Shown here in pieces: positions 1-64,000 of a stretch of DNA of 64,000 bases (positions within the stretch are counted from its first letter, which is position 1; the number at the start of each line of letters is the position of its first letter). The notes below the pieces were generated by a model. The model made no database searches, was not told the DNA's origin, and saw only the letters and a program-made list of their open reading frames with translations. The position numbers and the translations under genes are program-made. The stretch is from Candidatus Endomicrobiellum cubanum (GTDB lineage Bacteria > Elusimicrobiota > Endomicrobiia > Endomicrobiales > Endomicrobiaceae), in contig JAISYS010000042.1 of assembly GCA_031269735.1 (NCBI GenBank), positions 1 to 64,000 of the forward strand, read 5' to 3'.

Positions 1-66
1 TCGTTTATAAAACCTGCAGCAATATCCTCATTCCCCTTATCTGTTAACATTTTCTTAAATAATAAA

Positions 67-306
67 TCATTTGTCGGTAAATGCACTTTTCATTCTTCCT
101 CTTAATTTATTCAACTCAAACTTACTCCACTCTTTACTCAAACTATGACAGTAATTGCTCTCAATGATTGGTTCTTCTAATGCACTCCATCGATTTATAT
201 CTCCACGTTCACACCCTTTTTCTCTATATCTGGCTAAAACTTGCTCTATACTGTCTCCTTCTGCTGATTCAATTCTACTATCCCTAAAATACAACTTAAA
301 CTTCAT
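67..306 (-). CDS. hypothetical protein (79 aa)
   Basis: ORF only; collinear with neighbouring genes. Confidence 0.5.
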   Translation of the reverse strand: MKFKLYFRDSRIESAEGDSIEQVLARYREKGCERGDINRWSALEEPIIESNYCHSLSKEWSKFELNKLRGRMKSAFTDK

Positions 307-315
307 ACATTTCTC

Positions 316-1350
316 CTAATTCATATATAATTCGTCATGATAATAACCAGCCTCCGCAGCTTCCATAGGCGTAGTAAACATTTCAATTACATAACTGGTA
401 AATCCTGCAGGCAATAAATCATGATAAGCATACCTGTCTTTACCATCTCTGTTATAAGCAGCAATCATTCTTTGATTTTCTACTTCAGAGCCACCTATAG
501 CAAAGCTACTCAACTTATACCGTGTTGTCAAATCCACATCTCGCAATAAAGCCAGTACAGTAGGCCCTTCTATTGCATTCACACTAGTAATCGTAGTCAT
601 TTCATAAGGAATATAAAAATTAGAAGTAAAACCACCTTCAAAATGTTTGTCTAATCGATACATCATCTCATCGCTTACTCTTTGATTAATGTATACCTTA
701 TTCTCAGTTACATCAAACACTTTGGTACCATTCTCACAAGTAAAAGGTAAATCTACTTTAGTCATGCTACCATTTGATAACTTGATACAATTCTCCAATC
801 CTAAATTCAACGCATACAAATCACCATTATAACTGTCTCGATACGTGTACGGTAACTTTGGAGTTGCCACAAAGGGATACGACACACCATCCTCGATTCC
901 TTGTTTTAGTAATCCCACACCCCCTGTTGTTGTTAACTTTGATTCCTCGAACACATAAAAACCGTCATAGACGGCTACAATAAATACGGGTAAGTATTGA
1001 TACAAAACCGTATTTTTATTGTCATCACCATAAACTGTGCCTAAATTTTGTGGCACTATACTTCTATCACTATAATATAAATCATAATTGAGCAAAAATA
1101 CAGAAATAAACGTATCTAAAGCAACTCTTGGGTCAACTGTCATCTTTTTTATATCAACATAATCCATACCCAAATCACCAGTATTTATCATTTCATCAAC
1201 AGCAGCATCAACTGCGTAGTTTATAGACTTCGTTAATCGAAATTGCTCTAATCTTTCAAGTTCGTCGTTTAACATAGTAAGATATAGGAGAAAAGACATG
1301 ACTAGAAAGAATAAGGGTACTACTAGTATCATTCCTGTTAATCTATTCAT
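316..1350 (-). CDS. TadE/pilin-like secreted protein with N-terminal TM helix
   Basis: N-terminal TM (GMILVVPLFFLVMSFLLYLTML) followed by extracytoplasmic domain; in a run of similar genes next to Tad machinery. Confidence 0.6.
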   Translation of the reverse strand: MNRLTGMILVVPLFFLVMSFLLYLTMLNDELERLEQFRLTKSINYAVDAAVDEMINTGDLGMDYVDIKKMTVDPRVALDTFISVFLLNYDLYYSDRSIVPQNLGTVYGDDNKNTVLYQYLPVFIVAVYDGFYVFEESKLTTTGGVGLLKQGIEDGVSYPFVATPKLPYTYRDSYNGDLYALNLGLENCIKLSNGSMTKVDLPFTCENGTKVFDVTENKVYINQRVSDEMMYRLDKHFEGGFTSNFYIPYEMTTITSVNAIEGPTVLALLRDVDLTTRYKLSSFAIGGSEVENQRMIAAYNRDGKDRYAYHDLLPAGFTSYVIEMFTTPMEAAEAGYYHDELYMN

Positions 1351-1808
1351 TATCTTATTCTCCCTGCCTGCGTGTAATCAAACTCTGACAACACTAAACC
1401 AATAGTACCCATTATAAATCTTTGCGGCCCTGTTACTCCAATCTGATTAACAGTTACCTTAACTAAATCACCTTGATTCCACTGAAACATATTATCTGCC
1501 ACAACATATGATGTATAAGTTGTTCCTGCACTCAGCGGGTCTGGGTTTATCTCTCTTACATACCTTACAACTTTAGCATCCACAACTGGACCGTATGAAG
1601 CTATTGCTATATAAAAATCAGCCAAATTGTCTTGAGTTAAACTTTTTGAATCAATAATCTCATCTACAAAATTAGCAACCTCATTCATAATAGAACGCCT
1701 ATCTGCTAATTCTTCCATAAGCGTTACCATAGATAGAGGTGCAATGCATAATAAAATAAATGCTAAAATAATAGATAAAACCTTACCAACTATATCACTC
1801 ACATACAC
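1350..1808 (-). CDS. single-TM pilin/TadE-like protein
   Basis: N-terminal TM (VLSIILAFILLCIAPLSMVTLM), gene context. Confidence 0.5.
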   Translation of the reverse strand: MYVSDIVGKVLSIILAFILLCIAPLSMVTLMEELADRRSIMNEVANFVDEIIDSKSLTQDNLADFYIAIASYGPVVDAKVVRYVREINPDPLSAGTTYTSYVVADNMFQWNQGDLVKVTVNQIGVTGPQRFIMGTIGLVLSEFDYTQAGRIR

Positions 1809-2016
1809 ACCCCTCTCTGTGAAGAGTCAAGAAAGAGTCATATTTAGTCATTATTTGTATATTATCAAATATTGCGTCGTCACAATTAACTATAGTCACT
1901 GTCATATCTTCTTTTGTTTTGGCATATAATAGTCTCCACTTTGTTACTATTGCTATTATTTGTAATGCTGAATAAACTTTACTCAAATCTTCTTTTAACT
2001 CAACGCAATTGTCCAT
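1795..2016 (-). CDS. hypothetical protein (73 aa)
   Basis: ORF overlapping both neighbours slightly, operon-like. Confidence 0.45.
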   Translation of the reverse strand: MDNCVELKEDLSKVYSALQIIAIVTKWRLLYAKTKEDMTVTIVNCDDAIFDNIQIMTKYDSFLTLHREGCVCE

Positions 2017-2435
2017 ATTAAGTCACCACTGCTATTATATTTAAGAGAAAAATTGTCATAATTCCTTAACCACATACTCTGTAAGTGCTGAAGATAATCT
2101 CTCCACTGAATATTGATATTAGGAGTGCGATAAGCAAACCACGCGTCATCAAACTTAACATCAGTCATTAACGAATTATCTTCTTTCTGAACACGTAGAA
2201 TATTTGGTTTTTGTATAAATTTATCTTGCACAACAAGCATTAAAGCAACGTCTCCACCTGTATACATTGGCATTACAGGTGTAATCTCATTCCAGGCAAC
2301 TGGTGCCGCTTTTTCAGCTTGTTCTGTGTTCACTGCGTATTTAATTAGCTGTATTGAATTATAACACATTGTTATTCCGAATATAAATACAAATACGAGA
2401 ATTACAACATCAAGCCCGTTATCTACACCTCTCAT
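1995..2435 (-). CDS. single-TM pilin-like protein
   Basis: N-terminal TM (LDVVILVFVFIFGITMCYNSIQLI), gene context. Confidence 0.5.
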   Translation of the reverse strand: MRGVDNGLDVVILVFVFIFGITMCYNSIQLIKYAVNTEQAEKAAPVAWNEITPVMPMYTGGDVALMLVVQDKFIQKPNILRVQKEDNSLMTDVKFDDAWFAYRTPNINIQWRDYLQHLQSMWLRNYDNFSLKYNSSGDLIWTIALS

Positions 2436-2881
2436 TCGCCATCTCCTATCGCTACATAATAATAACCATCTTGCACAGCTACAGCGATTCTAGCTTTCCG
2501 TTCGAAGTATTTAGTTAACTCTTCTATACCAGTTTGTAAAGTATCTCCAGAATACTCTATATTAAACCCACCATCGAAATCTAATCTAAGTGTATGCAAA
2601 CCTGTATTCTCTCTATTTAATACAGCATAAATAGTAGCCATTGGAATCGAAGCAGAAGGTACATAATTGATACTTGCAGCTGGAGCATATGTCGTTCCAT
2701 AACTAGCCAAGTCAGATAATACTTTACCATTGGCACTATTTATAGTATCAGCTGTATCAGTATGATAAGTCCTAAAAATTGACATAGACATAAATGTGAT
2801 TGTAACAAGTAAAGCAACTACAAAAGCAACTACAGCAATTGTAATACCCATTCTTACGCCTTCACTTACTTCTGCGTGCAT
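2432..2881 (-). CDS. single-TM pilin-like protein
   Basis: N-terminal TM (MGITIAVVAFVVALLVTITFMSMSIF), gene context. Confidence 0.5.
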   Translation of the reverse strand: MHAEVSEGVRMGITIAVVAFVVALLVTITFMSMSIFRTYHTDTADTINSANGKVLSDLASYGTTYAPAASINYVPSASIPMATIYAVLNRENTGLHTLRLDFDGGFNIEYSGDTLQTGIEELTKYFERKARIAVAVQDGYYYVAIGDGE

Positions 2882-2890
2882 ACCCTCACC

Positions 2891-3319
2891 TCACATTTCT
2901 TTGAATCGATATTCTATCAAAGCACCATTAGCATCTTTAACTACAGAAGAAGTATAACTCTTTGATTTAGAGACTTTGGTATAAATATCGGTTGATGTAA
3001 AAGCAGATGAAAAATTACTTGGAGCAGTCCACTGATGTATTAAATTATTGGTAGTATTATATATTTTTACAGAAGGATAGCCTCTTACCTCTAAAACTAA
3101 GGAAGCTATATCCTGTCCTCTTACAACTTTATCATCATACTGATTATACTTGCGATATTCTAATAATTGTTCTGTCATCCGTCTATCTTCATATGCGTTA
3201 TTTACAGCTACTCTACCTAAATTTGTTAAAGATAGAAATGAAATAATTAAAGCGCTGGCGATTAATAGACTCATCATAATCCAAGCCATTTCTTGCCAAT
3301 CTTGCACTAAAATCACCAC
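2891..3319 (-). CDS. pilin-like protein, paralog of 3359..3958
   Basis: N-terminal TM; shares YDDKVVRGQDIASLVLEVRGYPSVKIYNTT with YDQKIVSGTVVISSIKLFEGQPVALVTVTT of the next gene. Confidence 0.55.
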   Translation of the reverse strand: MVILVQDWQEMAWIMMSLLIASALIISFLSLTNLGRVAVNNAYEDRRMTEQLLEYRKYNQYDDKVVRGQDIASLVLEVRGYPSVKIYNTTNNLIHQWTAPSNFSSAFTSTDIYTKVSKSKSYTSSVVKDANGALIEYRFKEM

Positions 3320-3329
3320 TACTTTCTAT

Positions 3330-3357
3330 AAAGAAGGGGAAGTTAATCCCCTTCTTT
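3330..3357 (-). terminator. candidate intrinsic terminator/attenuator directly after the 3359..3958 stop codon
   Basis: Perfect 11-bp arms AAAGAAGGGGA/TCCCCTTCTTT, 6-nt loop; on the minus strand the stem ends in TTT but is not followed by a long U run. Confidence 0.5.
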
Positions 3358-3358
3358 G

Positions 3359-3958
3359 TTAATTCTGCTGGTCGAAATGAATACCTATAGTCGTACCTGT
3401 AGCGTCTTTAATTAAAGTGGCCATAAACTTACCAGAAGACCTTACGAAGAAATCTTCCCCAGAAATAGTTAGAGGTTTAGTGTTATAGTTATACTGAAGC
3501 ATACCACTACTGTCCAAAGCATACTCAGACGTATAGAATGAGTCAGTTGACTCCTTTGGTGTCCAGACTGTATTACTAAGATATCCTACGCCAGCTGGGC
3601 CACTTCCACCGCTTAAGTTTGACTCTTTAGTAAAGCCCACTAAGACTGCGCCATAATTGAATCCTCCTTTATTAGTAGAAGTTGATGCCTTTGCTTTCGT
3701 AGTAACTGTAACCAGCGCAACCGGCTGTCCTTCGAACAACTTGATGGAACTAATAACAACGGTACCACTTACTATTTTTTGGTCATAATCATCGAATCGT
3801 GTAGCCAACATCTGGTCAACACCACTCTGCAATGTAGAGGCACCTTGGTTTGTTATATTCTTCATAATAGATAACAACGCCAACACAATAGCCAATAGCG
3901 CACAAAGTATAATTAGGGTCATTCCTATCTTTACACCTGCGCTAAGGTCATCAGCCAT
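3359..3958 (-). CDS. pilin-like protein, possibly the major subunit
   Basis: N-terminal TM; paralogous motif with 2891..3319; hairpin right after the stop codon. Confidence 0.55.
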   Translation of the reverse strand: MADDLSAGVKIGMTLIILCALLAIVLALLSIMKNITNQGASTLQSGVDQMLATRFDDYDQKIVSGTVVISSIKLFEGQPVALVTVTTKAKASTSTNKGGFNYGAVLVGFTKESNLSGGSGPAGVGYLSNTVWTPKESTDSFYTSEYALDSSGMLQYNYNTKPLTISGEDFFVRSSGKFMATLIKDATGTTIGIHFDQQN

Positions 3959-4028
3959 AATCTCACATCCTTTATATTTTCGCTCACACTGATATGCTTA
4001 CTTTAATGAAATTAGGCTGCTTATTGGA

Positions 4029-4160
4029 TTAAGAAAATACTGAAAAACCACCAGTGGAGAATGCTATTATAACACCAACTATAGCCAAAAGACCAAAAGC
4101 AATAACTCCTACCACTAATACCTTAGACGACGTTGTCAAGTTCTTGAACTTCTCCAACAT
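4029..4160 (-). CDS. 43-aa membrane peptide, pilin-like (Flp-like?)
   Basis: Internal start MLEKFKNLTTSSKVLVVGVIAFGLLAIVGVIIAFSTGGFSVFS; short polar N-terminus plus one TM; the longer listed ORF overlaps the upstream gene. Confidence 0.45.
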   Translation of the reverse strand: MLEKFKNLTTSSKVLVVGVIAFGLLAIVGVIIAFSTGGFSVFS

Positions 4161-4761
4161 ACTCATCCCTGCCTTCTTCATTATAGTCAAAATCATTGTC
4201 CCGTTTATAAAAAGTATGAAATATAATTTTCTGAACATTAAGTTGCAATGCAGTACCTAACAAATCTATTGTACAACTGCATCGTATCTTGGATTCTCTG
4301 CTCACTAAATTCAAAGAATTTAATTCATATGCAATACTACCAAATCCTGCACAATGTATCACTGATTTCTTTCCATCGCCTTGATTACACACCACTATAA
4401 ATGGATATACTGGTATACCCTGTCTAGTGATAACTATCCCGTCTGCTCTTCTTACAAACCCCTCAATAATCACCTCGTCAACATCTTCTACAGATTCATC
4501 AACTGCTAACGCATTCAAAGCATAAAAATACGTAAACAGCCGCTCATCTCTATCAGTTTTAATATACCCAAATAATTCTACCCTGTCTGCAGTATCTACA
4601 ATACTAGATAGAGGTTCTGGATATACTACAGGAATTCTCTTCTCATTTATCTCAATTTCATTAACTAAATAAACCATATCGCTTTCGCCATAAACTTCAG
4701 GCTGATTTACAATTCTACCCACTATCTTCGATAACTTCATGATGTTGCCATCCTTTCGCAA
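4123..4761 (-). CDS. OB-fold / single-stranded DNA-binding-like protein
   Basis: Two OB-like segments (KLSKIVGRIVNQPEVYG..., VEVIIEGFVRRADGIVITRQGIPVYPFIVV) resembling SSB/PriB-type proteins. Confidence 0.45.
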   Translation of the reverse strand: MRKDGNIMKLSKIVGRIVNQPEVYGESDMVYLVNEIEINEKRIPVVYPEPLSSIVDTADRVELFGYIKTDRDERLFTYFYALNALAVDESVEDVDEVIIEGFVRRADGIVITRQGIPVYPFIVVCNQGDGKKSVIHCAGFGSIAYELNSLNLVSRESKIRCSCTIDLLGTALQLNVQKIIFHTFYKRDNDFDYNEEGRDEYVGEVQELDNVV

Positions 4762-4763
4762 AA

Positions 4764-6740
4764 CTAGCCTAGTAACTGTCCAAATACTTTCATCATTTCA
4801 CTAACACCTAATATCCCAATTGGTGCTAATACATGCCCCACTGCTGTTAAAATAATAGGAGCTCTTGCAAATGGTGAAGCTAAATTCCGTTTAGAATACA
4901 CGACTTTTTCTTGCACCATTTCTTTAACACGAAGCATGTGCGACCTTTCAGCAATCAAATCACTAAACGCCTCTGCTAATGATATTTGAGAGATTGTAGA
5001 CATTAGTCTTTCCGCTATCTGTTGAAATTCAGGCAACGATGACTTGTCTTTTAATCTACTTATAGCTTTTTCTGGGTCGGATGGATACTCGTGAAAAGCA
5101 AACACCAATGCATCTTTATGGATTCTACTCTGTCTTCCAAGCCACCATAAAGCTTCCAATGTGTCCAAATTTGTAAACATCAAAATAGAAAGCATTGTTT
5201 GCAACTGAAGAACATCTTCCTCAGTTTCTGCTTGTATAAGCATTCTTCTTAAAGCAATTAACATTTCCGGCATAAACCAGCATATCAAGGCTACCACAAA
5301 TGATATTACTATATAATACCAATGATATCTGGCGTTATGATAAGCATCAAACTTAGAACTCAATCTGTCTACTTGGTCTTGTATGTCCATTGCAGACATA
5401 GCTGGAAAAGTAGCCTTTATTATATCCGAAATGTCTTTAGCCCTAGGCTTACTTTCCCTCGATAAAATATCTTTATCTATCTCTTTTAACTTTTCATGGT
5501 CTGCTATTGTCATATTCGATGTACCAAGTAATGATGTCGGTGCTGTATTATTGTAGATGTATTCTTTTCCTATAAATGTGAACGATATGACTAGTAAAAG
5601 AGTAATTATAAATCCCACAATTCCAAATACTAGTTTTGATGTATAAATATAAGGTATGTCTTTTGCTGATAAACTGCCGTTTAATAACTTTCCTATTGAT
5701 TGTTTTGTTTTTAATTTTTTTGGTGATATATGTTTTACTATTGGTTTAACGAACTTTGAATCTTGTAATGTCACTAACAAAGAAGAACGGTCATCATGTT
5801 TTACTGTAGCTGTATTGTTAATTGTTGTAATAACATAATACCCTAGTAGCCCTGATAAAATTATCAAAGTCCTAGATATATACCCAACCATTCCATTATA
5901 TATAGAAGTGGTTGCTGGTATCTGTGTCGAGAAAAACCATTCAAGAAACCCTACAAATGGCAAAGGAATTAAGGGCATCCATTGAATACTGCCAAATAAG
6001 AGTCTCTGCTTAGTTATTTTTCTAATCTCTAAATCTGCTTCACTCTTAAGAAGAGTTATAGCATTTTTAAATGCAGACTCTCCCTGTGGTGAAAATTCAT
6101 CTCCTATATCATTTAATAAATAACATACTCCAGCAAAAGTTTGCTCCATGTGGTAAGGCACTACTTTGTAAAATTCTTCTAACTGTTCCTCTGCATCTGG
6201 AGAAGTTAAAATTAAATAAATTTTATCAAATGCTTTCTGTACAAAAGCCCCCTTCTTCGCATCATTTATGGCGTCTGGAATATTACCTAACCTGGTATAA
6301 TTTTCTCTTACAGAAGATAATGCTGCTGATAACTGCTTCATAACTATAAAATGAATATCCTCTAATCGTTTAGTTATCGCAGTAGTGTGAATAACAACAG
6401 CAAACACACAAACCATTAAAACAGCAATTATATCTTGGAACAATAAAATACTTACAACTACTAACGACACACTCATAGCTAATGCTTGAGTATAATACTT
6501 TACAGCCTGTGCTCTGACTTCCATAAAACTATAAATTGATAAATTCGCTAATTGTTCAACAACCTTTCTAAATGAACTACGCGTTAAAAAGTTAGAATAT
6601 AAAAACTTATACGCATCCATAGCTTCTTTAGACTTTATATTCTTGACATTACTTTTACGCGGCCTGCTTGCTAAAGCTATGCCAACTATCCCTAAAGATA
6701 GACCTAATACAGCGGCAACAGCTATAAATACAGTTAACAT
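4764..6740 (-). CDS. Tad-type pilus inner-membrane platform protein (apparently two fused T2SSF/TadB-TadC-like units)
   Basis: 658 aa with multiple TM clusters; C-terminal half ETEEDVLQLQTMLSILMFTNLDTLEALWWLGR...RSHMLRVKEMVQEKVVYSKRN is TadC/GspF-like. Confidence 0.65.
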   Translation of the reverse strand: MLTVFIAVAAVLGLSLGIVGIALASRPRKSNVKNIKSKEAMDAYKFLYSNFLTRSSFRKVVEQLANLSIYSFMEVRAQAVKYYTQALAMSVSLVVVSILLFQDIIAVLMVCVFAVVIHTTAITKRLEDIHFIVMKQLSAALSSVRENYTRLGNIPDAINDAKKGAFVQKAFDKIYLILTSPDAEEQLEEFYKVVPYHMEQTFAGVCYLLNDIGDEFSPQGESAFKNAITLLKSEADLEIRKITKQRLLFGSIQWMPLIPLPFVGFLEWFFSTQIPATTSIYNGMVGYISRTLIILSGLLGYYVITTINNTATVKHDDRSSLLVTLQDSKFVKPIVKHISPKKLKTKQSIGKLLNGSLSAKDIPYIYTSKLVFGIVGFIITLLLVISFTFIGKEYIYNNTAPTSLLGTSNMTIADHEKLKEIDKDILSRESKPRAKDISDIIKATFPAMSAMDIQDQVDRLSSKFDAYHNARYHWYYIVISFVVALICWFMPEMLIALRRMLIQAETEEDVLQLQTMLSILMFTNLDTLEALWWLGRQSRIHKDALVFAFHEYPSDPEKAISRLKDKSSLPEFQQIAERLMSTISQISLAEAFSDLIAERSHMLRVKEMVQEKVVYSKRNLASPFARAPIILTAVGHVLAPIGILGVSEMMKVFGQLLG

Positions 6741-6821
6741 TTAATCACTTTCTTATTAAAATAAATTACTGTATTTTCTCCTTAATGAATTAATGTACAC
6801 ATTGTTTGAACTACTCCTTTC

Positions 6822-7442
6822 CTACAGAGTGATAATAGAACAGTTACTCCCAGCTTTTGACTTGGTTTGCACAGCATATCTATGAGACCAATAAGTGTCT
6901 GATAAACACTTTGTACAATCTCTACTCTGCCATATGGATTTTACTCCAATGCTTTTTAATTGATACTTAACACAAGCTTTTAAGTCCATACAATGCTTTG
7001 GGCCTATCGCCTTATACCCACAAGCTAGTAATTCTCTTGAAAACTGCAACAAAGATTCTGCAGTCATATCATAGCAATCACCGCAAATAGAAGGGCCTAA
7101 AAACGCGTTTATTTTCTCAATATTCACACCATAAACATCTTTTAGTTTACAAACAGTTTTAATACTTATGCCATTTATAACCCCTCTCCACCCGCAATGA
7201 ATTGCCGCGATAACTTGTTTCCCGCTATCATATAGCAAAATAGGTATACAATCTGCTGTATTCAATAAAAGGGGTGTTTTACTCAAATTAGTAATTATGG
7301 CATCTGCATTAAGTAACCCCTCGGCATTGTCAATTTCTTCTACTGTTACTATAACATCACCATGAACTTGATTAACTCTTTTTGCGTTTGAAAATCCTAA
7401 GCTATCGGCTGTTTCATGTTTTTTACCGAAAACTAAATACAT
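6822..7442 (-). CDS. pgeF: YfiH/PgeF-family laccase-domain protein (purine nucleoside phosphorylase / polyphenol oxidase family)
   Basis: Family motifs NQVHGD, NTADCIPILLYD, AIHCGWRG, GPSICGDCYDM. Confidence 0.85.
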   Translation of the reverse strand: MYLVFGKKHETADSLGFSNAKRVNQVHGDVIVTVEEIDNAEGLLNADAIITNLSKTPLLLNTADCIPILLYDSGKQVIAAIHCGWRGVINGISIKTVCKLKDVYGVNIEKINAFLGPSICGDCYDMTAESLLQFSRELLACGYKAIGPKHCMDLKACVKYQLKSIGVKSIWQSRDCTKCLSDTYWSHRYAVQTKSKAGSNCSIITL

Positions 7443-7443
7443 A

Positions 7444-9291
7444 CTAACCCTTCCAATTCTCAGTTACAAATTCCTTAAAGGCCCTAACATGGGTTGGCGG
7501 CATTCTAGTGAGTATCTGTTGTGTTAGTTCACTACTAAACCAATTCAAAGTTTCATACCTTCTTGTGGTTTTGTTATACTGAAGTATATCGACTGTATCA
7601 AAGCTGGTTCTATCTGTTTTTCTATAATAATACTCCCTATCTAACGCTACTTTAGAATACTCCAAATTATTCTTATCAATTTTTGGATAAGGTATACTCT
7701 CGTCTAACTTAACAATTTCAGTAATTCTGTCTATATACCTAAATCCATGCACATCAAAAGAAACATGCACATCTACTCTCACAACATCCACAACCTGCTG
7801 TTCGGCTGTCAATAAATTATTAAATCCGCCTGTTTCCACTAACGAATTTCTTAGCGAATAAACTAAGTCTCTTGTTCGCTTAGCATGATGTGAAAAATAA
7901 GTAACTTCAGACGCAGTCTGGCCTAATTGAATCATTCTCGATGCTACTGCGCTTGTTGCTACTTCACCAATTATAGATATACCACCATCCGATTTCTTCA
8001 AGGCATCCTGTAATGCTTCCATAGACACATATTGTGTTTCCGAGACAGAATAAATATTCCTTTCTGGATACCTTTCTCTTAGATACATTTCAGGTGTCAT
8101 CTCTAACACACGAATATTATATCTAGCATCTAAATATTGAAAAGCTCCAATCAATAATGTCGTTTTACCAGAACCCTGCCTTCCAGTAAAAGCAGTCGTA
8201 ACCATACCTCTCATTAGATACTTAATCAAAGTAATAGGTAAAATTGCGTTGCTAGCATCATTTTCTTTAAGATACAGCCCTTCCAAACTAACATGTTGTA
8301 TATTAAACTTACGTATAAATACTGCCCAATATTCACCCACACCTGGTCTTACAGCTAATACACGAGACTTATCAAACATTGTATTAACCATATAACCACG
8401 TTTTTCAGTTAATGGCCCCGGAGACCCAAATCTACAAATTAAAAGAACTATACGTTTTAATTCTTCTTCTGTATAAAATGTAAGGAACTGCAAATGAATA
8501 TATTTACCATTATTATATATCCACACAGACCTAGCAGCTCTATTCCTCTCTTTTGTGGGGTCGAAGGAGGCTGATAAAATTGCTCCAGACACACCGCAAT
8601 TTATACCATCAATATTCATCTCCCTTAAAGTATCAATACAACCAAACCCCTTGTACTTTATATAAATCAATGTTGATACAATCTCTAATTGGTCTATATA
8701 AGACAGCCTATCTTTAATTTCCTCTGTATACGCAAAATCTAAATCAGACATAGACACATGATAAGAAGGTACAGTATTATCTTCTATAGTATATTTAGTA
8801 GCGTCCCAATTATACTTCAATATTAAATATTTAAGTGCGTCCTTGCCGTGCTTCTTTTTTAGAAAATGCAACATCACTTCCCATTTTATCATTGGGTCTA
8901 AATAAATACCATGAAAATCTACAACTTGAAGTACATCATCCTCACAAGTCAAGTGTTTACTTACAACGTCCCTAATTAAATCCTTTACTATGATTTTATC
9001 TGCATCGATTCCATAAATACAATTCTTCATGGCATTCTGAATTCTACGTTTACGCTTGTAAGCTACTTCCCATTCAATATCATCTTTACCGAAATAATAT
9101 TCATCTTTAACCAAATCTGCTAAAACTATTTTAACTGAATTAAGCAAGGTATCTATTGTTAGCTTTTCCTTAACAATAATGTCTGGTCTTTCATGTTTAC
9201 GCTTAATGTAAAATACTACACATATTGCACTTATCGCACCTAATGACACTATTGTCAGGATAAGTTCAATCATGTTTCTACTTCTCCCCAC
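7444..9291 (-). CDS. tadA: TadA/CpaF-type secretion ATPase
   Basis: Walker A TGRQGSGKTTLL, downstream ATPase core; adjacent to TadZ-like and T2SSF genes. Confidence 0.85.
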   Translation of the reverse strand: MGRSRNMIELILTIVSLGAISAICVVFYIKRKHERPDIIVKEKLTIDTLLNSVKIVLADLVKDEYYFGKDDIEWEVAYKRKRRIQNAMKNCIYGIDADKIIVKDLIRDVVSKHLTCEDDVLQVVDFHGIYLDPMIKWEVMLHFLKKKHGKDALKYLILKYNWDATKYTIEDNTVPSYHVSMSDLDFAYTEEIKDRLSYIDQLEIVSTLIYIKYKGFGCIDTLREMNIDGINCGVSGAILSASFDPTKERNRAARSVWIYNNGKYIHLQFLTFYTEEELKRIVLLICRFGSPGPLTEKRGYMVNTMFDKSRVLAVRPGVGEYWAVFIRKFNIQHVSLEGLYLKENDASNAILPITLIKYLMRGMVTTAFTGRQGSGKTTLLIGAFQYLDARYNIRVLEMTPEMYLRERYPERNIYSVSETQYVSMEALQDALKKSDGGISIIGEVATSAVASRMIQLGQTASEVTYFSHHAKRTRDLVYSLRNSLVETGGFNNLLTAEQQVVDVVRVDVHVSFDVHGFRYIDRITEIVKLDESIPYPKIDKNNLEYSKVALDREYYYRKTDRTSFDTVDILQYNKTTRRYETLNWFSSELTQQILTRMPPTHVRAFKEFVTENWKG

Positions 9292-10049
9292 TTAAACTTC
9301 TTATTCATGTGAGAGAATAAAAACTGAACACACTCCTTTAAGTCGATATTTAACTCAACAACACGTGGGTCTTTGTCCAAAACATAAGGAACAATGGTGT
9401 GTAACTCTCCGTCGTTACAATTTTTGATTATAAAAGGGTTATATCGTAACTTACAAGTATCACGAACTCTACACCCAGCAATATTTGCAGCTTTAGATAA
9501 TGGCATTATTAATGTATCATACCTATTTACTAAAAGCATTACTGGTTTCTTTGGCAATAATCCCGACTCTACCCAACGTTTAACTAATTCTAAAGACCTT
9601 ACATTTGGTAAAGAGACTAGAATTATTACATCACAATCATTTAATAAACGAACTGTAATAGCATCTGTTATTTCAGTTCTCACATCACAAATTATTACAT
9701 CTCTTGGAATATTCTCAAATACAAAACCTATTAAATTTGCAATCTCATCTTCTGTAAGAGCTTCACTACGTGTATCTAAAAATTCTAAATTAGGTGCTAA
9801 CTTTAACATATAGTCACCCAAATCTTCTGGAAATATGGCTTGTGCTTCTAAAAGCTTTACAACTTGTGATATAGACCTAGTGATATCCATTGCTTCAGAC
9901 ATACTAGTAAATTTCCTGATATCCCAATTTGGCCCAGTATGAGTCAAGCAAACTGTGCATTGCTGGGTTAATGCTATTGTATAACTAAACAAAGTAGAAA
10001 ATACAGTATTTCCTGCGTGCTTAGTAGGAGATAAAACACATACTTTCAC
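9270..10049 (-). CDS. TadZ/CpaE-like (MinD/ParA superfamily) protein with atypical P-loop
   Basis: N-terminus MKVCVLSPTKHAGNTVFSTLFSYTIAL; RDVIICDVRTEITD; CDVIILVSLPNVRSLELVKRW. Confidence 0.65.
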   Translation of the reverse strand: MKVCVLSPTKHAGNTVFSTLFSYTIALTQQCTVCLTHTGPNWDIRKFTSMSEAMDITRSISQVVKLLEAQAIFPEDLGDYMLKLAPNLEFLDTRSEALTEDEIANLIGFVFENIPRDVIICDVRTEITDAITVRLLNDCDVIILVSLPNVRSLELVKRWVESGLLPKKPVMLLVNRYDTLIMPLSKAANIAGCRVRDTCKLRYNPFIIKNCNDGELHTIVPYVLDKDPRVVELNIDLKECVQFLFSHMNKKFKWGEVET

Positions 10050-10585
10050 TTGCGCGCCACCACCTTGAGAAGATTCTTAACTGGCATATTAACATGTGGA
10101 GATAATATCTTAGAAACCTCACTGGACACTCTTACATCTACAGGTTTCAATAGCTTAAAGTATTCAATCTCCTCTACTGCTTTAAACATATTAACAGAAT
10201 AAGGAATACTGTTTTTACCAAACCCTAATTTTATTATATTCAGTTTGTCTCCTAATATTTCTTTTAAGTCCTCTATGTCATTCTCTTCTCCTGCTCCTTC
10301 GACATAAATAAAACAATCAGCTGATATATCATATTTGTCGTCAAAAAGCACAAAATCAAAATCAGCTTCAGTATGCTCTATTTCATACCATACGCTATCC
10401 GCTGTCTCATCAGTAACAAAGATGCTAATATTTTGATAAAAGCCATGATTAGCCCCGTTTTCAGTTAATCGGGTATATCGTCTGTCACTCGTGATAAGAC
10501 ACGTTTCTCCTAAAGTCTGACATATCTTCATTAACGTATAGATTACAGGTCTTTTATCTGTTCTTCCATGCAAATAAATTTTCAA
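10046..10585 (-). CDS. hypothetical protein in Tad cluster, possibly MinD-like
   Basis: ORF; context. Confidence 0.4.
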   Translation of the reverse strand: MKIYLHGRTDKRPVIYTLMKICQTLGETCLITSDRRYTRLTENGANHGFYQNISIFVTDETADSVWYEIEHTEADFDFVLFDDKYDISADCFIYVEGAGEENDIEDLKEILGDKLNIIKLGFGKNSIPYSVNMFKAVEEIEYFKLLKPVDVRVSSEVSKILSPHVNMPVKNLLKVVARK

Positions 10586-11562
10586 TCAAGAACACCTTCT
10601 TCTACTACATCATATGCGTCATCTTCTAAAGCTTCTTCTACAAAACCATCTTCTTCTCTTTGCTCTCTGTCACTTCTATCTCTAGTAAAGTCTCCCTTTA
10701 TTGTAGAATTAAGGTCATTTCGTCCACTGGCTAAATCTCCGCCCTCTTCTACCACAACACTCTCGATATAGCGTTCAATATCTGCACGCAAATCTTTAGC
10801 TATTACAGCACCAGATTTGTCTAATATATTTGGGTCAGCTATTATCATGGCCTCTATATTCGCTGGAATAGCATAATAGGGTGTAGCCGCTATTTGCAAT
10901 CCAGGTTCAATATACTTAGATACATATACATCTGTACCATACTCTGTCGTTAAATAAAAATCAACTAAAGCAGCAAGATATCTATGATACTGTGTTTCAT
11001 TCATATAAACTTTAAGACTATTTTCGGCTTGGGCCATGACTCTTAAATGCGGAACTACTATAAAATCCTCTCCATAAGGATAGGTTATTCTTATATCAAT
11101 ATAATCCCCTACCACTAAACCAACTGGCCATCTGTTAGTTGTAATATCTACTTCTCTTGTTGTGTCATCAATCACATCAATCATTACTGTGTCACTTGTA
11201 ATTGGAGTACCCGGAACTAATGCTACTTTGAAATACTTACCAATTAAAGCTGAACTATCTAAAACAAAAGAATCGTTTATAAAAGATTCTGGGATTGATT
11301 GTTTTGTTATAGAAGTTCCTGTAATCTCTTGACCTGCAAATGTAGTGGCTATTGGAGTATAACACTCTACAATCGGCCCTATAGCCTGCAGAGTAGATTG
11401 TAAAGTAGCTATCTCGCTAGCTAACCTATCTGTTGCTCTTACATAAATTCTGTTTTGAATAAAAAACTGTACTCCATTTGACACTAATGCAACTACTACA
11501 ATTAAAACAATGACCAGCCATCTCTTCATAAAAATCCTCTTACAATAGCAATAATAACCCAA
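10582..11562 (-). CDS. CpaB/RcpC-like pilus assembly protein with SAF-type domain
   Basis: N-terminal TM, I..ESFINDSFVLDSSALIGKYFKVALVPGTPITSDTVM SAF-like segment; Tad context. Confidence 0.65.
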   Translation of the reverse strand: MGYYCYCKRIFMKRWLVIVLIVVVALVSNGVQFFIQNRIYVRATDRLASEIATLQSTLQAIGPIVECYTPIATTFAGQEITGTSITKQSIPESFINDSFVLDSSALIGKYFKVALVPGTPITSDTVMIDVIDDTTREVDITTNRWPVGLVVGDYIDIRITYPYGEDFIVVPHLRVMAQAENSLKVYMNETQYHRYLAALVDFYLTTEYGTDVYVSKYIEPGLQIAATPYYAIPANIEAMIIADPNILDKSGAVIAKDLRADIERYIESVVVEEGGDLASGRNDLNSTIKGDFTRDRSDREQREEDGFVEEALEDDAYDVVEEGVLD

Positions 11563-11658
11563 TACACACTAATTTTGACATATCAACTTTTTTAGTAGCT
11601 AACATTATAGCGATTAAAGACACAAATAATGCATCTTTACATATAAACCAAAACTCCA

Positions 11659-12489
11659 TCATTTCTTTGCCACAACCAAACCTACTATTTTAGAATTGAC
11701 ATCTGCTGCTATATTATAATTATCAAACACTTCCTTATCTATCTGTTCTATAATAACACTGGCCACACCTGGTCTACTTGTTCTATTAAGATAATAATTT
11801 AAATTATCCACAAGACTATAATCGTAATTATAAATAAACTTTTGCAAAATATCACTATCTGCTATTTTTGCATCATAAAAACCCATAGAATACTCTTGGT
11901 CGAAAAACTCCTTGTTGTCACAACATATCATACTAATTTCCCCCATATTTTCTAATAAATATAAATATATACATACTGCATCTGTCACATCTGAATTTCC
12001 ATATTGTTTATACAAATTTTCCAAGTATCTTGTTGACCCTTTTTCACTTTGACTTCTATATCCTTGAGGTAGTATAGCAGATTTCCACGTCCAATTATTT
12101 ACTTTTTCTACTTTAATATTAAATAACTCAAAGAATAAATCTATCAAAGCGCCTCTAATGTGAGTTAAAACTAAACTCGATTTATGATACTGCATTCCCT
12201 TATAAGTTACGGACTCTTCCATACCAACTTTTACTACTTTTACTTGACTCAAATATTGCTTTAGAAAGTATTTTACATCTCTGCAGTATTCTTCCGTTTC
12301 TATTTTACTTCCAGCTCCAGAAAACTGTAAAATAGCCAATACCTCAGTTAGTGTAGTACCTACAATTACGGCCATATTTGTTTTACCAGGGTCAATAGCA
12401 ACAATAATGTCTGCACGACTCTTTAAGGGCATAATCGTATCCCCGTAATTAAACTCAAACTTTATAGTCTCCCCTATTTTTACTATCAC
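11659..12489 (-). CDS. RuvC-like RNase H-fold nuclease (Holliday-junction resolvase-like)
   Basis: IIVAIDPGKTNMAVIVG, VGMEESVTY and C-terminal SDVTDAVCIYLYLLE acidic motifs. Confidence 0.65.
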   Translation of the reverse strand: MIVKIGETIKFEFNYGDTIMPLKSRADIIVAIDPGKTNMAVIVGTTLTEVLAILQFSGAGSKIETEEYCRDVKYFLKQYLSQVKVVKVGMEESVTYKGMQYHKSSLVLTHIRGALIDLFFELFNIKVEKVNNWTWKSAILPQGYRSQSEKGSTRYLENLYKQYGNSDVTDAVCIYLYLLENMGEISMICCDNKEFFDQEYSMGFYDAKIADSDILQKFIYNYDYSLVDNLNYYLNRTSRPGVASVIIEQIDKEVFDNYNIAADVNSKIVGLVVAKK

Positions 12490-12490
12490 C

Positions 12491-12883
12491 TCACGCCTCC
12501 ACTATATTCTTATATTTCCGAGTATTAGCAAATTTAGACCATAAATAATAATCCTTACGTCCATTCTTTGTATTCTCATACAAAATACATTCAAGCACAT
12601 CTCCTGCTATAGAAGTCTCCTCACCTCTTTCTCTTACTATAAATCTGTAACCATCCTCATCTTCAACAATAAGATACACTCCCACTTGTGGATACACCCG
12701 TATGTCTTTTACTATAACACACACTACTGTCTTATCTAAATTTTTGCGATTGAATAACAAATAAAGAGGCTGCGGCAATACTCTTAATAAAAATCTTAAT
12801 AAAATAAGAAATAAGACTGTCCCAACTACAGCGCTTATAACCATAATACCTGATTTTATATAGGGCATTAACTCATCAAACAT
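12491..12883 (-). CDS. membrane protein, hypothetical
   Basis: N-terminal TM segment, beta-rich C-terminus. Confidence 0.45.
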   Translation of the reverse strand: MFDELMPYIKSGIMVISAVVGTVLFLILLRFLLRVLPQPLYLLFNRKNLDKTVVCVIVKDIRVYPQVGVYLIVEDEDGYRFIVRERGEETSIAGDVLECILYENTKNGRKDYYLWSKFANTRKYKNIVEA

Positions 12884-12898
12884 ACATCACTCTTTTCT

Positions 12899-13543
12899 CT
12901 ACTTCAAAGAAACAAGTTTAACTGTGTCATTTCCTGAACACACTTTTTTTACCTTAAAGCATAGAAACATATAATTTTTTATATAAATTATCAAAGTTTT
13001 GGCTGATATTCTAAACATATTGGCAGGACTGTAAACAATAACACTGTGTGGATATATATTTAGCCCTTCTGTTATTATAGAATTAAACCCGCCTGCTAGT
13101 TTGAAACCTTGTTTATGCCAAAAACTAACTTTACCTACTAGCTCACTAAATATCCAACTTAGTTGTCTATGTCCTGCGCGTAAAGCATCTGCTTTCATTA
13201 AATAAATAGCTTCAGAGAATAAAAGAGTTCCCCAACCAAGACATTGTTCTTCTTCTTTCACAGCTATACATTCTATAACAGCTGAATTAATTTCTTCTAT
13301 ATAATTAAAAATAATTCCAGAAATAGGAATCCCATCAACTGTACACAATAGAAAATGTAAGTTGTCCTTTTCGAAATCACCTAAAGATTTATTTTTAAGT
13401 CTAATCAATAAATTATCATAGTTGTCTAATAAATCTGTATTTTTTAAGGTGCCATAAAACACTTGTTTATAGCACTTCTTAAACATCTGAATATGCTCTT
13501 TATTTGTATAATCTACATCTATGAAATTTATAGCTATACTCAT
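12899..13543 (-). CDS. GNAT-like N-acetyltransferase
   Basis: IECIAVKEEEQCLGWGTLLFSEAIYLM... FWHKQGFKLAGGF, GNAT core pattern. Confidence 0.6.
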   Translation of the reverse strand: MSIAINFIDVDYTNKEHIQMFKKCYKQVFYGTLKNTDLLDNYDNLLIRLKNKSLGDFEKDNLHFLLCTVDGIPISGIIFNYIEEINSAVIECIAVKEEEQCLGWGTLLFSEAIYLMKADALRAGHRQLSWIFSELVGKVSFWHKQGFKLAGGFNSIITEGLNIYPHSVIVYSPANMFRISAKTLIIYIKNYMFLCFKVKKVCSGNDTVKLVSLK

Positions 13544-13555
13544 GTAAAATCTTCC

Positions 13556-13813
13556 TTAACGCTTAAAAAATTTATCCCACTCGCCTTTTATCATTTCAAT
13601 ATTATCAGTTATTGCGCGTAATAACTTATTCAAATCATGCATTGGTATATTACTTTTATTGTGTTCAAGTACAACTATATCATTTTTCAATATCCATACC
13701 TTTGTAGCATTTTGTCTCGCCTTACCTTTACATATATGCACATGTATAGGTTCCTCTGTCTCTCTTGACCAAAAATAAATAGTATACCCAAGCATCGAAA
13801 ACAACTTAGGCAT
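13556..13813 (-). CDS. DUF4160-family protein (toxin-like module)
   Basis: MPKLFSMLGYTIYFWSRETEEPIHVHICKGKA typical of DUF4160. Confidence 0.75.
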   Translation of the reverse strand: MPKLFSMLGYTIYFWSRETEEPIHVHICKGKARQNATKVWILKNDIVVLEHNKSNIPMHDLNKLLRAITDNIEMIKGEWDKFFKR

Positions 13814-14069
13814 TTACGACACCGCCTAAAGCTGAATAAATTACCATTGACCTAGCATTTCTTTCACAAAATAACAAAAACTCCTTCACTTCATCTTCAT
13901 TAAAACCAACATTCTTTATCACAGCCATTGAGGGTAACTCAATATCCATTTCATTAAAACAATTTTTAGAATCAGGTTTCTCAAAATGTACTATCATAAA
14001 TCCCCGCTTATCCATATTAGAGTGAAGCACTTCTGTGTCACCCTTAATGGTCATATATGGCATCATCAA
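13806..14069 (-). CDS. DUF4160 partner protein (putative antitoxin), family member 1
   Basis: Overlaps DUF4160 gene; paralogous to 14509..14790, 14774..15019 and 28931..29200. Confidence 0.5.
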   Translation of the reverse strand: MMMPYMTIKGDTEVLHSNMDKRGFMIVHFEKPDSKNCFNEMDIELPSMAVIKNVGFNEDEVKEFLLFCERNARSMVIYSALGGVVNA

Positions 14070-14087
14070 AATTGTAAACTCCTCCTG

Positions 14088-14522
14088 TTAAAATTTAGTG
14101 ATAAAAATCTGTAATAAATCTTTATCTACTGGATAATACGACATAATATAATCCAACTCTAAATATTCTTCAACCGTACTCACTTTATTGATTGCTTTAC
14201 CAATTAAACCTTCAATCTCTACTTTGTTTACATCAACCACATTTCCTTTCTCTTGTTTAAAGCTTACACTACTTTCTATTCCTAATAATTTATTTAATGA
14301 AGAAATTGCTTCATCTCGTGTTTTTAATCTAAAATTCTTTTGATGTAAGGCATAAATATCTCCACCAAAATGGCATGCACCAAAACATCTCCATCTATCT
14401 GTATCAGCTTTATATGAAAAAGAGGGTGTATCTTCTTCATGAAATGGACAACAAATTTTTGAAGTTTCAACTAAATTAATAGAGGGATTAATAAATTTTG
14501 TAAAATACTCATACACTTTCAT
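14088..14522 (-). CDS. stand-alone CHC2-type primase zinc-finger protein
   Basis: CCPFHEEDTPSFSYKADTDRWRCFGACHFGGDIYAL; only 149 aa, no TOPRIM domain. Confidence 0.8.
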   Translation of the reverse strand: MKVYEYFTKFINPSINLVETSKICCPFHEEDTPSFSYKADTDRWRCFGACHFGGDIYALHQKNFRLKTRDEAISSLNKLLGIESSVSFKQEKGNVVDVNKVEIEGLIGKAINKVSTVEEYLELDYIMSYYPVDKDLLQIFITKF

Positions 14523-14790
14523 GCGATAACTCCGCACTGGCCGAGTAAATTGACATTGTGTGTATATTTCTTGCGCAGAACGCTAAAAACTCCTCTATTT
14601 GCTCCTCGTTGAAACCAACATTTTCTTTTACACACATAGTTGGAATTGATACATCAATTTCACTAAAGCAATTTTCTGGGCCATCAAATCGTACTGTCAT
14701 AATCCCATTTTCATCAACCTTAGAATGAAATACCTTTATATCACCATAAATTATCATATAGGGCATTCTCAAATTACAAAACCTCCTCAA
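14509..14790 (-). CDS. DUF4160-partner-like protein, family member 2
   Basis: MPYMIIYGDIKVFHSKVDENG...ENVGFNEEQIEEFLAFCARNIHTMSIYSA similar to 13806..14069. Confidence 0.5.
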   Translation of the reverse strand: MRRFCNLRMPYMIIYGDIKVFHSKVDENGIMTVRFDGPENCFSEIDVSIPTMCVKENVGFNEEQIEEFLAFCARNIHTMSIYSASAELSHESV

Positions 14791-15019
14791 CTCCTAACGC
14801 TAATATATCACGTTTACGACTCTTACAAAACTTTACAAACTCCAATACTTGTTCAGCACTGAAACCAATATTCTTTCCAACACTGATTGCTGAAGTAGAA
14901 ACAACAATTTCACATACATAACTTCTAGGACTACCAAAACGTACTACTGTCTCTCCATCAGTAGAAGTGGAGATGGTATACTCTACACTCTTGTCATATA
15001 TGTTATTATACAGCCTCAT
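14774..15019 (-). CDS. DUF4160-partner-like protein, family member 3 (diverged)
   Basis: KNIGFSAEQVLEFVKFCKSRKRDI aligned with family. Confidence 0.45.
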   Translation of the reverse strand: MRLYNNIYDKSVEYTISTSTDGETVVRFGSPRSYVCEIVVSTSAISVGKNIGFSAEQVLEFVKFCKSRKRDILALGVEEVL

Positions 15020-15377
15020 ACTTAAACGCCTCCTTAAATAAACCTTCTAGTAAAATATCTTCACATTTTCTTTGTATATAAGGCACTTCAATATCTACAA
15101 CATCCCAAAGCAACTTATTATCACTTGTAATTTCTTCTATACTGTTAAAAGAATCAATCAAAGTAGGTAACTGGTCTCCGATTTTGATATTAAATTTAAT
15201 CGCTTCATTAAGTAACACGTTCAACCTAATCAGCTTCATACACAAAGATTCAAAAATTTCTGTATACACACTATAATATTCTATATCTTCAAATAATGGT
15301 ATTATCTTTAAAATGTCGTTACATTTATTTACAATATCAACAAATAATGTCGTCACAACTGATAACTTATCATGCAC
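15006..15377 (-). CDS. hypothetical protein
   Basis: ORF, collinear. Confidence 0.45.
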   Translation of the reverse strand: MHDKLSVVTTLFVDIVNKCNDILKIIPLFEDIEYYSVYTEIFESLCMKLIRLNVLLNEAIKFNIKIGDQLPTLIDSFNSIEEITSDNKLLWDVVDIEVPYIQRKCEDILLEGLFKEAFKYEAV

Positions 15378-15384
15378 TATACCT

Positions 15385-15855
15385 TCACTCCCTACTATTA
15401 TACAAAACAGTATCTATGCAATCCAGCAATACTCTTTCATAATAAGATAATCTCCCTTCCAATTTAATTCCTTTCAAAAACCTAACAAACATTTTATTAC
15501 ATGTAGTGGCTAAAGTCTCATTTTTAGAACGACTCACCAATAATAAAGTTTTAAGTATTTTGAACTGTGTAGCACTTACCTGTATATTATTGACATAACA
15601 AGGTTTTGTATTGTCTATATTAACATTCTTGAATGTGTCAATAAACATGTCTTTTAGTGAATTAGTAAACTTTCCCTGCAGTGTTTTTACTGACATCACA
15701 TTAGGAACTGAATCTAAAACCCTATCGAGATGCATAACTGAGTCAACTGCCGCTTTTACCTCTTCATTTACATAATAACCAAATTCTCTTATTCTGTTCT
15801 CCATATTTATAGCCATTAGATGTCTTTTCTCCTCATCTGATAAAAATAACAACAC
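15385..15855 (-). CDS. hypothetical protein
   Basis: ORF, overlaps helicase gene end. Confidence 0.45.
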   Translation of the reverse strand: MLLFLSDEEKRHLMAINMENRIREFGYYVNEEVKAAVDSVMHLDRVLDSVPNVMSVKTLQGKFTNSLKDMFIDTFKNVNIDNTKPCYVNNIQVSATQFKILKTLLLVSRSKNETLATTCNKMFVRFLKGIKLEGRLSYYERVLLDCIDTVLYNSRE

Positions 15856-17222
15856 CCTAATCTAGTGTCAACAATAACTGGCACAAACATAGCTGAACTC
15901 CTATTTTTTGGTATATGCAATTTTCTCTTGTGTTGAGCCTTCATAGTATCGGTAGCTGTTATAGCAATATCAAAATCAGTATTTCGATGTGCTTCTATAC
16001 CACCAGCAATCATAGTAGCGTCTATATCTTCATCTTCAGCAGATGCTCTTATTCCACTAGCATTAAACTGATTTATAGCTATCCCAGCTCGTCCATAATC
16101 ACGTACAAAAATCTTAAATCTTCGATAGGCTCTTTGAATTATCTGGGCTTCGTTTAATCGCTGATAACCTGTAGCATTGGATTCTATTAAATACATATGG
16201 TCAATTATAAATAAATCAAAAGGCCCATATAATAAATCATGATTTTTCAATCTAGGAATAAAATCTTCTACATATAATCTTGTTTCCATTATCTTTATCT
16301 TACCATATTTATTTGATTCAAACAAATCTATGGAAGCAGTCTCTACTAAAGCTTGTTTATCTGCGGGTACAGTTCCATGTGTAATCATCTTATCTAAAAT
16401 TATTTTATTAAATAAATAATAAACATGTCTAGCAATTAACATAGCACGTATTTCTGCTAAGGTTTGTTCTAACGCATAGTAAATCACATTCCTCTTGTGT
16501 ATAACAGCAGCCCTGTGTAAATAAACACCTATTGCCATTCGTGTTTTTCCACCACCAGGTTCTGCTTCTATACCCATTAACTGCTTAGCACATAAACCTT
16601 CTACAACGTTATCAATAGCAGGTAACCCTGAATCCACTATAAAGACCATACCACCTTCTTCACTAGTATGAAGCACCTCTACTGCATCACTTATTTCTTC
16701 CAGCTTATCTTCCGAATATACATCCCGTAACAGCTGTATTTGTTGAACCCCATATTCTATAGCTTCTCCAGGATTTTCTCTCTCTGATATAGTTAAATAA
16801 GCTTTTTCAAATACTCCCACCATACGAGCGCTTAATCTATCTTTTATAAACCTATCTGCTATTATAGGAAAATCTTTTATATCTATTTCAACATTTGATA
16901 TTTTGCTAAACTCATCAAGTAACACATCTTTAATAATCATAACAGCTACATCAGCGGCTACTGGGTCTGTATAACTATATTTTTCAACAGCACTTATTTT
17001 TATGCTTTTTGAAATAACAAATTTTTTCATTTCATCTTCTAAATACATTTGAAAATACTTTTCTTTAATAGGTAATCCTAATTTTATCATATATTCCATA
17101 AAATTATAAAATATTGCTTCTTCCATTTCAAACTCTTGACTTGGAAATGAAGCACAAAACCAAGACATGTACGCCTTATGCTTATTCGTTTCTCCTATAA
17201 AATAAGAGAATATAGTATGCAT
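15816..17222 (-). CDS. DnaB-like replicative helicase
   Basis: GIEAEPGGGKTRMAIGVYLHRA (Walker A), VIYYALEQTLAEIRAMLIAR, FDLFIIDHMYLIES (Walker B), IAINQFNASGIR. Confidence 0.75.
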   Translation of the reverse strand: MHTIFSYFIGETNKHKAYMSWFCASFPSQEFEMEEAIFYNFMEYMIKLGLPIKEKYFQMYLEDEMKKFVISKSIKISAVEKYSYTDPVAADVAVMIIKDVLLDEFSKISNVEIDIKDFPIIADRFIKDRLSARMVGVFEKAYLTISERENPGEAIEYGVQQIQLLRDVYSEDKLEEISDAVEVLHTSEEGGMVFIVDSGLPAIDNVVEGLCAKQLMGIEAEPGGGKTRMAIGVYLHRAAVIHKRNVIYYALEQTLAEIRAMLIARHVYYLFNKIILDKMITHGTVPADKQALVETASIDLFESNKYGKIKIMETRLYVEDFIPRLKNHDLLYGPFDLFIIDHMYLIESNATGYQRLNEAQIIQRAYRRFKIFVRDYGRAGIAINQFNASGIRASAEDEDIDATMIAGGIEAHRNTDFDIAITATDTMKAQHKRKLHIPKNRSSAMFVPVIVDTRLGCCYFYQMRRKDI

Positions 17223-17287
17223 TCCATTTCATCCTCACTGTATACACATTAAAATATAACGCCTTTACCTAAATACCAGTAATAATC

Positions 17288-17416
17288 TCAACTGTCCTGC
17301 CGTGATTTTTTCTCATATGCCTCCGCACCCAGCTCTTGCTGTCTATAATAGGCATAGTCGCGAATTTTACGAATGTCCTCAAGCGTAAAATCCTTAGAAA
17401 TCTTAAGCTTTCTCAT
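17288..17416 (-). CDS. 42-aa small protein, possible HipA-associated partner
   Basis: Translated by hand: MRKLKISKDFTLEDIRKIRDYAYYRQQELGAEAYEKKSRQDS; start overlaps the 3' end of the HipA-like gene. Confidence 0.45.
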   Translation of the reverse strand: MRKLKISKDFTLEDIRKIRDYAYYRQQELGAEAYEKKSRQDS

Positions 17417-18587
17417 CGTCAGACTCCTCCTTTTTACAAGCATTTAACCATTGCTTTCTTTTCTCCACATTCTTACAACGTGATACAATAGCTTTAACTA
17501 ACTGTTCACTACGTTCAGTATCTATGTCAGTTGACCGTACTAATATCTTTACACATTCCTCTTCTATACCATCAAATGCCTTATAGTCGAACCAATTCAA
17601 ATCAGACACAAGACTTAATTGCTCATCATGTGAAAACATAAAAGGCCTACTTCTCTCTTCACGTCCAACAAACTTAGTATTATACCATAGAGACGAACCG
17701 CTATCAAATATAGGAGCAAATCCTTTCCATTCGAGAGTATCTGCATCTCTTATAAAACCAAAGTTATTAAAATGCCTATCTTCGTTCATTATTATATAAT
17801 CTAAAATAAGCATTTGTTCAAGCGAATGTCTAATGTTTACAATACCCGCTTTCTCACAACAATCTAACATGTGCATAAATTTTGCATCTACGATATCTTT
17901 TTGTATTAACTTATAAACACGCCATGCTGGTATTAACTCTGTATTAGGTGTAACAAAATTATCGCATAAACTATAAGGCCTCCCTTTATTAAAAGTCAAT
18001 GTATAGTTTACATGAGATATTTTTAATCTCCGCATAAGCGCACTAGCTATTACTTCATTAAAAGGCTCTTGCTTATAATCTTTATTACTTGCACCTTTCA
18101 TTAATACACGTTTTTTGTTTACAATAATCCATTTCTTTCGTAACACGCCATCTGCGGTATTATCTGGCGATATTAAACTTACGCTACTCATATCTTCAGG
18201 TATATTACCGAATAACATTACTCCCATATCCTCTGAAAAATCATTTTCAAAAAAATTCACATCTTTCCATTTTAATCCTATTCCTACTGGATTAATCCAA
18301 TACTGGTCTGATAAACTCAAACCATAACATTTTGCTGCAAGTATAGATGGGTAATATTCATCCAATGCTTGCAAAACATCTTTGACACCATCTCTGTTTA
18401 CAGGTATGGCACGACCTACCCACCAATCATTTAGTGCTTTACGTGGTATTTTTCCATCAAGCGCTTCTATTCCAATCGGCATGTGTCTATAATCAAAAAT
18501 ATTACCTATTCTACTTATATTTCCAAGCTCAACGTCCAATTCAAACTCTACAACTGGTATATTCTTATGCATCAGAATGCATTCCAT
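17403..18587 (-). CDS. HipA-like Ser/Thr kinase (copy A)
   Basis: IIMNEDRHFNNFGFIRD and FAPIFDSGSSLW kinase motifs; start chosen at MECILMHKN by homology to copy B. Confidence 0.7.
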   Translation of the reverse strand: MECILMHKNIPVVEFELDVELGNISRIGNIFDYRHMPIGIEALDGKIPRKALNDWWVGRAIPVNRDGVKDVLQALDEYYPSILAAKCYGLSLSDQYWINPVGIGLKWKDVNFFENDFSEDMGVMLFGNIPEDMSSVSLISPDNTADGVLRKKWIIVNKKRVLMKGASNKDYKQEPFNEVIASALMRRLKISHVNYTLTFNKGRPYSLCDNFVTPNTELIPAWRVYKLIQKDIVDAKFMHMLDCCEKAGIVNIRHSLEQMLILDYIIMNEDRHFNNFGFIRDADTLEWKGFAPIFDSGSSLWYNTKFVGREERSRPFMFSHDEQLSLVSDLNWFDYKAFDGIEEECVKILVRSTDIDTERSEQLVKAIVSRCKNVEKRKQWLNACKKEESDDEKA

Positions 18588-18600
18588 GTAAATCAACCTT

Positions 18601-19746
18601 TCACATTTGTTCTCGTATCTGCTCGATACGTTTACAACGTAAAGCAACGGCTTCTGCTATTTTTTTGTGACGCCCTTCATCTATAATAACTGCTTGCTTT
18701 AATATATCTAAACATTCATCTTCTATCCCATCAAGAGCTTTATAGTTAAACCAACTTAAATCGGACACTAATTTTATCTGTTCATCATGCAAACCCCTAA
18801 ATGGTTTACTTTCCATATCTCTACCAACAAACCATGAATTATACCATAAAGATGAGCCACTATTAAATATTGGAGCAAAACCTTTCCACTCAAGAGTTTC
18901 CGCATCTCTAATAAATCCGAAATTATTAAGATGCCTATCGCAATTCATTATAATATAGTCTAACGTAAGCATCCGTTCAAGTTCTTTTCTAATATCAAAA
19001 ATACCTACTTTCTCACAACAACGTAATAAATGCCTAAATATTGACTCTACTAAAGGGTCTCTCTTTTCTAAGTCATAAATTCTCCAAGCAGGAACGAGCT
19101 CTGTGAAAGGTGTAACAAAATTTTCACATAAACTATAAGGCCTACCTTTACTAAATATCAACATATACTCTGTATGTGATATATCTAATCTTCTCATTAA
19201 GGCACTGGCTATACCCTCATTAAAAGGTTCCTGTTTGCTTTCATATAGCTTACTAGCTCCTTTCATTAAAACACGTTTTCCATCCACTATAATCCATTTT
19301 TTACGCAATACACCGTCAGAAGTATTATCAGGAGATATTAAACTCACATTCTTACTAGCAGGATTATCGCCAAACAATATCTCTCCTACATCTTTTGAAA
19401 ATTCATTTTGAAAAAAGTTCACATTTTCCCATTTTAGTCCCATCCCATCGGGGCTAATCCAATACTGGTCTGACAAACTTAAACCATAACATTTTGAAAT
19501 AAGCGCATGCCTAGAATACTTACCTAAAATCAGTAAAGCATCTTCAATACCATCACGACTAGCTGGTATAGAACGTCCTTTCCACCACTTATCCATAAGA
19601 TATATATTAGCTTTACCTTTTTCGGTTGTACCAATCGGTAAGTGTTCTGGATTATATAACTCTTTAAGGTTAACAATAACTCCAATTTCATTTATAATAT
19701 CTAAAGCTATAACTGGGACGTTTTTATGCATCAGTATGCATTCCAT
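18601..19746 (-). CDS. HipA-like protein (copy B), metal-binding Asp replaced by Asn
   Basis: IIMNCDRHLNNFGFIRD retained, FAPIFNSGSSLW instead of FDSGSSLW. Confidence 0.7.
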   Translation of the reverse strand: MECILMHKNVPVIALDIINEIGVIVNLKELYNPEHLPIGTTEKGKANIYLMDKWWKGRSIPASRDGIEDALLILGKYSRHALISKCYGLSLSDQYWISPDGMGLKWENVNFFQNEFSKDVGEILFGDNPASKNVSLISPDNTSDGVLRKKWIIVDGKRVLMKGASKLYESKQEPFNEGIASALMRRLDISHTEYMLIFSKGRPYSLCENFVTPFTELVPAWRIYDLEKRDPLVESIFRHLLRCCEKVGIFDIRKELERMLTLDYIIMNCDRHLNNFGFIRDAETLEWKGFAPIFNSGSSLWYNSWFVGRDMESKPFRGLHDEQIKLVSDLSWFNYKALDGIEDECLDILKQAVIIDEGRHKKIAEAVALRCKRIEQIREQM

Positions 19747-19782
19747 ACAAACTTACACCCTTCATATATTATATGATAACAA

Positions 19783-20013
19783 TCATACTGCTTTTTTATT
19801 GTAAAAGCTACCGAAAATCTTATTCTTCTCATTATACACTATCGTGGCCATATCAATTCTATTTACATATCTATTCAAGTCCTTGATATCTTGTTCTAAA
19901 TCATAAACCAGGTCAGTTAAATCAGCTACTTTTTGCCATAAATAAATAATTACTGCTCCCATTACAAACAGGATAGAAAACACGGATACAACTGTTGTCA
20001 TCATAACTGTCAT
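19783..20013 (-). CDS. small single-TM coiled-coil protein
   Basis: TM (SVFSILFVMGAVIIYLW) plus heptad-like region. Confidence 0.45.
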   Translation of the reverse strand: MTVMMTTVVSVFSILFVMGAVIIYLWQKVADLTDLVYDLEQDIKDLNRYVNRIDMATIVYNEKNKIFGSFYNKKAV

Positions 20014-20061
20014 CTCCTCTTCTGATTTTTACTTCTACATACTGATAATTTACTTCTCTCT

Positions 20062-20329
20062 CTACCTTTCTTTAGATTTTGATTTCCCCAAATATCTCTT
20101 ATCCCAATTTTCTCTTACTAGTATATCCTTACAAAATTGCTGCAATACTGAAATATCTCCCGTTGCAGTTTCCCATATTGAAATCTTGTCCATCTCTTCA
20201 TAAGCATGCGCATACATATTTCTTGCAGCACGAAGTCTTAACCACTTTTCCAAATCTAACCATGCTATCCGTTATTTCCTCACAATAACGATAAATATGT
20301 GCAATTCTTTGTATATCATTGCTTTTCAT
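20062..20329 (-). pseudogene. hepT: HepT (HEPN ribonuclease toxin) pseudogene with internal deletion/frameshift
   Basis: N-terminus MKSNDIQRIAHIYRYCEEITDSMVRFGK reads in the frame starting at 20329; C-terminus RAARNMYAHAYEEMDKISIWETATGDISVLQQFCKDIL (RX4HXY) reads in another frame (ORF 20062..20253). Confidence 0.7.
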
Positions 20330-20660
20330 ATATCAAAATCCTCTCTTTAAGAATATTTTTACCAAACTCCATACTTAACTCATCTTCATCTTGAAATAAA
20401 GTACGAGTAGTTACCATATCTATTTCACCGACAGTTTCATATAAATCATTATAAACCGCGCCTAGCTCAAATAAACTGCTAACACAAGAACCAGTTCTAT
20501 CTATTAAGATATCAACATCACTGTCTTTAGTAGCATCACCCCTTGCGTAAGAACCAAATAACCAAACAGCTGCTAATCCATATTCAATCGCTATAGGTAC
20601 AATTTTTTCACGCAATTCCTCGACAGTATAACAAATATCTCTCTCCTTATACGCATGCAC
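20316..20660 (-). CDS. mntA: MntA-like minimal nucleotidyltransferase antitoxin
   Basis: GSYARGDATKDSDVDI (GSX10DXD); overlaps hepT remnant by 14 nt. Confidence 0.8.
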   Translation of the reverse strand: MHAYKERDICYTVEELREKIVPIAIEYGLAAVWLFGSYARGDATKDSDVDILIDRTGSCVSSLFELGAVYNDLYETVGEIDMVTTRTLFQDEDELSMEFGKNILKERILIYEKQ

Positions 20661-20688
20661 TATTCTTAATCACTCCAAACTTATATTA

Positions 20689-21045
20689 CTAAGCCCCTCC
20701 TTTAACTCTTCCTGCTATAGCCTTATTACAAAATTTCAAAAGAGATGGAACCATATTAATCGCAGTTTTACATATTCGCATTTTATCCATCTCTGCATAA
20801 ATACACATATACCTTAAATCTTGAATCTCGTCCCATGAAAACTGTTCCTTTGTATACCACTTAAAAATAACAATTAAATTATCACTATACTCACATATTT
20901 TCAATAAATCTATGGCTACATAGTTAAAACTTAACTCATCTTTTATAAACATCTCATGCTCCCCTACGAACCTTTCTAGGACATCCATTATTCTTAAACA
21001 ATGGTTACGAATTTCAATAATTATATCCATATTTTTATTTTTCAT
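20689..21045 (-). CDS. HepT-like protein lacking the HEPN catalytic motif
   Basis: FSWDEIQDLRYMCIYAEMDKMRICKTAINMVPSLLKFCNKAI aligns with HepT C-terminus; RX4HXY reads RYMCIYAE. Confidence 0.6.
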   Translation of the reverse strand: MKNKNMDIIIEIRNHCLRIMDVLERFVGEHEMFIKDELSFNYVAIDLLKICEYSDNLIVIFKWYTKEQFSWDEIQDLRYMCIYAEMDKMRICKTAINMVPSLLKFCNKAIAGRVKGGA

Positions 21046-21050
21046 GTTAC

Positions 21051-21419
21051 CTACTCTTCCAGATTTCCTGTTAAAATCATATCACAAAACTGATAAAATA
21101 TTGTAGCATACACTACTGTAGTTTTCCAAATTAAGTCTATATCTACCTCAGTGTATGGTAACAATAGCATATCTCTTATATTACGAACTTCTTCCCATAT
21201 TATATACTCACTTGTAATATCTACAAAAGACTCAGTTAAATTTAAGCTTAATTCCCCTATCTGTAACAAGCACATAGACACAGCATTAAAATAAACTCTA
21301 TCATTTATAAAAACGTCATAATCTTTACCAAATCTATCTATACTGGCTATTATCTCTTCGCAATATCTACGCATATGCAAAATTATTTGCTTATTCTTAC
21401 TATTTATGTCGATAAACAT
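21051..21419 (-). CDS. HepT-like protein lacking the HEPN catalytic motif
   Basis: HMRRYCEEIIASIDRFGKDYDVF...WEEVRNIRDMLLLPYTEVDIDLIWKTTVVYATIFYQFCDMIL; catalytic His replaced by Leu. Confidence 0.6.
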   Translation of the reverse strand: MFIDINSKNKQIILHMRRYCEEIIASIDRFGKDYDVFINDRVYFNAVSMCLLQIGELSLNLTESFVDITSEYIIWEEVRNIRDMLLLPYTEVDIDLIWKTTVVYATIFYQFCDMILTGNLEE

Positions 21420-21582
21420 TTTTACAACTATACCACCTTCGTACTGCAAACATTCTCTCTATATCATTCTTAACCCACTTAAACTTTTTTATATAACACC
21501 AACGCCTTATAATCCAGTCACCGTTAGATGTCAAATTATGCTCAGTTACATAATGACTATCCTGCCTAATAATAGTAGTCAT
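21400..21582 (-). CDS. hypothetical small protein
   Basis: ORF between Fic and HepT-like genes. Confidence 0.3.
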   Translation of the reverse strand: MTTIIRQDSHYVTEHNLTSNGDWIIRRWCYIKKFKWVKNDIERMFAVRRWYSCKNVYRHK

Positions 21583-22415
21583 TAACTACTCTCCTTTACA
21601 AGCAATTCTCGACTTTTCAAAACATTTTGTTCACCAAACAACAAATTACCAAAAAATTTATTTAGATACATTAATGTTGATTTTACATTATTCTCTCTGT
21701 CATTGTAATTAGCACGTACGAGTGCATTACGAAAATAAAATGAGTGCTGTTCAAATGTATCATTCATTACTTTATATCCAAACATACGTAAATACTTGAT
21801 TACAAACACAGCAATAGTTCGAGTATTACCCTCACCAAAAGCATGAATTTGCCAAACATCCGCTACAAACTTTCCAATATGTTTCACTGCAGCCCGTGAT
21901 TCCAGATTACCATAATCAAAATCTTTCTCTCTGTTGAATTCGTAATCAAGAAGAGAACTTATATCATCACAATTACCATACACTACAGTATCTCCTTGTA
22001 AAACCCATTCTTTCTTAAAAATATTATACTTACGTATTTTACCAGCAAAATTATAAATACCCTCAAATAACTGCCTATGAATAGACATTAATTCTATAGG
22101 TGAAAGACTAAATGTTTTAGTCGACAATAATCGTACAATGCGCGCAGAAACTTTATCGGCTTCTTCTGTACCATTCTCTTTTTTACTTCTTGCCAATTCA
22201 CTAGCATAGTAATCAATAAGAAATTGCTCTACTTCATTTATCGAAATTTTACCTTCAATATGAGTGTTAGCTACATCAAGTAAAAATTTTGAAGGAATTA
22301 AACCATCCACTTTTTGCAGCCCAATAGCTGTTTTCCAATTATAGATACGCTCAACTAATTCTGGTTCTACTTGTTTTTCATAATCGCCCATTTGCGCAAA
22401 CGACATTCCTAACAC
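21582..22415 (-). CDS. Fic-domain protein with N-terminal helical regulatory segment
   Basis: IHAFGEGNTRT Fic motif; N-term GLQKVDGLIPSKFLLDVANTHIEGKISINEVEQFLIDYY. Confidence 0.8.
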   Translation of the reverse strand: MLGMSFAQMGDYEKQVEPELVERIYNWKTAIGLQKVDGLIPSKFLLDVANTHIEGKISINEVEQFLIDYYASELARSKKENGTEEADKVSARIVRLLSTKTFSLSPIELMSIHRQLFEGIYNFAGKIRKYNIFKKEWVLQGDTVVYGNCDDISSLLDYEFNREKDFDYGNLESRAAVKHIGKFVADVWQIHAFGEGNTRTIAVFVIKYLRMFGYKVMNDTFEQHSFYFRNALVRANYNDRENNVKSTLMYLNKFFGNLLFGEQNVLKSRELLVKESS

Positions 22416-22446
22416 CTACTTTCCACAGAAACTAACTTCCTAAAAA

Positions 22447-23094
22447 TCATCTGCCTTTAGCGCTTCTGTTGTAAAGGGTCTTTTTATTCTTTTGAGTAAT
22501 TGGCGAAATAATACGACTTAACATAACCATCATTGCACTATAATTTTTATCAAAAGCTAACACACTCGCTTCTATCATCTCACTACTTTCAACTGCAGAA
22601 AAATCAACATTATAGCCTGCATTCTTCGCAAGATATTCAATAAAAACCCGTTGCGTTCTACCATTACCTTCTCTGAATGGATGTAACACATTTATCTCAC
22701 TTAAATAATAGGCTAAACCTCCTCTTATGTCATCTAAATTTCTTCCTATAAGAAAATTATCCGCTTTAAGTTTAGAGAAAAGGTCTGCCGCATATCCATG
22801 TATAACATTACACATACAAAATGGATTTCCCTTCATGATGTTTACGCTTCTAATCTTTCCAGCCCAATCGTAAATATCACGAAAAATTGCTCGATGTATT
22901 GAACAAAGATGGGCAAAATCAAATTTACCTCGCACAGGATTTACTCTTATCTCTGCTATTGCAAGTGTGGTTATCTCCCTCTCAAGTTTTTCAAGGTCTT
23001 CTTTATTCCTAATATCTAATTTATTTTTCAAGATGAATGTTCCTGTATAACAATATCTACTATCCCACTTATACTCATAATCATATTTACCCAT
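22447..23094 (-). CDS. Fic toxin (class I, AMPylation)
   Basis: LHPFREGNGRTQR canonical motif; directly downstream of VbhA-type antitoxin. Confidence 0.85.
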   Translation of the reverse strand: MGKYDYEYKWDSRYCYTGTFILKNKLDIRNKEDLEKLEREITTLAIAEIRVNPVRGKFDFAHLCSIHRAIFRDIYDWAGKIRSVNIMKGNPFCMCNVIHGYAADLFSKLKADNFLIGRNLDDIRGGLAYYLSEINVLHPFREGNGRTQRVFIEYLAKNAGYNVDFSAVESSEMIEASVLAFDKNYSAMMVMLSRIISPITQKNKKTLYNRSAKGR

Positions 23095-23297
23095 CAGATA
23101 ACTTCCTTGGCTTTTTTACTATATTTTTCTAATAACTCCTGTATAGTTTTTTTGGTTGTTGTCTTTCCCTCAAAAATAGCCCTTAATCGCCTTTTATCAT
23201 CACTTGTAAGAGGCATACCTTCCATTGCCATTGTAGCATTAACAGCACGTATATTTTGCTCAATCTCTTCTTCTGTCATTGGATTCCTTCTACTCAT
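23094..23297 (-). CDS. VbhA/FicA-type antitoxin
   Basis: EQNIRAVNATMAMEGMPLTSDDKRRL contains the inhibitory (S/T)xxxE(G/N) motif; ATGA-type coupling to Fic gene. Confidence 0.8.
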   Translation of the reverse strand: MSRRNPMTEEEIEQNIRAVNATMAMEGMPLTSDDKRRLRAIFEGKTTTKKTIQELLEKYSKKAKEVI

Positions 23298-23319
23298 TTC
23301 AATTTCTCCTTTTATCTAT

Positions 23320-23356
23320 ATACTAGTCTTTCTATACATAATAGAAAGACTAGTAT
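23320..23356. promoter_or_regulatory. perfect 15-bp inverted repeat upstream of the Fic antitoxin, candidate operator
   Basis: ATACTAGTCTTTCTA-tacataa-TAGAAAGACTAGTAT, 23 bp upstream of the 23297 start; no T-run after it on the minus strand. Confidence 0.55.
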
Positions 23357-23430
23357 AAATTTTTCGAAAACTTACTTATACGCATACCTACGAACGAAAA
23401 AATATTCTATAAATATAATCTTTATTCCAT

Positions 23431-23985
23431 CTAAATTACACTAACTCCAGTAATCTGATAAAACTTCTCTATATCAAAATTTGGTATGCTTATTATAGCT
23501 TTCTTATTCTTTAATGGTAATTCTTTCCAAAACTGTTGTGATTTTTCTGTGGTAACTCTTCTTAAAAAATAATCTGCCTGCTTACTCTCTGGAGATATCT
23601 CGCGTTCTTCATCTGTCATATCAGTCCAAAAAATAGACTCTACTGGTCTAAAATGCATGGTTAGTAATTGACAGGCCCATGAGTCTCTCCATCTATCAAC
23701 TGTCAAATCTGAAGGTTTATCAAAAAACATCAAATCAGAATGATTTTTCGTATTAAAACAACCAATATTATTGTCAGATATATTCCAATCTCCAACATTA
23801 AAATTACCAACATTAAAATTACCAGTATTACTATTTCCAAAATTGTAACACCCGGTATTCTCATTTCCTACATTATACTGCCCAGTATTTCTATTCCCCA
23901 CATTACACATAGCAGTATTATAATTTCCAATATTCCTATACCCAGTATTTCCTTCTCCTGCATTACCCATTGTAAATTCACTCAT
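23431..23985 (-). CDS. NxG pentapeptide-type repeat protein with unique C-terminal domain
   Basis: Repeats NTGYRNIGNYNTAMCNVGNRNTGQYNVGNENTG...; C-terminal ~100 aa non-repetitive. Confidence 0.65.
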   Translation of the reverse strand: MSEFTMGNAGEGNTGYRNIGNYNTAMCNVGNRNTGQYNVGNENTGCYNFGNSNTGNFNVGNFNVGDWNISDNNIGCFNTKNHSDLMFFDKPSDLTVDRWRDSWACQLLTMHFRPVESIFWTDMTDEEREISPESKQADYFLRRVTTEKSQQFWKELPLKNKKAIISIPNFDIEKFYQITGVSVI

Positions 23986-24130
23986 ACTGATTTTTCTCCT
24001 TTATTTGTTAGATGCAGCACAATTTCCTTTTCTATCAGAAAGCTCCTTTCTATTCATTTCCGTTCTCCTCTCACTTATTTATTATCTTTCTATTATATAT
24101 GAAAAACTTGTATAAATTTTTTCCAAAAAC

Positions 24131-26428
24131 TTACTTTATTTGCAATTCTCGACTTTTTAACTCATTTTGCTCGCCAAACAACAAATTACCAAAAAATCTA
24201 CTTAGATAACCTACTGTCGTAAATCTAGTATAATCATTAGCACGTACTAGTGCATTACGAAAATAAAAGGAATGCTGTTCAAACACATCAGTAGACACAT
24301 TGTACCCAAAAGTCCTGAGATACTTTATCGCAAACACAACTACAGTTCGGGTATTGCCTTCTTCAAAAGGGTGTACATGCCAAATATCGGCTATAAATCG
24401 ACAAATCTTCTCCACTCTGGTACATAGTTCCAGTTTACCATAATCAACATCTTTCTCTCTATCAAATACATAATTTATAAATGTAGATATATACTTATAC
24501 TCAGCATACTGTACACTGTCTCCGTTAAGTACCCACTCTTTCTTGTAAATATTATACTTGCGCAATTGCCCAGCAGACTCATAAATACCCTCAAATAGTT
24601 GATTATGAATAGAGATTAGTCCCTCAAGCGAAAGACTAAACTCGCTATTAGATAATATCTGAGGAATACGCTCAGCTACTTTTTCTGCTGCCTCTATACC
24701 GTTTTCATATTTACCACTTTCAATTTTGTTAGTATAGTAAGCAGTACTAACTTGGTCTACTCGTTTTTCATATTGCAGTAATTGCATGTCAATTATTTCA
24801 CTCGCAATGTCACACTTCTTTTTATTATGCGCAACACCCATACAAAGAACTTTCCCTTGTAAGCCCGCATAGTACCTCTTTTCTTTTATCTGGCTTAAAG
24901 CTTGGATTTTTAGTTTCGCAGTATCCTCACCTTGCTTAAACTCTATTATTATATGAGGATGATTCTGGCGTAAAGATTCCATTCTAATATCGCTTCTACC
25001 ATCACCAGTTTCAAGATTGCTTGTTATACTATAATAGTTATCAAGAGTTAGACCCATACCAAGAAAAAGCATGTGATAGGCATTTTCCTTAGTGTCATAA
25101 TAACTTGTACAACTAAGCACAATATCTCTGTAGGCATTGGTAAAACCATTCATATCACCGTTAGTTAAACAACGAAGCATAGCGTTCGTCTTCGAAATTC
25201 CAAATCTAGCCTGCTCAGCAAACATGCGTTGTAATTCTCTTTTTACTTCATTATTAGGAATTTTTGCAGTTACATATACACTTCCCATATCATATTCTAT
25301 TTGGGCTGCAGTTATATACCCTGTATTAATCAAAAGCCCCCATAATGTGTCAGAGTCTGACCGCTCGGCATACGCCGTTTTCAAATTCGCTGTAACCGTA
25401 ACCTCCCCTTTTTCCAACATTTTATAATAAGCATCAGTAAAATCCAGCGGAGCCTCGCTCATCAATTTTGTTACCATCATATTAGACGATGTATTTACCC
25501 AATAGGGCTCCAATACTTTATTACGTGTGTAATTCAAAATAGACCAAGGATTATAAATGTTGTTACCATCAACAACATAGCCGTCATACATCCGTCGGAC
25601 GCCTTCTGTTAATTCAATCCCATAATAAGAAAGTAGGTTTTCTGTCTCTTTTTCTGTCAATCCGAAGTGGGCAGCATATATTTTGTCCAAAATTGTATAG
25701 ACAGCTGGGTTATTTAATTTTGAGAAAATACTTTCTTTAGCTACTCGTTGTATCCCAGTTAAAATCGCTCTGTCTAAATTTTTATTACTCTTGAGAGCAT
25801 CACCTAAAAACCCAGAGAAAAAAGTGTCTATCTGTTTCTTATAGTTATTCTCATAAGCAGACATAATAGGGGTATCGTATTCATCTATAAGTAGTAAAGG
25901 CTTTTTATCATACAGGCTTTTTGCTACCTCAGTCAATGTTAGTAGACTATATTTTATATGGTCAAAACTAATTTCTTTTGCTCGAAGACAGTGATATAGT
26001 GTTTCCAATCTCCAATACTGCGAATCCTCGAAATCAACTTTGTTACTTCGTGCTAATTTATAATACCGCGAAACTTCTGGTTCTATAACAGCGCATAAAC
26101 TTCCAAGTAAACCCTCCGCTGTATTTGATTCACAACCTTTGAAGGAAAAATATATCACTGGCTTAGTGTTCATCTCAGCCATATATTTAGTATCGCTTAT
26201 TTTTAGCCCTGCAAATAGTTTTTTACTATCTACAGTTATATCAAAAAACTCTTGAAGCATAGTCATATTTAAAGTTTTACCAAAGCGCCTCGGTCTTGTT
26301 ATAAGAGTAACTTCATCACCACCATCTAAAAAATCGTGAATTAACATAGTTTTATCCACATAATAATAATTATCTTCAATTATCTTGCGGAAATAATCTA
26401 CACCTATTGGTATCTTTTTCTTCTCCAT
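24131..26428 (-). CDS. AAA-ATPase-like (PF09820-type) + PD-(D/E)XK nuclease-like + C-terminal Fic domain fusion, copy 1
   Basis: ITRPRRFGKTLNMTML; LLLIDEYDTPI; GRSDIRMESLRQNHPHIIIEFKQG; HVHPFEEGNTRT. Confidence 0.8.
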   Translation of the reverse strand: MEKKKIPIGVDYFRKIIEDNYYYVDKTMLIHDFLDGGDEVTLITRPRRFGKTLNMTMLQEFFDITVDSKKLFAGLKISDTKYMAEMNTKPVIYFSFKGCESNTAEGLLGSLCAVIEPEVSRYYKLARSNKVDFEDSQYWRLETLYHCLRAKEISFDHIKYSLLTLTEVAKSLYDKKPLLLIDEYDTPIMSAYENNYKKQIDTFFSGFLGDALKSNKNLDRAILTGIQRVAKESIFSKLNNPAVYTILDKIYAAHFGLTEKETENLLSYYGIELTEGVRRMYDGYVVDGNNIYNPWSILNYTRNKVLEPYWVNTSSNMMVTKLMSEAPLDFTDAYYKMLEKGEVTVTANLKTAYAERSDSDTLWGLLINTGYITAAQIEYDMGSVYVTAKIPNNEVKRELQRMFAEQARFGISKTNAMLRCLTNGDMNGFTNAYRDIVLSCTSYYDTKENAYHMLFLGMGLTLDNYYSITSNLETGDGRSDIRMESLRQNHPHIIIEFKQGEDTAKLKIQALSQIKEKRYYAGLQGKVLCMGVAHNKKKCDIASEIIDMQLLQYEKRVDQVSTAYYTNKIESGKYENGIEAAEKVAERIPQILSNSEFSLSLEGLISIHNQLFEGIYESAGQLRKYNIYKKEWVLNGDSVQYAEYKYISTFINYVFDREKDVDYGKLELCTRVEKICRFIADIWHVHPFEEGNTRTVVVFAIKYLRTFGYNVSTDVFEQHSFYFRNALVRANDYTRFTTVGYLSRFFGNLLFGEQNELKSRELQIK

Positions 26429-26482
26429 GTTTATTCACCTTTCTGTTAACTAGTTTCAATTAAAAACTCATTAAAATCTTTC

Positions 26483-28783
26483 TTACTTTATTTGCAACTC
26501 TCTACTTTTTAACTCATTCTGTTCACCAAATAATAAATTATCAAAAAACCTATTTAAATAACTCACTGTTATAGACCTAACATAATCATTTGCACGTACT
26601 AAAGCATTACGGAAATAGAAGGAATGCTTCTCAAATTCTTCATTAGACACATCAAACCCAAAAGTACGAAGATATTTTATTACGAACATAACAATAACTC
26701 GCGTATTACCTCCTTCAAAGGGATGAATATGCCAAATATCAGCTATAAATCTACAAATCTGCTCTACTGTGGCACGTGAGTCCAACTTACTATAATCAAC
26801 AGTTCTCTCTTTATCAAAGGCATACTTTATAAAAGTATGTATATAAGTAGAATCAGCATATTGTATACTGTCCCCATTAAGTATCCACTCTTTCTTATAA
26901 ATGTTGTACTTTCGTATTTTTCCAGCAGACGCATAAATACCATCAAATAGCTGATTATGAATATAGGCTAACTCCTCAAACGAAAGATTAAACTCGCTAT
27001 CAGATAATACGTAAGGAATACGCTCAGCTACTTTATTTGCTACTTCTATACTGTTTTCATATTTACCGTTTTCTAACTTATTAATATAATAATCGATACT
27101 AAATTGCTCTACTTGGTTTTCATGACGCATTAATTGTGTGTCAATTATTTCACTTGCGATATCACATATCTTCTTATTATGCGCTACACCAAGACAAAGT
27201 ATTTTTCCTTGCAGACCAGCATAATATCGCTTCTCCTTTATTTGACTTAACGCTTGGCTTTTTAGCTTTGTAATATCTTCACCTTGCTTGAATTCTATTA
27301 CTATGTGTAGATGATTCTGGCGTAAAGACTCCATTCTAATGTCGCTTCGACCATCGCCAGTTTCAAGATTACTGGTAATCTTATAGTAGTTATCTAACGT
27401 AAGAATCATTCCAAGGAAAAGCATATGATAGGCATTCTCCTTTGCATCGTAATAACTTGTACATCTAAGTACAATATCTTTATATACTTTTGAGAATTCA
27501 TCAATATTACCTTCCGTTAAAGCTTCAAGCATGTCATCCAGAGCAGAAGAAGTTAATTGTGTCTGTTCGGCAAATATTTGTTGTAATTCCTTTTTAACTT
27601 CATTATTTGGTATTTTAATTATTAAACGATTATACGAAATTTTTGAGCTAACAGCTGTCAAATAACCAGTGTTAAGTAACAGCCCCCATAAAGTAGCGGC
27701 ACTGGCTTGTTCAGCATACGCTGTTTCTAAATTTACCGTTACAGTAATCTCGCCTTCTTTAAGCATTTTATGATAATTATCCGTGAAATCTCGCGTAGCC
27801 TCACTCATCAGTTTTCTTACCATAGTGTTGGATGACGTATTAACCCAGTATGGCTTTAACACTTGCATTTCAGCATAATTCAAAATAGACCAAGGATTAT
27901 AAATATTAGTACCATCGATGATATAACCATTATACATGCGCCGGACGCCTTCGGTTAATTCCATCCCATAGTAAGAGAGAAGTTGTTCTGTCTCTCTCTC
28001 TGTCAACCCAAAATAAGCGGCATATTTTTTATCTAAAATCGTATAGACAGAGAGATTGTTTAATTTGGAGAAAATGCTTTCTTTGGCTACTCGTTGTACT
28101 CCAGTTAAAATCGCTCTGTCCAAGTTTTCGTTATCCTTAAGGGCGGCACAGAGAAAACCTGAAAAAAAAGTAGAAACTTGGTCTCTGTAATTATTCTCAT
28201 AGGCAGACATGATGGGAGCATCATATTCGTCTATGAGTAACAGTGTTCTTTTATTATAAAGATTTTTTGCCACCTTGGTTAACATAAATAAACTAGATTT
28301 TAGTTGGTCGAAATTAATTTCTCTCGATTGTAGCAAGTCATTTAATCTTCTCAGTTCTTGATAAGGTGACTTATTGAAATTGGTATTTTTATCCAATAAT
28401 AAATTATAATACCGCGAAACTTCCGACTCCATGATGACACATAAACTTTCCAGCAAACCTGCCGAAGTGTTTGACTCACAATCTTTGAAAGAAAAAAATA
28501 TCACTGGTTTGGTGTTTATTTTGTCCATACATTTTGTATCACTTATTTCCAGACCTACGAACAATTTTTTGCTATCAACTGCCATATCAAAAAACTCTTT
28601 GAGCATAGTCATGTTAAGGGTCTTGCCAAAGCGCCTCGGTCTTGTAATTAGAGTAACCTTGCTGCCGGTGTTCAGAAAATCATGGATTAGCATAGTTTTG
28701 TCCACATAATAATAATTGTCTTCTATTATTTCGCGAAAAGAACTCACGCCTATTGGTATCCCTTTTTCCTTCATGCTACTCAC
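26483..28783 (-). CDS. AAA-ATPase-like + PD-(D/E)XK nuclease-like + C-terminal Fic-like domain fusion, copy 2
   Basis: ITRPRRFGKTLNMTML; LLLIDEYDAPI; GRSDIRMES...IEFKQG; HIHPFEGGNTRV (Fic acidic residue replaced by Gly). Confidence 0.8.
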   Translation of the reverse strand: MSSMKEKGIPIGVSSFREIIEDNYYYVDKTMLIHDFLNTGSKVTLITRPRRFGKTLNMTMLKEFFDMAVDSKKLFVGLEISDTKCMDKINTKPVIFFSFKDCESNTSAGLLESLCVIMESEVSRYYNLLLDKNTNFNKSPYQELRRLNDLLQSREINFDQLKSSLFMLTKVAKNLYNKRTLLLIDEYDAPIMSAYENNYRDQVSTFFSGFLCAALKDNENLDRAILTGVQRVAKESIFSKLNNLSVYTILDKKYAAYFGLTERETEQLLSYYGMELTEGVRRMYNGYIIDGTNIYNPWSILNYAEMQVLKPYWVNTSSNTMVRKLMSEATRDFTDNYHKMLKEGEITVTVNLETAYAEQASAATLWGLLLNTGYLTAVSSKISYNRLIIKIPNNEVKKELQQIFAEQTQLTSSALDDMLEALTEGNIDEFSKVYKDIVLRCTSYYDAKENAYHMLFLGMILTLDNYYKITSNLETGDGRSDIRMESLRQNHLHIVIEFKQGEDITKLKSQALSQIKEKRYYAGLQGKILCLGVAHNKKICDIASEIIDTQLMRHENQVEQFSIDYYINKLENGKYENSIEVANKVAERIPYVLSDSEFNLSFEELAYIHNQLFDGIYASAGKIRKYNIYKKEWILNGDSIQYADSTYIHTFIKYAFDKERTVDYSKLDSRATVEQICRFIADIWHIHPFEGGNTRVIVMFVIKYLRTFGFDVSNEEFEKHSFYFRNALVRANDYVRSITVSYLNRFFDNLLFGEQNELKSRELQIK

Positions 28784-28843
28784 CCTTCTGTTTAATTCTT
28801 ATTTTATATTGTTTCATATATCAATTTTATATCCAGCAAAGTG

Positions 28844-28849
28844 ATTATA
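28844..28849 (-). promoter_or_regulatory. candidate extended -10 promoter (TGTGGTATAAT) upstream of AAA-Fic copy 2
   Basis: Minus-strand TGTGGTATAAT in 147-bp intergenic region; no clear -35. Confidence 0.3.
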
Positions 28850-28930
28850 CCACATGTATATGGATTGGTTCTAAATTTGCTACTATAAACTCATCACTAT
28901 AAAAAGAAAATAAACCAAAACAAAACAAAA

Positions 28931-29200
28931 CTAGGCATAAATAATACCATCCTTAGCTATCTTTTCTATACTACGTTTATTATCCTTACATAGAGATACA
29001 ATCCATCTCATTTCTTCGTCAGAAAATCCTTCTCTTGTTTTTATTACAAGATTTGGCATCTCTATAGTACATTTTTTGAATCCAAAAACAGGGTCTGGAA
29101 GTTCAAAAGAGACATTTATAATATCATCGCACGCAATAAGGACACCTTGTAATTCCCTACCTTGCATATAAAATGTACCAAAGGGTAACAACTTAGACAT
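28931..29200 (-). CDS. DUF4160-partner-like protein, family member 4
   Basis: CTIEMPNLVIKTREGFSDEEMRWIVSLCKDNKRSI resembles 13806..14069 family. Confidence 0.4.
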   Translation of the reverse strand: MSKLLPFGTFYMQGRELQGVLIACDDIINVSFELPDPVFGFKKCTIEMPNLVIKTREGFSDEEMRWIVSLCKDNKRSIEKIAKDGIIYA

Positions 29201-29217
29201 CCTTTTTAACTCCCCTT

Positions 29218-29757
29218 CTAAATCTTTTTAATAAACATAATAGCTGTACATTTACATGGTGGAGCTCCACACACTTTACATTTATATTTTTTACACAACG
29301 ATTCATACTTCCAGTATTCCTTTATTTCATCTTCAGCATAAAAGCCAAACTTATTCAACAACTCTACTATATAATCACTTCTACAATACTTCCGTATAGG
29401 AAATACAATAATATTGCATTTAGATTTTATTAAATTCACACATGCTGCTCCTAATAAACGACTACCAATACCTCTAAACCTAAATAAGCTGTCTACTAAC
29501 AAAACACTTATCTTACCTTGAATAAATTCAGTACCCTTACCATGCAATGGATTATATGAATCTATATATAAAATATCATAGGCAATAAATCCTAGCACAT
29601 CATCAGCATTACAAGCTACTTCAATTTTACTGTATGGAATAACACCAGAATACATATTATTAAAATACCTCTTCAATAATGACTCTGATAACCGTAATGT
29701 AGCTGGTGTAACATCCTGAATTGAATAATTATCGTATGACATAAGATTGTTACTCAT
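29218..29757 (-). CDS. GNAT-like N-acetyltransferase with C-terminal Cys cluster
   Basis: LFRFRGIGSRLLGAACVNLI; C-terminal CKVCGAPPCKC. Confidence 0.65.
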   Translation of the reverse strand: MSNNLMSYDNYSIQDVTPATLRLSESLLKRYFNNMYSGVIPYSKIEVACNADDVLGFIAYDILYIDSYNPLHGKGTEFIQGKISVLLVDSLFRFRGIGSRLLGAACVNLIKSKCNIIVFPIRKYCRSDYIVELLNKFGFYAEDEIKEYWKYESLCKKYKCKVCGAPPCKCTAIMFIKKI

Positions 29758-29765
29758 ACTACCTT

Positions 29766-30122
29766 CTATTCTTCTAAATTAAACCTAATTGGTTTCAGAA
29801 ACAATACGTTACCAATTGGTACACCAGACTGTAAAGTTATTGTATCCCAACCAACATTTTTTAGATGTAAAACTAATTCATTTTCGATATCTTCCGTCAT
29901 AATTATAGAATTATCCTGTACGACTAGTTTACTGCCTTCAAGCGACCGAATTAACATTATTTCTTCATTTAATTCAAACATTAATCCAGTGGTAACTGTT
30001 ACCTCACACATAGAATACACTTCTAAAGGTTCTTTAAGATAGGCACTTAAGATAAATATATAGCCTTCCTTATCTACGCTATAGGGTAATACTGCATCTT
30101 GGTATAGCTTAACAACGTTCAC
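29766..30122 (-). CDS. dUTPase-fold-like protein with degenerate active-site motifs
   Basis: LPYSVDKEGY...VTVTTGLMFEL...LIRSLEGSKLVVQDNSIIMTEDIENELVLHLKN aligned by eye with dUTPase motifs 1-3. Confidence 0.4.
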   Translation of the reverse strand: MNVVKLYQDAVLPYSVDKEGYIFILSAYLKEPLEVYSMCEVTVTTGLMFELNEEIMLIRSLEGSKLVVQDNSIIMTEDIENELVLHLKNVGWDTITLQSGVPIGNVLFLKPIRFNLEE

Positions 30123-30177
30123 CTAATTTCTCCTTTCTAATTTATTTTAATTTTATTAAGTATACCCAAAAATAAGA

Positions 30178-32220
30178 TTATTCTTTCACGCTATATACTA
30201 AATTCTGTACAATAGTGGGGCCTCCAAAAATAAATACATTCTCTAATTCTATTTTTAATAATCGCATTCTTTCATCCATATTAAAATGGACGGAATTATC
30301 TGCAAGTAGTATAGAACTATCACTTATAGCGGCTAAACTGGCACCTGCTAGAGCGTCAGGAAAATTTTTACCAGTAGCTAAGGCTATAGATTTTTCTTTC
30401 CATTCCGTTACGCCAACGCCAGTAAATTCACCCATATTCTCAAAAATCAACCAAGAAGTTTCATACCTGTCTGCTCCACCTATACGTGTAACAGACTTTA
30501 CACCTAAATCTTTAAGCTGAGTAACCACTGCATCAGAGATAGCACCTTTTCCACCTACTATAATAGCTTCTTGAATATTATATTTATTCAACACATCAAT
30601 AGCGCTCTGTATCAATTCATCTTTTCCAGAATATAAAATGGGCAACCATGCTTTTGCTGCTAAAGGCGCTGCCGATAACGCATCTGCATACACATCATTA
30701 CTTGCTATAACTACTTTAGTAAACGGTATAGTTTTTCTTAACTCTATAGCCAAGTTACTGGCTGGAATATGAACCACATTAAATTTACTCAACTCTGTGT
30801 CTACTATATACTGAAATCTCGAATTACCATCAATTAAATACACAGTGCTTGGATTTAATCTATTTAATTCTCTTAAAACTATGGAATCAATGCTATCTGT
30901 TTTACTCAAAAGCAGAGGCGCTTGCTTGGAATATGCAAAAGTTACAGCGGCTAAAGCATCGTTAAATACATCACCGTTAGCTATAACAACATTTTCCACT
31001 CGTTTGTTTGGATTACTAGCCTTATACTCTTTTTCAAATTGCACACTAATACGCTCTGACGTGCCATATCTATCATTACCATACAATCTAGTAGCTGCTT
31101 TAGTAACAAATGGCCCATTAAGCAACCCCTGTGTAACTCCATATCGAGACGTGGTTACTTCTACATATCTATCAGACACCACTTTACCAAAAACTGTTAG
31201 GTAATAATCATCACGTTGAATCAGTAATTTATAACCACTAGGTATTCTATTGAAATCTTCAACTGCTATATACACTCTATTATTCACTATTGGGACTTTT
31301 AAGTTTGTATTCAACCCCTCATACATTAATCTGACGTATCTATCGCCTTTATCTGTAGTATTCTCTATATACTTTGAATATTTATCAATTTGAGATTGTT
31401 GCCAAGAATTAGACATCCCTTCTTTTCCAATAACTATAACAGGCTTTTCTATATCATAATATATTACAGCATTATCATCCCAAGCCGCTACAGCTATATT
31501 TGTAAAAATCTGCTCTGCATCTACACATAATCGACCATCAATTGTTCGCACATTCAAATTGGCCACATAATCATTAGTTACATGCGTAACAGAACTTGTT
31601 ACAGAAGAAATCAATGACGATTCTGGCTCTTCTAAATTAGCATCATCTGCAACGACAAATACTCTCACATAAAAATCAGGAGCACCCAATTTTATCTTGT
31701 ACATAACGTTTTCAGTCCTACACTGCAATGTATAATTATGGTCTACTAATCTATACAAATTATAAGATTGAGATTCTGACGATTGAACAGACTCTAATAT
31801 TACACGACCATTTACTAAAGAGTAACCTTTAACTGTCTCAATAGTTAAATTATAAACATTCTCTGAACCAGAAAATTCTATTAAAGAACCTTTCTTAACA
31901 AATAAAATAGAGTCAGTGCCGAATTCACTATCTTTTATAACTCCAAGCACTCTTACAAACCCAGATTCCCCATCTGTAACAAAACTATCATCTTCTCTTG
32001 TTATTTGATTAACTTCATATAATACTTCGCGTAACTCACTATTTTTCATTACATATCTAGTAATCCAGCTCACATCGTCATAAACATCTTCTCCACTCAC
32101 ATATGGAAGATGCTCAGAACCACTCTCTTTATCTCCTATCATATCAAAAGTATCATAGTCAGCATATAGGGGCAATGTGAATAAAAATAACAAGACACAT
32201 AATACAATTAACTTTTTCAT
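30178..32220 (-). CDS. secreted protein with cell-wall-binding (CWB2-type) repeats
   Basis: Signal peptide MKKLIVLCVLLFLFTLPLYA; RLYGNDRYGTSERIS..., VTRIGGADRYETSWLI... repeats. Confidence 0.75.
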   Translation of the reverse strand: MKKLIVLCVLLFLFTLPLYADYDTFDMIGDKESGSEHLPYVSGEDVYDDVSWITRYVMKNSELREVLYEVNQITREDDSFVTDGESGFVRVLGVIKDSEFGTDSILFVKKGSLIEFSGSENVYNLTIETVKGYSLVNGRVILESVQSSESQSYNLYRLVDHNYTLQCRTENVMYKIKLGAPDFYVRVFVVADDANLEEPESSLISSVTSSVTHVTNDYVANLNVRTIDGRLCVDAEQIFTNIAVAAWDDNAVIYYDIEKPVIVIGKEGMSNSWQQSQIDKYSKYIENTTDKGDRYVRLMYEGLNTNLKVPIVNNRVYIAVEDFNRIPSGYKLLIQRDDYYLTVFGKVVSDRYVEVTTSRYGVTQGLLNGPFVTKAATRLYGNDRYGTSERISVQFEKEYKASNPNKRVENVVIANGDVFNDALAAVTFAYSKQAPLLLSKTDSIDSIVLRELNRLNPSTVYLIDGNSRFQYIVDTELSKFNVVHIPASNLAIELRKTIPFTKVVIASNDVYADALSAAPLAAKAWLPILYSGKDELIQSAIDVLNKYNIQEAIIVGGKGAISDAVVTQLKDLGVKSVTRIGGADRYETSWLIFENMGEFTGVGVTEWKEKSIALATGKNFPDALAGASLAAISDSSILLADNSVHFNMDERMRLLKIELENVFIFGGPTIVQNLVYSVKE

Positions 32221-33290
32221 TCTACAGTCTCCTCTTGAATTACAAAACTAAATTTAGATAAATTCTTATAAGAATGTTTATAAGTTTCAAGCAATATTAC
32301 ATTTATATATGGACTATCATTATTTTGTGAAGGCGTAACTCTAAAATTACACACCACTTCTTTTGTAGCCCCAGCATTTACTTCAGAAAAATAAGGGTCT
32401 ACTATTGTCTTATTTCCATTCCCAAATGTTATATAAATACGCTTATTATATCCATTTTTTACTTGAAAATAATAAGAGTAAACTCCTTCGCTGTAGTAAT
32501 AATCAATGTTTTCTATATTCACATTACCTGTATCGTAAATAATCTTTTCATTATCTGAACTCGCTGGGGCTTCATACACAGTATCTACAGATTCAATTTT
32601 ATACTCAATATCTTCACGAAATAATTCAACTTCTTCTTCATTGCCCACTACGGTAAAAGATATACTATCTTCAATAATGGGTAATGTTAATTCTTTATTT
32701 TCTGGTAAAGACATTGTAGTTTCAGAATAGATAAAATTCAATACTATACCCTCAGTCTTGGCTACCAAATCTAAAGTAACAACAGCTTCATTTCCACTAG
32801 GAGAAATACTATACTTAACCAAATTAAGAGTAGCGAAATCATTATCTAACAACTCTATAACCTTACCTGTAGTTTCTACTGAAACAGTTATTAACTCTCG
32901 TATTTTTTCATTGCCGTCAACGTCAATAACTGAAATGTAAAAAGATGCAGAAGATTCATTCATGGGTACTTCTATTAACTCTGTATCTTTATTACCTATA
33001 AACGAATTATCTTCTAGCAATAACTCTACATCAACAATGTCTTCAGATTTTACATATATACCCAACTGCAATAAAACTTTGGAGGCTACTTCATCTACAA
33101 TATCATTCACAAGCGTTACATCTACATCATCACTAGCATACAATATTTCTCCATCTTGCTCAACAGCAACCGTGTCTACCACATTCTCTGTATCGGGAAT
33201 GTCTGCTTCTTCGTCCTTGTTAAACACATTCTGTACTACTGAACAACCTGAAATACATATTGCCAAAATGATAATCAAAATTAAACGCAT
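32217..33290 (-). CDS. lipoprotein
   Basis: Signal peptide with lipobox ILAICISGC. Confidence 0.6.
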   Translation of the reverse strand: MRLILIIILAICISGCSVVQNVFNKDEEADIPDTENVVDTVAVEQDGEILYASDDVDVTLVNDIVDEVASKVLLQLGIYVKSEDIVDVELLLEDNSFIGNKDTELIEVPMNESSASFYISVIDVDGNEKIRELITVSVETTGKVIELLDNDFATLNLVKYSISPSGNEAVVTLDLVAKTEGIVLNFIYSETTMSLPENKELTLPIIEDSISFTVVGNEEEVELFREDIEYKIESVDTVYEAPASSDNEKIIYDTGNVNIENIDYYYSEGVYSYYFQVKNGYNKRIYITFGNGNKTIVDPYFSEVNAGATKEVVCNFRVTPSQNNDSPYINVILLETYKHSYKNLSKFSFVIQEETVE

Positions 33291-33298
33291 AGAAACTC

Positions 33299-33883
33299 CT
33301 AAGATACAGACTTTTCGATTACAATTTGTGCTATAGCTGGGTTATCAACTTGTTGCACACACACTAACTCTATAAAATCCTCACTATATTCATCCAAATT
33401 CAAAGTGTAAGTTGAATTATTATACTTAAACCATAACATCAATAACTCTCTTATCACCTCGAAATTCCCCTGTCTAAATGGATGTATATTATAAAAAGCA
33501 GATAGAATTTTACTAACATTAGATACTAATTCCACTCTATCAGATGAGTATTCATCAAACAATAGTAATAAATCTTGCAATCTTGACGATATTTCCTCAT
33601 AATCACAAAAAACACTATGGATATTATCTTCATCCATATAAAAGTTGCCTTTACGAAAAGACCCTGCCCAATTCACCAAATCCCTAAATAAAGCTTTATG
33701 CACATTTTTAACATGTGTGACAGTAAACTTTCCATGTACAGGATTAACTCTAAAATCTTTTATTTTTGCATCAATATATATCTTATACATATCGACATAC
33801 TCATCAAAAAGTATAACATTACACTTATTTTTCAATATTGAGCTTCCTGCATAACAATAAGAATCTGGTTGTTGATAAAACAT
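33299..33883 (-). CDS. Fic-like protein with degenerate active site
   Basis: Same family as 22447..23094 (FRVNPVHGKF, VHKALFRDLVNWAGSFR) but motif reads IHPFRQGNFEVIR. Confidence 0.65.
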   Translation of the reverse strand: MFYQQPDSYCYAGSSILKNKCNVILFDEYVDMYKIYIDAKIKDFRVNPVHGKFTVTHVKNVHKALFRDLVNWAGSFRKGNFYMDEDNIHSVFCDYEEISSRLQDLLLLFDEYSSDRVELVSNVSKILSAFYNIHPFRQGNFEVIRELLMLWFKYNNSTYTLNLDEYSEDFIELVCVQQVDNPAIAQIVIEKSVS

Positions 33884-33889
33884 TTAACT

Positions 33890-34156
33890 TTATCCCCTTA
33901 CATTATGATTTTCATCAAATATTGCTAATTCCTTTTGATACATATTTTGTATAAGTGTAAAAATGATATTAGCATCCTGATACTCGCTCCAAATACTTTC
34001 ACACCCTAATACATATGGAGCTATCTCTTCTACTTCCAATAATCCTGCTGCATACTTATCCAATAAACCTACTATCTCCATAGAAACATCTTTTTGCCTG
34101 CATATTTTTTCAAAAACATACATACCATCTTTACGCCCATCTTCATAAGTTAACAT
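33890..34156 (-). CDS. hypothetical protein upstream of degenerate Fic
   Basis: ORF. Confidence 0.45.
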   Translation of the reverse strand: MLTYEDGRKDGMYVFEKICRQKDVSMEIVGLLDKYAAGLLEVEEIAPYVLGCESIWSEYQDANIIFTLIQNMYQKELAIFDENHNVRG

Positions 34157-34172
34157 TACAGAATAGTCTCCT

Positions 34173-34796
34173 TCACTTTATACTAAAACTATCCACTTTA
34201 ACCGAGCAAAATGAACCATCCCCTTGCAAATTACAAAACTGCTTATACGTATCCTTAGCGGCTAATGAATTCCAAACTCCATTGTATAAAAATATAGTAG
34301 ATGCTCCGTTACGAACTCTTTTATCAACTAAAACAGCCATGTTTGCAAACATCGTATCTTCGCTGCTCATGGGTACTCTCACAAACAAATACGGAACACT
34401 GACTATTAAACGATACTCCATGTTAGCTACTGATAATAAACTAGAAATTTCCAATACATCATACAATTTGCAAACTTTAATCTTTTTCCTAAATAAGTTA
34501 GATATACAACTATAAGCTAAAATAGTTTTACTACTTCCTGGCTTTGAACATACAATCACATTCTTAAACTTAAATCTAGTTGATGATATATCTTCGTATA
34601 GTTTATTCAAATAATTTACATAAATATCTCCATACGCTTGTGTCACCAAAGCTTTATTAAACATTAAATCTCTATACTGCTCTGGTATGTCTACATAATC
34701 TACGGAATCATACACAGAATCTATTCCAGACCTGCATTCACATACACTCCCATCTAGTAATAGCCCTGTATCTCCACACAAATCGCAATAACTCAT
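34173..34796 (-). CDS. DnaC/DnaI-like helicase loader
   Basis: N-terminal CDLCGDTGLLLDGSVCEC zinc motif; P-loop CSKPGSSKTILAYSCISNLF. Confidence 0.6.
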   Translation of the reverse strand: MSYCDLCGDTGLLLDGSVCECRSGIDSVYDSVDYVDIPEQYRDLMFNKALVTQAYGDIYVNYLNKLYEDISSTRFKFKNVIVCSKPGSSKTILAYSCISNLFRKKIKVCKLYDVLEISSLLSVANMEYRLIVSVPYLFVRVPMSSEDTMFANMAVLVDKRVRNGASTIFLYNGVWNSLAAKDTYKQFCNLQGDGSFCSVKVDSFSIK

Positions 34797-34803
34797 TAAA
34801 ATG

Positions 34804-35133
34804 TCACTTCCATATCTTGTCTTTTATCTTTTCTAATAATGCATTATTATGATACTTTAACATCAGCCCCTTTTTCTCAGGAAACAATTCACAAAGTAGC
34901 TCCAATTCCTTACTACTACAATCTTCTTTTACTTTAACTTTAATATCACTGCACATTACACTTAAAAATGAAAGCAATTGCAACGGAATACTATCATCCA
35001 ATTCAATAAACACACTATCCCATCTAGTTGATAATACCATCCATTTGGCTGTAGCTTGCTTCAATGTTTTTGTAACTATGTGCAAACCTTCATAAGGCCC
35101 TCCCTTATCCTCACGAGTAATATACAAATTCAT
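34804..35133 (-). CDS. hypothetical protein
   Basis: ORF, ATGA-type overlap with the next gene. Confidence 0.45.
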   Translation of the reverse strand: MNLYITREDKGGPYEGLHIVTKTLKQATAKWMVLSTRWDSVFIELDDSIPLQLLSFLSVMCSDIKVKVKEDCSSKELELLCELFPEKKGLMLKYHNNALLEKIKDKIWK

Positions 35134-35663
35134 AGCTCTAACCCACAGATATACAAATACTGTGCGACAGCAGATACTCCTTCTTTTAGTCCTAAATCTT
35201 CTAAAACTAACATAATCACAAATAAACGCTTCAACTGTGACATTTCAATATTATTAACAGCATTTCGTATAGCTGGAATAACAGAATGACGTTTTTCATA
35301 TAATTGCTTATCTTGCAAATACTTAAGCGCTGCTCTTAAAGTTTCTGCTGTAAACCCTAAATAGTTCACATCAGCCAAAGAAAGTTTATTTACCTTTGTG
35401 AACATAACAATGTGAGTAAAAGCTGTCATACTCTTTACAGCTTCAAACAATTGTTCTATAAAAACTTGAATATTGTCAGAAACCAATTGATTCTGTGCCT
35501 GTATCTCATAAACAGTCTTATCCAACTTTACTTGATATGCATTTTCTAGTTTATGTTTTGCGGAACGCATTATTCGCGAAATATCATTTTCACTGTACTC
35601 TATTCTCAGTATATTTTCAAAGGATAATAAAATATCTTGTAAATTTGACAAATCATAAATCAT
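35130..35663 (-). CDS. hypothetical helical protein
   Basis: ORF, operon overlap. Confidence 0.45.
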   Translation of the reverse strand: MIYDLSNLQDILLSFENILRIEYSENDISRIMRSAKHKLENAYQVKLDKTVYEIQAQNQLVSDNIQVFIEQLFEAVKSMTAFTHIVMFTKVNKLSLADVNYLGFTAETLRAALKYLQDKQLYEKRHSVIPAIRNAVNNIEMSQLKRLFVIMLVLEDLGLKEGVSAVAQYLYICGLEL

Positions 35664-35815
35664 AAATCATCCTCATCTTCTTTCTTTAACGGTACAAGTT
35701 CTTTATCCTTATTAACACAAAAAGCATAATCAAAAGGGCAATCCAAACACCTTATATGCCTGCTTATACTTAAAATATCCACTACTCTCTCGTTATTTTT
35801 ATCCACAATTGTCAT
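35660..35815 (-). CDS. 51-aa small protein with CLDCPFDYAFC motif
   Basis: Translated by hand: MTIVDKNNERVVDILSISRHIRCLDCPFDYAFCVNKDKELVPLKKEDEDDL; overlaps start of next gene. Confidence 0.4.
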   Translation of the reverse strand: MTIVDKNNERVVDILSISRHIRCLDCPFDYAFCVNKDKELVPLKKEDEDDL

Positions 35816-35825
35816 AAAATCTCTC

Positions 35826-37007
35826 CTAAATAACTATGATAGTGGCCGCCAACATATTCATACTACATCTATACTCGTAATAACCTTCTTCTTGTGGTAT
35901 AAATTCAATAACATTATCTCCTTTTTTAAGAGTAACATAAAGACCTAATTCTTCACATATAAATACGCTATTACAAGCAGTTAAATTTTCAACTTTTATT
36001 GTCCATTTAACAGGTATACCATGTGTCACAACTATATCCTTATAAGACTGCTGTAACTCTGTTGTGACAGTTTGAATCCCATCTTTAATAGAGGAAGTAT
36101 CTGCCTCATAAGCCACAGATGTTTCACTGACTAAAAATCCTGATATAACTAAACCACTCATAAACATTAAAACACCACATATTATAATAAAAACAGATGC
36201 TATTATATTAAGTTTATATTTATATAGCACCTTTTTGCAAAAATGAATTACAAACATAATAGGTAAAGTTCCTAAGCAAAATATAAAACCAATTAACATT
36301 CCAGTTGTAACTGAACCGCTGCTCATTGCAACCACCTGAATTCCAAGTAAACTTGAGCATGGTATTACAGCTGTTAATAAACCAGCTACACCAGAACTAA
36401 CTCCCTTCTCTCTTTGCTTTGGAATATTTAGCATATTAACATCGATAATACCCAACCTTAATAATCCACATACTAAGATTAACACTCCAACTAAATGTCG
36501 TATTTGTAAGTCTAAAGCTATTCCAACAAATGCAGAGATTCCACCTAATAAAGTATAAGCTACTATTCTTCCTGCATTATACATCAAAATATTATTTTGA
36601 TACGCACAAATTCCACCACATACACAAGCACAATGCATAGAAGATAACAGAGCTATTAAAAATATCGAAAATATTGAAATACCCTCGTATAACACAGCAA
36701 TATTTTCAATAAAACTTAAAATGGAAGTAAATAATGAAATACAGATTACTAAAAGTATTGTTATAATGGATACAATAGCCATTTTTAAGTTAAATATAGT
36801 TTTACGTATAGACAGCTTTAGATTATACGATTTTAAGGTTCTTTCTATGTCCTCTCTTCGTAGGATATTATTATTATATACAACCGTAATATTGTTACCT
36901 TGAATCTTAGTATCTTTAATTCCTTTTACCTTGTTTACTCTACTCTTTAACTTACTAGTATCAAAATCAGTAATATTAAAACACTTAAAACCAGCAACCT
37001 TACTCAT
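35826..37007 (-). CDS. HMA-like + TauE/SafE-type (urease-accessory UreH-like) membrane transporter + C-terminal cupredoxin-like domain
   Basis: N-term HMA-like fold pattern, SSMHCACVCGGICAYQNN, multiple TMs, C-terminal CNSVFICEELGLYVTLKKGDNVIEFIPQEEGYYEYRCSMNM. Confidence 0.65.
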   Translation of the reverse strand: MSKVAGFKCFNITDFDTSKLKSRVNKVKGIKDTKIQGNNITVVYNNNILRREDIERTLKSYNLKLSIRKTIFNLKMAIVSIITILLVICISLFTSILSFIENIAVLYEGISIFSIFLIALLSSMHCACVCGGICAYQNNILMYNAGRIVAYTLLGGISAFVGIALDLQIRHLVGVLILVCGLLRLGIIDVNMLNIPKQREKGVSSGVAGLLTAVIPCSSLLGIQVVAMSSGSVTTGMLIGFIFCLGTLPIMFVIHFCKKVLYKYKLNIIASVFIIICGVLMFMSGLVISGFLVSETSVAYEADTSSIKDGIQTVTTELQQSYKDIVVTHGIPVKWTIKVENLTACNSVFICEELGLYVTLKKGDNVIEFIPQEEGYYEYRCSMNMLAATIIVI

Positions 37008-37638
37008 ATTGCACTTCTACTCCACTAAAACTAGTTGTTATATTATCACTCATTAGTCCTACTATATATGTGTTTAACGGCACTCCTCTTTTTCTAGCAA
37101 GAGATTTTAATTTCGCTACCATGTCTGCTCTGATATGCAAAGTAATCGAGCACATAGTCGCTGCTCCTAAAGCTTTAAAAAATACATGTTCTTGTAAATC
37201 GAAATATTTATCAAAATACATAAGCAACAACTCTTTATCTTGCTCGTTTACTGTGCACTCTTTTAACAATATACGTCCTAGCTGTTTAATTACAGTTGGG
37301 TCTTTCCTTACTGTGAACGTATCAACACGCTTACCCACACGTATTGATAAAACTATATCCCATGTCTGTACAAAAACAGTTATATCTTTATTCAGCACAT
37401 TTTTAACACGACCTATATACTCACGCACATTACCATAATACAATCTTTCTTCAAACTGTTTTGTCAGACTAACTAATTGCACAACATTACCTATGGCATC
37501 TTGTAAATCTAAAGTGCGCTGTCCTTTCAACCCTTTGTACAATCCTGCTAAAACTGATATTTCAAACACATCATGTATAGCTTGTCTGTTATTCAATAGT
37601 TGAAATACTACTTTTTTTGATACTTTAGATTGTACCAT
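37000..37638 (-). CDS. protein with C-terminal ribbon-helix-helix-like segment
   Basis: ITLHIRADMVAKLKSLARKRGVPLNTYIVGLMSDNI. Confidence 0.5.
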   Translation of the reverse strand: MVQSKVSKKVVFQLLNNRQAIHDVFEISVLAGLYKGLKGQRTLDLQDAIGNVVQLVSLTKQFEERLYYGNVREYIGRVKNVLNKDITVFVQTWDIVLSIRVGKRVDTFTVRKDPTVIKQLGRILLKECTVNEQDKELLLMYFDKYFDLQEHVFFKALGAATMCSITLHIRADMVAKLKSLARKRGVPLNTYIVGLMSDNITTSFSGVEVQYE

Positions 37639-37673
37639 GGTTTTTTATTATTTTCAGTGCCTTTCTATTAAGA

Positions 37674-37702
37674 AACTGCTTAGCGTATAAAGCTAAGCAG
37701 TT
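37674..37702 (-). terminator. perfect 11-bp stem hairpin at the downstream end of the pentamer tract
   Basis: AACTGCTTAGC-TTTATAC-GCTAAGCAGTT on the minus strand, then TCTTAATAG (weak U-tract); could instead be an operator of 37000..37638. Confidence 0.4.
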
Positions 37703-37725
37703 ACCTAAATCTCACCTAATCTATC

Positions 37726-38076
37726 TAGTCTAATCTACCCATATCGTACCTGACCTACTCTATTCCATCTCTATCCGAATCTTATCTTTTCCATCTCAAG
37801 TCAACACTCCTCCCCCCCCCCCTAACCTTCTCCATTTCTCTTCTAACCTATTCCGTTTCTTAGCGTTTCTATACAATTCCATTTCAACCCGTCTCAACCC
37901 CCTTCTTTTCCATTTCAACCCGTCTCAACTTACTCCTTTACTATTCTTCTCCATTTCTACTCAACTCTACTCAGACCATTTCTATTCCATTTCTCTTCTA
38001 TCCTAGCCTTTTCCATTTCTCATCTATCCTGTTCCATATCTAATCGTTACGCTTCAAGTCTTTTCCATTTCTTTTC
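37726..38076 (-). repeat. non-coding 5-nt-periodic purine-rich tract (GNNNN words with GAAATG-type hexamers), possible ncRNA or protein-binding array
   Basis: Plus strand parses as NNNNC pentamers separated by CATTTC/CATCTC/CGTTTC/CATATC hexamers; one out-of-pattern pentamer (37927-37931) and one 4-mer (37973-37976). Confidence 0.85.
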
Positions 38077-38090
38077 TTTTATGCTACTAT

Positions 38091-38690
38091 TCAAAAAGTA
38101 GCTTTATATTCAAATCTTCCCCACCCTGCATTTCTCCACTGCGAAAATCCACGTAAACGCCCATAATCTAACCACTCTAATACAGGACGCTTTAACGAAG
38201 ATTTAAGTAACATTATCTCAAACTGAACTGTGGAACCAGCAGGTATGGTTTCACTAACATATAGAACAGACCTTTCTTGTATACCACTAATACGCAATGG
38301 CCTTTCCATTGTAGAAAGGTGGCCAGATATCGTAATCGGAATTTTACGAGGTGACACAAAAATTAACCCATCAATCTCTTTCTTATACGCTTTAAGTTTA
38401 GAGGATTCAGTAGTCTCATCATTATCTTTTAGTCGCGATAGCATACCACACGTATCTTTGAAATAACCTTTTATCTGATAATCCCAAATAAACGGAGTAC
38501 CATCTTCTAACTTAGGAAATATAGTCATACTTTTTACAGTTTCATCGACACTAATAGCATCAATCTCTTCTTTAAGAATCGACGTATCAGGATACTTTGA
38601 TGCAATATACTTAGTATAAACATCTGGACTACTTGGAGATAGCCCTAATGCTTGTTCTGTAAATGTCAGCTTCACCATAATGTTTTTCAT
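38091..38690 (-). CDS. 199-aa phage-type conserved protein with Gly-rich C-terminus, possibly RAMP-like
   Basis: DGTPFIWDYQIKGYFKDTCGML...KLKAYKKEIDGLIFVSPRKIPI...ETIPAGSTVQFEIMLL...LEWLDYGRLRGFSQWRNAGWGRFEYK. Confidence 0.6.
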   Translation of the reverse strand: MKNIMVKLTFTEQALGLSPSSPDVYTKYIASKYPDTSILKEEIDAISVDETVKSMTIFPKLEDGTPFIWDYQIKGYFKDTCGMLSRLKDNDETTESSKLKAYKKEIDGLIFVSPRKIPITISGHLSTMERPLRISGIQERSVLYVSETIPAGSTVQFEIMLLKSSLKRPVLEWLDYGRLRGFSQWRNAGWGRFEYKATF

Positions 38691-38896
38691 ACTAAACTCT
38701 CCTGCTTATTTATCTCATTAGTTCTTCGTCTACTACTAACAAACCCTAAAGAAACCCTATCTTCTGGATTCATTTCTATTTCATAATCTAGCCATTTTTT
38801 ATGAGCAATTTCCTTAGCAGCTTTAATATCCTTCGCTACTACAAATACAGTTTTACGATAAGATTCAACCACATCAACTGCGAATTTTCTGCTCAT
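38687..38896 (-). CDS. DpnD/PcfM-like small protein
   Basis: FAVDVVESYRKTVFVVAKDIKAAKEIAHKKWLDYEIEMNPED. Confidence 0.5.
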   Translation of the reverse strand: MSRKFAVDVVESYRKTVFVVAKDIKAAKEIAHKKWLDYEIEMNPEDRVSLGFVSSRRRTNEINKQESLV

Positions 38897-38908
38897 AATA
38901 ATTCTCCT

Positions 38909-39298
38909 TTACATATAGCCTCCTCCATACGCTACTATTTCCTTCATTATTGGTATTGTTCCAGTGTCAACATTAAAACTAATAGAAGAATAATAACGGA
39001 AGGCCTCTGAACAAATAAACCGTTTTATAGTTATAAAAGAATCAATGATTGAATTTTGCACCTCACTTGTAATAACTTTCATACTGTCATCTTTACATAC
39101 CTCTGAAATTACCATCATAACATCATGTAATAAAGAAATCGCTATTTCTGTATCTTCCACTTCCTTTAGTTTACTTTCAAGTCTAACAATAATCTGTTGA
39201 ACACTCACTAAATTACTTTTATTTATTTGACCTACTTTTCCCATTTTTAGAGTTTGTAATACTAAATTCAGTAACGCTATGATATCTAAATACTTCAT
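38909..39298 (-). CDS. hypothetical protein
   Basis: ORF. Confidence 0.45.
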   Translation of the reverse strand: MKYLDIIALLNLVLQTLKMGKVGQINKSNLVSVQQIIVRLESKLKEVEDTEIAISLLHDVMMVISEVCKDDSMKVITSEVQNSIIDSFITIKRFICSEAFRYYSSISFNVDTGTIPIMKEIVAYGGGYM

Positions 39299-39585
39299 TT
39301 TGTACCGCCTTTAACTTTTGTACGTACAACTTTGTACAAATTTAACACATCACTCCTGCCTTTTACATCTACTAGTACTAACCCTGCAAAAAGAATAGTT
39401 GAAATCAAAGCTCCTTCCCATTTAATAAAAGTTATAAAACCTAGCCATTTAGATAAAATAGCAACTATTAAAATTATAAACGCAAATATAAAAGTTTTAG
39501 TTATAACTTTACCTGTTGGCAGGGTAATACTCGTAATCGATTGCTTTATAACAGCTAATATTACGTCTATAATCTCATCTATCAT
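39295..39585 (-). CDS. small membrane protein
   Basis: Three hydrophobic segments. Confidence 0.45.
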   Translation of the reverse strand: MIDEIIDVILAVIKQSITSITLPTGKVITKTFIFAFIILIVAILSKWLGFITFIKWEGALISTILFAGLVLVDVKGRSDVLNLYKVVRTKVKGGTK

Positions 39586-39588
39586 ACC

Positions 39589-40356
39589 TCACATCTCCAA
39601 TGTAACCCACTCATAAACGTCATGACTCTGTGTTTCCATATCACCAACAAACACACCAATATCAACCAAAGATATTGCTTCAACATCATCATAAACAGCA
39701 GTATAAAATCGTAATAAACCATGCCCTTTCGGTTCTAACCTAACTCTAGCTATAGCAGCTCCTATCTTTGGTTCCACATTTAACGCTATCGTATAATCTA
39801 CTGGTTTATTACTCGTAACCTTAAAAACTATATCCTCTATTTGATTAAATCTTACACGCCCTAAATATTCAACGTTAACAAATTCATCAGAATATATCTC
39901 CCTCATATCAGTAATAATGGGAAATTCGCCTTCAAATTGATTTCCACCTGAAACACTTACATCTATCTGAATATTTTCTTTATACAGCACATCATCTTTA
40001 TAAATATTAAATCTTATTCTAGCACTGTAAATATTAGATGTATCTAGTATAGTTAACAACTCTCTATCTATTCCCAAAGAAAAAGATGTATTTGATTTAT
40101 ATTTTACTGTGTAACGTTTCGGGCCATACGGGATACTTACACCATTTATATTTAATCCAATACATTTAACTTCAAATTTACTTGATGTGTAATTACTCGC
40201 TTTGAAAACTATTTTACTGTCACTTATACTTGTAACTTTTATTGAGATTTCTGTATCATGATAATCAGCTACAGCATTTATAACATAACCATTGTTCATA
40301 CACCCAAACTGAAAAATACATAAAATGAAAGTTATTGTCAATAACTTTAATTTCAT
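39589..40356 (-). CDS. lipoprotein
   Basis: Signal peptide with Cys (ILCIFQFGC). Confidence 0.55.
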   Translation of the reverse strand: MKLKLLTITFILCIFQFGCMNNGYVINAVADYHDTEISIKVTSISDSKIVFKASNYTSSKFEVKCIGLNINGVSIPYGPKRYTVKYKSNTSFSLGIDRELLTILDTSNIYSARIRFNIYKDDVLYKENIQIDVSVSGGNQFEGEFPIITDMREIYSDEFVNVEYLGRVRFNQIEDIVFKVTSNKPVDYTIALNVEPKIGAAIARVRLEPKGHGLLRFYTAVYDDVEAISLVDIGVFVGDMETQSHDVYEWVTLEM

Positions 40357-40401
40357 TTTTTACTCTTTTCTATTATATATGAAAACCAAGCTACAAATTT
40401 T

Positions 40402-40869
40402 TCACAAAAATGGTGGAACTACTGCTTCTCCTTTACTATCTACACACAATATTTTTATCAGACCGCTACTTAGATAAATAGTTCTAAGTTTATACTCTGA
40501 ACTTTCTAATACAACATCTATATAGTTAGGATTAGAAATAAATGATAACTCCGTAAATCCATTACCCTTCAAATACTTTATATAATTAGATAAAGAATAC
40601 AAGGTTCCGACATAGGTACTCATTGGTAATCGTTTCAAATCAAAAGTACCCCCCGTCGTTACAAGATACAAAGAGGACACATCTGCTTTATTTAATAATC
40701 TCTTAGTATCCTGGTTGTAATTTTCATATACAAACTCTCCATCTGTTGTAGTAACTATATCATTGTCCACACTTAAAACTCTATGGAAAGTTACATTATA
40801 TTCACTAAAACATCCAGACACCAGCATAATGCATGCTAACAATAATGCACATCTTTGCATGTAATTCAC
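40402..40869 (-). CDS. lipoprotein
   Basis: Lipobox CIMLVSGC. Confidence 0.6.
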   Translation of the reverse strand: MNYMQRCALLLACIMLVSGCFSEYNVTFHRVLSVDNDIVTTTDGEFVYENYNQDTKRLLNKADVSSLYLVTTGGTFDLKRLPMSTYVGTLYSLSNYIKYLKGNGFTELSFISNPNYIDVVLESSEYKLRTIYLSSGLIKILCVDSKGEAVVPPFL

Positions 40870-40884
40870 CTTTCATGTAACATG

Positions 40885-41268
40885 TTATTTAACAAACTTT
40901 TCTATATCTTGACCTTTGTATTGAAATTTAATAGCACCTGTGCCTCTGTTTTTTAATACAGTAATATTGATATTCTTTAACTTTTGAATTATCAACTCCT
41001 TAGCCAAATCCTTATCCGTTAATTTAATTTCCACTTTACCATAGCATAAATAATAGGTACCTTTATCATCTACTTTGTACCCAACATCAGAAACACTTTT
41101 AACTCCAATGTCATTATGCCAATCTTCTAACTCATGCGTAACTTTATTTGTAAATTTTTCTATAGAAGCAATCAACTTAACTGGGTCATCTGTGTCATAA
41201 TTAAGATACAAAACTATACCAGCAACCACAAAAATAACTACCATCATTATTACAATTTTCCAACGCAT
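40885..41268 (-). CDS. membrane-anchored hypothetical protein
   Basis: N-terminal TM. Confidence 0.45.
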   Translation of the reverse strand: MRWKIVIMMVVIFVVAGIVLYLNYDTDDPVKLIASIEKFTNKVTHELEDWHNDIGVKSVSDVGYKVDDKGTYYLCYGKVEIKLTDKDLAKELIIQKLKNINITVLKNRGTGAIKFQYKGQDIEKFVK

Positions 41269-41274
41269 TGCATA

Positions 41275-42150
41275 TCACTCCCTTGTATCGTACCAATAAA
41301 GCTCACCAGGCTCTAATAAAGCATTGGCTTCTTCTATCGTAAGTGGAGTATTGAAAGTATCCTCTGTTCTATATGACACATACCATATATCTGGAATCTC
41401 TGTTCCATCTTTATCATAATGTCGTGTAACTCCACCCACTTTTACATAATAATCTAAATCATTAGGATGCATACCATATTTAACTATAGCCACAGGGTCA
41501 TAATATCTTGTTTCACCGCCAGTTGTAAGTGCTTCCCAATGCAAATGATTTCCAGTTGAATTTCCCGTTGTTCCTACAATAGCCAAAGGTGTGCCCTTTA
41601 CATATCTTTCTCCACTTATAACATTCGGAGAGCGCACGCCATCAACTTCCGCTTCCCCGGCTAAATGAGCATACCTAAACGATAAAGATGCGTTTGTGGC
41701 TAAACTATAATTATCTACTGTTAATAATATATAATTACCATAACTCTTGTAGGGGTCACTATCATTTCTAGTGTACCATGTTCCAGAATAGGTAGTGCCA
41801 ACCTCCACTACACCATTAGCTACGGCTAATACTGGAACATTACCTACTTGTAAATCCACACCAGTATGAAAGTCATTATCATACTTTCTATCACCAGGAC
41901 GTACATGTTTATCATATTGAACATCATTTTCTAGCGGCCAAATGAAATCTGTAGCATAATTATTACTGACATTAATTAACTCAGCATTTTTTTGAGTATT
42001 TATATAGTTTAATATAACATCCTTATCCGTAGCAAATGCTGTAGTCGTTATATATCCTGAAATCACTGAATCGCTATCTGCTGTTGGTAAAAATGTAAAA
42101 ATTATTAAAAAAAGAATAACACTTACAAATATGACTACAACACTCTTCAT
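41275..42150 (-). CDS. M23-family (LytM-like) peptidase
   Basis: DFHTGVDLQVGNVPVLAVANGVVEVG ... GTTGNSTGNHLHWEA. Confidence 0.85.
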   Translation of the reverse strand: MKSVVVIFVSVILFLIIFTFLPTADSDSVISGYITTTAFATDKDVILNYINTQKNAELINVSNNYATDFIWPLENDVQYDKHVRPGDRKYDNDFHTGVDLQVGNVPVLAVANGVVEVGTTYSGTWYTRNDSDPYKSYGNYILLTVDNYSLATNASLSFRYAHLAGEAEVDGVRSPNVISGERYVKGTPLAIVGTTGNSTGNHLHWEALTTGGETRYYDPVAIVKYGMHPNDLDYYVKVGGVTRHYDKDGTEIPDIWYVSYRTEDTFNTPLTIEEANALLEPGELYWYDTRE

Positions 42151-42163
42151 GTATAATTAAACC

Positions 42164-42565
42164 TCAATTTAATTGAAAGACATGTATATCTCTTATCTTA
42201 CTAACTTTCATCTTCTTCATTTGCTCAAAAACAATAAACTGTTTGCAAAATAAAAACAATCTTGGGATATCTACAGTTATAAGTTTGAATAACACTTCCT
42301 TATTTATCTCTTCAAACTTATTAGCGAGAACATAGCTCAACATATCATAATTCTGCCAACCAATATTGGCATGTTCAGCTACAAAAGCTAATGACAACTT
42401 TCTAACCGCTATACCTATTTTTATAAGACTCATACAAGCACTATTCTGATATTTTATATCACAAGCAAACACATTGAAATTACGCCCAAAATGTTCTATT
42501 GTGGATTCTATCTCTGCACAATATCTTTTAATGTATATAACATTTTGACTATCAGACGTAAACAT
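42164..42565 (-). CDS. HepT-like protein without HEPN catalytic residues
   Basis: YIKRYCAEIESTIEHFGRNFNVF...MLSYVLANKFEEINKEVLFKLITVDIPRLFLFCKQFI aligned with other HepT-like ORFs. Confidence 0.5.
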   Translation of the reverse strand: MFTSDSQNVIYIKRYCAEIESTIEHFGRNFNVFACDIKYQNSACMSLIKIGIAVRKLSLAFVAEHANIGWQNYDMLSYVLANKFEEINKEVLFKLITVDIPRLFLFCKQFIVFEQMKKMKVSKIRDIHVFQLN

Positions 42566-42582
42566 AATGTGTCACCTCTAAC

Positions 42583-43443
42583 TCATTGGTACAAGCGAAT
42601 CATCTCATTCCACTTAGCCTCTCCAGGGTCATACCACTTAAAATCATCTTCTGCATTTGGTCTTATAGCTGCACTTTCTACATTTTCTGAATAACCTTCT
42701 GTTCTATTGTATCCAGACTCTGAAATAGATTTTAACTGTGCAAAAGCTAATCTTGATAAACCTCGAGAACTCTCATCTTCAACCACATCAGCTGCTGTTA
42801 TCAATCCAGCGGGCCTGTAATGCGATTTAGATAGAAATTTTATACGGGCTTCTATACCATCTACGTAAGTTACAGGAAAATGATAAAGAACTCCACTACT
42901 CTGTACTTTCAAATATTGCTTTTGATGTTCTTGAGTATCTTTATGATTTTCATGACTGCAAAATCCAACTACATAAGTTCTTCCGTTTTTCTCATATTCA
43001 AGAATGGGGTCAGTAATAGCACTATTACAATCAGAGGTATGTCCATAGAAATTAAAACCCCATGGCTCTTTACCCCAACCAGACTCCCATGCTCCTTGTG
43101 CTAAAGTTACAGAGGGAAGAATATTTGTGCTTTCCCAAGTTTCCTTTGCAACAGGAAATATATAAATTGGAAATTCGGAAGTATATTCTTCTATAGGCAT
43201 ACTTGCAAAATCTGGCATATCCTCTAAGCCATCATTTACATACCTAATAAACTCGTATACAACAGCTTCTCTGTCCGCGGCTTGCTTTACTTGCTCATAT
43301 AACGAATCCTTACCTACACCCTGATTTTCTCTACCTCTTTGTAATATAAAATCTTCTGTTGTAAAATGGTCGAAAAACACTAATGACAGTAATACAACAA
43401 TAACTACAGCTATAACAATAGCTACCCTAGATAATAGCTTCAT
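42583..43443 (-). CDS. glucosaminidase-type cell-wall hydrolase
   Basis: TWESTNILPSVTLAQGAWESGWG...FNFYGH. Confidence 0.75.
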   Translation of the reverse strand: MKLLSRVAIVIAVVIVVLLSLVFFDHFTTEDFILQRGRENQGVGKDSLYEQVKQAADREAVVYEFIRYVNDGLEDMPDFASMPIEEYTSEFPIYIFPVAKETWESTNILPSVTLAQGAWESGWGKEPWGFNFYGHTSDCNSAITDPILEYEKNGRTYVVGFCSHENHKDTQEHQKQYLKVQSSGVLYHFPVTYVDGIEARIKFLSKSHYRPAGLITAADVVEDESSRGLSRLAFAQLKSISESGYNRTEGYSENVESAAIRPNAEDDFKWYDPGEAKWNEMIRLYQ

Positions 43444-44198
43444 TTATATAAAATTCCTTGTGGGTCATAAACGGTTAAATTGTAATCTTCTATGACTTTA
43501 ATGACAGCGCTAACATACTCAGATGATGTTGCGTATCTTTTTGTAGCAGCAACAGCTTTTTTATAATCAGTTTCGCCTATCACACCAGGATAATAGTTTT
43601 CATTGCTTAATACCTTATACCTAGACAGTGCAAACTCTTCTTTTGTTTTATAATACGCAAACCAAAGCTTAACTTTTTGTAACTCACCATTATACTCTTC
43701 TGTTGTCCACAATTTTACTTTATATCTACCTTCATGGTAGACACATTCTCCTGCTGTGACTTCTTCTCCATTCACAATTATTGTAAAAACATTCTTTATT
43801 TCATCTCTATTACAGCATGCTTTTACACCTGTTATATTCCAACCTATTGCATATTTACCAAAATAAGTTTCTATAATACCCTGTGCTATAGTTAAAGAAG
43901 GTAATATTTCATACTCTTTCCAAATATCCATAGCAACTGGAGCGATATATTCGATATACTCATTTTGTGTCCCACTGAATTCAAACTCCTCTTGTACTTT
44001 TTCTTCTGTTTCTACATCTTCTGCCTCTATTTCTTTTATTTTTAGAAATTTTACACTTCTTGCACTACTCGCCATACTACGTAAAATAGGAATCTTATCA
44101 AAGTCTATCAAGTAATTTTTTTCCAAGGTAAAAAGTCCAGTCAAACCCAACGTAATCACCGACAATATGACGAGTAGTATACTAGCACGTTTAAGCAC
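43440..44198 (-). CDS. glucosaminidase-type cell-wall hydrolase
   Basis: IWKEYEILPSLTIAQGIIETYFGKYAIGWNITGVKA; paralog of the preceding gene. Confidence 0.75.
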   Translation of the reverse strand: MLKRASILLVILSVITLGLTGLFTLEKNYLIDFDKIPILRSMASSARSVKFLKIKEIEAEDVETEEKVQEEFEFSGTQNEYIEYIAPVAMDIWKEYEILPSLTIAQGIIETYFGKYAIGWNITGVKACCNRDEIKNVFTIIVNGEEVTAGECVYHEGRYKVKLWTTEEYNGELQKVKLWFAYYKTKEEFALSRYKVLSNENYYPGVIGETDYKKAVAATKRYATSSEYVSAVIKVIEDYNLTVYDPQGILYK

Positions 44199-46117
44199 TA
44201 CTCTACGTCTACCACCTTAAATAAACTTCCTTTTATAACACTCTCTGGAACAAAAGCTTTAAGCATAGCAACTGTTGCGTCCTTCTGCATCCTATTGACT
44301 AACAAAAATGTATTTTCATAGTCAGGATTTGTACTTAACAAATCCAATTTGTCTTCGTATTTATCAAGACCAAATTCATTTATAAGATAGTCTCTACTTG
44401 ACCTATGCAACATTCCTACAGCCAATATTGTAATATTTTCTAAAATACCTTTTGCATTAGGATTTGTCACTAACGCTGACACGCTGTTTCCTAACAAAAT
44501 TGTAACTTGATTCTGTGACCTGCGTAACATAAAATCTTTTGCATATAATGCTAACAAATAATCATCTGCTATTCCTGATTCTTCCAGTACTTTTCCAGTC
44601 CACTCTCCTTTACTGGCCTTATATGCTATAAATTCGTCATTCAAAATATCCATAAACATAGCTCTTACCTTAAACATCGCCTTATCAATATTTGCACCTA
44701 TATCTAATAAACCAAAATCAAAGCACAACACTTTCGTCTCTAATATACTCTTATACTCAAAAGGAGTTCTAAACATATGCGAATTAGAACCATTTTGTGA
44801 CATATAAATACTAAGTCTAGTCAATATCCTATCAGCAACATCCGAATATTTCATTCTCACAGCTGGTGAAATATATGACTGTAAAGCTATAAAAACAGTA
44901 TACGGATTAATGGCATTAGTTCGCTCCCATGTATTATCATTATCAGATAAAACTCCTAATTGCATATACATAGAATGTAAAAACTCTTCTAACAAAGACT
45001 CCGCTCTCGAAGTTAAAGCATCCGGTAAATCACACAATATAAGCATCATTCGTTTAGATAAATTAAATCTTTCATCATAGTAAACCTTTATATCAGTTTT
45101 TACCTCGCTCTTATCCATCTTAAACGTATTTACATAATAAGTGCTATTAGATTTCATAGACAAAACTATGCCACCAGTAGCTTTTGTAAAAGCTACAAAT
45201 TCTGTACCTTTTATATCCATTATGCACATATTATAATTATCGGCATACATATCCATAAACCAATTCTGGGCTAACACAGTTTTACCTGAACCAGAAGTAG
45301 CAACTATATAAATATTCTTCGCTTTTGCTGTCCCTCTAAAATTAACGAAATAAGGACTTTGAACAACTCTATCTATACCTAAAAATGTACCAGTACTATC
45401 ATTCGCACTTTGCACCATAGGCATCATTTCAGCCATAGTTTGTTTCGACAGCATAATGTGTGGCAAATCTTTTATTTTTCTTGACAATCTGTTAGACATT
45501 AGCCATACAAAATCCAAATGAGAACGTATATCATTCTTTACTATTTTATGTGCACAGCCTATGCTTGTTAAATAATTAGTAACTTGCTCAATACCTTTAT
45601 TCAAATCAGTACCTAATTTAGCACGCACTGTTATATATAAAACTGATTTGTATAAAGATTCGCCACTTCTTAGAATACTTACTGTATACAGTAGCCTAGC
45701 CGACCGTCTTTTGTGATAATCAGTGGCTACTGGATTAGACAAAGTTTGTTCCCAAGTACTTATTCTACTTTTTAAGTCACCACTACCTAAATTGACATAA
45801 TGCCTTTTATTCTTTACAGTAAAATCAATAGTTACATTAGGAACTTTGCCTTTTACAGTGTTTATCAAGTCAGATATAAATGCTATAGGAGTTTCAACTG
45901 AAAATTCTTTAGCTATTATCAAAGCATTCAAGGAATTTCGCGTAGTATAAATATTATTACCGATAAAAATATTATTTCCTATATTAGGTGGAATAACACC
46001 CCTATCATTGTAGAAAAAAGCTATAAAAGTAGAAAACCACATACGTAAAGTAATAAAACGTTCTTTCTTGCGAGTTCGTTTTGCTACTCTTTTCATCTTT
46101 TCTGCTGCATTAGCCAT
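44198..46117 (-). CDS. VirB4/TraC-like conjugation ATPase
   Basis: NIYIVATSGSGKTVLAQNWFMDMYADNYNMCIMDIKGTEFVAF; large ATPase with typical architecture. Confidence 0.75.
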   Translation of the reverse strand: MANAAEKMKRVAKRTRKKERFITLRMWFSTFIAFFYNDRGVIPPNIGNNIFIGNNIYTTRNSLNALIIAKEFSVETPIAFISDLINTVKGKVPNVTIDFTVKNKRHYVNLGSGDLKSRISTWEQTLSNPVATDYHKRRSARLLYTVSILRSGESLYKSVLYITVRAKLGTDLNKGIEQVTNYLTSIGCAHKIVKNDIRSHLDFVWLMSNRLSRKIKDLPHIMLSKQTMAEMMPMVQSANDSTGTFLGIDRVVQSPYFVNFRGTAKAKNIYIVATSGSGKTVLAQNWFMDMYADNYNMCIMDIKGTEFVAFTKATGGIVLSMKSNSTYYVNTFKMDKSEVKTDIKVYYDERFNLSKRMMLILCDLPDALTSRAESLLEEFLHSMYMQLGVLSDNDNTWERTNAINPYTVFIALQSYISPAVRMKYSDVADRILTRLSIYMSQNGSNSHMFRTPFEYKSILETKVLCFDFGLLDIGANIDKAMFKVRAMFMDILNDEFIAYKASKGEWTGKVLEESGIADDYLLALYAKDFMLRRSQNQVTILLGNSVSALVTNPNAKGILENITILAVGMLHRSSRDYLINEFGLDKYEDKLDLLSTNPDYENTFLLVNRMQKDATVAMLKAFVPESVIKGSLFKVVDVE

Positions 46118-46119
46118 TG

Positions 46120-47238
46120 TTATCTCCGTTCTATTAAATCTAAAAGAGATTTCATAATTGGCATAGACGAGTATTTAATCATCTTTTCCTCTATACCCAA
46201 ATCCTTGAAATCTTTTATAAATTGAATCGTAAGTGTTGAATACTCATACGATATTATTCTTGATAACTTAATATTATCATAATTATCATTAACATCTGAC
46301 ATAGTTGTAATAACTTCTACATTATCTCCAGTAACAAACTGCTGCTCTAAATGACATCTGTCTAAAATAATTAAATACTCTACACTTGAGGCATTATATA
46401 AGATATCTTCCATTAACGAGGGTTGAAATCCTACCATTAATATATCAGCTTTATAAACATCCTTGTAACTTAACTTCCAATGTGGTATATAATGTGGATA
46501 GAGCTTAACTGAATCATAAGCATAAAAGGGCTCTATCACAACTACTCTTGTTGGCACACTATATAAAGTCTTTAATATTTCTTGCAAATAATAAACTAAG
46601 GTGTCAACAAAATGAACTCTTGTTCGTTCCTTAATATACAAAACTTTAGTATATTTATTATGACTAACATTTAAGGCCTTCTCCACATCTAACTGCTTGG
46701 AATAAGAATAATTTATACGAGAAACAATGGTGTGTAATTTAGTAGACACAGTATTATAGTTATCTAATAATTTATTATACATTTCAACAGACTCTGCATA
46801 TTGCGACTGCAACTGACTATTTACTAACTGCAGCGAAGAAACCTTATTATTAGCAAGCAAAGTTTCTGTATATGCACTACTATAAAAATCACATAATGTT
46901 TGTATAGTGTCTATAACATCTTGTCCATATTTTTGTAAAACATAGGTAAGCTCTTCTACAGTCTTATAGTGTTTTATTCTATCTATCTTTCTTAAATCGA
47001 AATCCACTACATCAGCATCAATTTTAATATTGATATGCTTATTAACAACATTAACATTTTCTTTGAATGCGAATAGCCCTGATGGAGTAAAATATTTCTC
47101 AGCAAACTCTTTTGTTATTATTATATCAGATGTATCTTTCAAAGTAATAACTTTGTATAAATCTTGTACAGTTGTAATACATCTATTTCCTTTTATGATT
47201 ACATCATTGTCATTTTCTAATAAAGCGATATATACCAT
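46120..47238 (-). CDS. hypothetical coiled-coil protein in VirB4 operon
   Basis: ORF, context. Confidence 0.45.
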   Translation of the reverse strand: MVYIALLENDNDVIIKGNRCITTVQDLYKVITLKDTSDIIITKEFAEKYFTPSGLFAFKENVNVVNKHINIKIDADVVDFDLRKIDRIKHYKTVEELTYVLQKYGQDVIDTIQTLCDFYSSAYTETLLANNKVSSLQLVNSQLQSQYAESVEMYNKLLDNYNTVSTKLHTIVSRINYSYSKQLDVEKALNVSHNKYTKVLYIKERTRVHFVDTLVYYLQEILKTLYSVPTRVVVIEPFYAYDSVKLYPHYIPHWKLSYKDVYKADILMVGFQPSLMEDILYNASSVEYLIILDRCHLEQQFVTGDNVEVITTMSDVNDNYDNIKLSRIISYEYSTLTIQFIKDFKDLGIEEKMIKYSSMPIMKSLLDLIERR

Positions 47239-48431
47239 TAGCTAACTCCTACCACACGTCTTAAATCATATTCAGACCCACCTAATTTTAATGAAGAAAT
47301 TCTTACTATCGGAAAATCAGGTATTTCGACTTCTAATATATCAGACATTAGTGTCTTTAAGGATACACTATTATTTATTCTAGTCTCTTTTAGAGACTGT
47401 AAATCTACTCCTACAAATTTATACTTATCTATATACGTGCAATCTAATTTCTCACATGTTTTCAAAACACCGAGTGTTGTTGTCGGAACAACTACAATAC
47501 AATTCTCCGTTACAGACACCTCATTGAAGTCTTCTTCATTAACAAAATAACTATAATTATCTGCTAAGTTATCATATAATAAATTAGCTATAAAATTATA
47601 AGAATAATTTATCCTATCAACAGAAGTTACACACACTAAATTTAAGGGTACTCGTTTTAACAAATCTACTGCTGTAAAAACATCTGCAATCAAATCAGCT
47701 ATCTCCATCCTATAGCAATCCAAATCCGATTTAGTTATAAACTCTGTTAATCTGTGATACTCCACATCTTTTTCAATTAACAAAGTTTTGCCACTAAATG
47801 CTAAGTATTGAGATAACAATAAACTAAACGCTGTGCGTTCATCACAATCTAAGCCTACTAAACTAATTATTTTACATACATTATCTATATCACTTATAGT
47901 TTCTTCAATCAAAGTAACAGGTTCTATGCCTTTTAAGTACTCTTCATCGTCAACATAATGTTCATCTAATGATTCTTTATTTTTAAGCCTATCTTGCACA
48001 TAAGAAGCTCTTGGTATGCGATAAACCGCTTTCCTTTTTGCTCCCAGCACATCTTTTCTAAGCGTTCCCTTTATTATGCCATTAACATATTCTCTGGTAA
48101 GAAATCCTTCAACTATCTCCCAATTATCAAACTTTTTCTCGTCTATAATATATTTTACAGACGCTATTTCTTTTGATTCATACTCTGTGATATAAATAAC
48201 TCTATCTACCTTAAAAAATGGATTATCAAGCATAGTAGACAAGTAATTAAGAGCTGTATTAGCATAAGGTATTGTCTCTTTTGTAAAAAATAACTCTGTA
48301 GCTCTGATAGGTGTCTGCTCTATATATTGAGCTAACTCATCTAAAGTATGAAATAGTACAAAATCTGTATCTGATTGTCCTTCTCTAATTGTAGAATCAA
48401 CAAACGAAGAAACTACTACAACCATCTTCAT
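47238..48431 (-). CDS. MinD-like protein with degenerate P-loop (tentative)
   Basis: KIISLVGLDCDERTAFSLLLSQYLAFSGKTLLIEKD resembles a MinD N-terminus without Lys/Thr of the P-loop. Confidence 0.35.
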   Translation of the reverse strand: MKMVVVVSSFVDSTIREGQSDTDFVLFHTLDELAQYIEQTPIRATELFFTKETIPYANTALNYLSTMLDNPFFKVDRVIYITEYESKEIASVKYIIDEKKFDNWEIVEGFLTREYVNGIIKGTLRKDVLGAKRKAVYRIPRASYVQDRLKNKESLDEHYVDDEEYLKGIEPVTLIEETISDIDNVCKIISLVGLDCDERTAFSLLLSQYLAFSGKTLLIEKDVEYHRLTEFITKSDLDCYRMEIADLIADVFTAVDLLKRVPLNLVCVTSVDRINYSYNFIANLLYDNLADNYSYFVNEEDFNEVSVTENCIVVVPTTTLGVLKTCEKLDCTYIDKYKFVGVDLQSLKETRINNSVSLKTLMSDILEVEIPDFPIVRISSLKLGGSEYDLRRVVGVS

Positions 48432-48443
48432 GCCGTTTTACAC

Positions 48444-49403
48444 CTACTCATCTAATACTTTCATAAATCCTATTGTTGATTCATTAAACTCTGGCACAAC
48501 TACTTTTTCTTCTCTTTCACCATAATGTAAAACTTTACTCCCATAATATTCATGTGTAGAATATTTGCGCTGTAACATCTCATCTAAATCGAAGAAACTA
48601 TTTATATCTCGTCCAACAATCTCTACTACTTCATCTTTATCAGCTAAATGTACATCCTTAAAAATCTTAGAGGCATTAGAATAAATAGCTATATTTGCGT
48701 TGGCTTTCAAATCCTTCCAATCTAATTTTCTACTTTTTATAACGAATATAATTTTTAGTAATAAAGACGATGAATAAATTATTTGTCTATTGTGGTCTAT
48801 TATTTCAATGAAATCTTTGGCAGCCTTTTCATCTACAAATAACTTCACGCCTTTATACCTATTATCAAGAGCCTTTGTTTCTGTAATATTCTGAACAAGT
48901 ATATCAACATCGTAATCAGCTACTAATAAAGATATAAACTCTTTTAACTGCTGTGCATGACGAAGCTCGTCTAAAACTGTTCCATTATATGCTACCACCG
49001 CATAAGCAACAGTGCCATTGACATACTCTATCAACCCATCTTTGTGTATAGTACGTAATCCAAGTAAAGAATGAACAGAAGAAAATTCATCATATAATTG
49101 ATTCTTAAAATGTCTCATTCTTTCTTTTTCTCTACCTATGGTTAAAAGACTGACTCTTACTACAAACACACAATAAATAGGCATAAAAATATACCACGCC
49201 ACTATAAAATTAAAATAAACCCATAACAATAAAGGAGTTGCGGCTATCCCTAAGAAGGTTATTATTGGCATTAAACGCCCTTCATGCTCACCATAATAAT
49301 TATCTACGTCTAGCAGCATAGAAATCTTTGTGTCCGTCAAAATAACACCCCTCTGCAAATAAAATACCCTCTGACATAGCAAATAACTCATCTCTGAGAA
49401 CAC
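48444..49403 (-). CDS. membrane protein of the secretion operon
   Basis: Two TM segments then cytoplasmic domain; directly upstream of VirB4 cluster. Confidence 0.45.
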   Translation of the reverse strand: MFSEMSYLLCQRVFYLQRGVILTDTKISMLLDVDNYYGEHEGRLMPIITFLGIAATPLLLWVYFNFIVAWYIFMPIYCVFVVRVSLLTIGREKERMRHFKNQLYDEFSSVHSLLGLRTIHKDGLIEYVNGTVAYAVVAYNGTVLDELRHAQQLKEFISLLVADYDVDILVQNITETKALDNRYKGVKLFVDEKAAKDFIEIIDHNRQIIYSSSLLLKIIFVIKSRKLDWKDLKANANIAIYSNASKIFKDVHLADKDEVVEIVGRDINSFFDLDEMLQRKYSTHEYYGSKVLHYGEREEKVVVPEFNESTIGFMKVLDE

Positions 49404-49515
49404 TGTCTATATCACTTGTATCTATATGCGAATACTTAGATACTAATGACACATCAGAAAACCAAAACGATTCTAAAAAAGCTTCAATTAAGCCGCTTGT
49501 ATTTATAGTTTTCAA
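49300..49515 (-). CDS. hypothetical protein
   Basis: Short ORF overlapping 48444..49403. Confidence 0.3.
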   Translation of the reverse strand: MKTINTSGLIEAFLESFWFSDVSLVSKYSHIDTSDIDSVLRDELFAMSEGILFAEGCYFDGHKDFYAARRR

Positions 49516-49521
49516 TCAAAC

Positions 49522-52500
49522 TCATCTCTCTCTTACTAAGTTCAATCTGGCAGCTTGTCTATCCATTAAAGTATTGTAATAATCCCAACCATTTGCTTGT
49601 TTAGGGCCGACAAGTGTACTCACGTTTGTGTCCCTAAAATCAATTAATCGTTCAAATAGGCTAGAATGCTTAGAAAACCCAATGTTTCTCCAATCCTTAG
49701 CTGCTATTATAATCACATTGACTAGTAAGAATAGATATGTCACTTGAATAACTATCTGTATTAACAAACACACTGTAGTAGATAACTGCAAACTAGGTAG
49801 ATACATAGACAACTTATTAAATATGCTATTTACAAAGTTCATAAAACATATCAATAAGACTGTACACACATACCCAAAATAAGACTTGTTCTCCTTTCTT
49901 AAAAGTAACTTAAACACAAAAATACTAACCATTACCAATATAAAAACTGCTATAACTGCTAAAGGTTTAATAAAACTACCCAAAAACGTAATAATATATA
50001 AAATAGCAGCTATATATATAGCTGGAGTACCACCAGTTTCTAAGACAAATCTCGAAAAAGACGTAGGAGATTGTCTCATTACAACATCTCTGTGTGCCAT
50101 TGATAAACGAATCAAGTCTTCATTTGAAACTTCATATATCTCTAAACAGTCAGCTGATTGTGTGTTGAAAATCTTATTATGATACAGTGCTAAATCTAAA
50201 GCCATGCATTTAATGAATGTCTCATCAGTTACCTTGCCTATAAGAGTTTTATTTTTAGCTATATACTGTTTCATATGATTCGAAATTAAATCTATTCTCT
50301 TTATAATTTGCTCTTCTCTAATAGTCCTATTACACCATTGCGATTCTCCTACATTGGCAATAGTAAGCGGTGAATAAATTGGCACAGCCCAATCAACAGA
50401 AGGCGTTATATCGTACAATTCATATAACCCTAAAACATCTAATTCACCCTCCATGAAATCCAAACTATTAAAATAGGCGCTTACATTCCCTACAGTCTTT
50501 ATTCTACCCCCCTTTTGTATCTTTGTCGTATACGCATAAATATTATACTGTCTGTTATAATTATTCACATTCCATAAAAGGGCATCTATAAACGCATAAT
50601 ATGGAGAATAAAAGGATGCAGGAGTACCTGTTGAGGCAACTTGATATATATTACGAGTACCAGGGTCAAAAGTTATAAAAGTAGAATCAAATAAAGTATC
50701 CGTGCTAACGTATAACCCATCATTAACAGTTTCAATCCCCTCTTGCCCAACTGCAAAATGATTTTCATTATATGCGGCATAAATATCCTCTAACGATTTG
50801 AAGGTTGAAGAGGATAATATATCCCCAAATAAGTCTATCCAATGCATGTCTAACGAATCTAACTTCAGATACATCTTAGTCGCTATCTCAGGCTCTGTTA
50901 CTTCAACTACCCCTATCTCATTTCCTGATTCCCGCTTTTCTAAATTTAACATCTGCAGGTAAGAAGCTTCTTCCTGTAATAAATATTTATTTGCTTCATA
51001 ATAAGTTAAATCAAACACAGTAGGAACTAATAAAATCACAGACACAACTAGTAATAATACACCAAGACACTTAAATATAGTTCTAAACGACAAAGAATTA
51101 CCAGCAGCATCTAAATAGATAGTTATCATCCAAATTATAATAATAAATAGCATTATTAGTTTATATACGAAAAGCACTATATACTCTATGCCATCCATAA
51201 AAGCGAAATTTGGTATTTTTATATTTGTGTTAAAAGTACCAGATTTTAAAGATTCAATTAATTGCTCTAATTTATAAGCCATCAGCAATCCTTGCTGAGT
51301 TAGTCTCATACCTACATTTAAGCCTTCTTCTATTTTGTTTATATTCTCTATAGGAGCTCCTCTTAATACTTCCAAAATATTATTGATATATCTTGAAAAA
51401 TCTATACCACCTCTTGTTAAATCATACGAATATATAGATTTAAGAGCACTTAATGTAGATAAATTTTGAGTTGATAATTCAGCAACATCTAAATCACCAC
51501 TAAAAGCAGTAATTTGTTTTATTTCCCAGTAATCCCCTTCTATAGCCATCATATCTGATAAAACACTATCTACATTGTTAAAATCAGCTGGAATCTTATA
51601 GCTATCTCCATAAAAAGATAAAAACCCAGTATTATAGGGCTTATAGTTTGCTGTATGCAAAGTTGCATTACTTGCAGCAGGAATAACAACAACGCCACTT
51701 TCTGTCAATATATTACCGTAAATATCCATGTAAAGTGGAGAAGTCATATCTAAATTCAAATTATAACCAATTGGCATATTAGCTTCTAAATTCTTCAATA
51801 GCGCATAATTGAAAATAGTATTTTTATAAATCTTCTCTGCAGTTTCTATTGTTGGTAAAACAGGAGATGACATAAAAATGGGTTTAGGATTCCTAACATA
51901 AAATTGAACCTTAGAAAATAAAACTTTGTCTCTATATATACCAGATACTACGGCTGCTGACTGTAACACAGAATATTGCTTTGCTTCGTCATCTTCTAAT
52001 GATAGGTATTTTTTGATATCATTTGTTGACAATAAAATACCATTAAAAGGAAAAAGACCTTGCTCTCCTGATTCATTATACTCAGCAACGTTAGAACTTA
52101 TAAATTGACTATATACTTGCTTCTCAGCTGATTTGAACAATTCATAAATGCTAGTAGTAAAAGTATCTTTTACTTTAGTCCATAGTTGGTCTAACCACGA
52201 ACCAGTATCAGAAGCAGCATCAATATTATCTAACCTAGATATAGCAACATCTCTCATATCTGCTAATTCAAACAAATTATAAAAATTATCGTCCAAATAT
52301 AAAACAATATCTTTATCCGCATTCATTAAGTCTTTTAATGTAGCTACTCTTAGGGCTCCTGTTCTTCCCGTATTAAAATAGTCCACAGCAGCTTCCACAT
52401 TTGTATCTATATATAGAGCTTTTCTGTGAAATCCAAAATTATAATGAAACCCATTAATAAAGTCCTCATTCGATGATAAATTTATTGTCATGGGGTCATA

Positions 52501-53886
52501 CGTGCTGGTTTTCATAGGCACGTACATAGCAGATAATGAAATTCCTTCTAGTATGTCACTGGACAACTTTGACGAAGTCACATCAAAGAAATGCTTAAAG
52601 GGCTTACCTATAGTAGACACATCATAATTAGCTAACGAATCAAAAACATTTATATTAGCTAGGCTTGTATAGACTTTAGCTAAACTATTGAAATCAGATA
52701 ACTCTTCACCTAAGTCAAGCTCCTTATTCCACATAGTTTCTAGCTCATTTGAATATAAAAAGTCTAACCCTCTTCTAACAGATAATAATCCTTGTAAATA
52801 TAACTGTAGAGACGCGTAATCTTGATTCTTTACATAAGGAGCTATTTTTGTTATATAAACTGTAGAATAATAACTTAACTCGTTTACAGTCGCTAATAAA
52901 GCAATATAGGCTTCACTGTTTATAGATGTCATAATCCTAGAAGAAGTAAAATAAGGCACTACTGGAAAGAATAAACTTGTAGCTACATTTTCATATATCA
53001 AAGAGTAAACATTTTCATTCACACCATACTCACTTGGATTAAATTGAGTTAAAGCAGCTAGATACTTAACTCTCGATTCAAATGTTAGCATATTTTTCAT
53101 GCCATCATCTGTTACCTGTACACTCAGTAACGAATTAAAATCATCTAAAGCAGTCTCTAAAACTGAAGTAGATACTCCTAAACTTAAATCATCCGTATTT
53201 GTCATTTCAGCTATATTTATCTCTGTCGTTGCTTGTGAGTTTGGTAACTTTAAAAAAGAGTAAATTTTATATCTTTCCCAATCTGTAAGACTGTATGCAA
53301 CTGAAAAATCAAAACCACTTAGCCCAGCCCACGCTTTTTGTGCAGACACAGCAGCTTTATCTAAATCTGACGTAGGGTTAGCATTGATTAGGCTAGCTTC
53401 CCAATCTGATTTAACCTTAATGAGCTCGGAAGTTATTCTTTCACTTAAAAATATATCCAAATTTTCTTTTAATACTATACCTACATCTTCGTCCACCCAG
53501 TAATTTATTAAAGACTCTGCAACTGTTGAACTAATGTCATTTCCAAATGATTCCTTAAAATACGTAACTAAGCCCTCTACATTATTCGTAAATCTGGAAA
53601 ACTCCTCACGTATAGCATTACGAAAATTAATATAATCTATTTCATTATTATTTCTACGCACACGTACATTATTCAAATCTACTACTTGATTATTTTCTAA
53701 TCCTTGTAAGAAGAGTAAGAAATCAACTCTCTCTCCTGGACTCATTGTAGCATAATCAATATAACCATCAGGTCCCTCAACTACCATATAAGTCGCGTCA
53801 GAAGAGCCGACTAACGTATATGCTGCATATAAATTGGTACTGTATATAAAAAATATAAATACCAATATAAAAAATACCTTTCTCAT
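49522..53886 (-). CDS. very large secreted/membrane protein (1454 aa), VirB6-like C-terminal TM region
   Basis: Signal peptide; two clusters of TM helices near aa ~870-960 and the C-terminus. Confidence 0.5.
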   Translation of the reverse strand: MRKVFFILVFIFFIYSTNLYAAYTLVGSSDATYMVVEGPDGYIDYATMSPGERVDFLLFLQGLENNQVVDLNNVRVRRNNNEIDYINFRNAIREEFSRFTNNVEGLVTYFKESFGNDISSTVAESLINYWVDEDVGIVLKENLDIFLSERITSELIKVKSDWEASLINANPTSDLDKAAVSAQKAWAGLSGFDFSVAYSLTDWERYKIYSFLKLPNSQATTEINIAEMTNTDDLSLGVSTSVLETALDDFNSLLSVQVTDDGMKNMLTFESRVKYLAALTQFNPSEYGVNENVYSLIYENVATSLFFPVVPYFTSSRIMTSINSEAYIALLATVNELSYYSTVYITKIAPYVKNQDYASLQLYLQGLLSVRRGLDFLYSNELETMWNKELDLGEELSDFNSLAKVYTSLANINVFDSLANYDVSTIGKPFKHFFDVTSSKLSSDILEGISLSAMYVPMKTSTYDPMTINLSSNEDFINGFHYNFGFHRKALYIDTNVEAAVDYFNTGRTGALRVATLKDLMNADKDIVLYLDDNFYNLFELADMRDVAISRLDNIDAASDTGSWLDQLWTKVKDTFTTSIYELFKSAEKQVYSQFISSNVAEYNESGEQGLFPFNGILLSTNDIKKYLSLEDDEAKQYSVLQSAAVVSGIYRDKVLFSKVQFYVRNPKPIFMSSPVLPTIETAEKIYKNTIFNYALLKNLEANMPIGYNLNLDMTSPLYMDIYGNILTESGVVVIPAASNATLHTANYKPYNTGFLSFYGDSYKIPADFNNVDSVLSDMMAIEGDYWEIKQITAFSGDLDVAELSTQNLSTLSALKSIYSYDLTRGGIDFSRYINNILEVLRGAPIENINKIEEGLNVGMRLTQQGLLMAYKLEQLIESLKSGTFNTNIKIPNFAFMDGIEYIVLFVYKLIMLFIIIIWMITIYLDAAGNSLSFRTIFKCLGVLLLVVSVILLVPTVFDLTYYEANKYLLQEEASYLQMLNLEKRESGNEIGVVEVTEPEIATKMYLKLDSLDMHWIDLFGDILSSSTFKSLEDIYAAYNENHFAVGQEGIETVNDGLYVSTDTLFDSTFITFDPGTRNIYQVASTGTPASFYSPYYAFIDALLWNVNNYNRQYNIYAYTTKIQKGGRIKTVGNVSAYFNSLDFMEGELDVLGLYELYDITPSVDWAVPIYSPLTIANVGESQWCNRTIREEQIIKRIDLISNHMKQYIAKNKTLIGKVTDETFIKCMALDLALYHNKIFNTQSADCLEIYEVSNEDLIRLSMAHRDVVMRQSPTSFSRFVLETGGTPAIYIAAILYIITFLGSFIKPLAVIAVFILVMVSIFVFKLLLRKENKSYFGYVCTVLLICFMNFVNSIFNKLSMYLPSLQLSTTVCLLIQIVIQVTYLFLLVNVIIIAAKDWRNIGFSKHSSLFERLIDFRDTNVSTLVGPKQANGWDYYNTLMDRQAARLNLVRER

Positions 53887-53903
53887 GTTAACTCCTTTTA
53901 TGT

Positions 53904-53931
53904 AGGAAAGGACTAATATTAGTCCTTTCCT
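53904..53931. repeat. perfect 28-bp palindrome overlapping the stop codon of 53919..55364
   Basis: AGGAAAGGACTAAT/ATTAGTCCTTTCCT. Confidence 0.7.
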
Positions 53932-55364
53932 GCCTCTGTACTATCCGATGTCGAATCTTCTTTTATGCTAGTTGATATCCCTTCCTTATACGTAAATTTC
54001 AACTTACCATCTTTAGACTCAAAAGTTAACTCGTTCACAGTCTCTCCAAACAGGATAGTTTCAACTGTATGCAGTTGTCCACCTGAACTATAAATTAAAC
54101 CCCTCACAGGACACTTACCCGTAAATTTCGTTGCAACGTCACCTGGAAACGTCAAATCGCCATCGCTGAATGTACCTTTTACTACAACATCATCTTGTGC
54201 ATATATAGTCACAGAATTACTAGTTACAAATCCAGAACCATTGTCGTTATCTACTCCTCCTGTAGCTTCTATCTCAGAAAATTTAATAGTTGTAGTACGT
54301 GCACTAGATAAAGTAGAAGATGTCGAGGGTACTACAGCACTCGTTGGAATAGAAGCAACAAGAGTTTTGGGTTGAATAGTCTCTTCTGACGATACAACTT
54401 TCGTAAACGTAACGACAACACGTAACCACCAATCTTGACCAGGATTTATAGTAGTCTTTAAAGAGAAATCCTCCAGGGCTTTTGCAAAAGCAACCTGAAA
54501 TATATTACCATTGGTAGAAGTACGCCTATGTTGATATGTTAAATCTGGCTTACCTAACGCTAGAGAAGCTACAATAGTCGGTTCCCATCCTGAACTATCA
54601 GCATAGGTTTCAAATTCTCCCTTAAAACACTCCATTAACCATGTTTCTATTCCTTGTGCTACAGTATCTACATGAGACTGTCCTGCATCCCTGATATCTG
54701 GGTAAGTAGCTATTATTCGATTGTAAGCCTCCTCTGCAACAGAATTTATAAACTTATCATAAGGCTCAACTGCTGAGGCTGTCATAAAAGTCGGCCGACC
54801 TATAGAACCTGTTATTCTATCAAACATAGCTACTGGGTCTGCTGCCAACAAAGTACGCGTGAATATTGTAGACCCCGCATCTACAACTTTCATAGCTACA
54901 TCTCTATAGTAGCCATTATAAATAAATGCTCCTATAATTACTGCAAGAATCATCTGTGGAATGGCTGTAATCCAATACTGCTTAGCAGGCTTAGCGTAAT
55001 CATCAAAATCAGTTAATGTCTTAATATTTGGCAAAAGACGCATAACGGTTTTTGAAATAGTGCCCATGTGAATACCCTGTACATTCTGAAAATCAGCTTT
55101 TATAGCTCCTATGAAGCCCTGCTGTTCCGATTCTTTATGTGCCGCGTCTACTTTATCCCAAAACTTTGGAAAGGCACAATAAGCTCCTGCTAGCACATTT
55201 TTTAGCATAGCTGTCATTATAATGAAAAATGCAGTTCCAGATAGCACTATAACAAAAAACCAGTCAACTACCTCAACTACGTTACCTAATTGGTCTATAG
55301 CACCCTGAAATCTTGGATTGTATAAAATATCATCATGAACAGGATTATTCTCCATATAATTCAC
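53919..55364 (-). CDS. membrane protein of secretion operon
   Basis: Two TM segments plus extracellular beta-rich C-terminus. Confidence 0.5.
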   Translation of the reverse strand: MNYMENNPVHDDILYNPRFQGAIDQLGNVVEVVDWFFVIVLSGTAFFIIMTAMLKNVLAGAYCAFPKFWDKVDAAHKESEQQGFIGAIKADFQNVQGIHMGTISKTVMRLLPNIKTLTDFDDYAKPAKQYWITAIPQMILAVIIGAFIYNGYYRDVAMKVVDAGSTIFTRTLLAADPVAMFDRITGSIGRPTFMTASAVEPYDKFINSVAEEAYNRIIATYPDIRDAGQSHVDTVAQGIETWLMECFKGEFETYADSSGWEPTIVASLALGKPDLTYQHRRTSTNGNIFQVAFAKALEDFSLKTTINPGQDWWLRVVVTFTKVVSSEETIQPKTLVASIPTSAVVPSTSSTLSSARTTTIKFSEIEATGGVDNDNGSGFVTSNSVTIYAQDDVVVKGTFSDGDLTFPGDVATKFTGKCPVRGLIYSSGGQLHTVETILFGETVNELTFESKDGKLKFTYKEGISTSIKEDSTSDSTEAGKD

Positions 55365-55408
55365 CTACTTCAATATAACAGCTGATACTTCCATATTGAA
55401 TTATAATA

Positions 55409-55828
55409 CTATATGGCTAATAATACTCCTTGTACTGCTGTAAACAATAATACAACCAACATAAGCACGCAAAACACTATAACGCCTAATAAATTGCCGC
55501 CTCCAGAATAACCAGAACTCTGCTTTGTTACGTGCATCATATAAAGATAATTACCCCACAAGCCTAACGCTAATGGTAACATAATCATACCACTAATATA
55601 ATTAATTGGCATCAACCAACCTATGATACATGAAATAACAAAATATATAGAAGCCTGCATATACATCTTTCTATAAATAAGCCATGCTGTTCCAAAAAAG
55701 AAAGCAGCCCAATTCCAAGTAGCTTTATTCTTTTGTCTCATATACTCAAATTTTTCCAAGTAATAACGCGAATTTTTACCTACCAGTGCTTCTATATCAA
55801 CAGTTTGCTGACTAAACATAAAGTACAC
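55409..55828 (-). CDS. DUF2628-like membrane protein
   Basis: KATWNWAAFFFGTAWLIYRKMYMQA. Confidence 0.65.
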   Translation of the reverse strand: MYFMFSQQTVDIEALVGKNSRYYLEKFEYMRQKNKATWNWAAFFFGTAWLIYRKMYMQASIYFVISCIIGWLMPINYISGMIMLPLALGLWGNYLYMMHVTKQSSGYSGGGNLLGVIVFCVLMLVVLLFTAVQGVLLAI

Positions 55829-58800
55829 TCACCTCCCTAGTATGCCTACTACTGCTCTAGTAATCCAAGCTATAATTTCTAAAATCAATCCGTTTTGAAA
55901 TAAACCAAACCCTATAAGTGCTACAACACATCCAATTGTCAGTTTACCTATATTAATAGTTTCCACTGTCTGCCTACCAAATGTTAAAAACTTATATGGG
56001 TCAAATACTTTGTTACAAAAAACTCTCCAAGCCTTTACATCAGCTATCATTACTAACCCTAACAATAGCAAGAAAAAGAAAAAGAATATTCTTGGCAATA
56101 TACTTATGACAACTACAACACATACTGTAATAATATCATCTAAATGCGTTACAAATCCATAAAATGTAAAGTTATCCCAATCAAATGCTCTTTTTACTTC
56201 ACCTTCTGTTAATTCTGGTTTATTTTCCTCCCCTATTTCGCCTGCTACTGATGTAAATACTTGTCCTGCGTAGCTAAATATTTTTATTCCATACGTTTGA
56301 AATATAAGTCTAAATATACTATCAGAATCAGCACTAGTTGACCCTATAATCACTCCCCCTGCATCAGGAGAAAAAGAAAGAACTTGCATATCGCCATTAG
56401 TTACTTTATATACACTCATAGTGCCATAGTAAATGCTACTTCGTAAAAGAGCTGTAAATGACTCCCACGTATGCAATTCACTCTCTCGTAATAAATAGGA
56501 TACCGCAATTGGAGCAGTCCTTATTTCCATAGAAGGCATAAGTGAACGTTCTATAGTAGCTGTATTGCTATTCAATGCAGCGTTGTACACTTGAGTTACA
56601 GACTCGCTAACTCCAGGTCTTCTTTTAACGTAATCTTTTGGAAATAATCCATACTCAAGAGTAACAAAATCTCTATTAGCGTTTTTATAACTAAAGATAT
56701 TTAGATTCATATCAATAAATTTACCATCTGGTCTAATATAAAACGGAAGAAATGTATCAGCATAGTAAGCTGATTGAGAAAACTCAGATATTCGTTTTGG
56801 TTTATACACATAACCATCACCTGTATAAGTTATATCTGTAGGATTCGTAGTCGTAGCGTTTGAATCTGGCAGTAGAAAGGAAGAATAAACTAACCAATCG
56901 CTTGGCACATCATAAAACAACTGATTCTTAAACATAGTACGAGCTTCACTGTCCGTAACTGTTACATTCGGATTTTTTAACTTAAATGTAAATATGCTAT
57001 CGACACTTGTTACACCTGTCATATTACGATATATCAAATAATTAGCTAATTTATATGAAGAGCTTAACACTATGTTATTATTCGCATCTACAGTTATTCT
57101 TTCATCTGTATTATTAAAAGGCAGAGACACAGGTTTAGTATTCTCCAAACCCCAAGTATGGCGCAAATTAGAAATAGACACAACACCATTCTCGTCCGTA
57201 AATAATAGATACTGTGAAGTCCAACCAATTACTGCTCTATAGTCAATAAAAATTTCTCCATTAGCTTCGTAAACAAGTTTGGTGTTTTCTGGTACGTCGT
57301 AAACGGTATTACCATTTATTATCCGATTATGCTCTTCATCTATATAAATATTTTGAGTATCTGAGTACAATAACCAAGTATAATCATTAATTCTTTCTAA
57401 TCCAGTAATCCATTGCTTGTTTAACAGATAATCATAAGAAACTAATACTTCATCGCCATCTCTTCCAAGAGCTGGAAATGTTTTTATTGGAACAGAACCT
57501 TCTATTTGCGCTAATCCTACATCGAAAAATGTATTTAATGCTTTATCTAAATCAACCCCATTATAAGGGATATTTAATATATTTGTCTCCGTACCATCAG
57601 CTTCCTGTATTCTATCTCCCACAATACTTTCATCTATGGTAACTGACCCACGTTGTTTAATAGTAGCAATAACTTTGTATATCATAGGTATTAAATCATC
57701 TAAAGGGCTAAGATATATTCTTTCATTCACACTAGTTAAACTTGTCCTTTTTCTGTCTATATCTACATATGCTATATCATTACTGCTCAAAAAAGGCGTT
57801 CTAGTAAATTTATTATTTTCTTCTCCAATATGATAATATCCACCGCCTTGTTGAATTAAAAAATTAGAAGGAGAATCAAGAGGATTAACCGTGTTTATTG
57901 TGATTAAACCGTCTTGTGTTAAAATGCTACTAGGTAAATTAACCGGTATAACAAAATGATAATAACCGTCCTCTTCACCCAAATAATAGGCACCTTCTAA
58001 CTTATCAGTAGATAAATCATTGGGACTAGTAGATACAATTAAATTATTTACAGGCGTCCCTGCCCTATCTACAAATCTTGTTTTATCTGCTACAATCTTT
58101 ATAAAATAATCATAATGTGTAGCGACAGAGTAATTTGGCGTAATGCTTACGATTTTGACGATATCTTCTCTTTCCTGTACACTAGTAGGATAATATCCTA
58201 AATCTAATATAGATTTATCATAAGTAAATGTAATATTCTTAAAGGTATCTCTTGAATCTATATCCTTAACCCTCATTAAAATTAATAATGCAGTGTTTAA
58301 GTCACAAGGTTTTGTAAAACTATAGTTAACATCTACTATTCCTCGCGCTAATAAATACCTAACAGCATCTAATTCTATACTTGGTAGGGAATAAGGTAAA
58401 ACTCTACCATAAACTTCCAATAAATAAGCTTCTTCCATATCAGTTAAAACTGGCTCTCCATACCTATCCATAAATTTTTGAACTAATAAACAAAACTGCG
58501 CTAATGTTAAATTAACATCTGACTCATTTTCAGATATAATATAATCGTCTTTAGCTCTCTGCCAATATCTCTCCGCATTTACACGACTAAGAAAAACTTT
58601 GGTTAGTCCTTGACTTACATCAACAGTATTTATATTTATAGAAAGCATTGATGCGAATGGGGATGAAGGTAGAGTATAATCTCCGGCATAAGATTGACTA
58701 TACATATCAATATATTGTACACCAATAGCTCTATAAATGTTCATTATCGCCCATTTTTTACTTATATTGCTACTTGGTTGTTTTACAACTGAATAAGATG

Positions 58801-59263
58801 AAGGGAAAACAAATTTATCACTTATTAATAAAGAATCAAACCCTAAAATCTCTAAAGCTCGCTCTGCTACACCTTCTTGATTTATAACATCTTTACGCAA
58901 ATTATTTTGTGTTAATATCCACGAGCCATCATACACAGCACCAAATTTATTTTTAACATATACAAACGGTTTTAAGTCTGGAATTTCCTCTACAGTAGGA
59001 TTATAATAAATGTTAAATAAATTATTATTCTCATCCTCAGGGTCTAACATTGCATTATTAACAGACTCTAACATTGTTACTTTAACATTATCAAATCCAA
59101 CAGCCTCTCTTTGACCAAAATCTGTTACTAGTATCTGCTGACTATTACACCCAGTAGCAACAGTTGATTCTCCTTCAAATGTAATTATGGTTTCAGCAAA
59201 TAAAAATGATGGAATACACAACATAATGATTACACACATAATGACATAGATATATTTCATCAT
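55829..59263 (-). CDS. large surface protein (1144 aa), possible SLH-like N-terminal region and C-terminal TM anchor
   Basis: Signal peptide; segments like LLARGIVDVNYSFTKPCDLNTALLILMR; C-terminal TM helices. Confidence 0.45.
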   Translation of the reverse strand: MMKYIYVIMCVIIMLCIPSFLFAETIITFEGESTVATGCNSQQILVTDFGQREAVGFDNVKVTMLESVNNAMLDPEDENNNLFNIYYNPTVEEIPDLKPFVYVKNKFGAVYDGSWILTQNNLRKDVINQEGVAERALEILGFDSLLISDKFVFPSSYSVVKQPSSNISKKWAIMNIYRAIGVQYIDMYSQSYAGDYTLPSSPFASMLSININTVDVSQGLTKVFLSRVNAERYWQRAKDDYIISENESDVNLTLAQFCLLVQKFMDRYGEPVLTDMEEAYLLEVYGRVLPYSLPSIELDAVRYLLARGIVDVNYSFTKPCDLNTALLILMRVKDIDSRDTFKNITFTYDKSILDLGYYPTSVQEREDIVKIVSITPNYSVATHYDYFIKIVADKTRFVDRAGTPVNNLIVSTSPNDLSTDKLEGAYYLGEEDGYYHFVIPVNLPSSILTQDGLITINTVNPLDSPSNFLIQQGGGYYHIGEENNKFTRTPFLSSNDIAYVDIDRKRTSLTSVNERIYLSPLDDLIPMIYKVIATIKQRGSVTIDESIVGDRIQEADGTETNILNIPYNGVDLDKALNTFFDVGLAQIEGSVPIKTFPALGRDGDEVLVSYDYLLNKQWITGLERINDYTWLLYSDTQNIYIDEEHNRIINGNTVYDVPENTKLVYEANGEIFIDYRAVIGWTSQYLLFTDENGVVSISNLRHTWGLENTKPVSLPFNNTDERITVDANNNIVLSSSYKLANYLIYRNMTGVTSVDSIFTFKLKNPNVTVTDSEARTMFKNQLFYDVPSDWLVYSSFLLPDSNATTTNPTDITYTGDGYVYKPKRISEFSQSAYYADTFLPFYIRPDGKFIDMNLNIFSYKNANRDFVTLEYGLFPKDYVKRRPGVSESVTQVYNAALNSNTATIERSLMPSMEIRTAPIAVSYLLRESELHTWESFTALLRSSIYYGTMSVYKVTNGDMQVLSFSPDAGGVIIGSTSADSDSIFRLIFQTYGIKIFSYAGQVFTSVAGEIGEENKPELTEGEVKRAFDWDNFTFYGFVTHLDDIITVCVVVVISILPRIFFFFFLLLLGLVMIADVKAWRVFCNKVFDPYKFLTFGRQTVETINIGKLTIGCVVALIGFGLFQNGLILEIIAWITRAVVGILGR

Positions 59264-59649
59264 TTTTCCTTTACATTTAATGTTATCTCCATAAAATAAG
59301 GGATATCATATCCTATCTCCTGTTTATTTACAGATACTTCATAAAACTTTAGTATAGAAGCAGTTTGAAGTACCTCATCTAAAACTGGCTCGAATATACT
59401 AGCTACAGATACAGTTACAGATTTATGCTTACCTTCTCTCACAGCTTCTGTGGACTTGTTTAAGAACTCTATTAGGTTAGCTTTTAACTTTAATTGATAT
59501 GTGGTAGCGGCATCTTCGGCTTCTAATTCTGTAGAATCATCATTAGTCGCTCTCTTTAATAAAGTATATAATTGGTCTTTTATTGTAAGCTTCTGTATCG
59601 GTGTATTATCATCTACATCCACAAATGTGAATAAACGCTGCTTTGCCAT
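59260..59649 (-). CDS. hypothetical protein
   Basis: ORF, operon overlap. Confidence 0.45.
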   Translation of the reverse strand: MAKQRLFTFVDVDDNTPIQKLTIKDQLYTLLKRATNDDSTELEAEDAATTYQLKLKANLIEFLNKSTEAVREGKHKSVTVSVASIFEPVLDEVLQTASILKFYEVSVNKQEIGYDIPYFMEITLNVKEK

Positions 59650-59661
59650 ATTTGAATCCTT

Positions 59662-61266
59662 TCATATAATAATTTTTTCAACTTCCGCATCACATTTAAG
59701 TTTGTTATAAGCAATGCCAATACAAAATATCTCTCCTACTAAATTACGACCACGTTTTTTCTTTAAGCTATTCAAAACTCTCTTTTTTGTTGCTTGTAAA
59801 CCACTACCGCTTTTTAATCCAATTAATACACTGAATCTATATTCATCTTTCGGTACGAGTAAAAAACAATCCTCATAACTGTCATACGTAATAGTAAATA
59901 AATGATTCAACATTAAACACAATAATAAATGTATAGTCTTTATAGCATTTTCATGTACATAGTAATAATCCATACATTTACGTACTGCATAAACGCTCCA
60001 TTTAACAAACTTAGTCATATCTCCTATTTCTATAAACTTTATGGCATTAAATGTCTCTTTTCCATTCAATTTTATATACTCCGCAAATATCAAAACAAGC
60101 TTATATCTAGCTGCTATATTAGAAATATACAAACTATAATAATCATGTTCTAATTTTACAGCGGAAACATACCCATAATTTATTAACAATCCCCATAAAG
60201 AAGCAGAATCCATATCTTTAGTGTATAAAGGTTCTACATTTATATAAGTTGTTATTTCGTTTCCCTCTATAAATTTATAAAACTCAGATATAAAATTGTA
60301 TTTAGCATCATTTAACGCTGCTACAAATAAGGATATAATATCTTCATTTAACTCATATTTTTCTATACCAGATGTAATATACTTTGCAACATCTTTAGGA
60401 TTATACAGATACCTATCTTGCACTTCTAAGTCACAATAAGCCCCTTTTACTGTTTCTATATCAAATCCATAATATCTACTAAGGTTGTTTAACTCTCTTA
60501 AACTATATCCAAAGTATTCTCTGTAACTACTAATTAATACTGTATAAAACCCTATGCCTTCAATATTTAAGAAGACACTACTTTTTCCAACACACTGCAC
60601 ACCAGTGAATATAGCTCTATACAAATATAAGTTATCCTTTAATACAAAACTAAAGAATAACATAAAGAATGCATTTAGTTCATGCATATACCTACCCGAA
60701 TAACATTCGAGCAACGGAATATCATAATTATCTATTAACAATATAATTTCTTTGTCAAATAAATCTCTTACACATTTCATCAAAACTGTTAAAGAATTAC
60801 TCAACTCATCTGGTGTAGCTAAAGCAGATTCCAATCTCGTATAAAGCTTAATCATCTCTATGCAAGAAGGTTTATGCATATCAACTACATTGGCAGAAAT
60901 ATAATCTATATATTTTTTATAAGCTACTAATAAACTTATACGAAATTTGTCTAAAAGTTCTTCTTTTGTTGCTGAATCTTTACATGGCTTAAAATCCACT
61001 TTTATAACTGGCATAGTGTTAATAAGCTCAAAAGTATCTGCATAAGAAATATCAAAATTACTAAATGCTTGTTTTGTATCTGCAGTTATATCGAAAAAGG
61101 ACTCCAGCATGCTTAAATTTACTGACTTACCAAATCCTGGTGGCCTTGTTATTACTGTAACTCTATCTTCTGTTAATAAAATATCATCTACTAACAATGT
61201 TTTATCTACATAATACTGCGTATTCGCTAAAAACTCAACAAAAGAATTAGAGTTGCCCATGGCCAC
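59662..61266 (-). CDS. AAA-ATPase-like/PD-(D/E)XK family protein with degenerate motifs, no Fic domain
   Basis: Aligned with 24131..26428: ITRPPGFGKSVNLSML, LLIDNYDIPLL, VLIGLKSGSG, GEIFCIGIAYNKLKCD. Confidence 0.7.
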   Translation of the reverse strand: MAMGNSNSFVEFLANTQYYVDKTLLVDDILLTEDRVTVITRPPGFGKSVNLSMLESFFDITADTKQAFSNFDISYADTFELINTMPVIKVDFKPCKDSATKEELLDKFRISLLVAYKKYIDYISANVVDMHKPSCIEMIKLYTRLESALATPDELSNSLTVLMKCVRDLFDKEIILLIDNYDIPLLECYSGRYMHELNAFFMLFFSFVLKDNLYLYRAIFTGVQCVGKSSVFLNIEGIGFYTVLISSYREYFGYSLRELNNLSRYYGFDIETVKGAYCDLEVQDRYLYNPKDVAKYITSGIEKYELNEDIISLFVAALNDAKYNFISEFYKFIEGNEITTYINVEPLYTKDMDSASLWGLLINYGYVSAVKLEHDYYSLYISNIAARYKLVLIFAEYIKLNGKETFNAIKFIEIGDMTKFVKWSVYAVRKCMDYYYVHENAIKTIHLLLCLMLNHLFTITYDSYEDCFLLVPKDEYRFSVLIGLKSGSGLQATKKRVLNSLKKKRGRNLVGEIFCIGIAYNKLKCDAEVEKIII

Positions 61267-61288
61267 CCCTCACAAACATATTACCTTT

Positions 61289-61561
61289 CTAAAAGAAATC
61301 ACTATGTGTCCCTGTCCGCATCAATGTAAGAACAAGAATATTGTCTTTTATTTTATACATCAAAAGCTAATCTGATGTAATATGACATTCTCTACATCCT
61401 TGCCATTCACCCTGTAAGGCATGGTCTTTATTTCTTTGCGGTAATTTCTTTCCAGCAACTAGCAAAGCCACAACAGTATTTAACAGTTTAATATCATACC
61501 CACGTTTTATAAGAGCTTTTAAGTCTTTGTCAAAACGTTTAGTTGTGCTAAGCTTATACAT
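61289..61561 (-). pseudogene. yafQ: YafQ-family mRNA interferase toxin interrupted by in-frame TAG
   Basis: ORF 61367..61561 ends ...GCRECHITSD*; the same frame continues LLMYKIKDNILVLTLMRTGTHSDFF* to 61289; TAG sits where a Trp is expected. Confidence 0.8.
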
Positions 61562-61847
61562 CGCCCTTTAACACCTCATCCATTATCTCTGCAAAACTAG
61601 AATATCTTTTTGCATTTGGGTCATTACTAATACGCTCAGCCTCTTTAATAGCTGCAACAGTAACAGGGTTTGGTACATTCGAAGAAATAGTAAAAGGCAT
61701 TCTGTGTAACCTCACGCATTGACGTAAAAACACATCGATAGCAACTGACATATTCATTCCTAGTTCATCAAAAAGCTTAACCGCCTTATCTTTAAGCTCC
61801 TTATCTACAGTAACAGATATGCGAGATTTCATAAATGGCCTCCTCAT
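61554..61847 (-). CDS. dinJ: RelB/DinJ-family antitoxin
   Basis: MKSRISVTVDKELKDKAVKLFDELGMNMSVAIDVFLRQCVR. Confidence 0.85.
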   Translation of the reverse strand: MRRPFMKSRISVTVDKELKDKAVKLFDELGMNMSVAIDVFLRQCVRLHRMPFTISSNVPNPVTVAAIKEAERISNDPNAKRYSSFAEIMDEVLKGDV

Positions 61848-62989
61848 CTTTTTCTCAAACTCAAAAGATACCCTGCACGTTTTTGTATATGACGTTCTAT
61901 GGCCATTAAACGAACTTCAGACAAATTTAGTTTTGGATGCCGAATAAACTTAAAACCAAACAAACTGCGCAATTTATCTGCTTGCCTTGTGCTCATTGCC
62001 TTTATACAATTTTCTTCAAACGTGGTTGCTCCATTTGCAGGGAAACGTGTTTTTGCATATTGGTCTAAATTAAGTATATCCTCATCCATTGCAAAATTAA
62101 ATAACGACATACCATGGTCAAACAACGGAGCTGGTGCAACCACATTTCCGCTATGGTTATTGCGTAACACACCAAAATTACCAAAGTGTCTATCTGTATT
62201 GTAAATCACCGCATCAAACACAAGCATGTCTCGTATCTTATTTATAAATTCAACACCATGCTCATTATAATAACGCATTACAGCATCAAGACCACCACTT
62301 TTGACAATACGACCAATTGGAACATATGCTGTATTTATACTAGTAAACAATTTACATTTAGAGGCTAGTATACCTTTCCAATTTTCCAAATCATAATGTA
62401 CTGCTGAGATACCCATGACATCAGCAATTTGACTGGCATAATATTCACTATAGGGTTCATTTCCCGTATTGACAAAACCGCTTGTACCACCTTTGTACAA
62501 ATATATACCATCACCATCAATGTATCGCCATGCTTTCGGTAGCATTCCGTTAGTAGTAAGTTCAGGTGATGTTGTAAAAGATATATCACCTTGTGTTACA
62601 CCCGTATAAGCCACTAAAGATAAAATTTCAGAAAAACGGTTCTCGTACAAGTTATAGTCTGCAAATCTACCTTCGAAACCCGCTGGTACAACCCAATAAC
62701 TATCGTTGAGAGATAATCCCTTGCACACATCAATTATACCTTTAGTGTCTCCCATAGATAGACCCAACGATTTCAGGATTTCTTCTACAAACTCCCTGTT
62801 CTTTGGAATTGTACGATGTTCAAGCCAGATTGGAAGTCCTACATTGTCAGGAGTAAGGTCAAGCGGTAACAAATTTCGCGATTCCCCAAAACTAATAATT
62901 TCAGATGTAAGACCACCCCATTCTCCTTTGATAAGTGAGAATGTGATAAGAGTTATATCAAAAAGTCGTAACTCATATAAATTACCCAA
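61844..62989 (-). CDS. HipA-like Ser/Thr kinase (copy C)
   Basis: VIYNTDRHFGNFGVLRN and PAPLFDHGMSLF kinase motifs. Confidence 0.75.
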   Translation of the reverse strand: MGNLYELRLFDITLITFSLIKGEWGGLTSEIISFGESRNLLPLDLTPDNVGLPIWLEHRTIPKNREFVEEILKSLGLSMGDTKGIIDVCKGLSLNDSYWVVPAGFEGRFADYNLYENRFSEILSLVAYTGVTQGDISFTTSPELTTNGMLPKAWRYIDGDGIYLYKGGTSGFVNTGNEPYSEYYASQIADVMGISAVHYDLENWKGILASKCKLFTSINTAYVPIGRIVKSGGLDAVMRYYNEHGVEFINKIRDMLVFDAVIYNTDRHFGNFGVLRNNHSGNVVAPAPLFDHGMSLFNFAMDEDILNLDQYAKTRFPANGATTFEENCIKAMSTRQADKLRSLFGFKFIRHPKLNLSEVRLMAIERHIQKRAGYLLSLRKR

Positions 62990-62995
62990 TTTATC

Positions 62996-64000
62996 TCACC
63001 TTATCATTTGCTTCTTTACTGCATCTCGTAGTCTATACGTTTCAAAATTCATGACTCTACTTTTACCTTTTAGTTTTCTACGCCAATAATCTAATAAATC
63101 ACTCATAGTTTGCTCAAATGTGTATTCAGGCGCCCATCCAGTGTGGGAGCCAAATTTATTAAAATCTGAAGTCTGTACATCAACTACGTTGCTTAAAGAC
63201 TTCCTAGTATACTTTACCTTAATATCTTTAACCGTTGAAAAAGACAGCAATATGTCTAACACATCTCCGAGTTTACATGTATGCGTACCTACCATATCAT
63301 AATAGGCACCCGACAAAGGCTTAACGGTCACCAACATATAATAAGCTCGTGCTATATCTCTAACATCTGCCCATGTACACACCAAATCAAGATTATCTAC
63401 CTCTATTACAGGTGCTGATAACCCATCTTCAATCATAACTATTTTCTTTGCAAAAGCAGACTCCGCAAAAACATCTCCTCTCCTTGGGCCAGTATGAACA
63501 CACGTCTTTGTTGTCATTACATGCATATTATAGGCTTCCGCATAATATCTTCCTAATAAATCTTTGCATGTCTCTGAAATCGCATAAATCGATGTAGGAT
63601 TAACACTTAAATTACCATAAGGCGACATACAAAATATCGCATTAGACGAACAAACATGAATAATTGGATTCTGATTTAATACTTTAACACTCTCTAATAA
63701 GCTTGCCGTACCTAGAATATTTATATTCAACGTATCAATTGGAGCCTTAATCCCAGCTAAGGGATAACTTTGTGCTGCCAAATGAAAAATATAATCTGGT
63801 TTAACTTCTGTCAGAATCGTAATTAAAGATACCTGGTCATTCATATCCCCGTAACGCATAAACAACTTATCATTATTATTGACACGTTCTAATAAGTGCT
63901 GGATATTATCCAGCGAACTTCGCCATCTTGCTACCCCATAAACATCCCAATTAGTATTCTTCAATAAATAATCTGCTAAATGCGAACCTGCCATTCCCGT
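62996..64000 (-). CDS. NAD-dependent epimerase/dehydratase (GDP-mannose 4,6-dehydratase-like), N-terminus beyond window
   Basis: TGMAGSHLADYLL, YIFHLAAQSYP, NILGTASLLES; frame open to window edge. Confidence 0.75.
   Translation of the reverse strand, partial: TGMAGSHLADYLLKNTNWDVYGVARWRSSLDNIQHLLERVNNNDKLFMRYGDMNDQVSLITILTEVKPDYIFHLAAQSYPLAGIKAPIDTLNINILGTASLLESVKVLNQNPIIHVCSSNAIFCMSPYGNLSVNPTSIYAISETCKDLLGRYYAEAYNMHVMTTKTCVHTGPRRGDVFAESAFAKKIVMIEDGLSAPVIEVDNLDLVCTWADVRDIARAYYMLVTVKPLSGAYYDMVGTHTCKLGDVLDILLSFSTVKDIKVKYTRKSLSNVVDVQTSDFNKFGSHTGWAPEYTFEQTMSDLLDYWRRKLKGKSRVMNFETYRLRDAVKKQMIR

What the first reader, a model, noticed from the sequence alone, without database searches (positions are those of the whole stretch)
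24131..28783. Tandem AAA-ATPase / PD-(D/E)XK / Fic triple-domain fusions
Two adjacent ~765-aa proteins join the AAA-ATPase-like (PF09820-type) + PD-(D/E)XK domains, widespread in Clostridia/Bacteroidetes and of unclear function, to a C-terminal Fic domain. Both keep RPRRFGKT, LLIDEYD and GRSDI...IEFKQG. The Fic part is homologous over its length (linker included) to the stand-alone Fic protein 21582..22415, e.g. FFGNLLFGEQNxLKSREL and FEQHSFYFRNALVRAN. A P-loop ATPase, a nuclease and an AMPylation-type domain in one chain suggests a defence or toxin effector; I do not know this fusion as characterised.
Basis: partly seen in the sequence, partly recalled or inferred. Interest (0 to 1): 0.85.

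Follow-up and report, generated by a model that had tools for sequence, protein, structure and literature searches.

The report
ATPase-nuclease-Fic fusion pair on plasmid
A plasmid-like DNA element carries two neighbouring genes in which a common but uncharacterised bacterial ATPase-nuclease has been joined to a Fic (AMPylation-type) toxin domain that lost its built-in antitoxin part, a combination found nowhere else in the genomes searched; what the fused proteins do is untested.

Summary
Two intact minus-strand ORFs (765 and 763-766 aa) each carry PF09820 AAA-ATPase_like, PF08011 PDDEXK_9 and PF02661 Fic domains. They are 72% identical and dN/dS is 0.125, so this is not an assembly or frameshift artefact. 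(1) The Fic part belongs to PADLOC family PDC-S72. All 44 aligned stand-alone members open with a conserved VbhA-antitoxin-like module (W..AIGLQ..D); both fusions lack it, with the ATPase-nuclease in its place. (2) The unfused state exists: a Gracilibacteraceae MAG encodes an 82% identical ATPase-nuclease that stops right after the nuclease (ASEIISG*), plus a separate Fic gene. Trees and synonymous divergence suggest that the ATPase genes duplicated first and the Fic cassette reached both later. (3) f1 keeps the Fic catalytic residues; f2 has lost the invariant Glu. No other such fusion was found in about 1,130 genomes, the best 80 genome-collection loci, plasmids, phages or viral contigs. The host contig is a 156-kb plasmid-like replicon of uncertain host. 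Best mechanism (inferred): an ATPase-gated two-effector growth-inhibition or defence protein.

The parts
24131..26428 (-). f1: AAA-ATPase_like + PDDEXK_9 + Fic fusion, 765 aa
25724..26410 (-). f1 PF09820 AAA-ATPase_like domain (Walker A RPRRFGKT, Walker B LLIDEYD)
   Evidence: AF2 pLDDT mostly above 90
24800..25090 (-). f1 PF08011 PDDEXK_9 nuclease domain (D480, E496-x-K498)
   Evidence: D/E/K invariant in alignment A3; not modelled because homologous rows were misaligned there
24761..24790 (-). f1 junction between nuclease C-terminus and Fic segment (residues ~547-556)
   Evidence: unfused 82% identical relative stops at ...ASEIISG; codon view
24317..24634 (-). f1 PF02661 Fic domain
24347..24373 (-). 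f1 Fic motif HPFEEGNTR (His, Glu, Gly, Asn and Arg kept; Thr at the Gly/Lys position, as in the whole family)
26483..28783 (-). f2: tandem paralogue of f1, same three domains (766 aa from GTG; likely ATG start at 28774)
28070..28756 (-). f2 PF09820 domain
27155..27442 (-). f2 PF08011 nuclease domain
26669..26986 (-). f2 PF02661 Fic domain
26699..26725 (-). f2 Fic motif HPFEGGNTR (invariant Glu replaced by Gly)
   Evidence: Glu in 45 of 46 members, Gly only in f2
21582..22415 (-). stand-alone Fic of family PDC-S72, sister of the f1/f2 Fic parts; motif HAFGEGNTR
22236..22358 (-). VbhA-antitoxin-like N-terminal module of the stand-alone Fic (WKTAIGLQKVDGL...), absent from f1 and f2
   Evidence: PF18495 found in 31 of 46 alignment members; residues invariant in 44 of 44; no second copy found on the contig

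Best explanation
f1 is a derived single-chain protein in which an ATP-binding AAA+ module gates two effector domains: a PD-(D/E)XK nuclease and a Fic AMP-transferase. The Fic part came from a close relative of the neighbouring stand-alone Fic (PDC-S72). In stand-alone members an N-terminal VbhA-like module is the likely brake on the Fic active site; it was lost at the join, so the ATPase-nuclease part has taken over control, by steric or NTP-state gating. On a trigger (invading DNA, phage or a competing element) the protein would damage nucleic acid and AMPylate an essential target, stopping growth to the benefit of the resident replicon. f2, with a damaged Fic motif but ATPase and nuclease motifs kept under purifying selection, would be a partner subunit. 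Shown: architecture, intact motifs, absence of the VbhA-like module, existence of unfused relatives, purifying selection, plasmid-like context. Supported by trees: order of evolutionary events. Inferred: gating, enzymatic activities, target, trigger, benefit.
For: Three domains above cut-off in both ORFs. PDC-S72 match covers model 6-271 in the stand-alone Fic, but only 58-270 in f1 and 35-270 in f2. PF18495 VbhA in 31 of 46 alignment members; W27, A30, G32, L33, Q34 and D37 invariant in 44 of 44 stand-alone members and absent in f1/f2. f1 Fic motif intact. dN/dS f1-f2: AAA 0.08, nuclease 0.02, Fic core 0.24. Fic fold by AF2 and Foldseek, best against Bep/FicT/VbhT-type Fic domains, several solved with antitoxins. 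Unfused relatives with 82% identity. Neighbours on the same strand: FicT-like 22447-23094, MNT and HepT-like genes, two HipA-like genes. The role of the inhibitory helix in Fic proteins is established (PMC3667792).
Against: No biochemical or genetic data on any PF09820-PF08011 protein was found. PADLOC has no model matching the ATPase-nuclease half. f2's Fic motif is damaged and the Fic core shows the weakest constraint of the three domains (0.24), as a decaying passenger would. The fusion is known from one contig of one assembly. The VbhA-like module of this family reads GLQxVDG rather than the textbook (S/T)xxxE(G/N), so its inhibitory role is itself inferred.
Confidence: 0.4

Rival explanations
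1. Passenger fusion: the ATPase-nuclease gene read into a neighbouring Fic copy by deletion or recombination, the two halves work independently, and the Fic part is drifting toward loss.
For: f2 has lost the invariant Glu; a long branch (0.71) leads to the f1/f2 Fic pair; Fic dN/dS is higher than in the nuclease; other toxin-like paralogues on the contig carry substituted active sites.
Against: Fic core dN/dS 0.24 and C-terminal tail 0.10 are still well below 1; f1 keeps the catalytic residues; the cassette is present in both tandem copies rather than lost.
Confidence: 0.3
2. Selfish or recombination nuclease: PF09820-PF08011 proteins act mainly in the spread of their own gene or element, and the added Fic domain makes loss of the gene or plasmid costly (addiction), with the neighbouring stand-alone Fic or f2 as antagonist.
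For: The family multiplies, recombines and moves horizontally (PMC6387759, PMC12039267). In the Gracilibacteraceae MAG the copies have 42-49% G+C against about 60% for their contigs, and two contigs start at the same residue of the gene. Location on a plasmid-like replicon.
Against: No transposition end, target duplication or homing signature was looked for or seen; no antitoxin ORF lies between f1 and f2 (54 bp gap).
Confidence: 0.2
3. Assembly or frameshift artefact.
For: A metagenome-assembled contig of unsure binning.
Against: Two diverged copies (75.7% nucleotide identity) carry the same junction, both are uninterrupted, and codons across all domains show purifying selection.
Confidence: 0.02

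Closest known systems
DUF1703 proteins (PF09820 AAA-ATPase_like + PF08011 PDDEXK_9), PMC1913061 and PMC6387759
   Same: Same two N-terminal domains in the same order, RPRRFGK(S/T) Walker A, DEYD Walker B, D...ExK nuclease motif.
   Different: Every homologue whose full frame was seen ends shortly after the nuclease (frames ~500-635 aa); f1/f2 add ~210 residues of Fic.
PDC-S72 stand-alone Fic proteins (PADLOC phage-defence candidates)
   Same: Fic core and C-terminus align over ~210 residues, 44-60% identity; motif HxFxEGNTR.
   Different: f1/f2 lack the N-terminal VbhA-like module and the C-terminal HTH of many members and carry an ATPase-nuclease instead; f2 lost the motif Glu.
VbhT/VbhA and FicT/FicA toxin-antitoxin pairs (PDB 3ZC7, 5JFF)
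   Same: Fic fold (TM-score 0.70-0.76 normalised to the solved domains).
   Different: No separate antitoxin ORF next to f1/f2; the antitoxin-like module is lost; motif has GNT instead of GNG.
SoFic anti-phage Fic proteins (PMC12249575)
   Same: Fic AMP-transferase reported to act in anti-phage growth arrest.
   Different: SoFic has no ATPase or nuclease; the fusions' Fic does not match the PADLOC SoFic model at E<=0.01.

Membership tests
DUF1703 / PF09820+PF08011 ATPase-nuclease | PF09820 above curated cut-off with RPRRFGK(S/T) and DEYD | tested here: met
   (147 and 150 bits, cut-off 26.1)
DUF1703 / PF09820+PF08011 ATPase-nuclease | PF08011 above cut-off with D, ExK residues | tested here: met
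   (54 bits, cut-off 25.5)
DUF1703 / PF09820+PF08011 ATPase-nuclease | protein ends after the nuclease domain | tested here: not met
   f1/f2 continue ~210 residues into a Fic domain; homologues do not
Fic AMP-transferase (PF02661) | PF02661 above cut-off and Fic fold | tested here: met
Fic AMP-transferase (PF02661) | HPFx(D/E)GN(G/K)R motif | tested here: inconclusive
   f1 HPFEEGNTR (Thr at the Gly/Lys position, as in the whole family); f2 HPFEGGNTR lacks the acidic residue
Fic AMP-transferase (PF02661) | AMP transfer to a protein | not testable with these tools
   needs enzyme assay
PDC-S72 Fic | full-length match including N-terminal VbhA-like module | tested here: not met
   f1 matches model 58-270, f2 35-270 of 377; stand-alone Fic matches 6-271
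Fic toxin-antitoxin (classes I-III) | inhibitory helix in cis or from a partner ORF | tested here: not met
   VbhA-like module absent from f1/f2 and found once on the contig, in the stand-alone Fic; a diverged partner is not excluded
Known anti-phage defence system | match to a defence model for the whole protein | tested here: not met
   only the Fic part matches PADLOC candidate models

The most novel reading that the evidence does not exclude
An AAA+/nuclease module has replaced a Fic toxin's built-in antitoxin as its control element, making an NTP-gated two-warhead (nuclease plus AMPylase) immune or addiction protein, with a Fic-damaged twin as partner or brake.
Probability: 0.25. Interest if true: 0.75.

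Novelty: new variant of a known kind. Interest (0 to 1): 0.5.

Why it matters
PF09820-PF08011 proteins are abundant and multiply in many genomes, yet no experimental role was found for them. A fusion to a Fic domain that has lost its antitoxin module is a natural hint that the ATPase-nuclease can regulate a toxin and acts in growth arrest, defence or element competition. Because the unfused parts exist separately in another genome, the idea can be tested by comparing separate and fused forms.

Tried and rejected
Assembly artefact: rejected. Single fusion followed by tandem duplication of the whole gene: disfavoured, because the AAA-nuclease tree pairs f1 with an unfused relative (99/100) and rejects f1+f2 as a clade (AU p 0.0009), whereas the Fic tree pairs f1+f2 (100/100), and synonymous divergence drops at the junction. 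Search for other fusions: none among the 85 order, 97 class and 345 phylum genomes of the MAG's own lineage (nested sets), 76 genomes of the order of G345 and 392 of the class of G346, the best 80 genome-contig loci plus 8 viral loci by Fic, viral loci by AAA, plasmids and phages. Viral scans with single proteins found nothing. A solved structure of the AAA-nuclease by sequence: none. AF2 of f1: ATPase and Fic parts are good, but the nuclease part (443-535) failed because MAFFT placed the homologues' nuclease residues under the Fic domain; that is a fault of my alignment, not evidence against the domain. One Foldseek hit to a maltose-system regulator structure (8bob, E 1.6e-4, rmsd 19.5) is too loose to use. 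Relatives of the replicon: no full-length counterpart of one large protein in congeners, and no match of the TraG/HerA-like ATPase in seven other genomes. A secreted effector aimed at a host was considered and not pursued: no secretion signal was tested.
Full report
WHAT IS THERE. The two ORFs exist as described: f1 at 24131..26428 and f2 at 26483..28783, both on the minus strand and 54 bp apart. f2 is better started at the ATG at 28774, behind AGAAGGGTGA; f1 has AGAAAGGTGA before its ATG. hmmscan places PF09820, PF08011 and PF02661 in that order in both, all above the curated cut-offs. f1 and f2 are 72% identical in protein and 75.7% in DNA. dN/dS is 0.125 overall, 0.08 in the AAA domain, 0.02 in the nuclease, 0.24 in the Fic core and 0.10 in the C-terminal tail. 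Two diverged, uninterrupted, constrained copies with the same junction rule out an assembly or frameshift artefact.

THE FIC PART. It is 55/54% identical to the stand-alone Fic 21582..22415, and all three match PADLOC candidate family PDC-S72. The stand-alone protein matches model positions 6-271, f1 only 58-270 and f2 35-270. The missing piece is an N-terminal module, consensus W.TAIGLQ.VDGL.PS.YL...A...I.G.I. Pfam recognises it as PF18495, antitoxin VbhA, in 31 of 46 alignment members (E<=1, best 5.6e-5; not in the window's own Fic). In 44 of 44 stand-alone members W27, A30, G32, L33, Q34 and D37 are invariant; in f1 and f2 the module is absent, and no second copy was found on the contig. 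The textbook inhibitory motif is (S/T)xxxE(G/N) (PMC3667792); this family has GLQxVDG instead, so an inhibitory role is likely by homology but not shown. AF2 of the stand-alone Fic is confident (pLDDT 92.7) and Foldseek finds Fic proteins, several solved with antitoxins; the Fic part of f1 gives TM-scores of 0.70-0.76 to EcFicT and VbhT, normalised to those domains.

CATALYTIC RESIDUES. f1: HPFEEGNTR. f2: HPFEGGNTR. Stand-alone: HAFGEGNTR. In 46 aligned members H, F, G, N, T and R are invariant and the acidic residue is Glu in 45; the exception is f2. The AAA and nuclease motifs are intact in both.

ORIGIN. In the Fic tree f1+f2 form a clade (100/100) on a long branch (0.71), sister to the stand-alone Fic of the window (100/91), next to Gracilibacteraceae locus L039 (98/94). 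The genome behind L039 (G345, 'Gracilibacteraceae bacterium isolate Nc350_bin127') encodes ATPase-nuclease pieces at 83%, 82% and 71% identity to f1. Two of these pieces end right after the nuclease (...HNKKQCGIASEIISG* and ...HNKKQCEIMSEVING*), where f1 and f2 run on with ...ASEIID(M/T)QL... into the Fic part; the Fic of G345 lies on another contig. In the AAA-nuclease tree f1 pairs with the unfused L202 (99/100) and a clade f1+f2 is rejected (AU p 0.0009). Windowed synonymous differences between f1 and f2 are near saturation over the ATPase-nuclease (mostly pS 0.57-0.77) and fall to 0.28-0.43 from about codon 561, rising again toward the C-terminus. The simplest history is: ATPase-nuclease duplication; fusion of a PDC-S72 copy to one of them, with loss of its VbhA-like module; transfer of the Fic segment to the tandem copy by recombination. 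Saturation and the small number of sequences are caveats.

DISTRIBUTION. No second fusion was found in any collection or genome set searched. Fic matches lie in frames of ordinary length (241-425 aa), and ATPase-nuclease matches in frames up to about 635 aa.

CONTEXT. The contig is 155,790 bases, with almost all long ORFs on one strand, no tRNA and an exact 55-base terminal overlap that falls in a repeated gene: consistent with a circular plasmid, not proof. It carries a DnaB-like helicase and a TraG/HerA-like ATPase whose plasmid relatives are 145-628-kb plasmids of Bacillus and Rossellomorea at 20-25% identity. The bin appears to belong to the Endomicrobia: L011 from G052, a genome of the same family, is identical to L052, an 'Endomicrobia bacterium' record. 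But the contig differs from the rest of the bin in G+C and 4-mers, one of its large proteins has no full-length counterpart in 42 congeners, and its closest Fic and ATPase relatives are in Bacillota. The host is therefore uncertain. Within about 11 kb lie toxin-like genes: HipA-like pair, MNT, two HepT-like ORFs, FicT-like and Fic.

INTERPRETATION. I favour an ATPase-gated protein with two effector domains, the AAA-nuclease part having taken the place of the Fic antitoxin module (confidence 0.4). The main rival is a passenger Fic in slow decay (0.3), which the f2 substitution suggests and which the remaining purifying selection argues against. A selfish/addiction reading (0.2) fits the mobility of the family. 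None of the enzymatic steps has been tested.

LITERATURE. PF09820+PF08011 is the DUF1703 architecture (PMC1913061), expanded and recombining in Cardinium (PMC6387759), function unknown. PF09820-like AAA domains are listed for RdrA, PARIS and Old-tin (PMC10952713). Fic proteins in anti-phage arrest: PMC12249575. No paper in the held library was found that describes a Fic fusion to this family; subscription papers are mostly not held.

Noticed in passing
window 17403-19746, 20689-21449, 22447-23094, 33299-33883, 59662-61266: Several toxin-like families occur as paralogues of which one or both carry active-site substitutions: HipA-like (IFDSGS / IFNSGS), FicT-like (HPFREGNGR / HPFRQGNFE), two HepT-like ORFs without the expected RxxxxH motif, and a PF09820 protein with RPPGFGKS, LLIDNYD and no ExK.
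   Followed up: partly
whole contig C51 (155,790 bases), window = 1-64000: Replicon-sized contig with nearly all long ORFs on the minus strand, no tRNA, DnaB-like helicase, TraG/HerA-like ATPase, CWB2 surface protein and 55-base terminal overlap; perhaps a plasmid of a Bacillota-like host binned with an Endomicrobia MAG.
   Followed up: partly
window 49522-53886 and 55829-59263: Proteins of 1454 and 1144 aa without any Pfam match at E<=0.1.
   Followed up: no
G345 contigs C139, C32, C14 (L202, L203, L205): ATPase-nuclease copies with lower G+C (0.42-0.49) than the rest of their contigs (about 0.60); two contigs begin at the same residue of the gene, as if broken at a shared repeat.
   Followed up: partly
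window 23431-23985: Pentapeptide-repeat protein between f1 and the FicT-like gene (PF01469); some pentapeptide proteins protect gyrase, a known Fic target (own knowledge).
   Followed up: no
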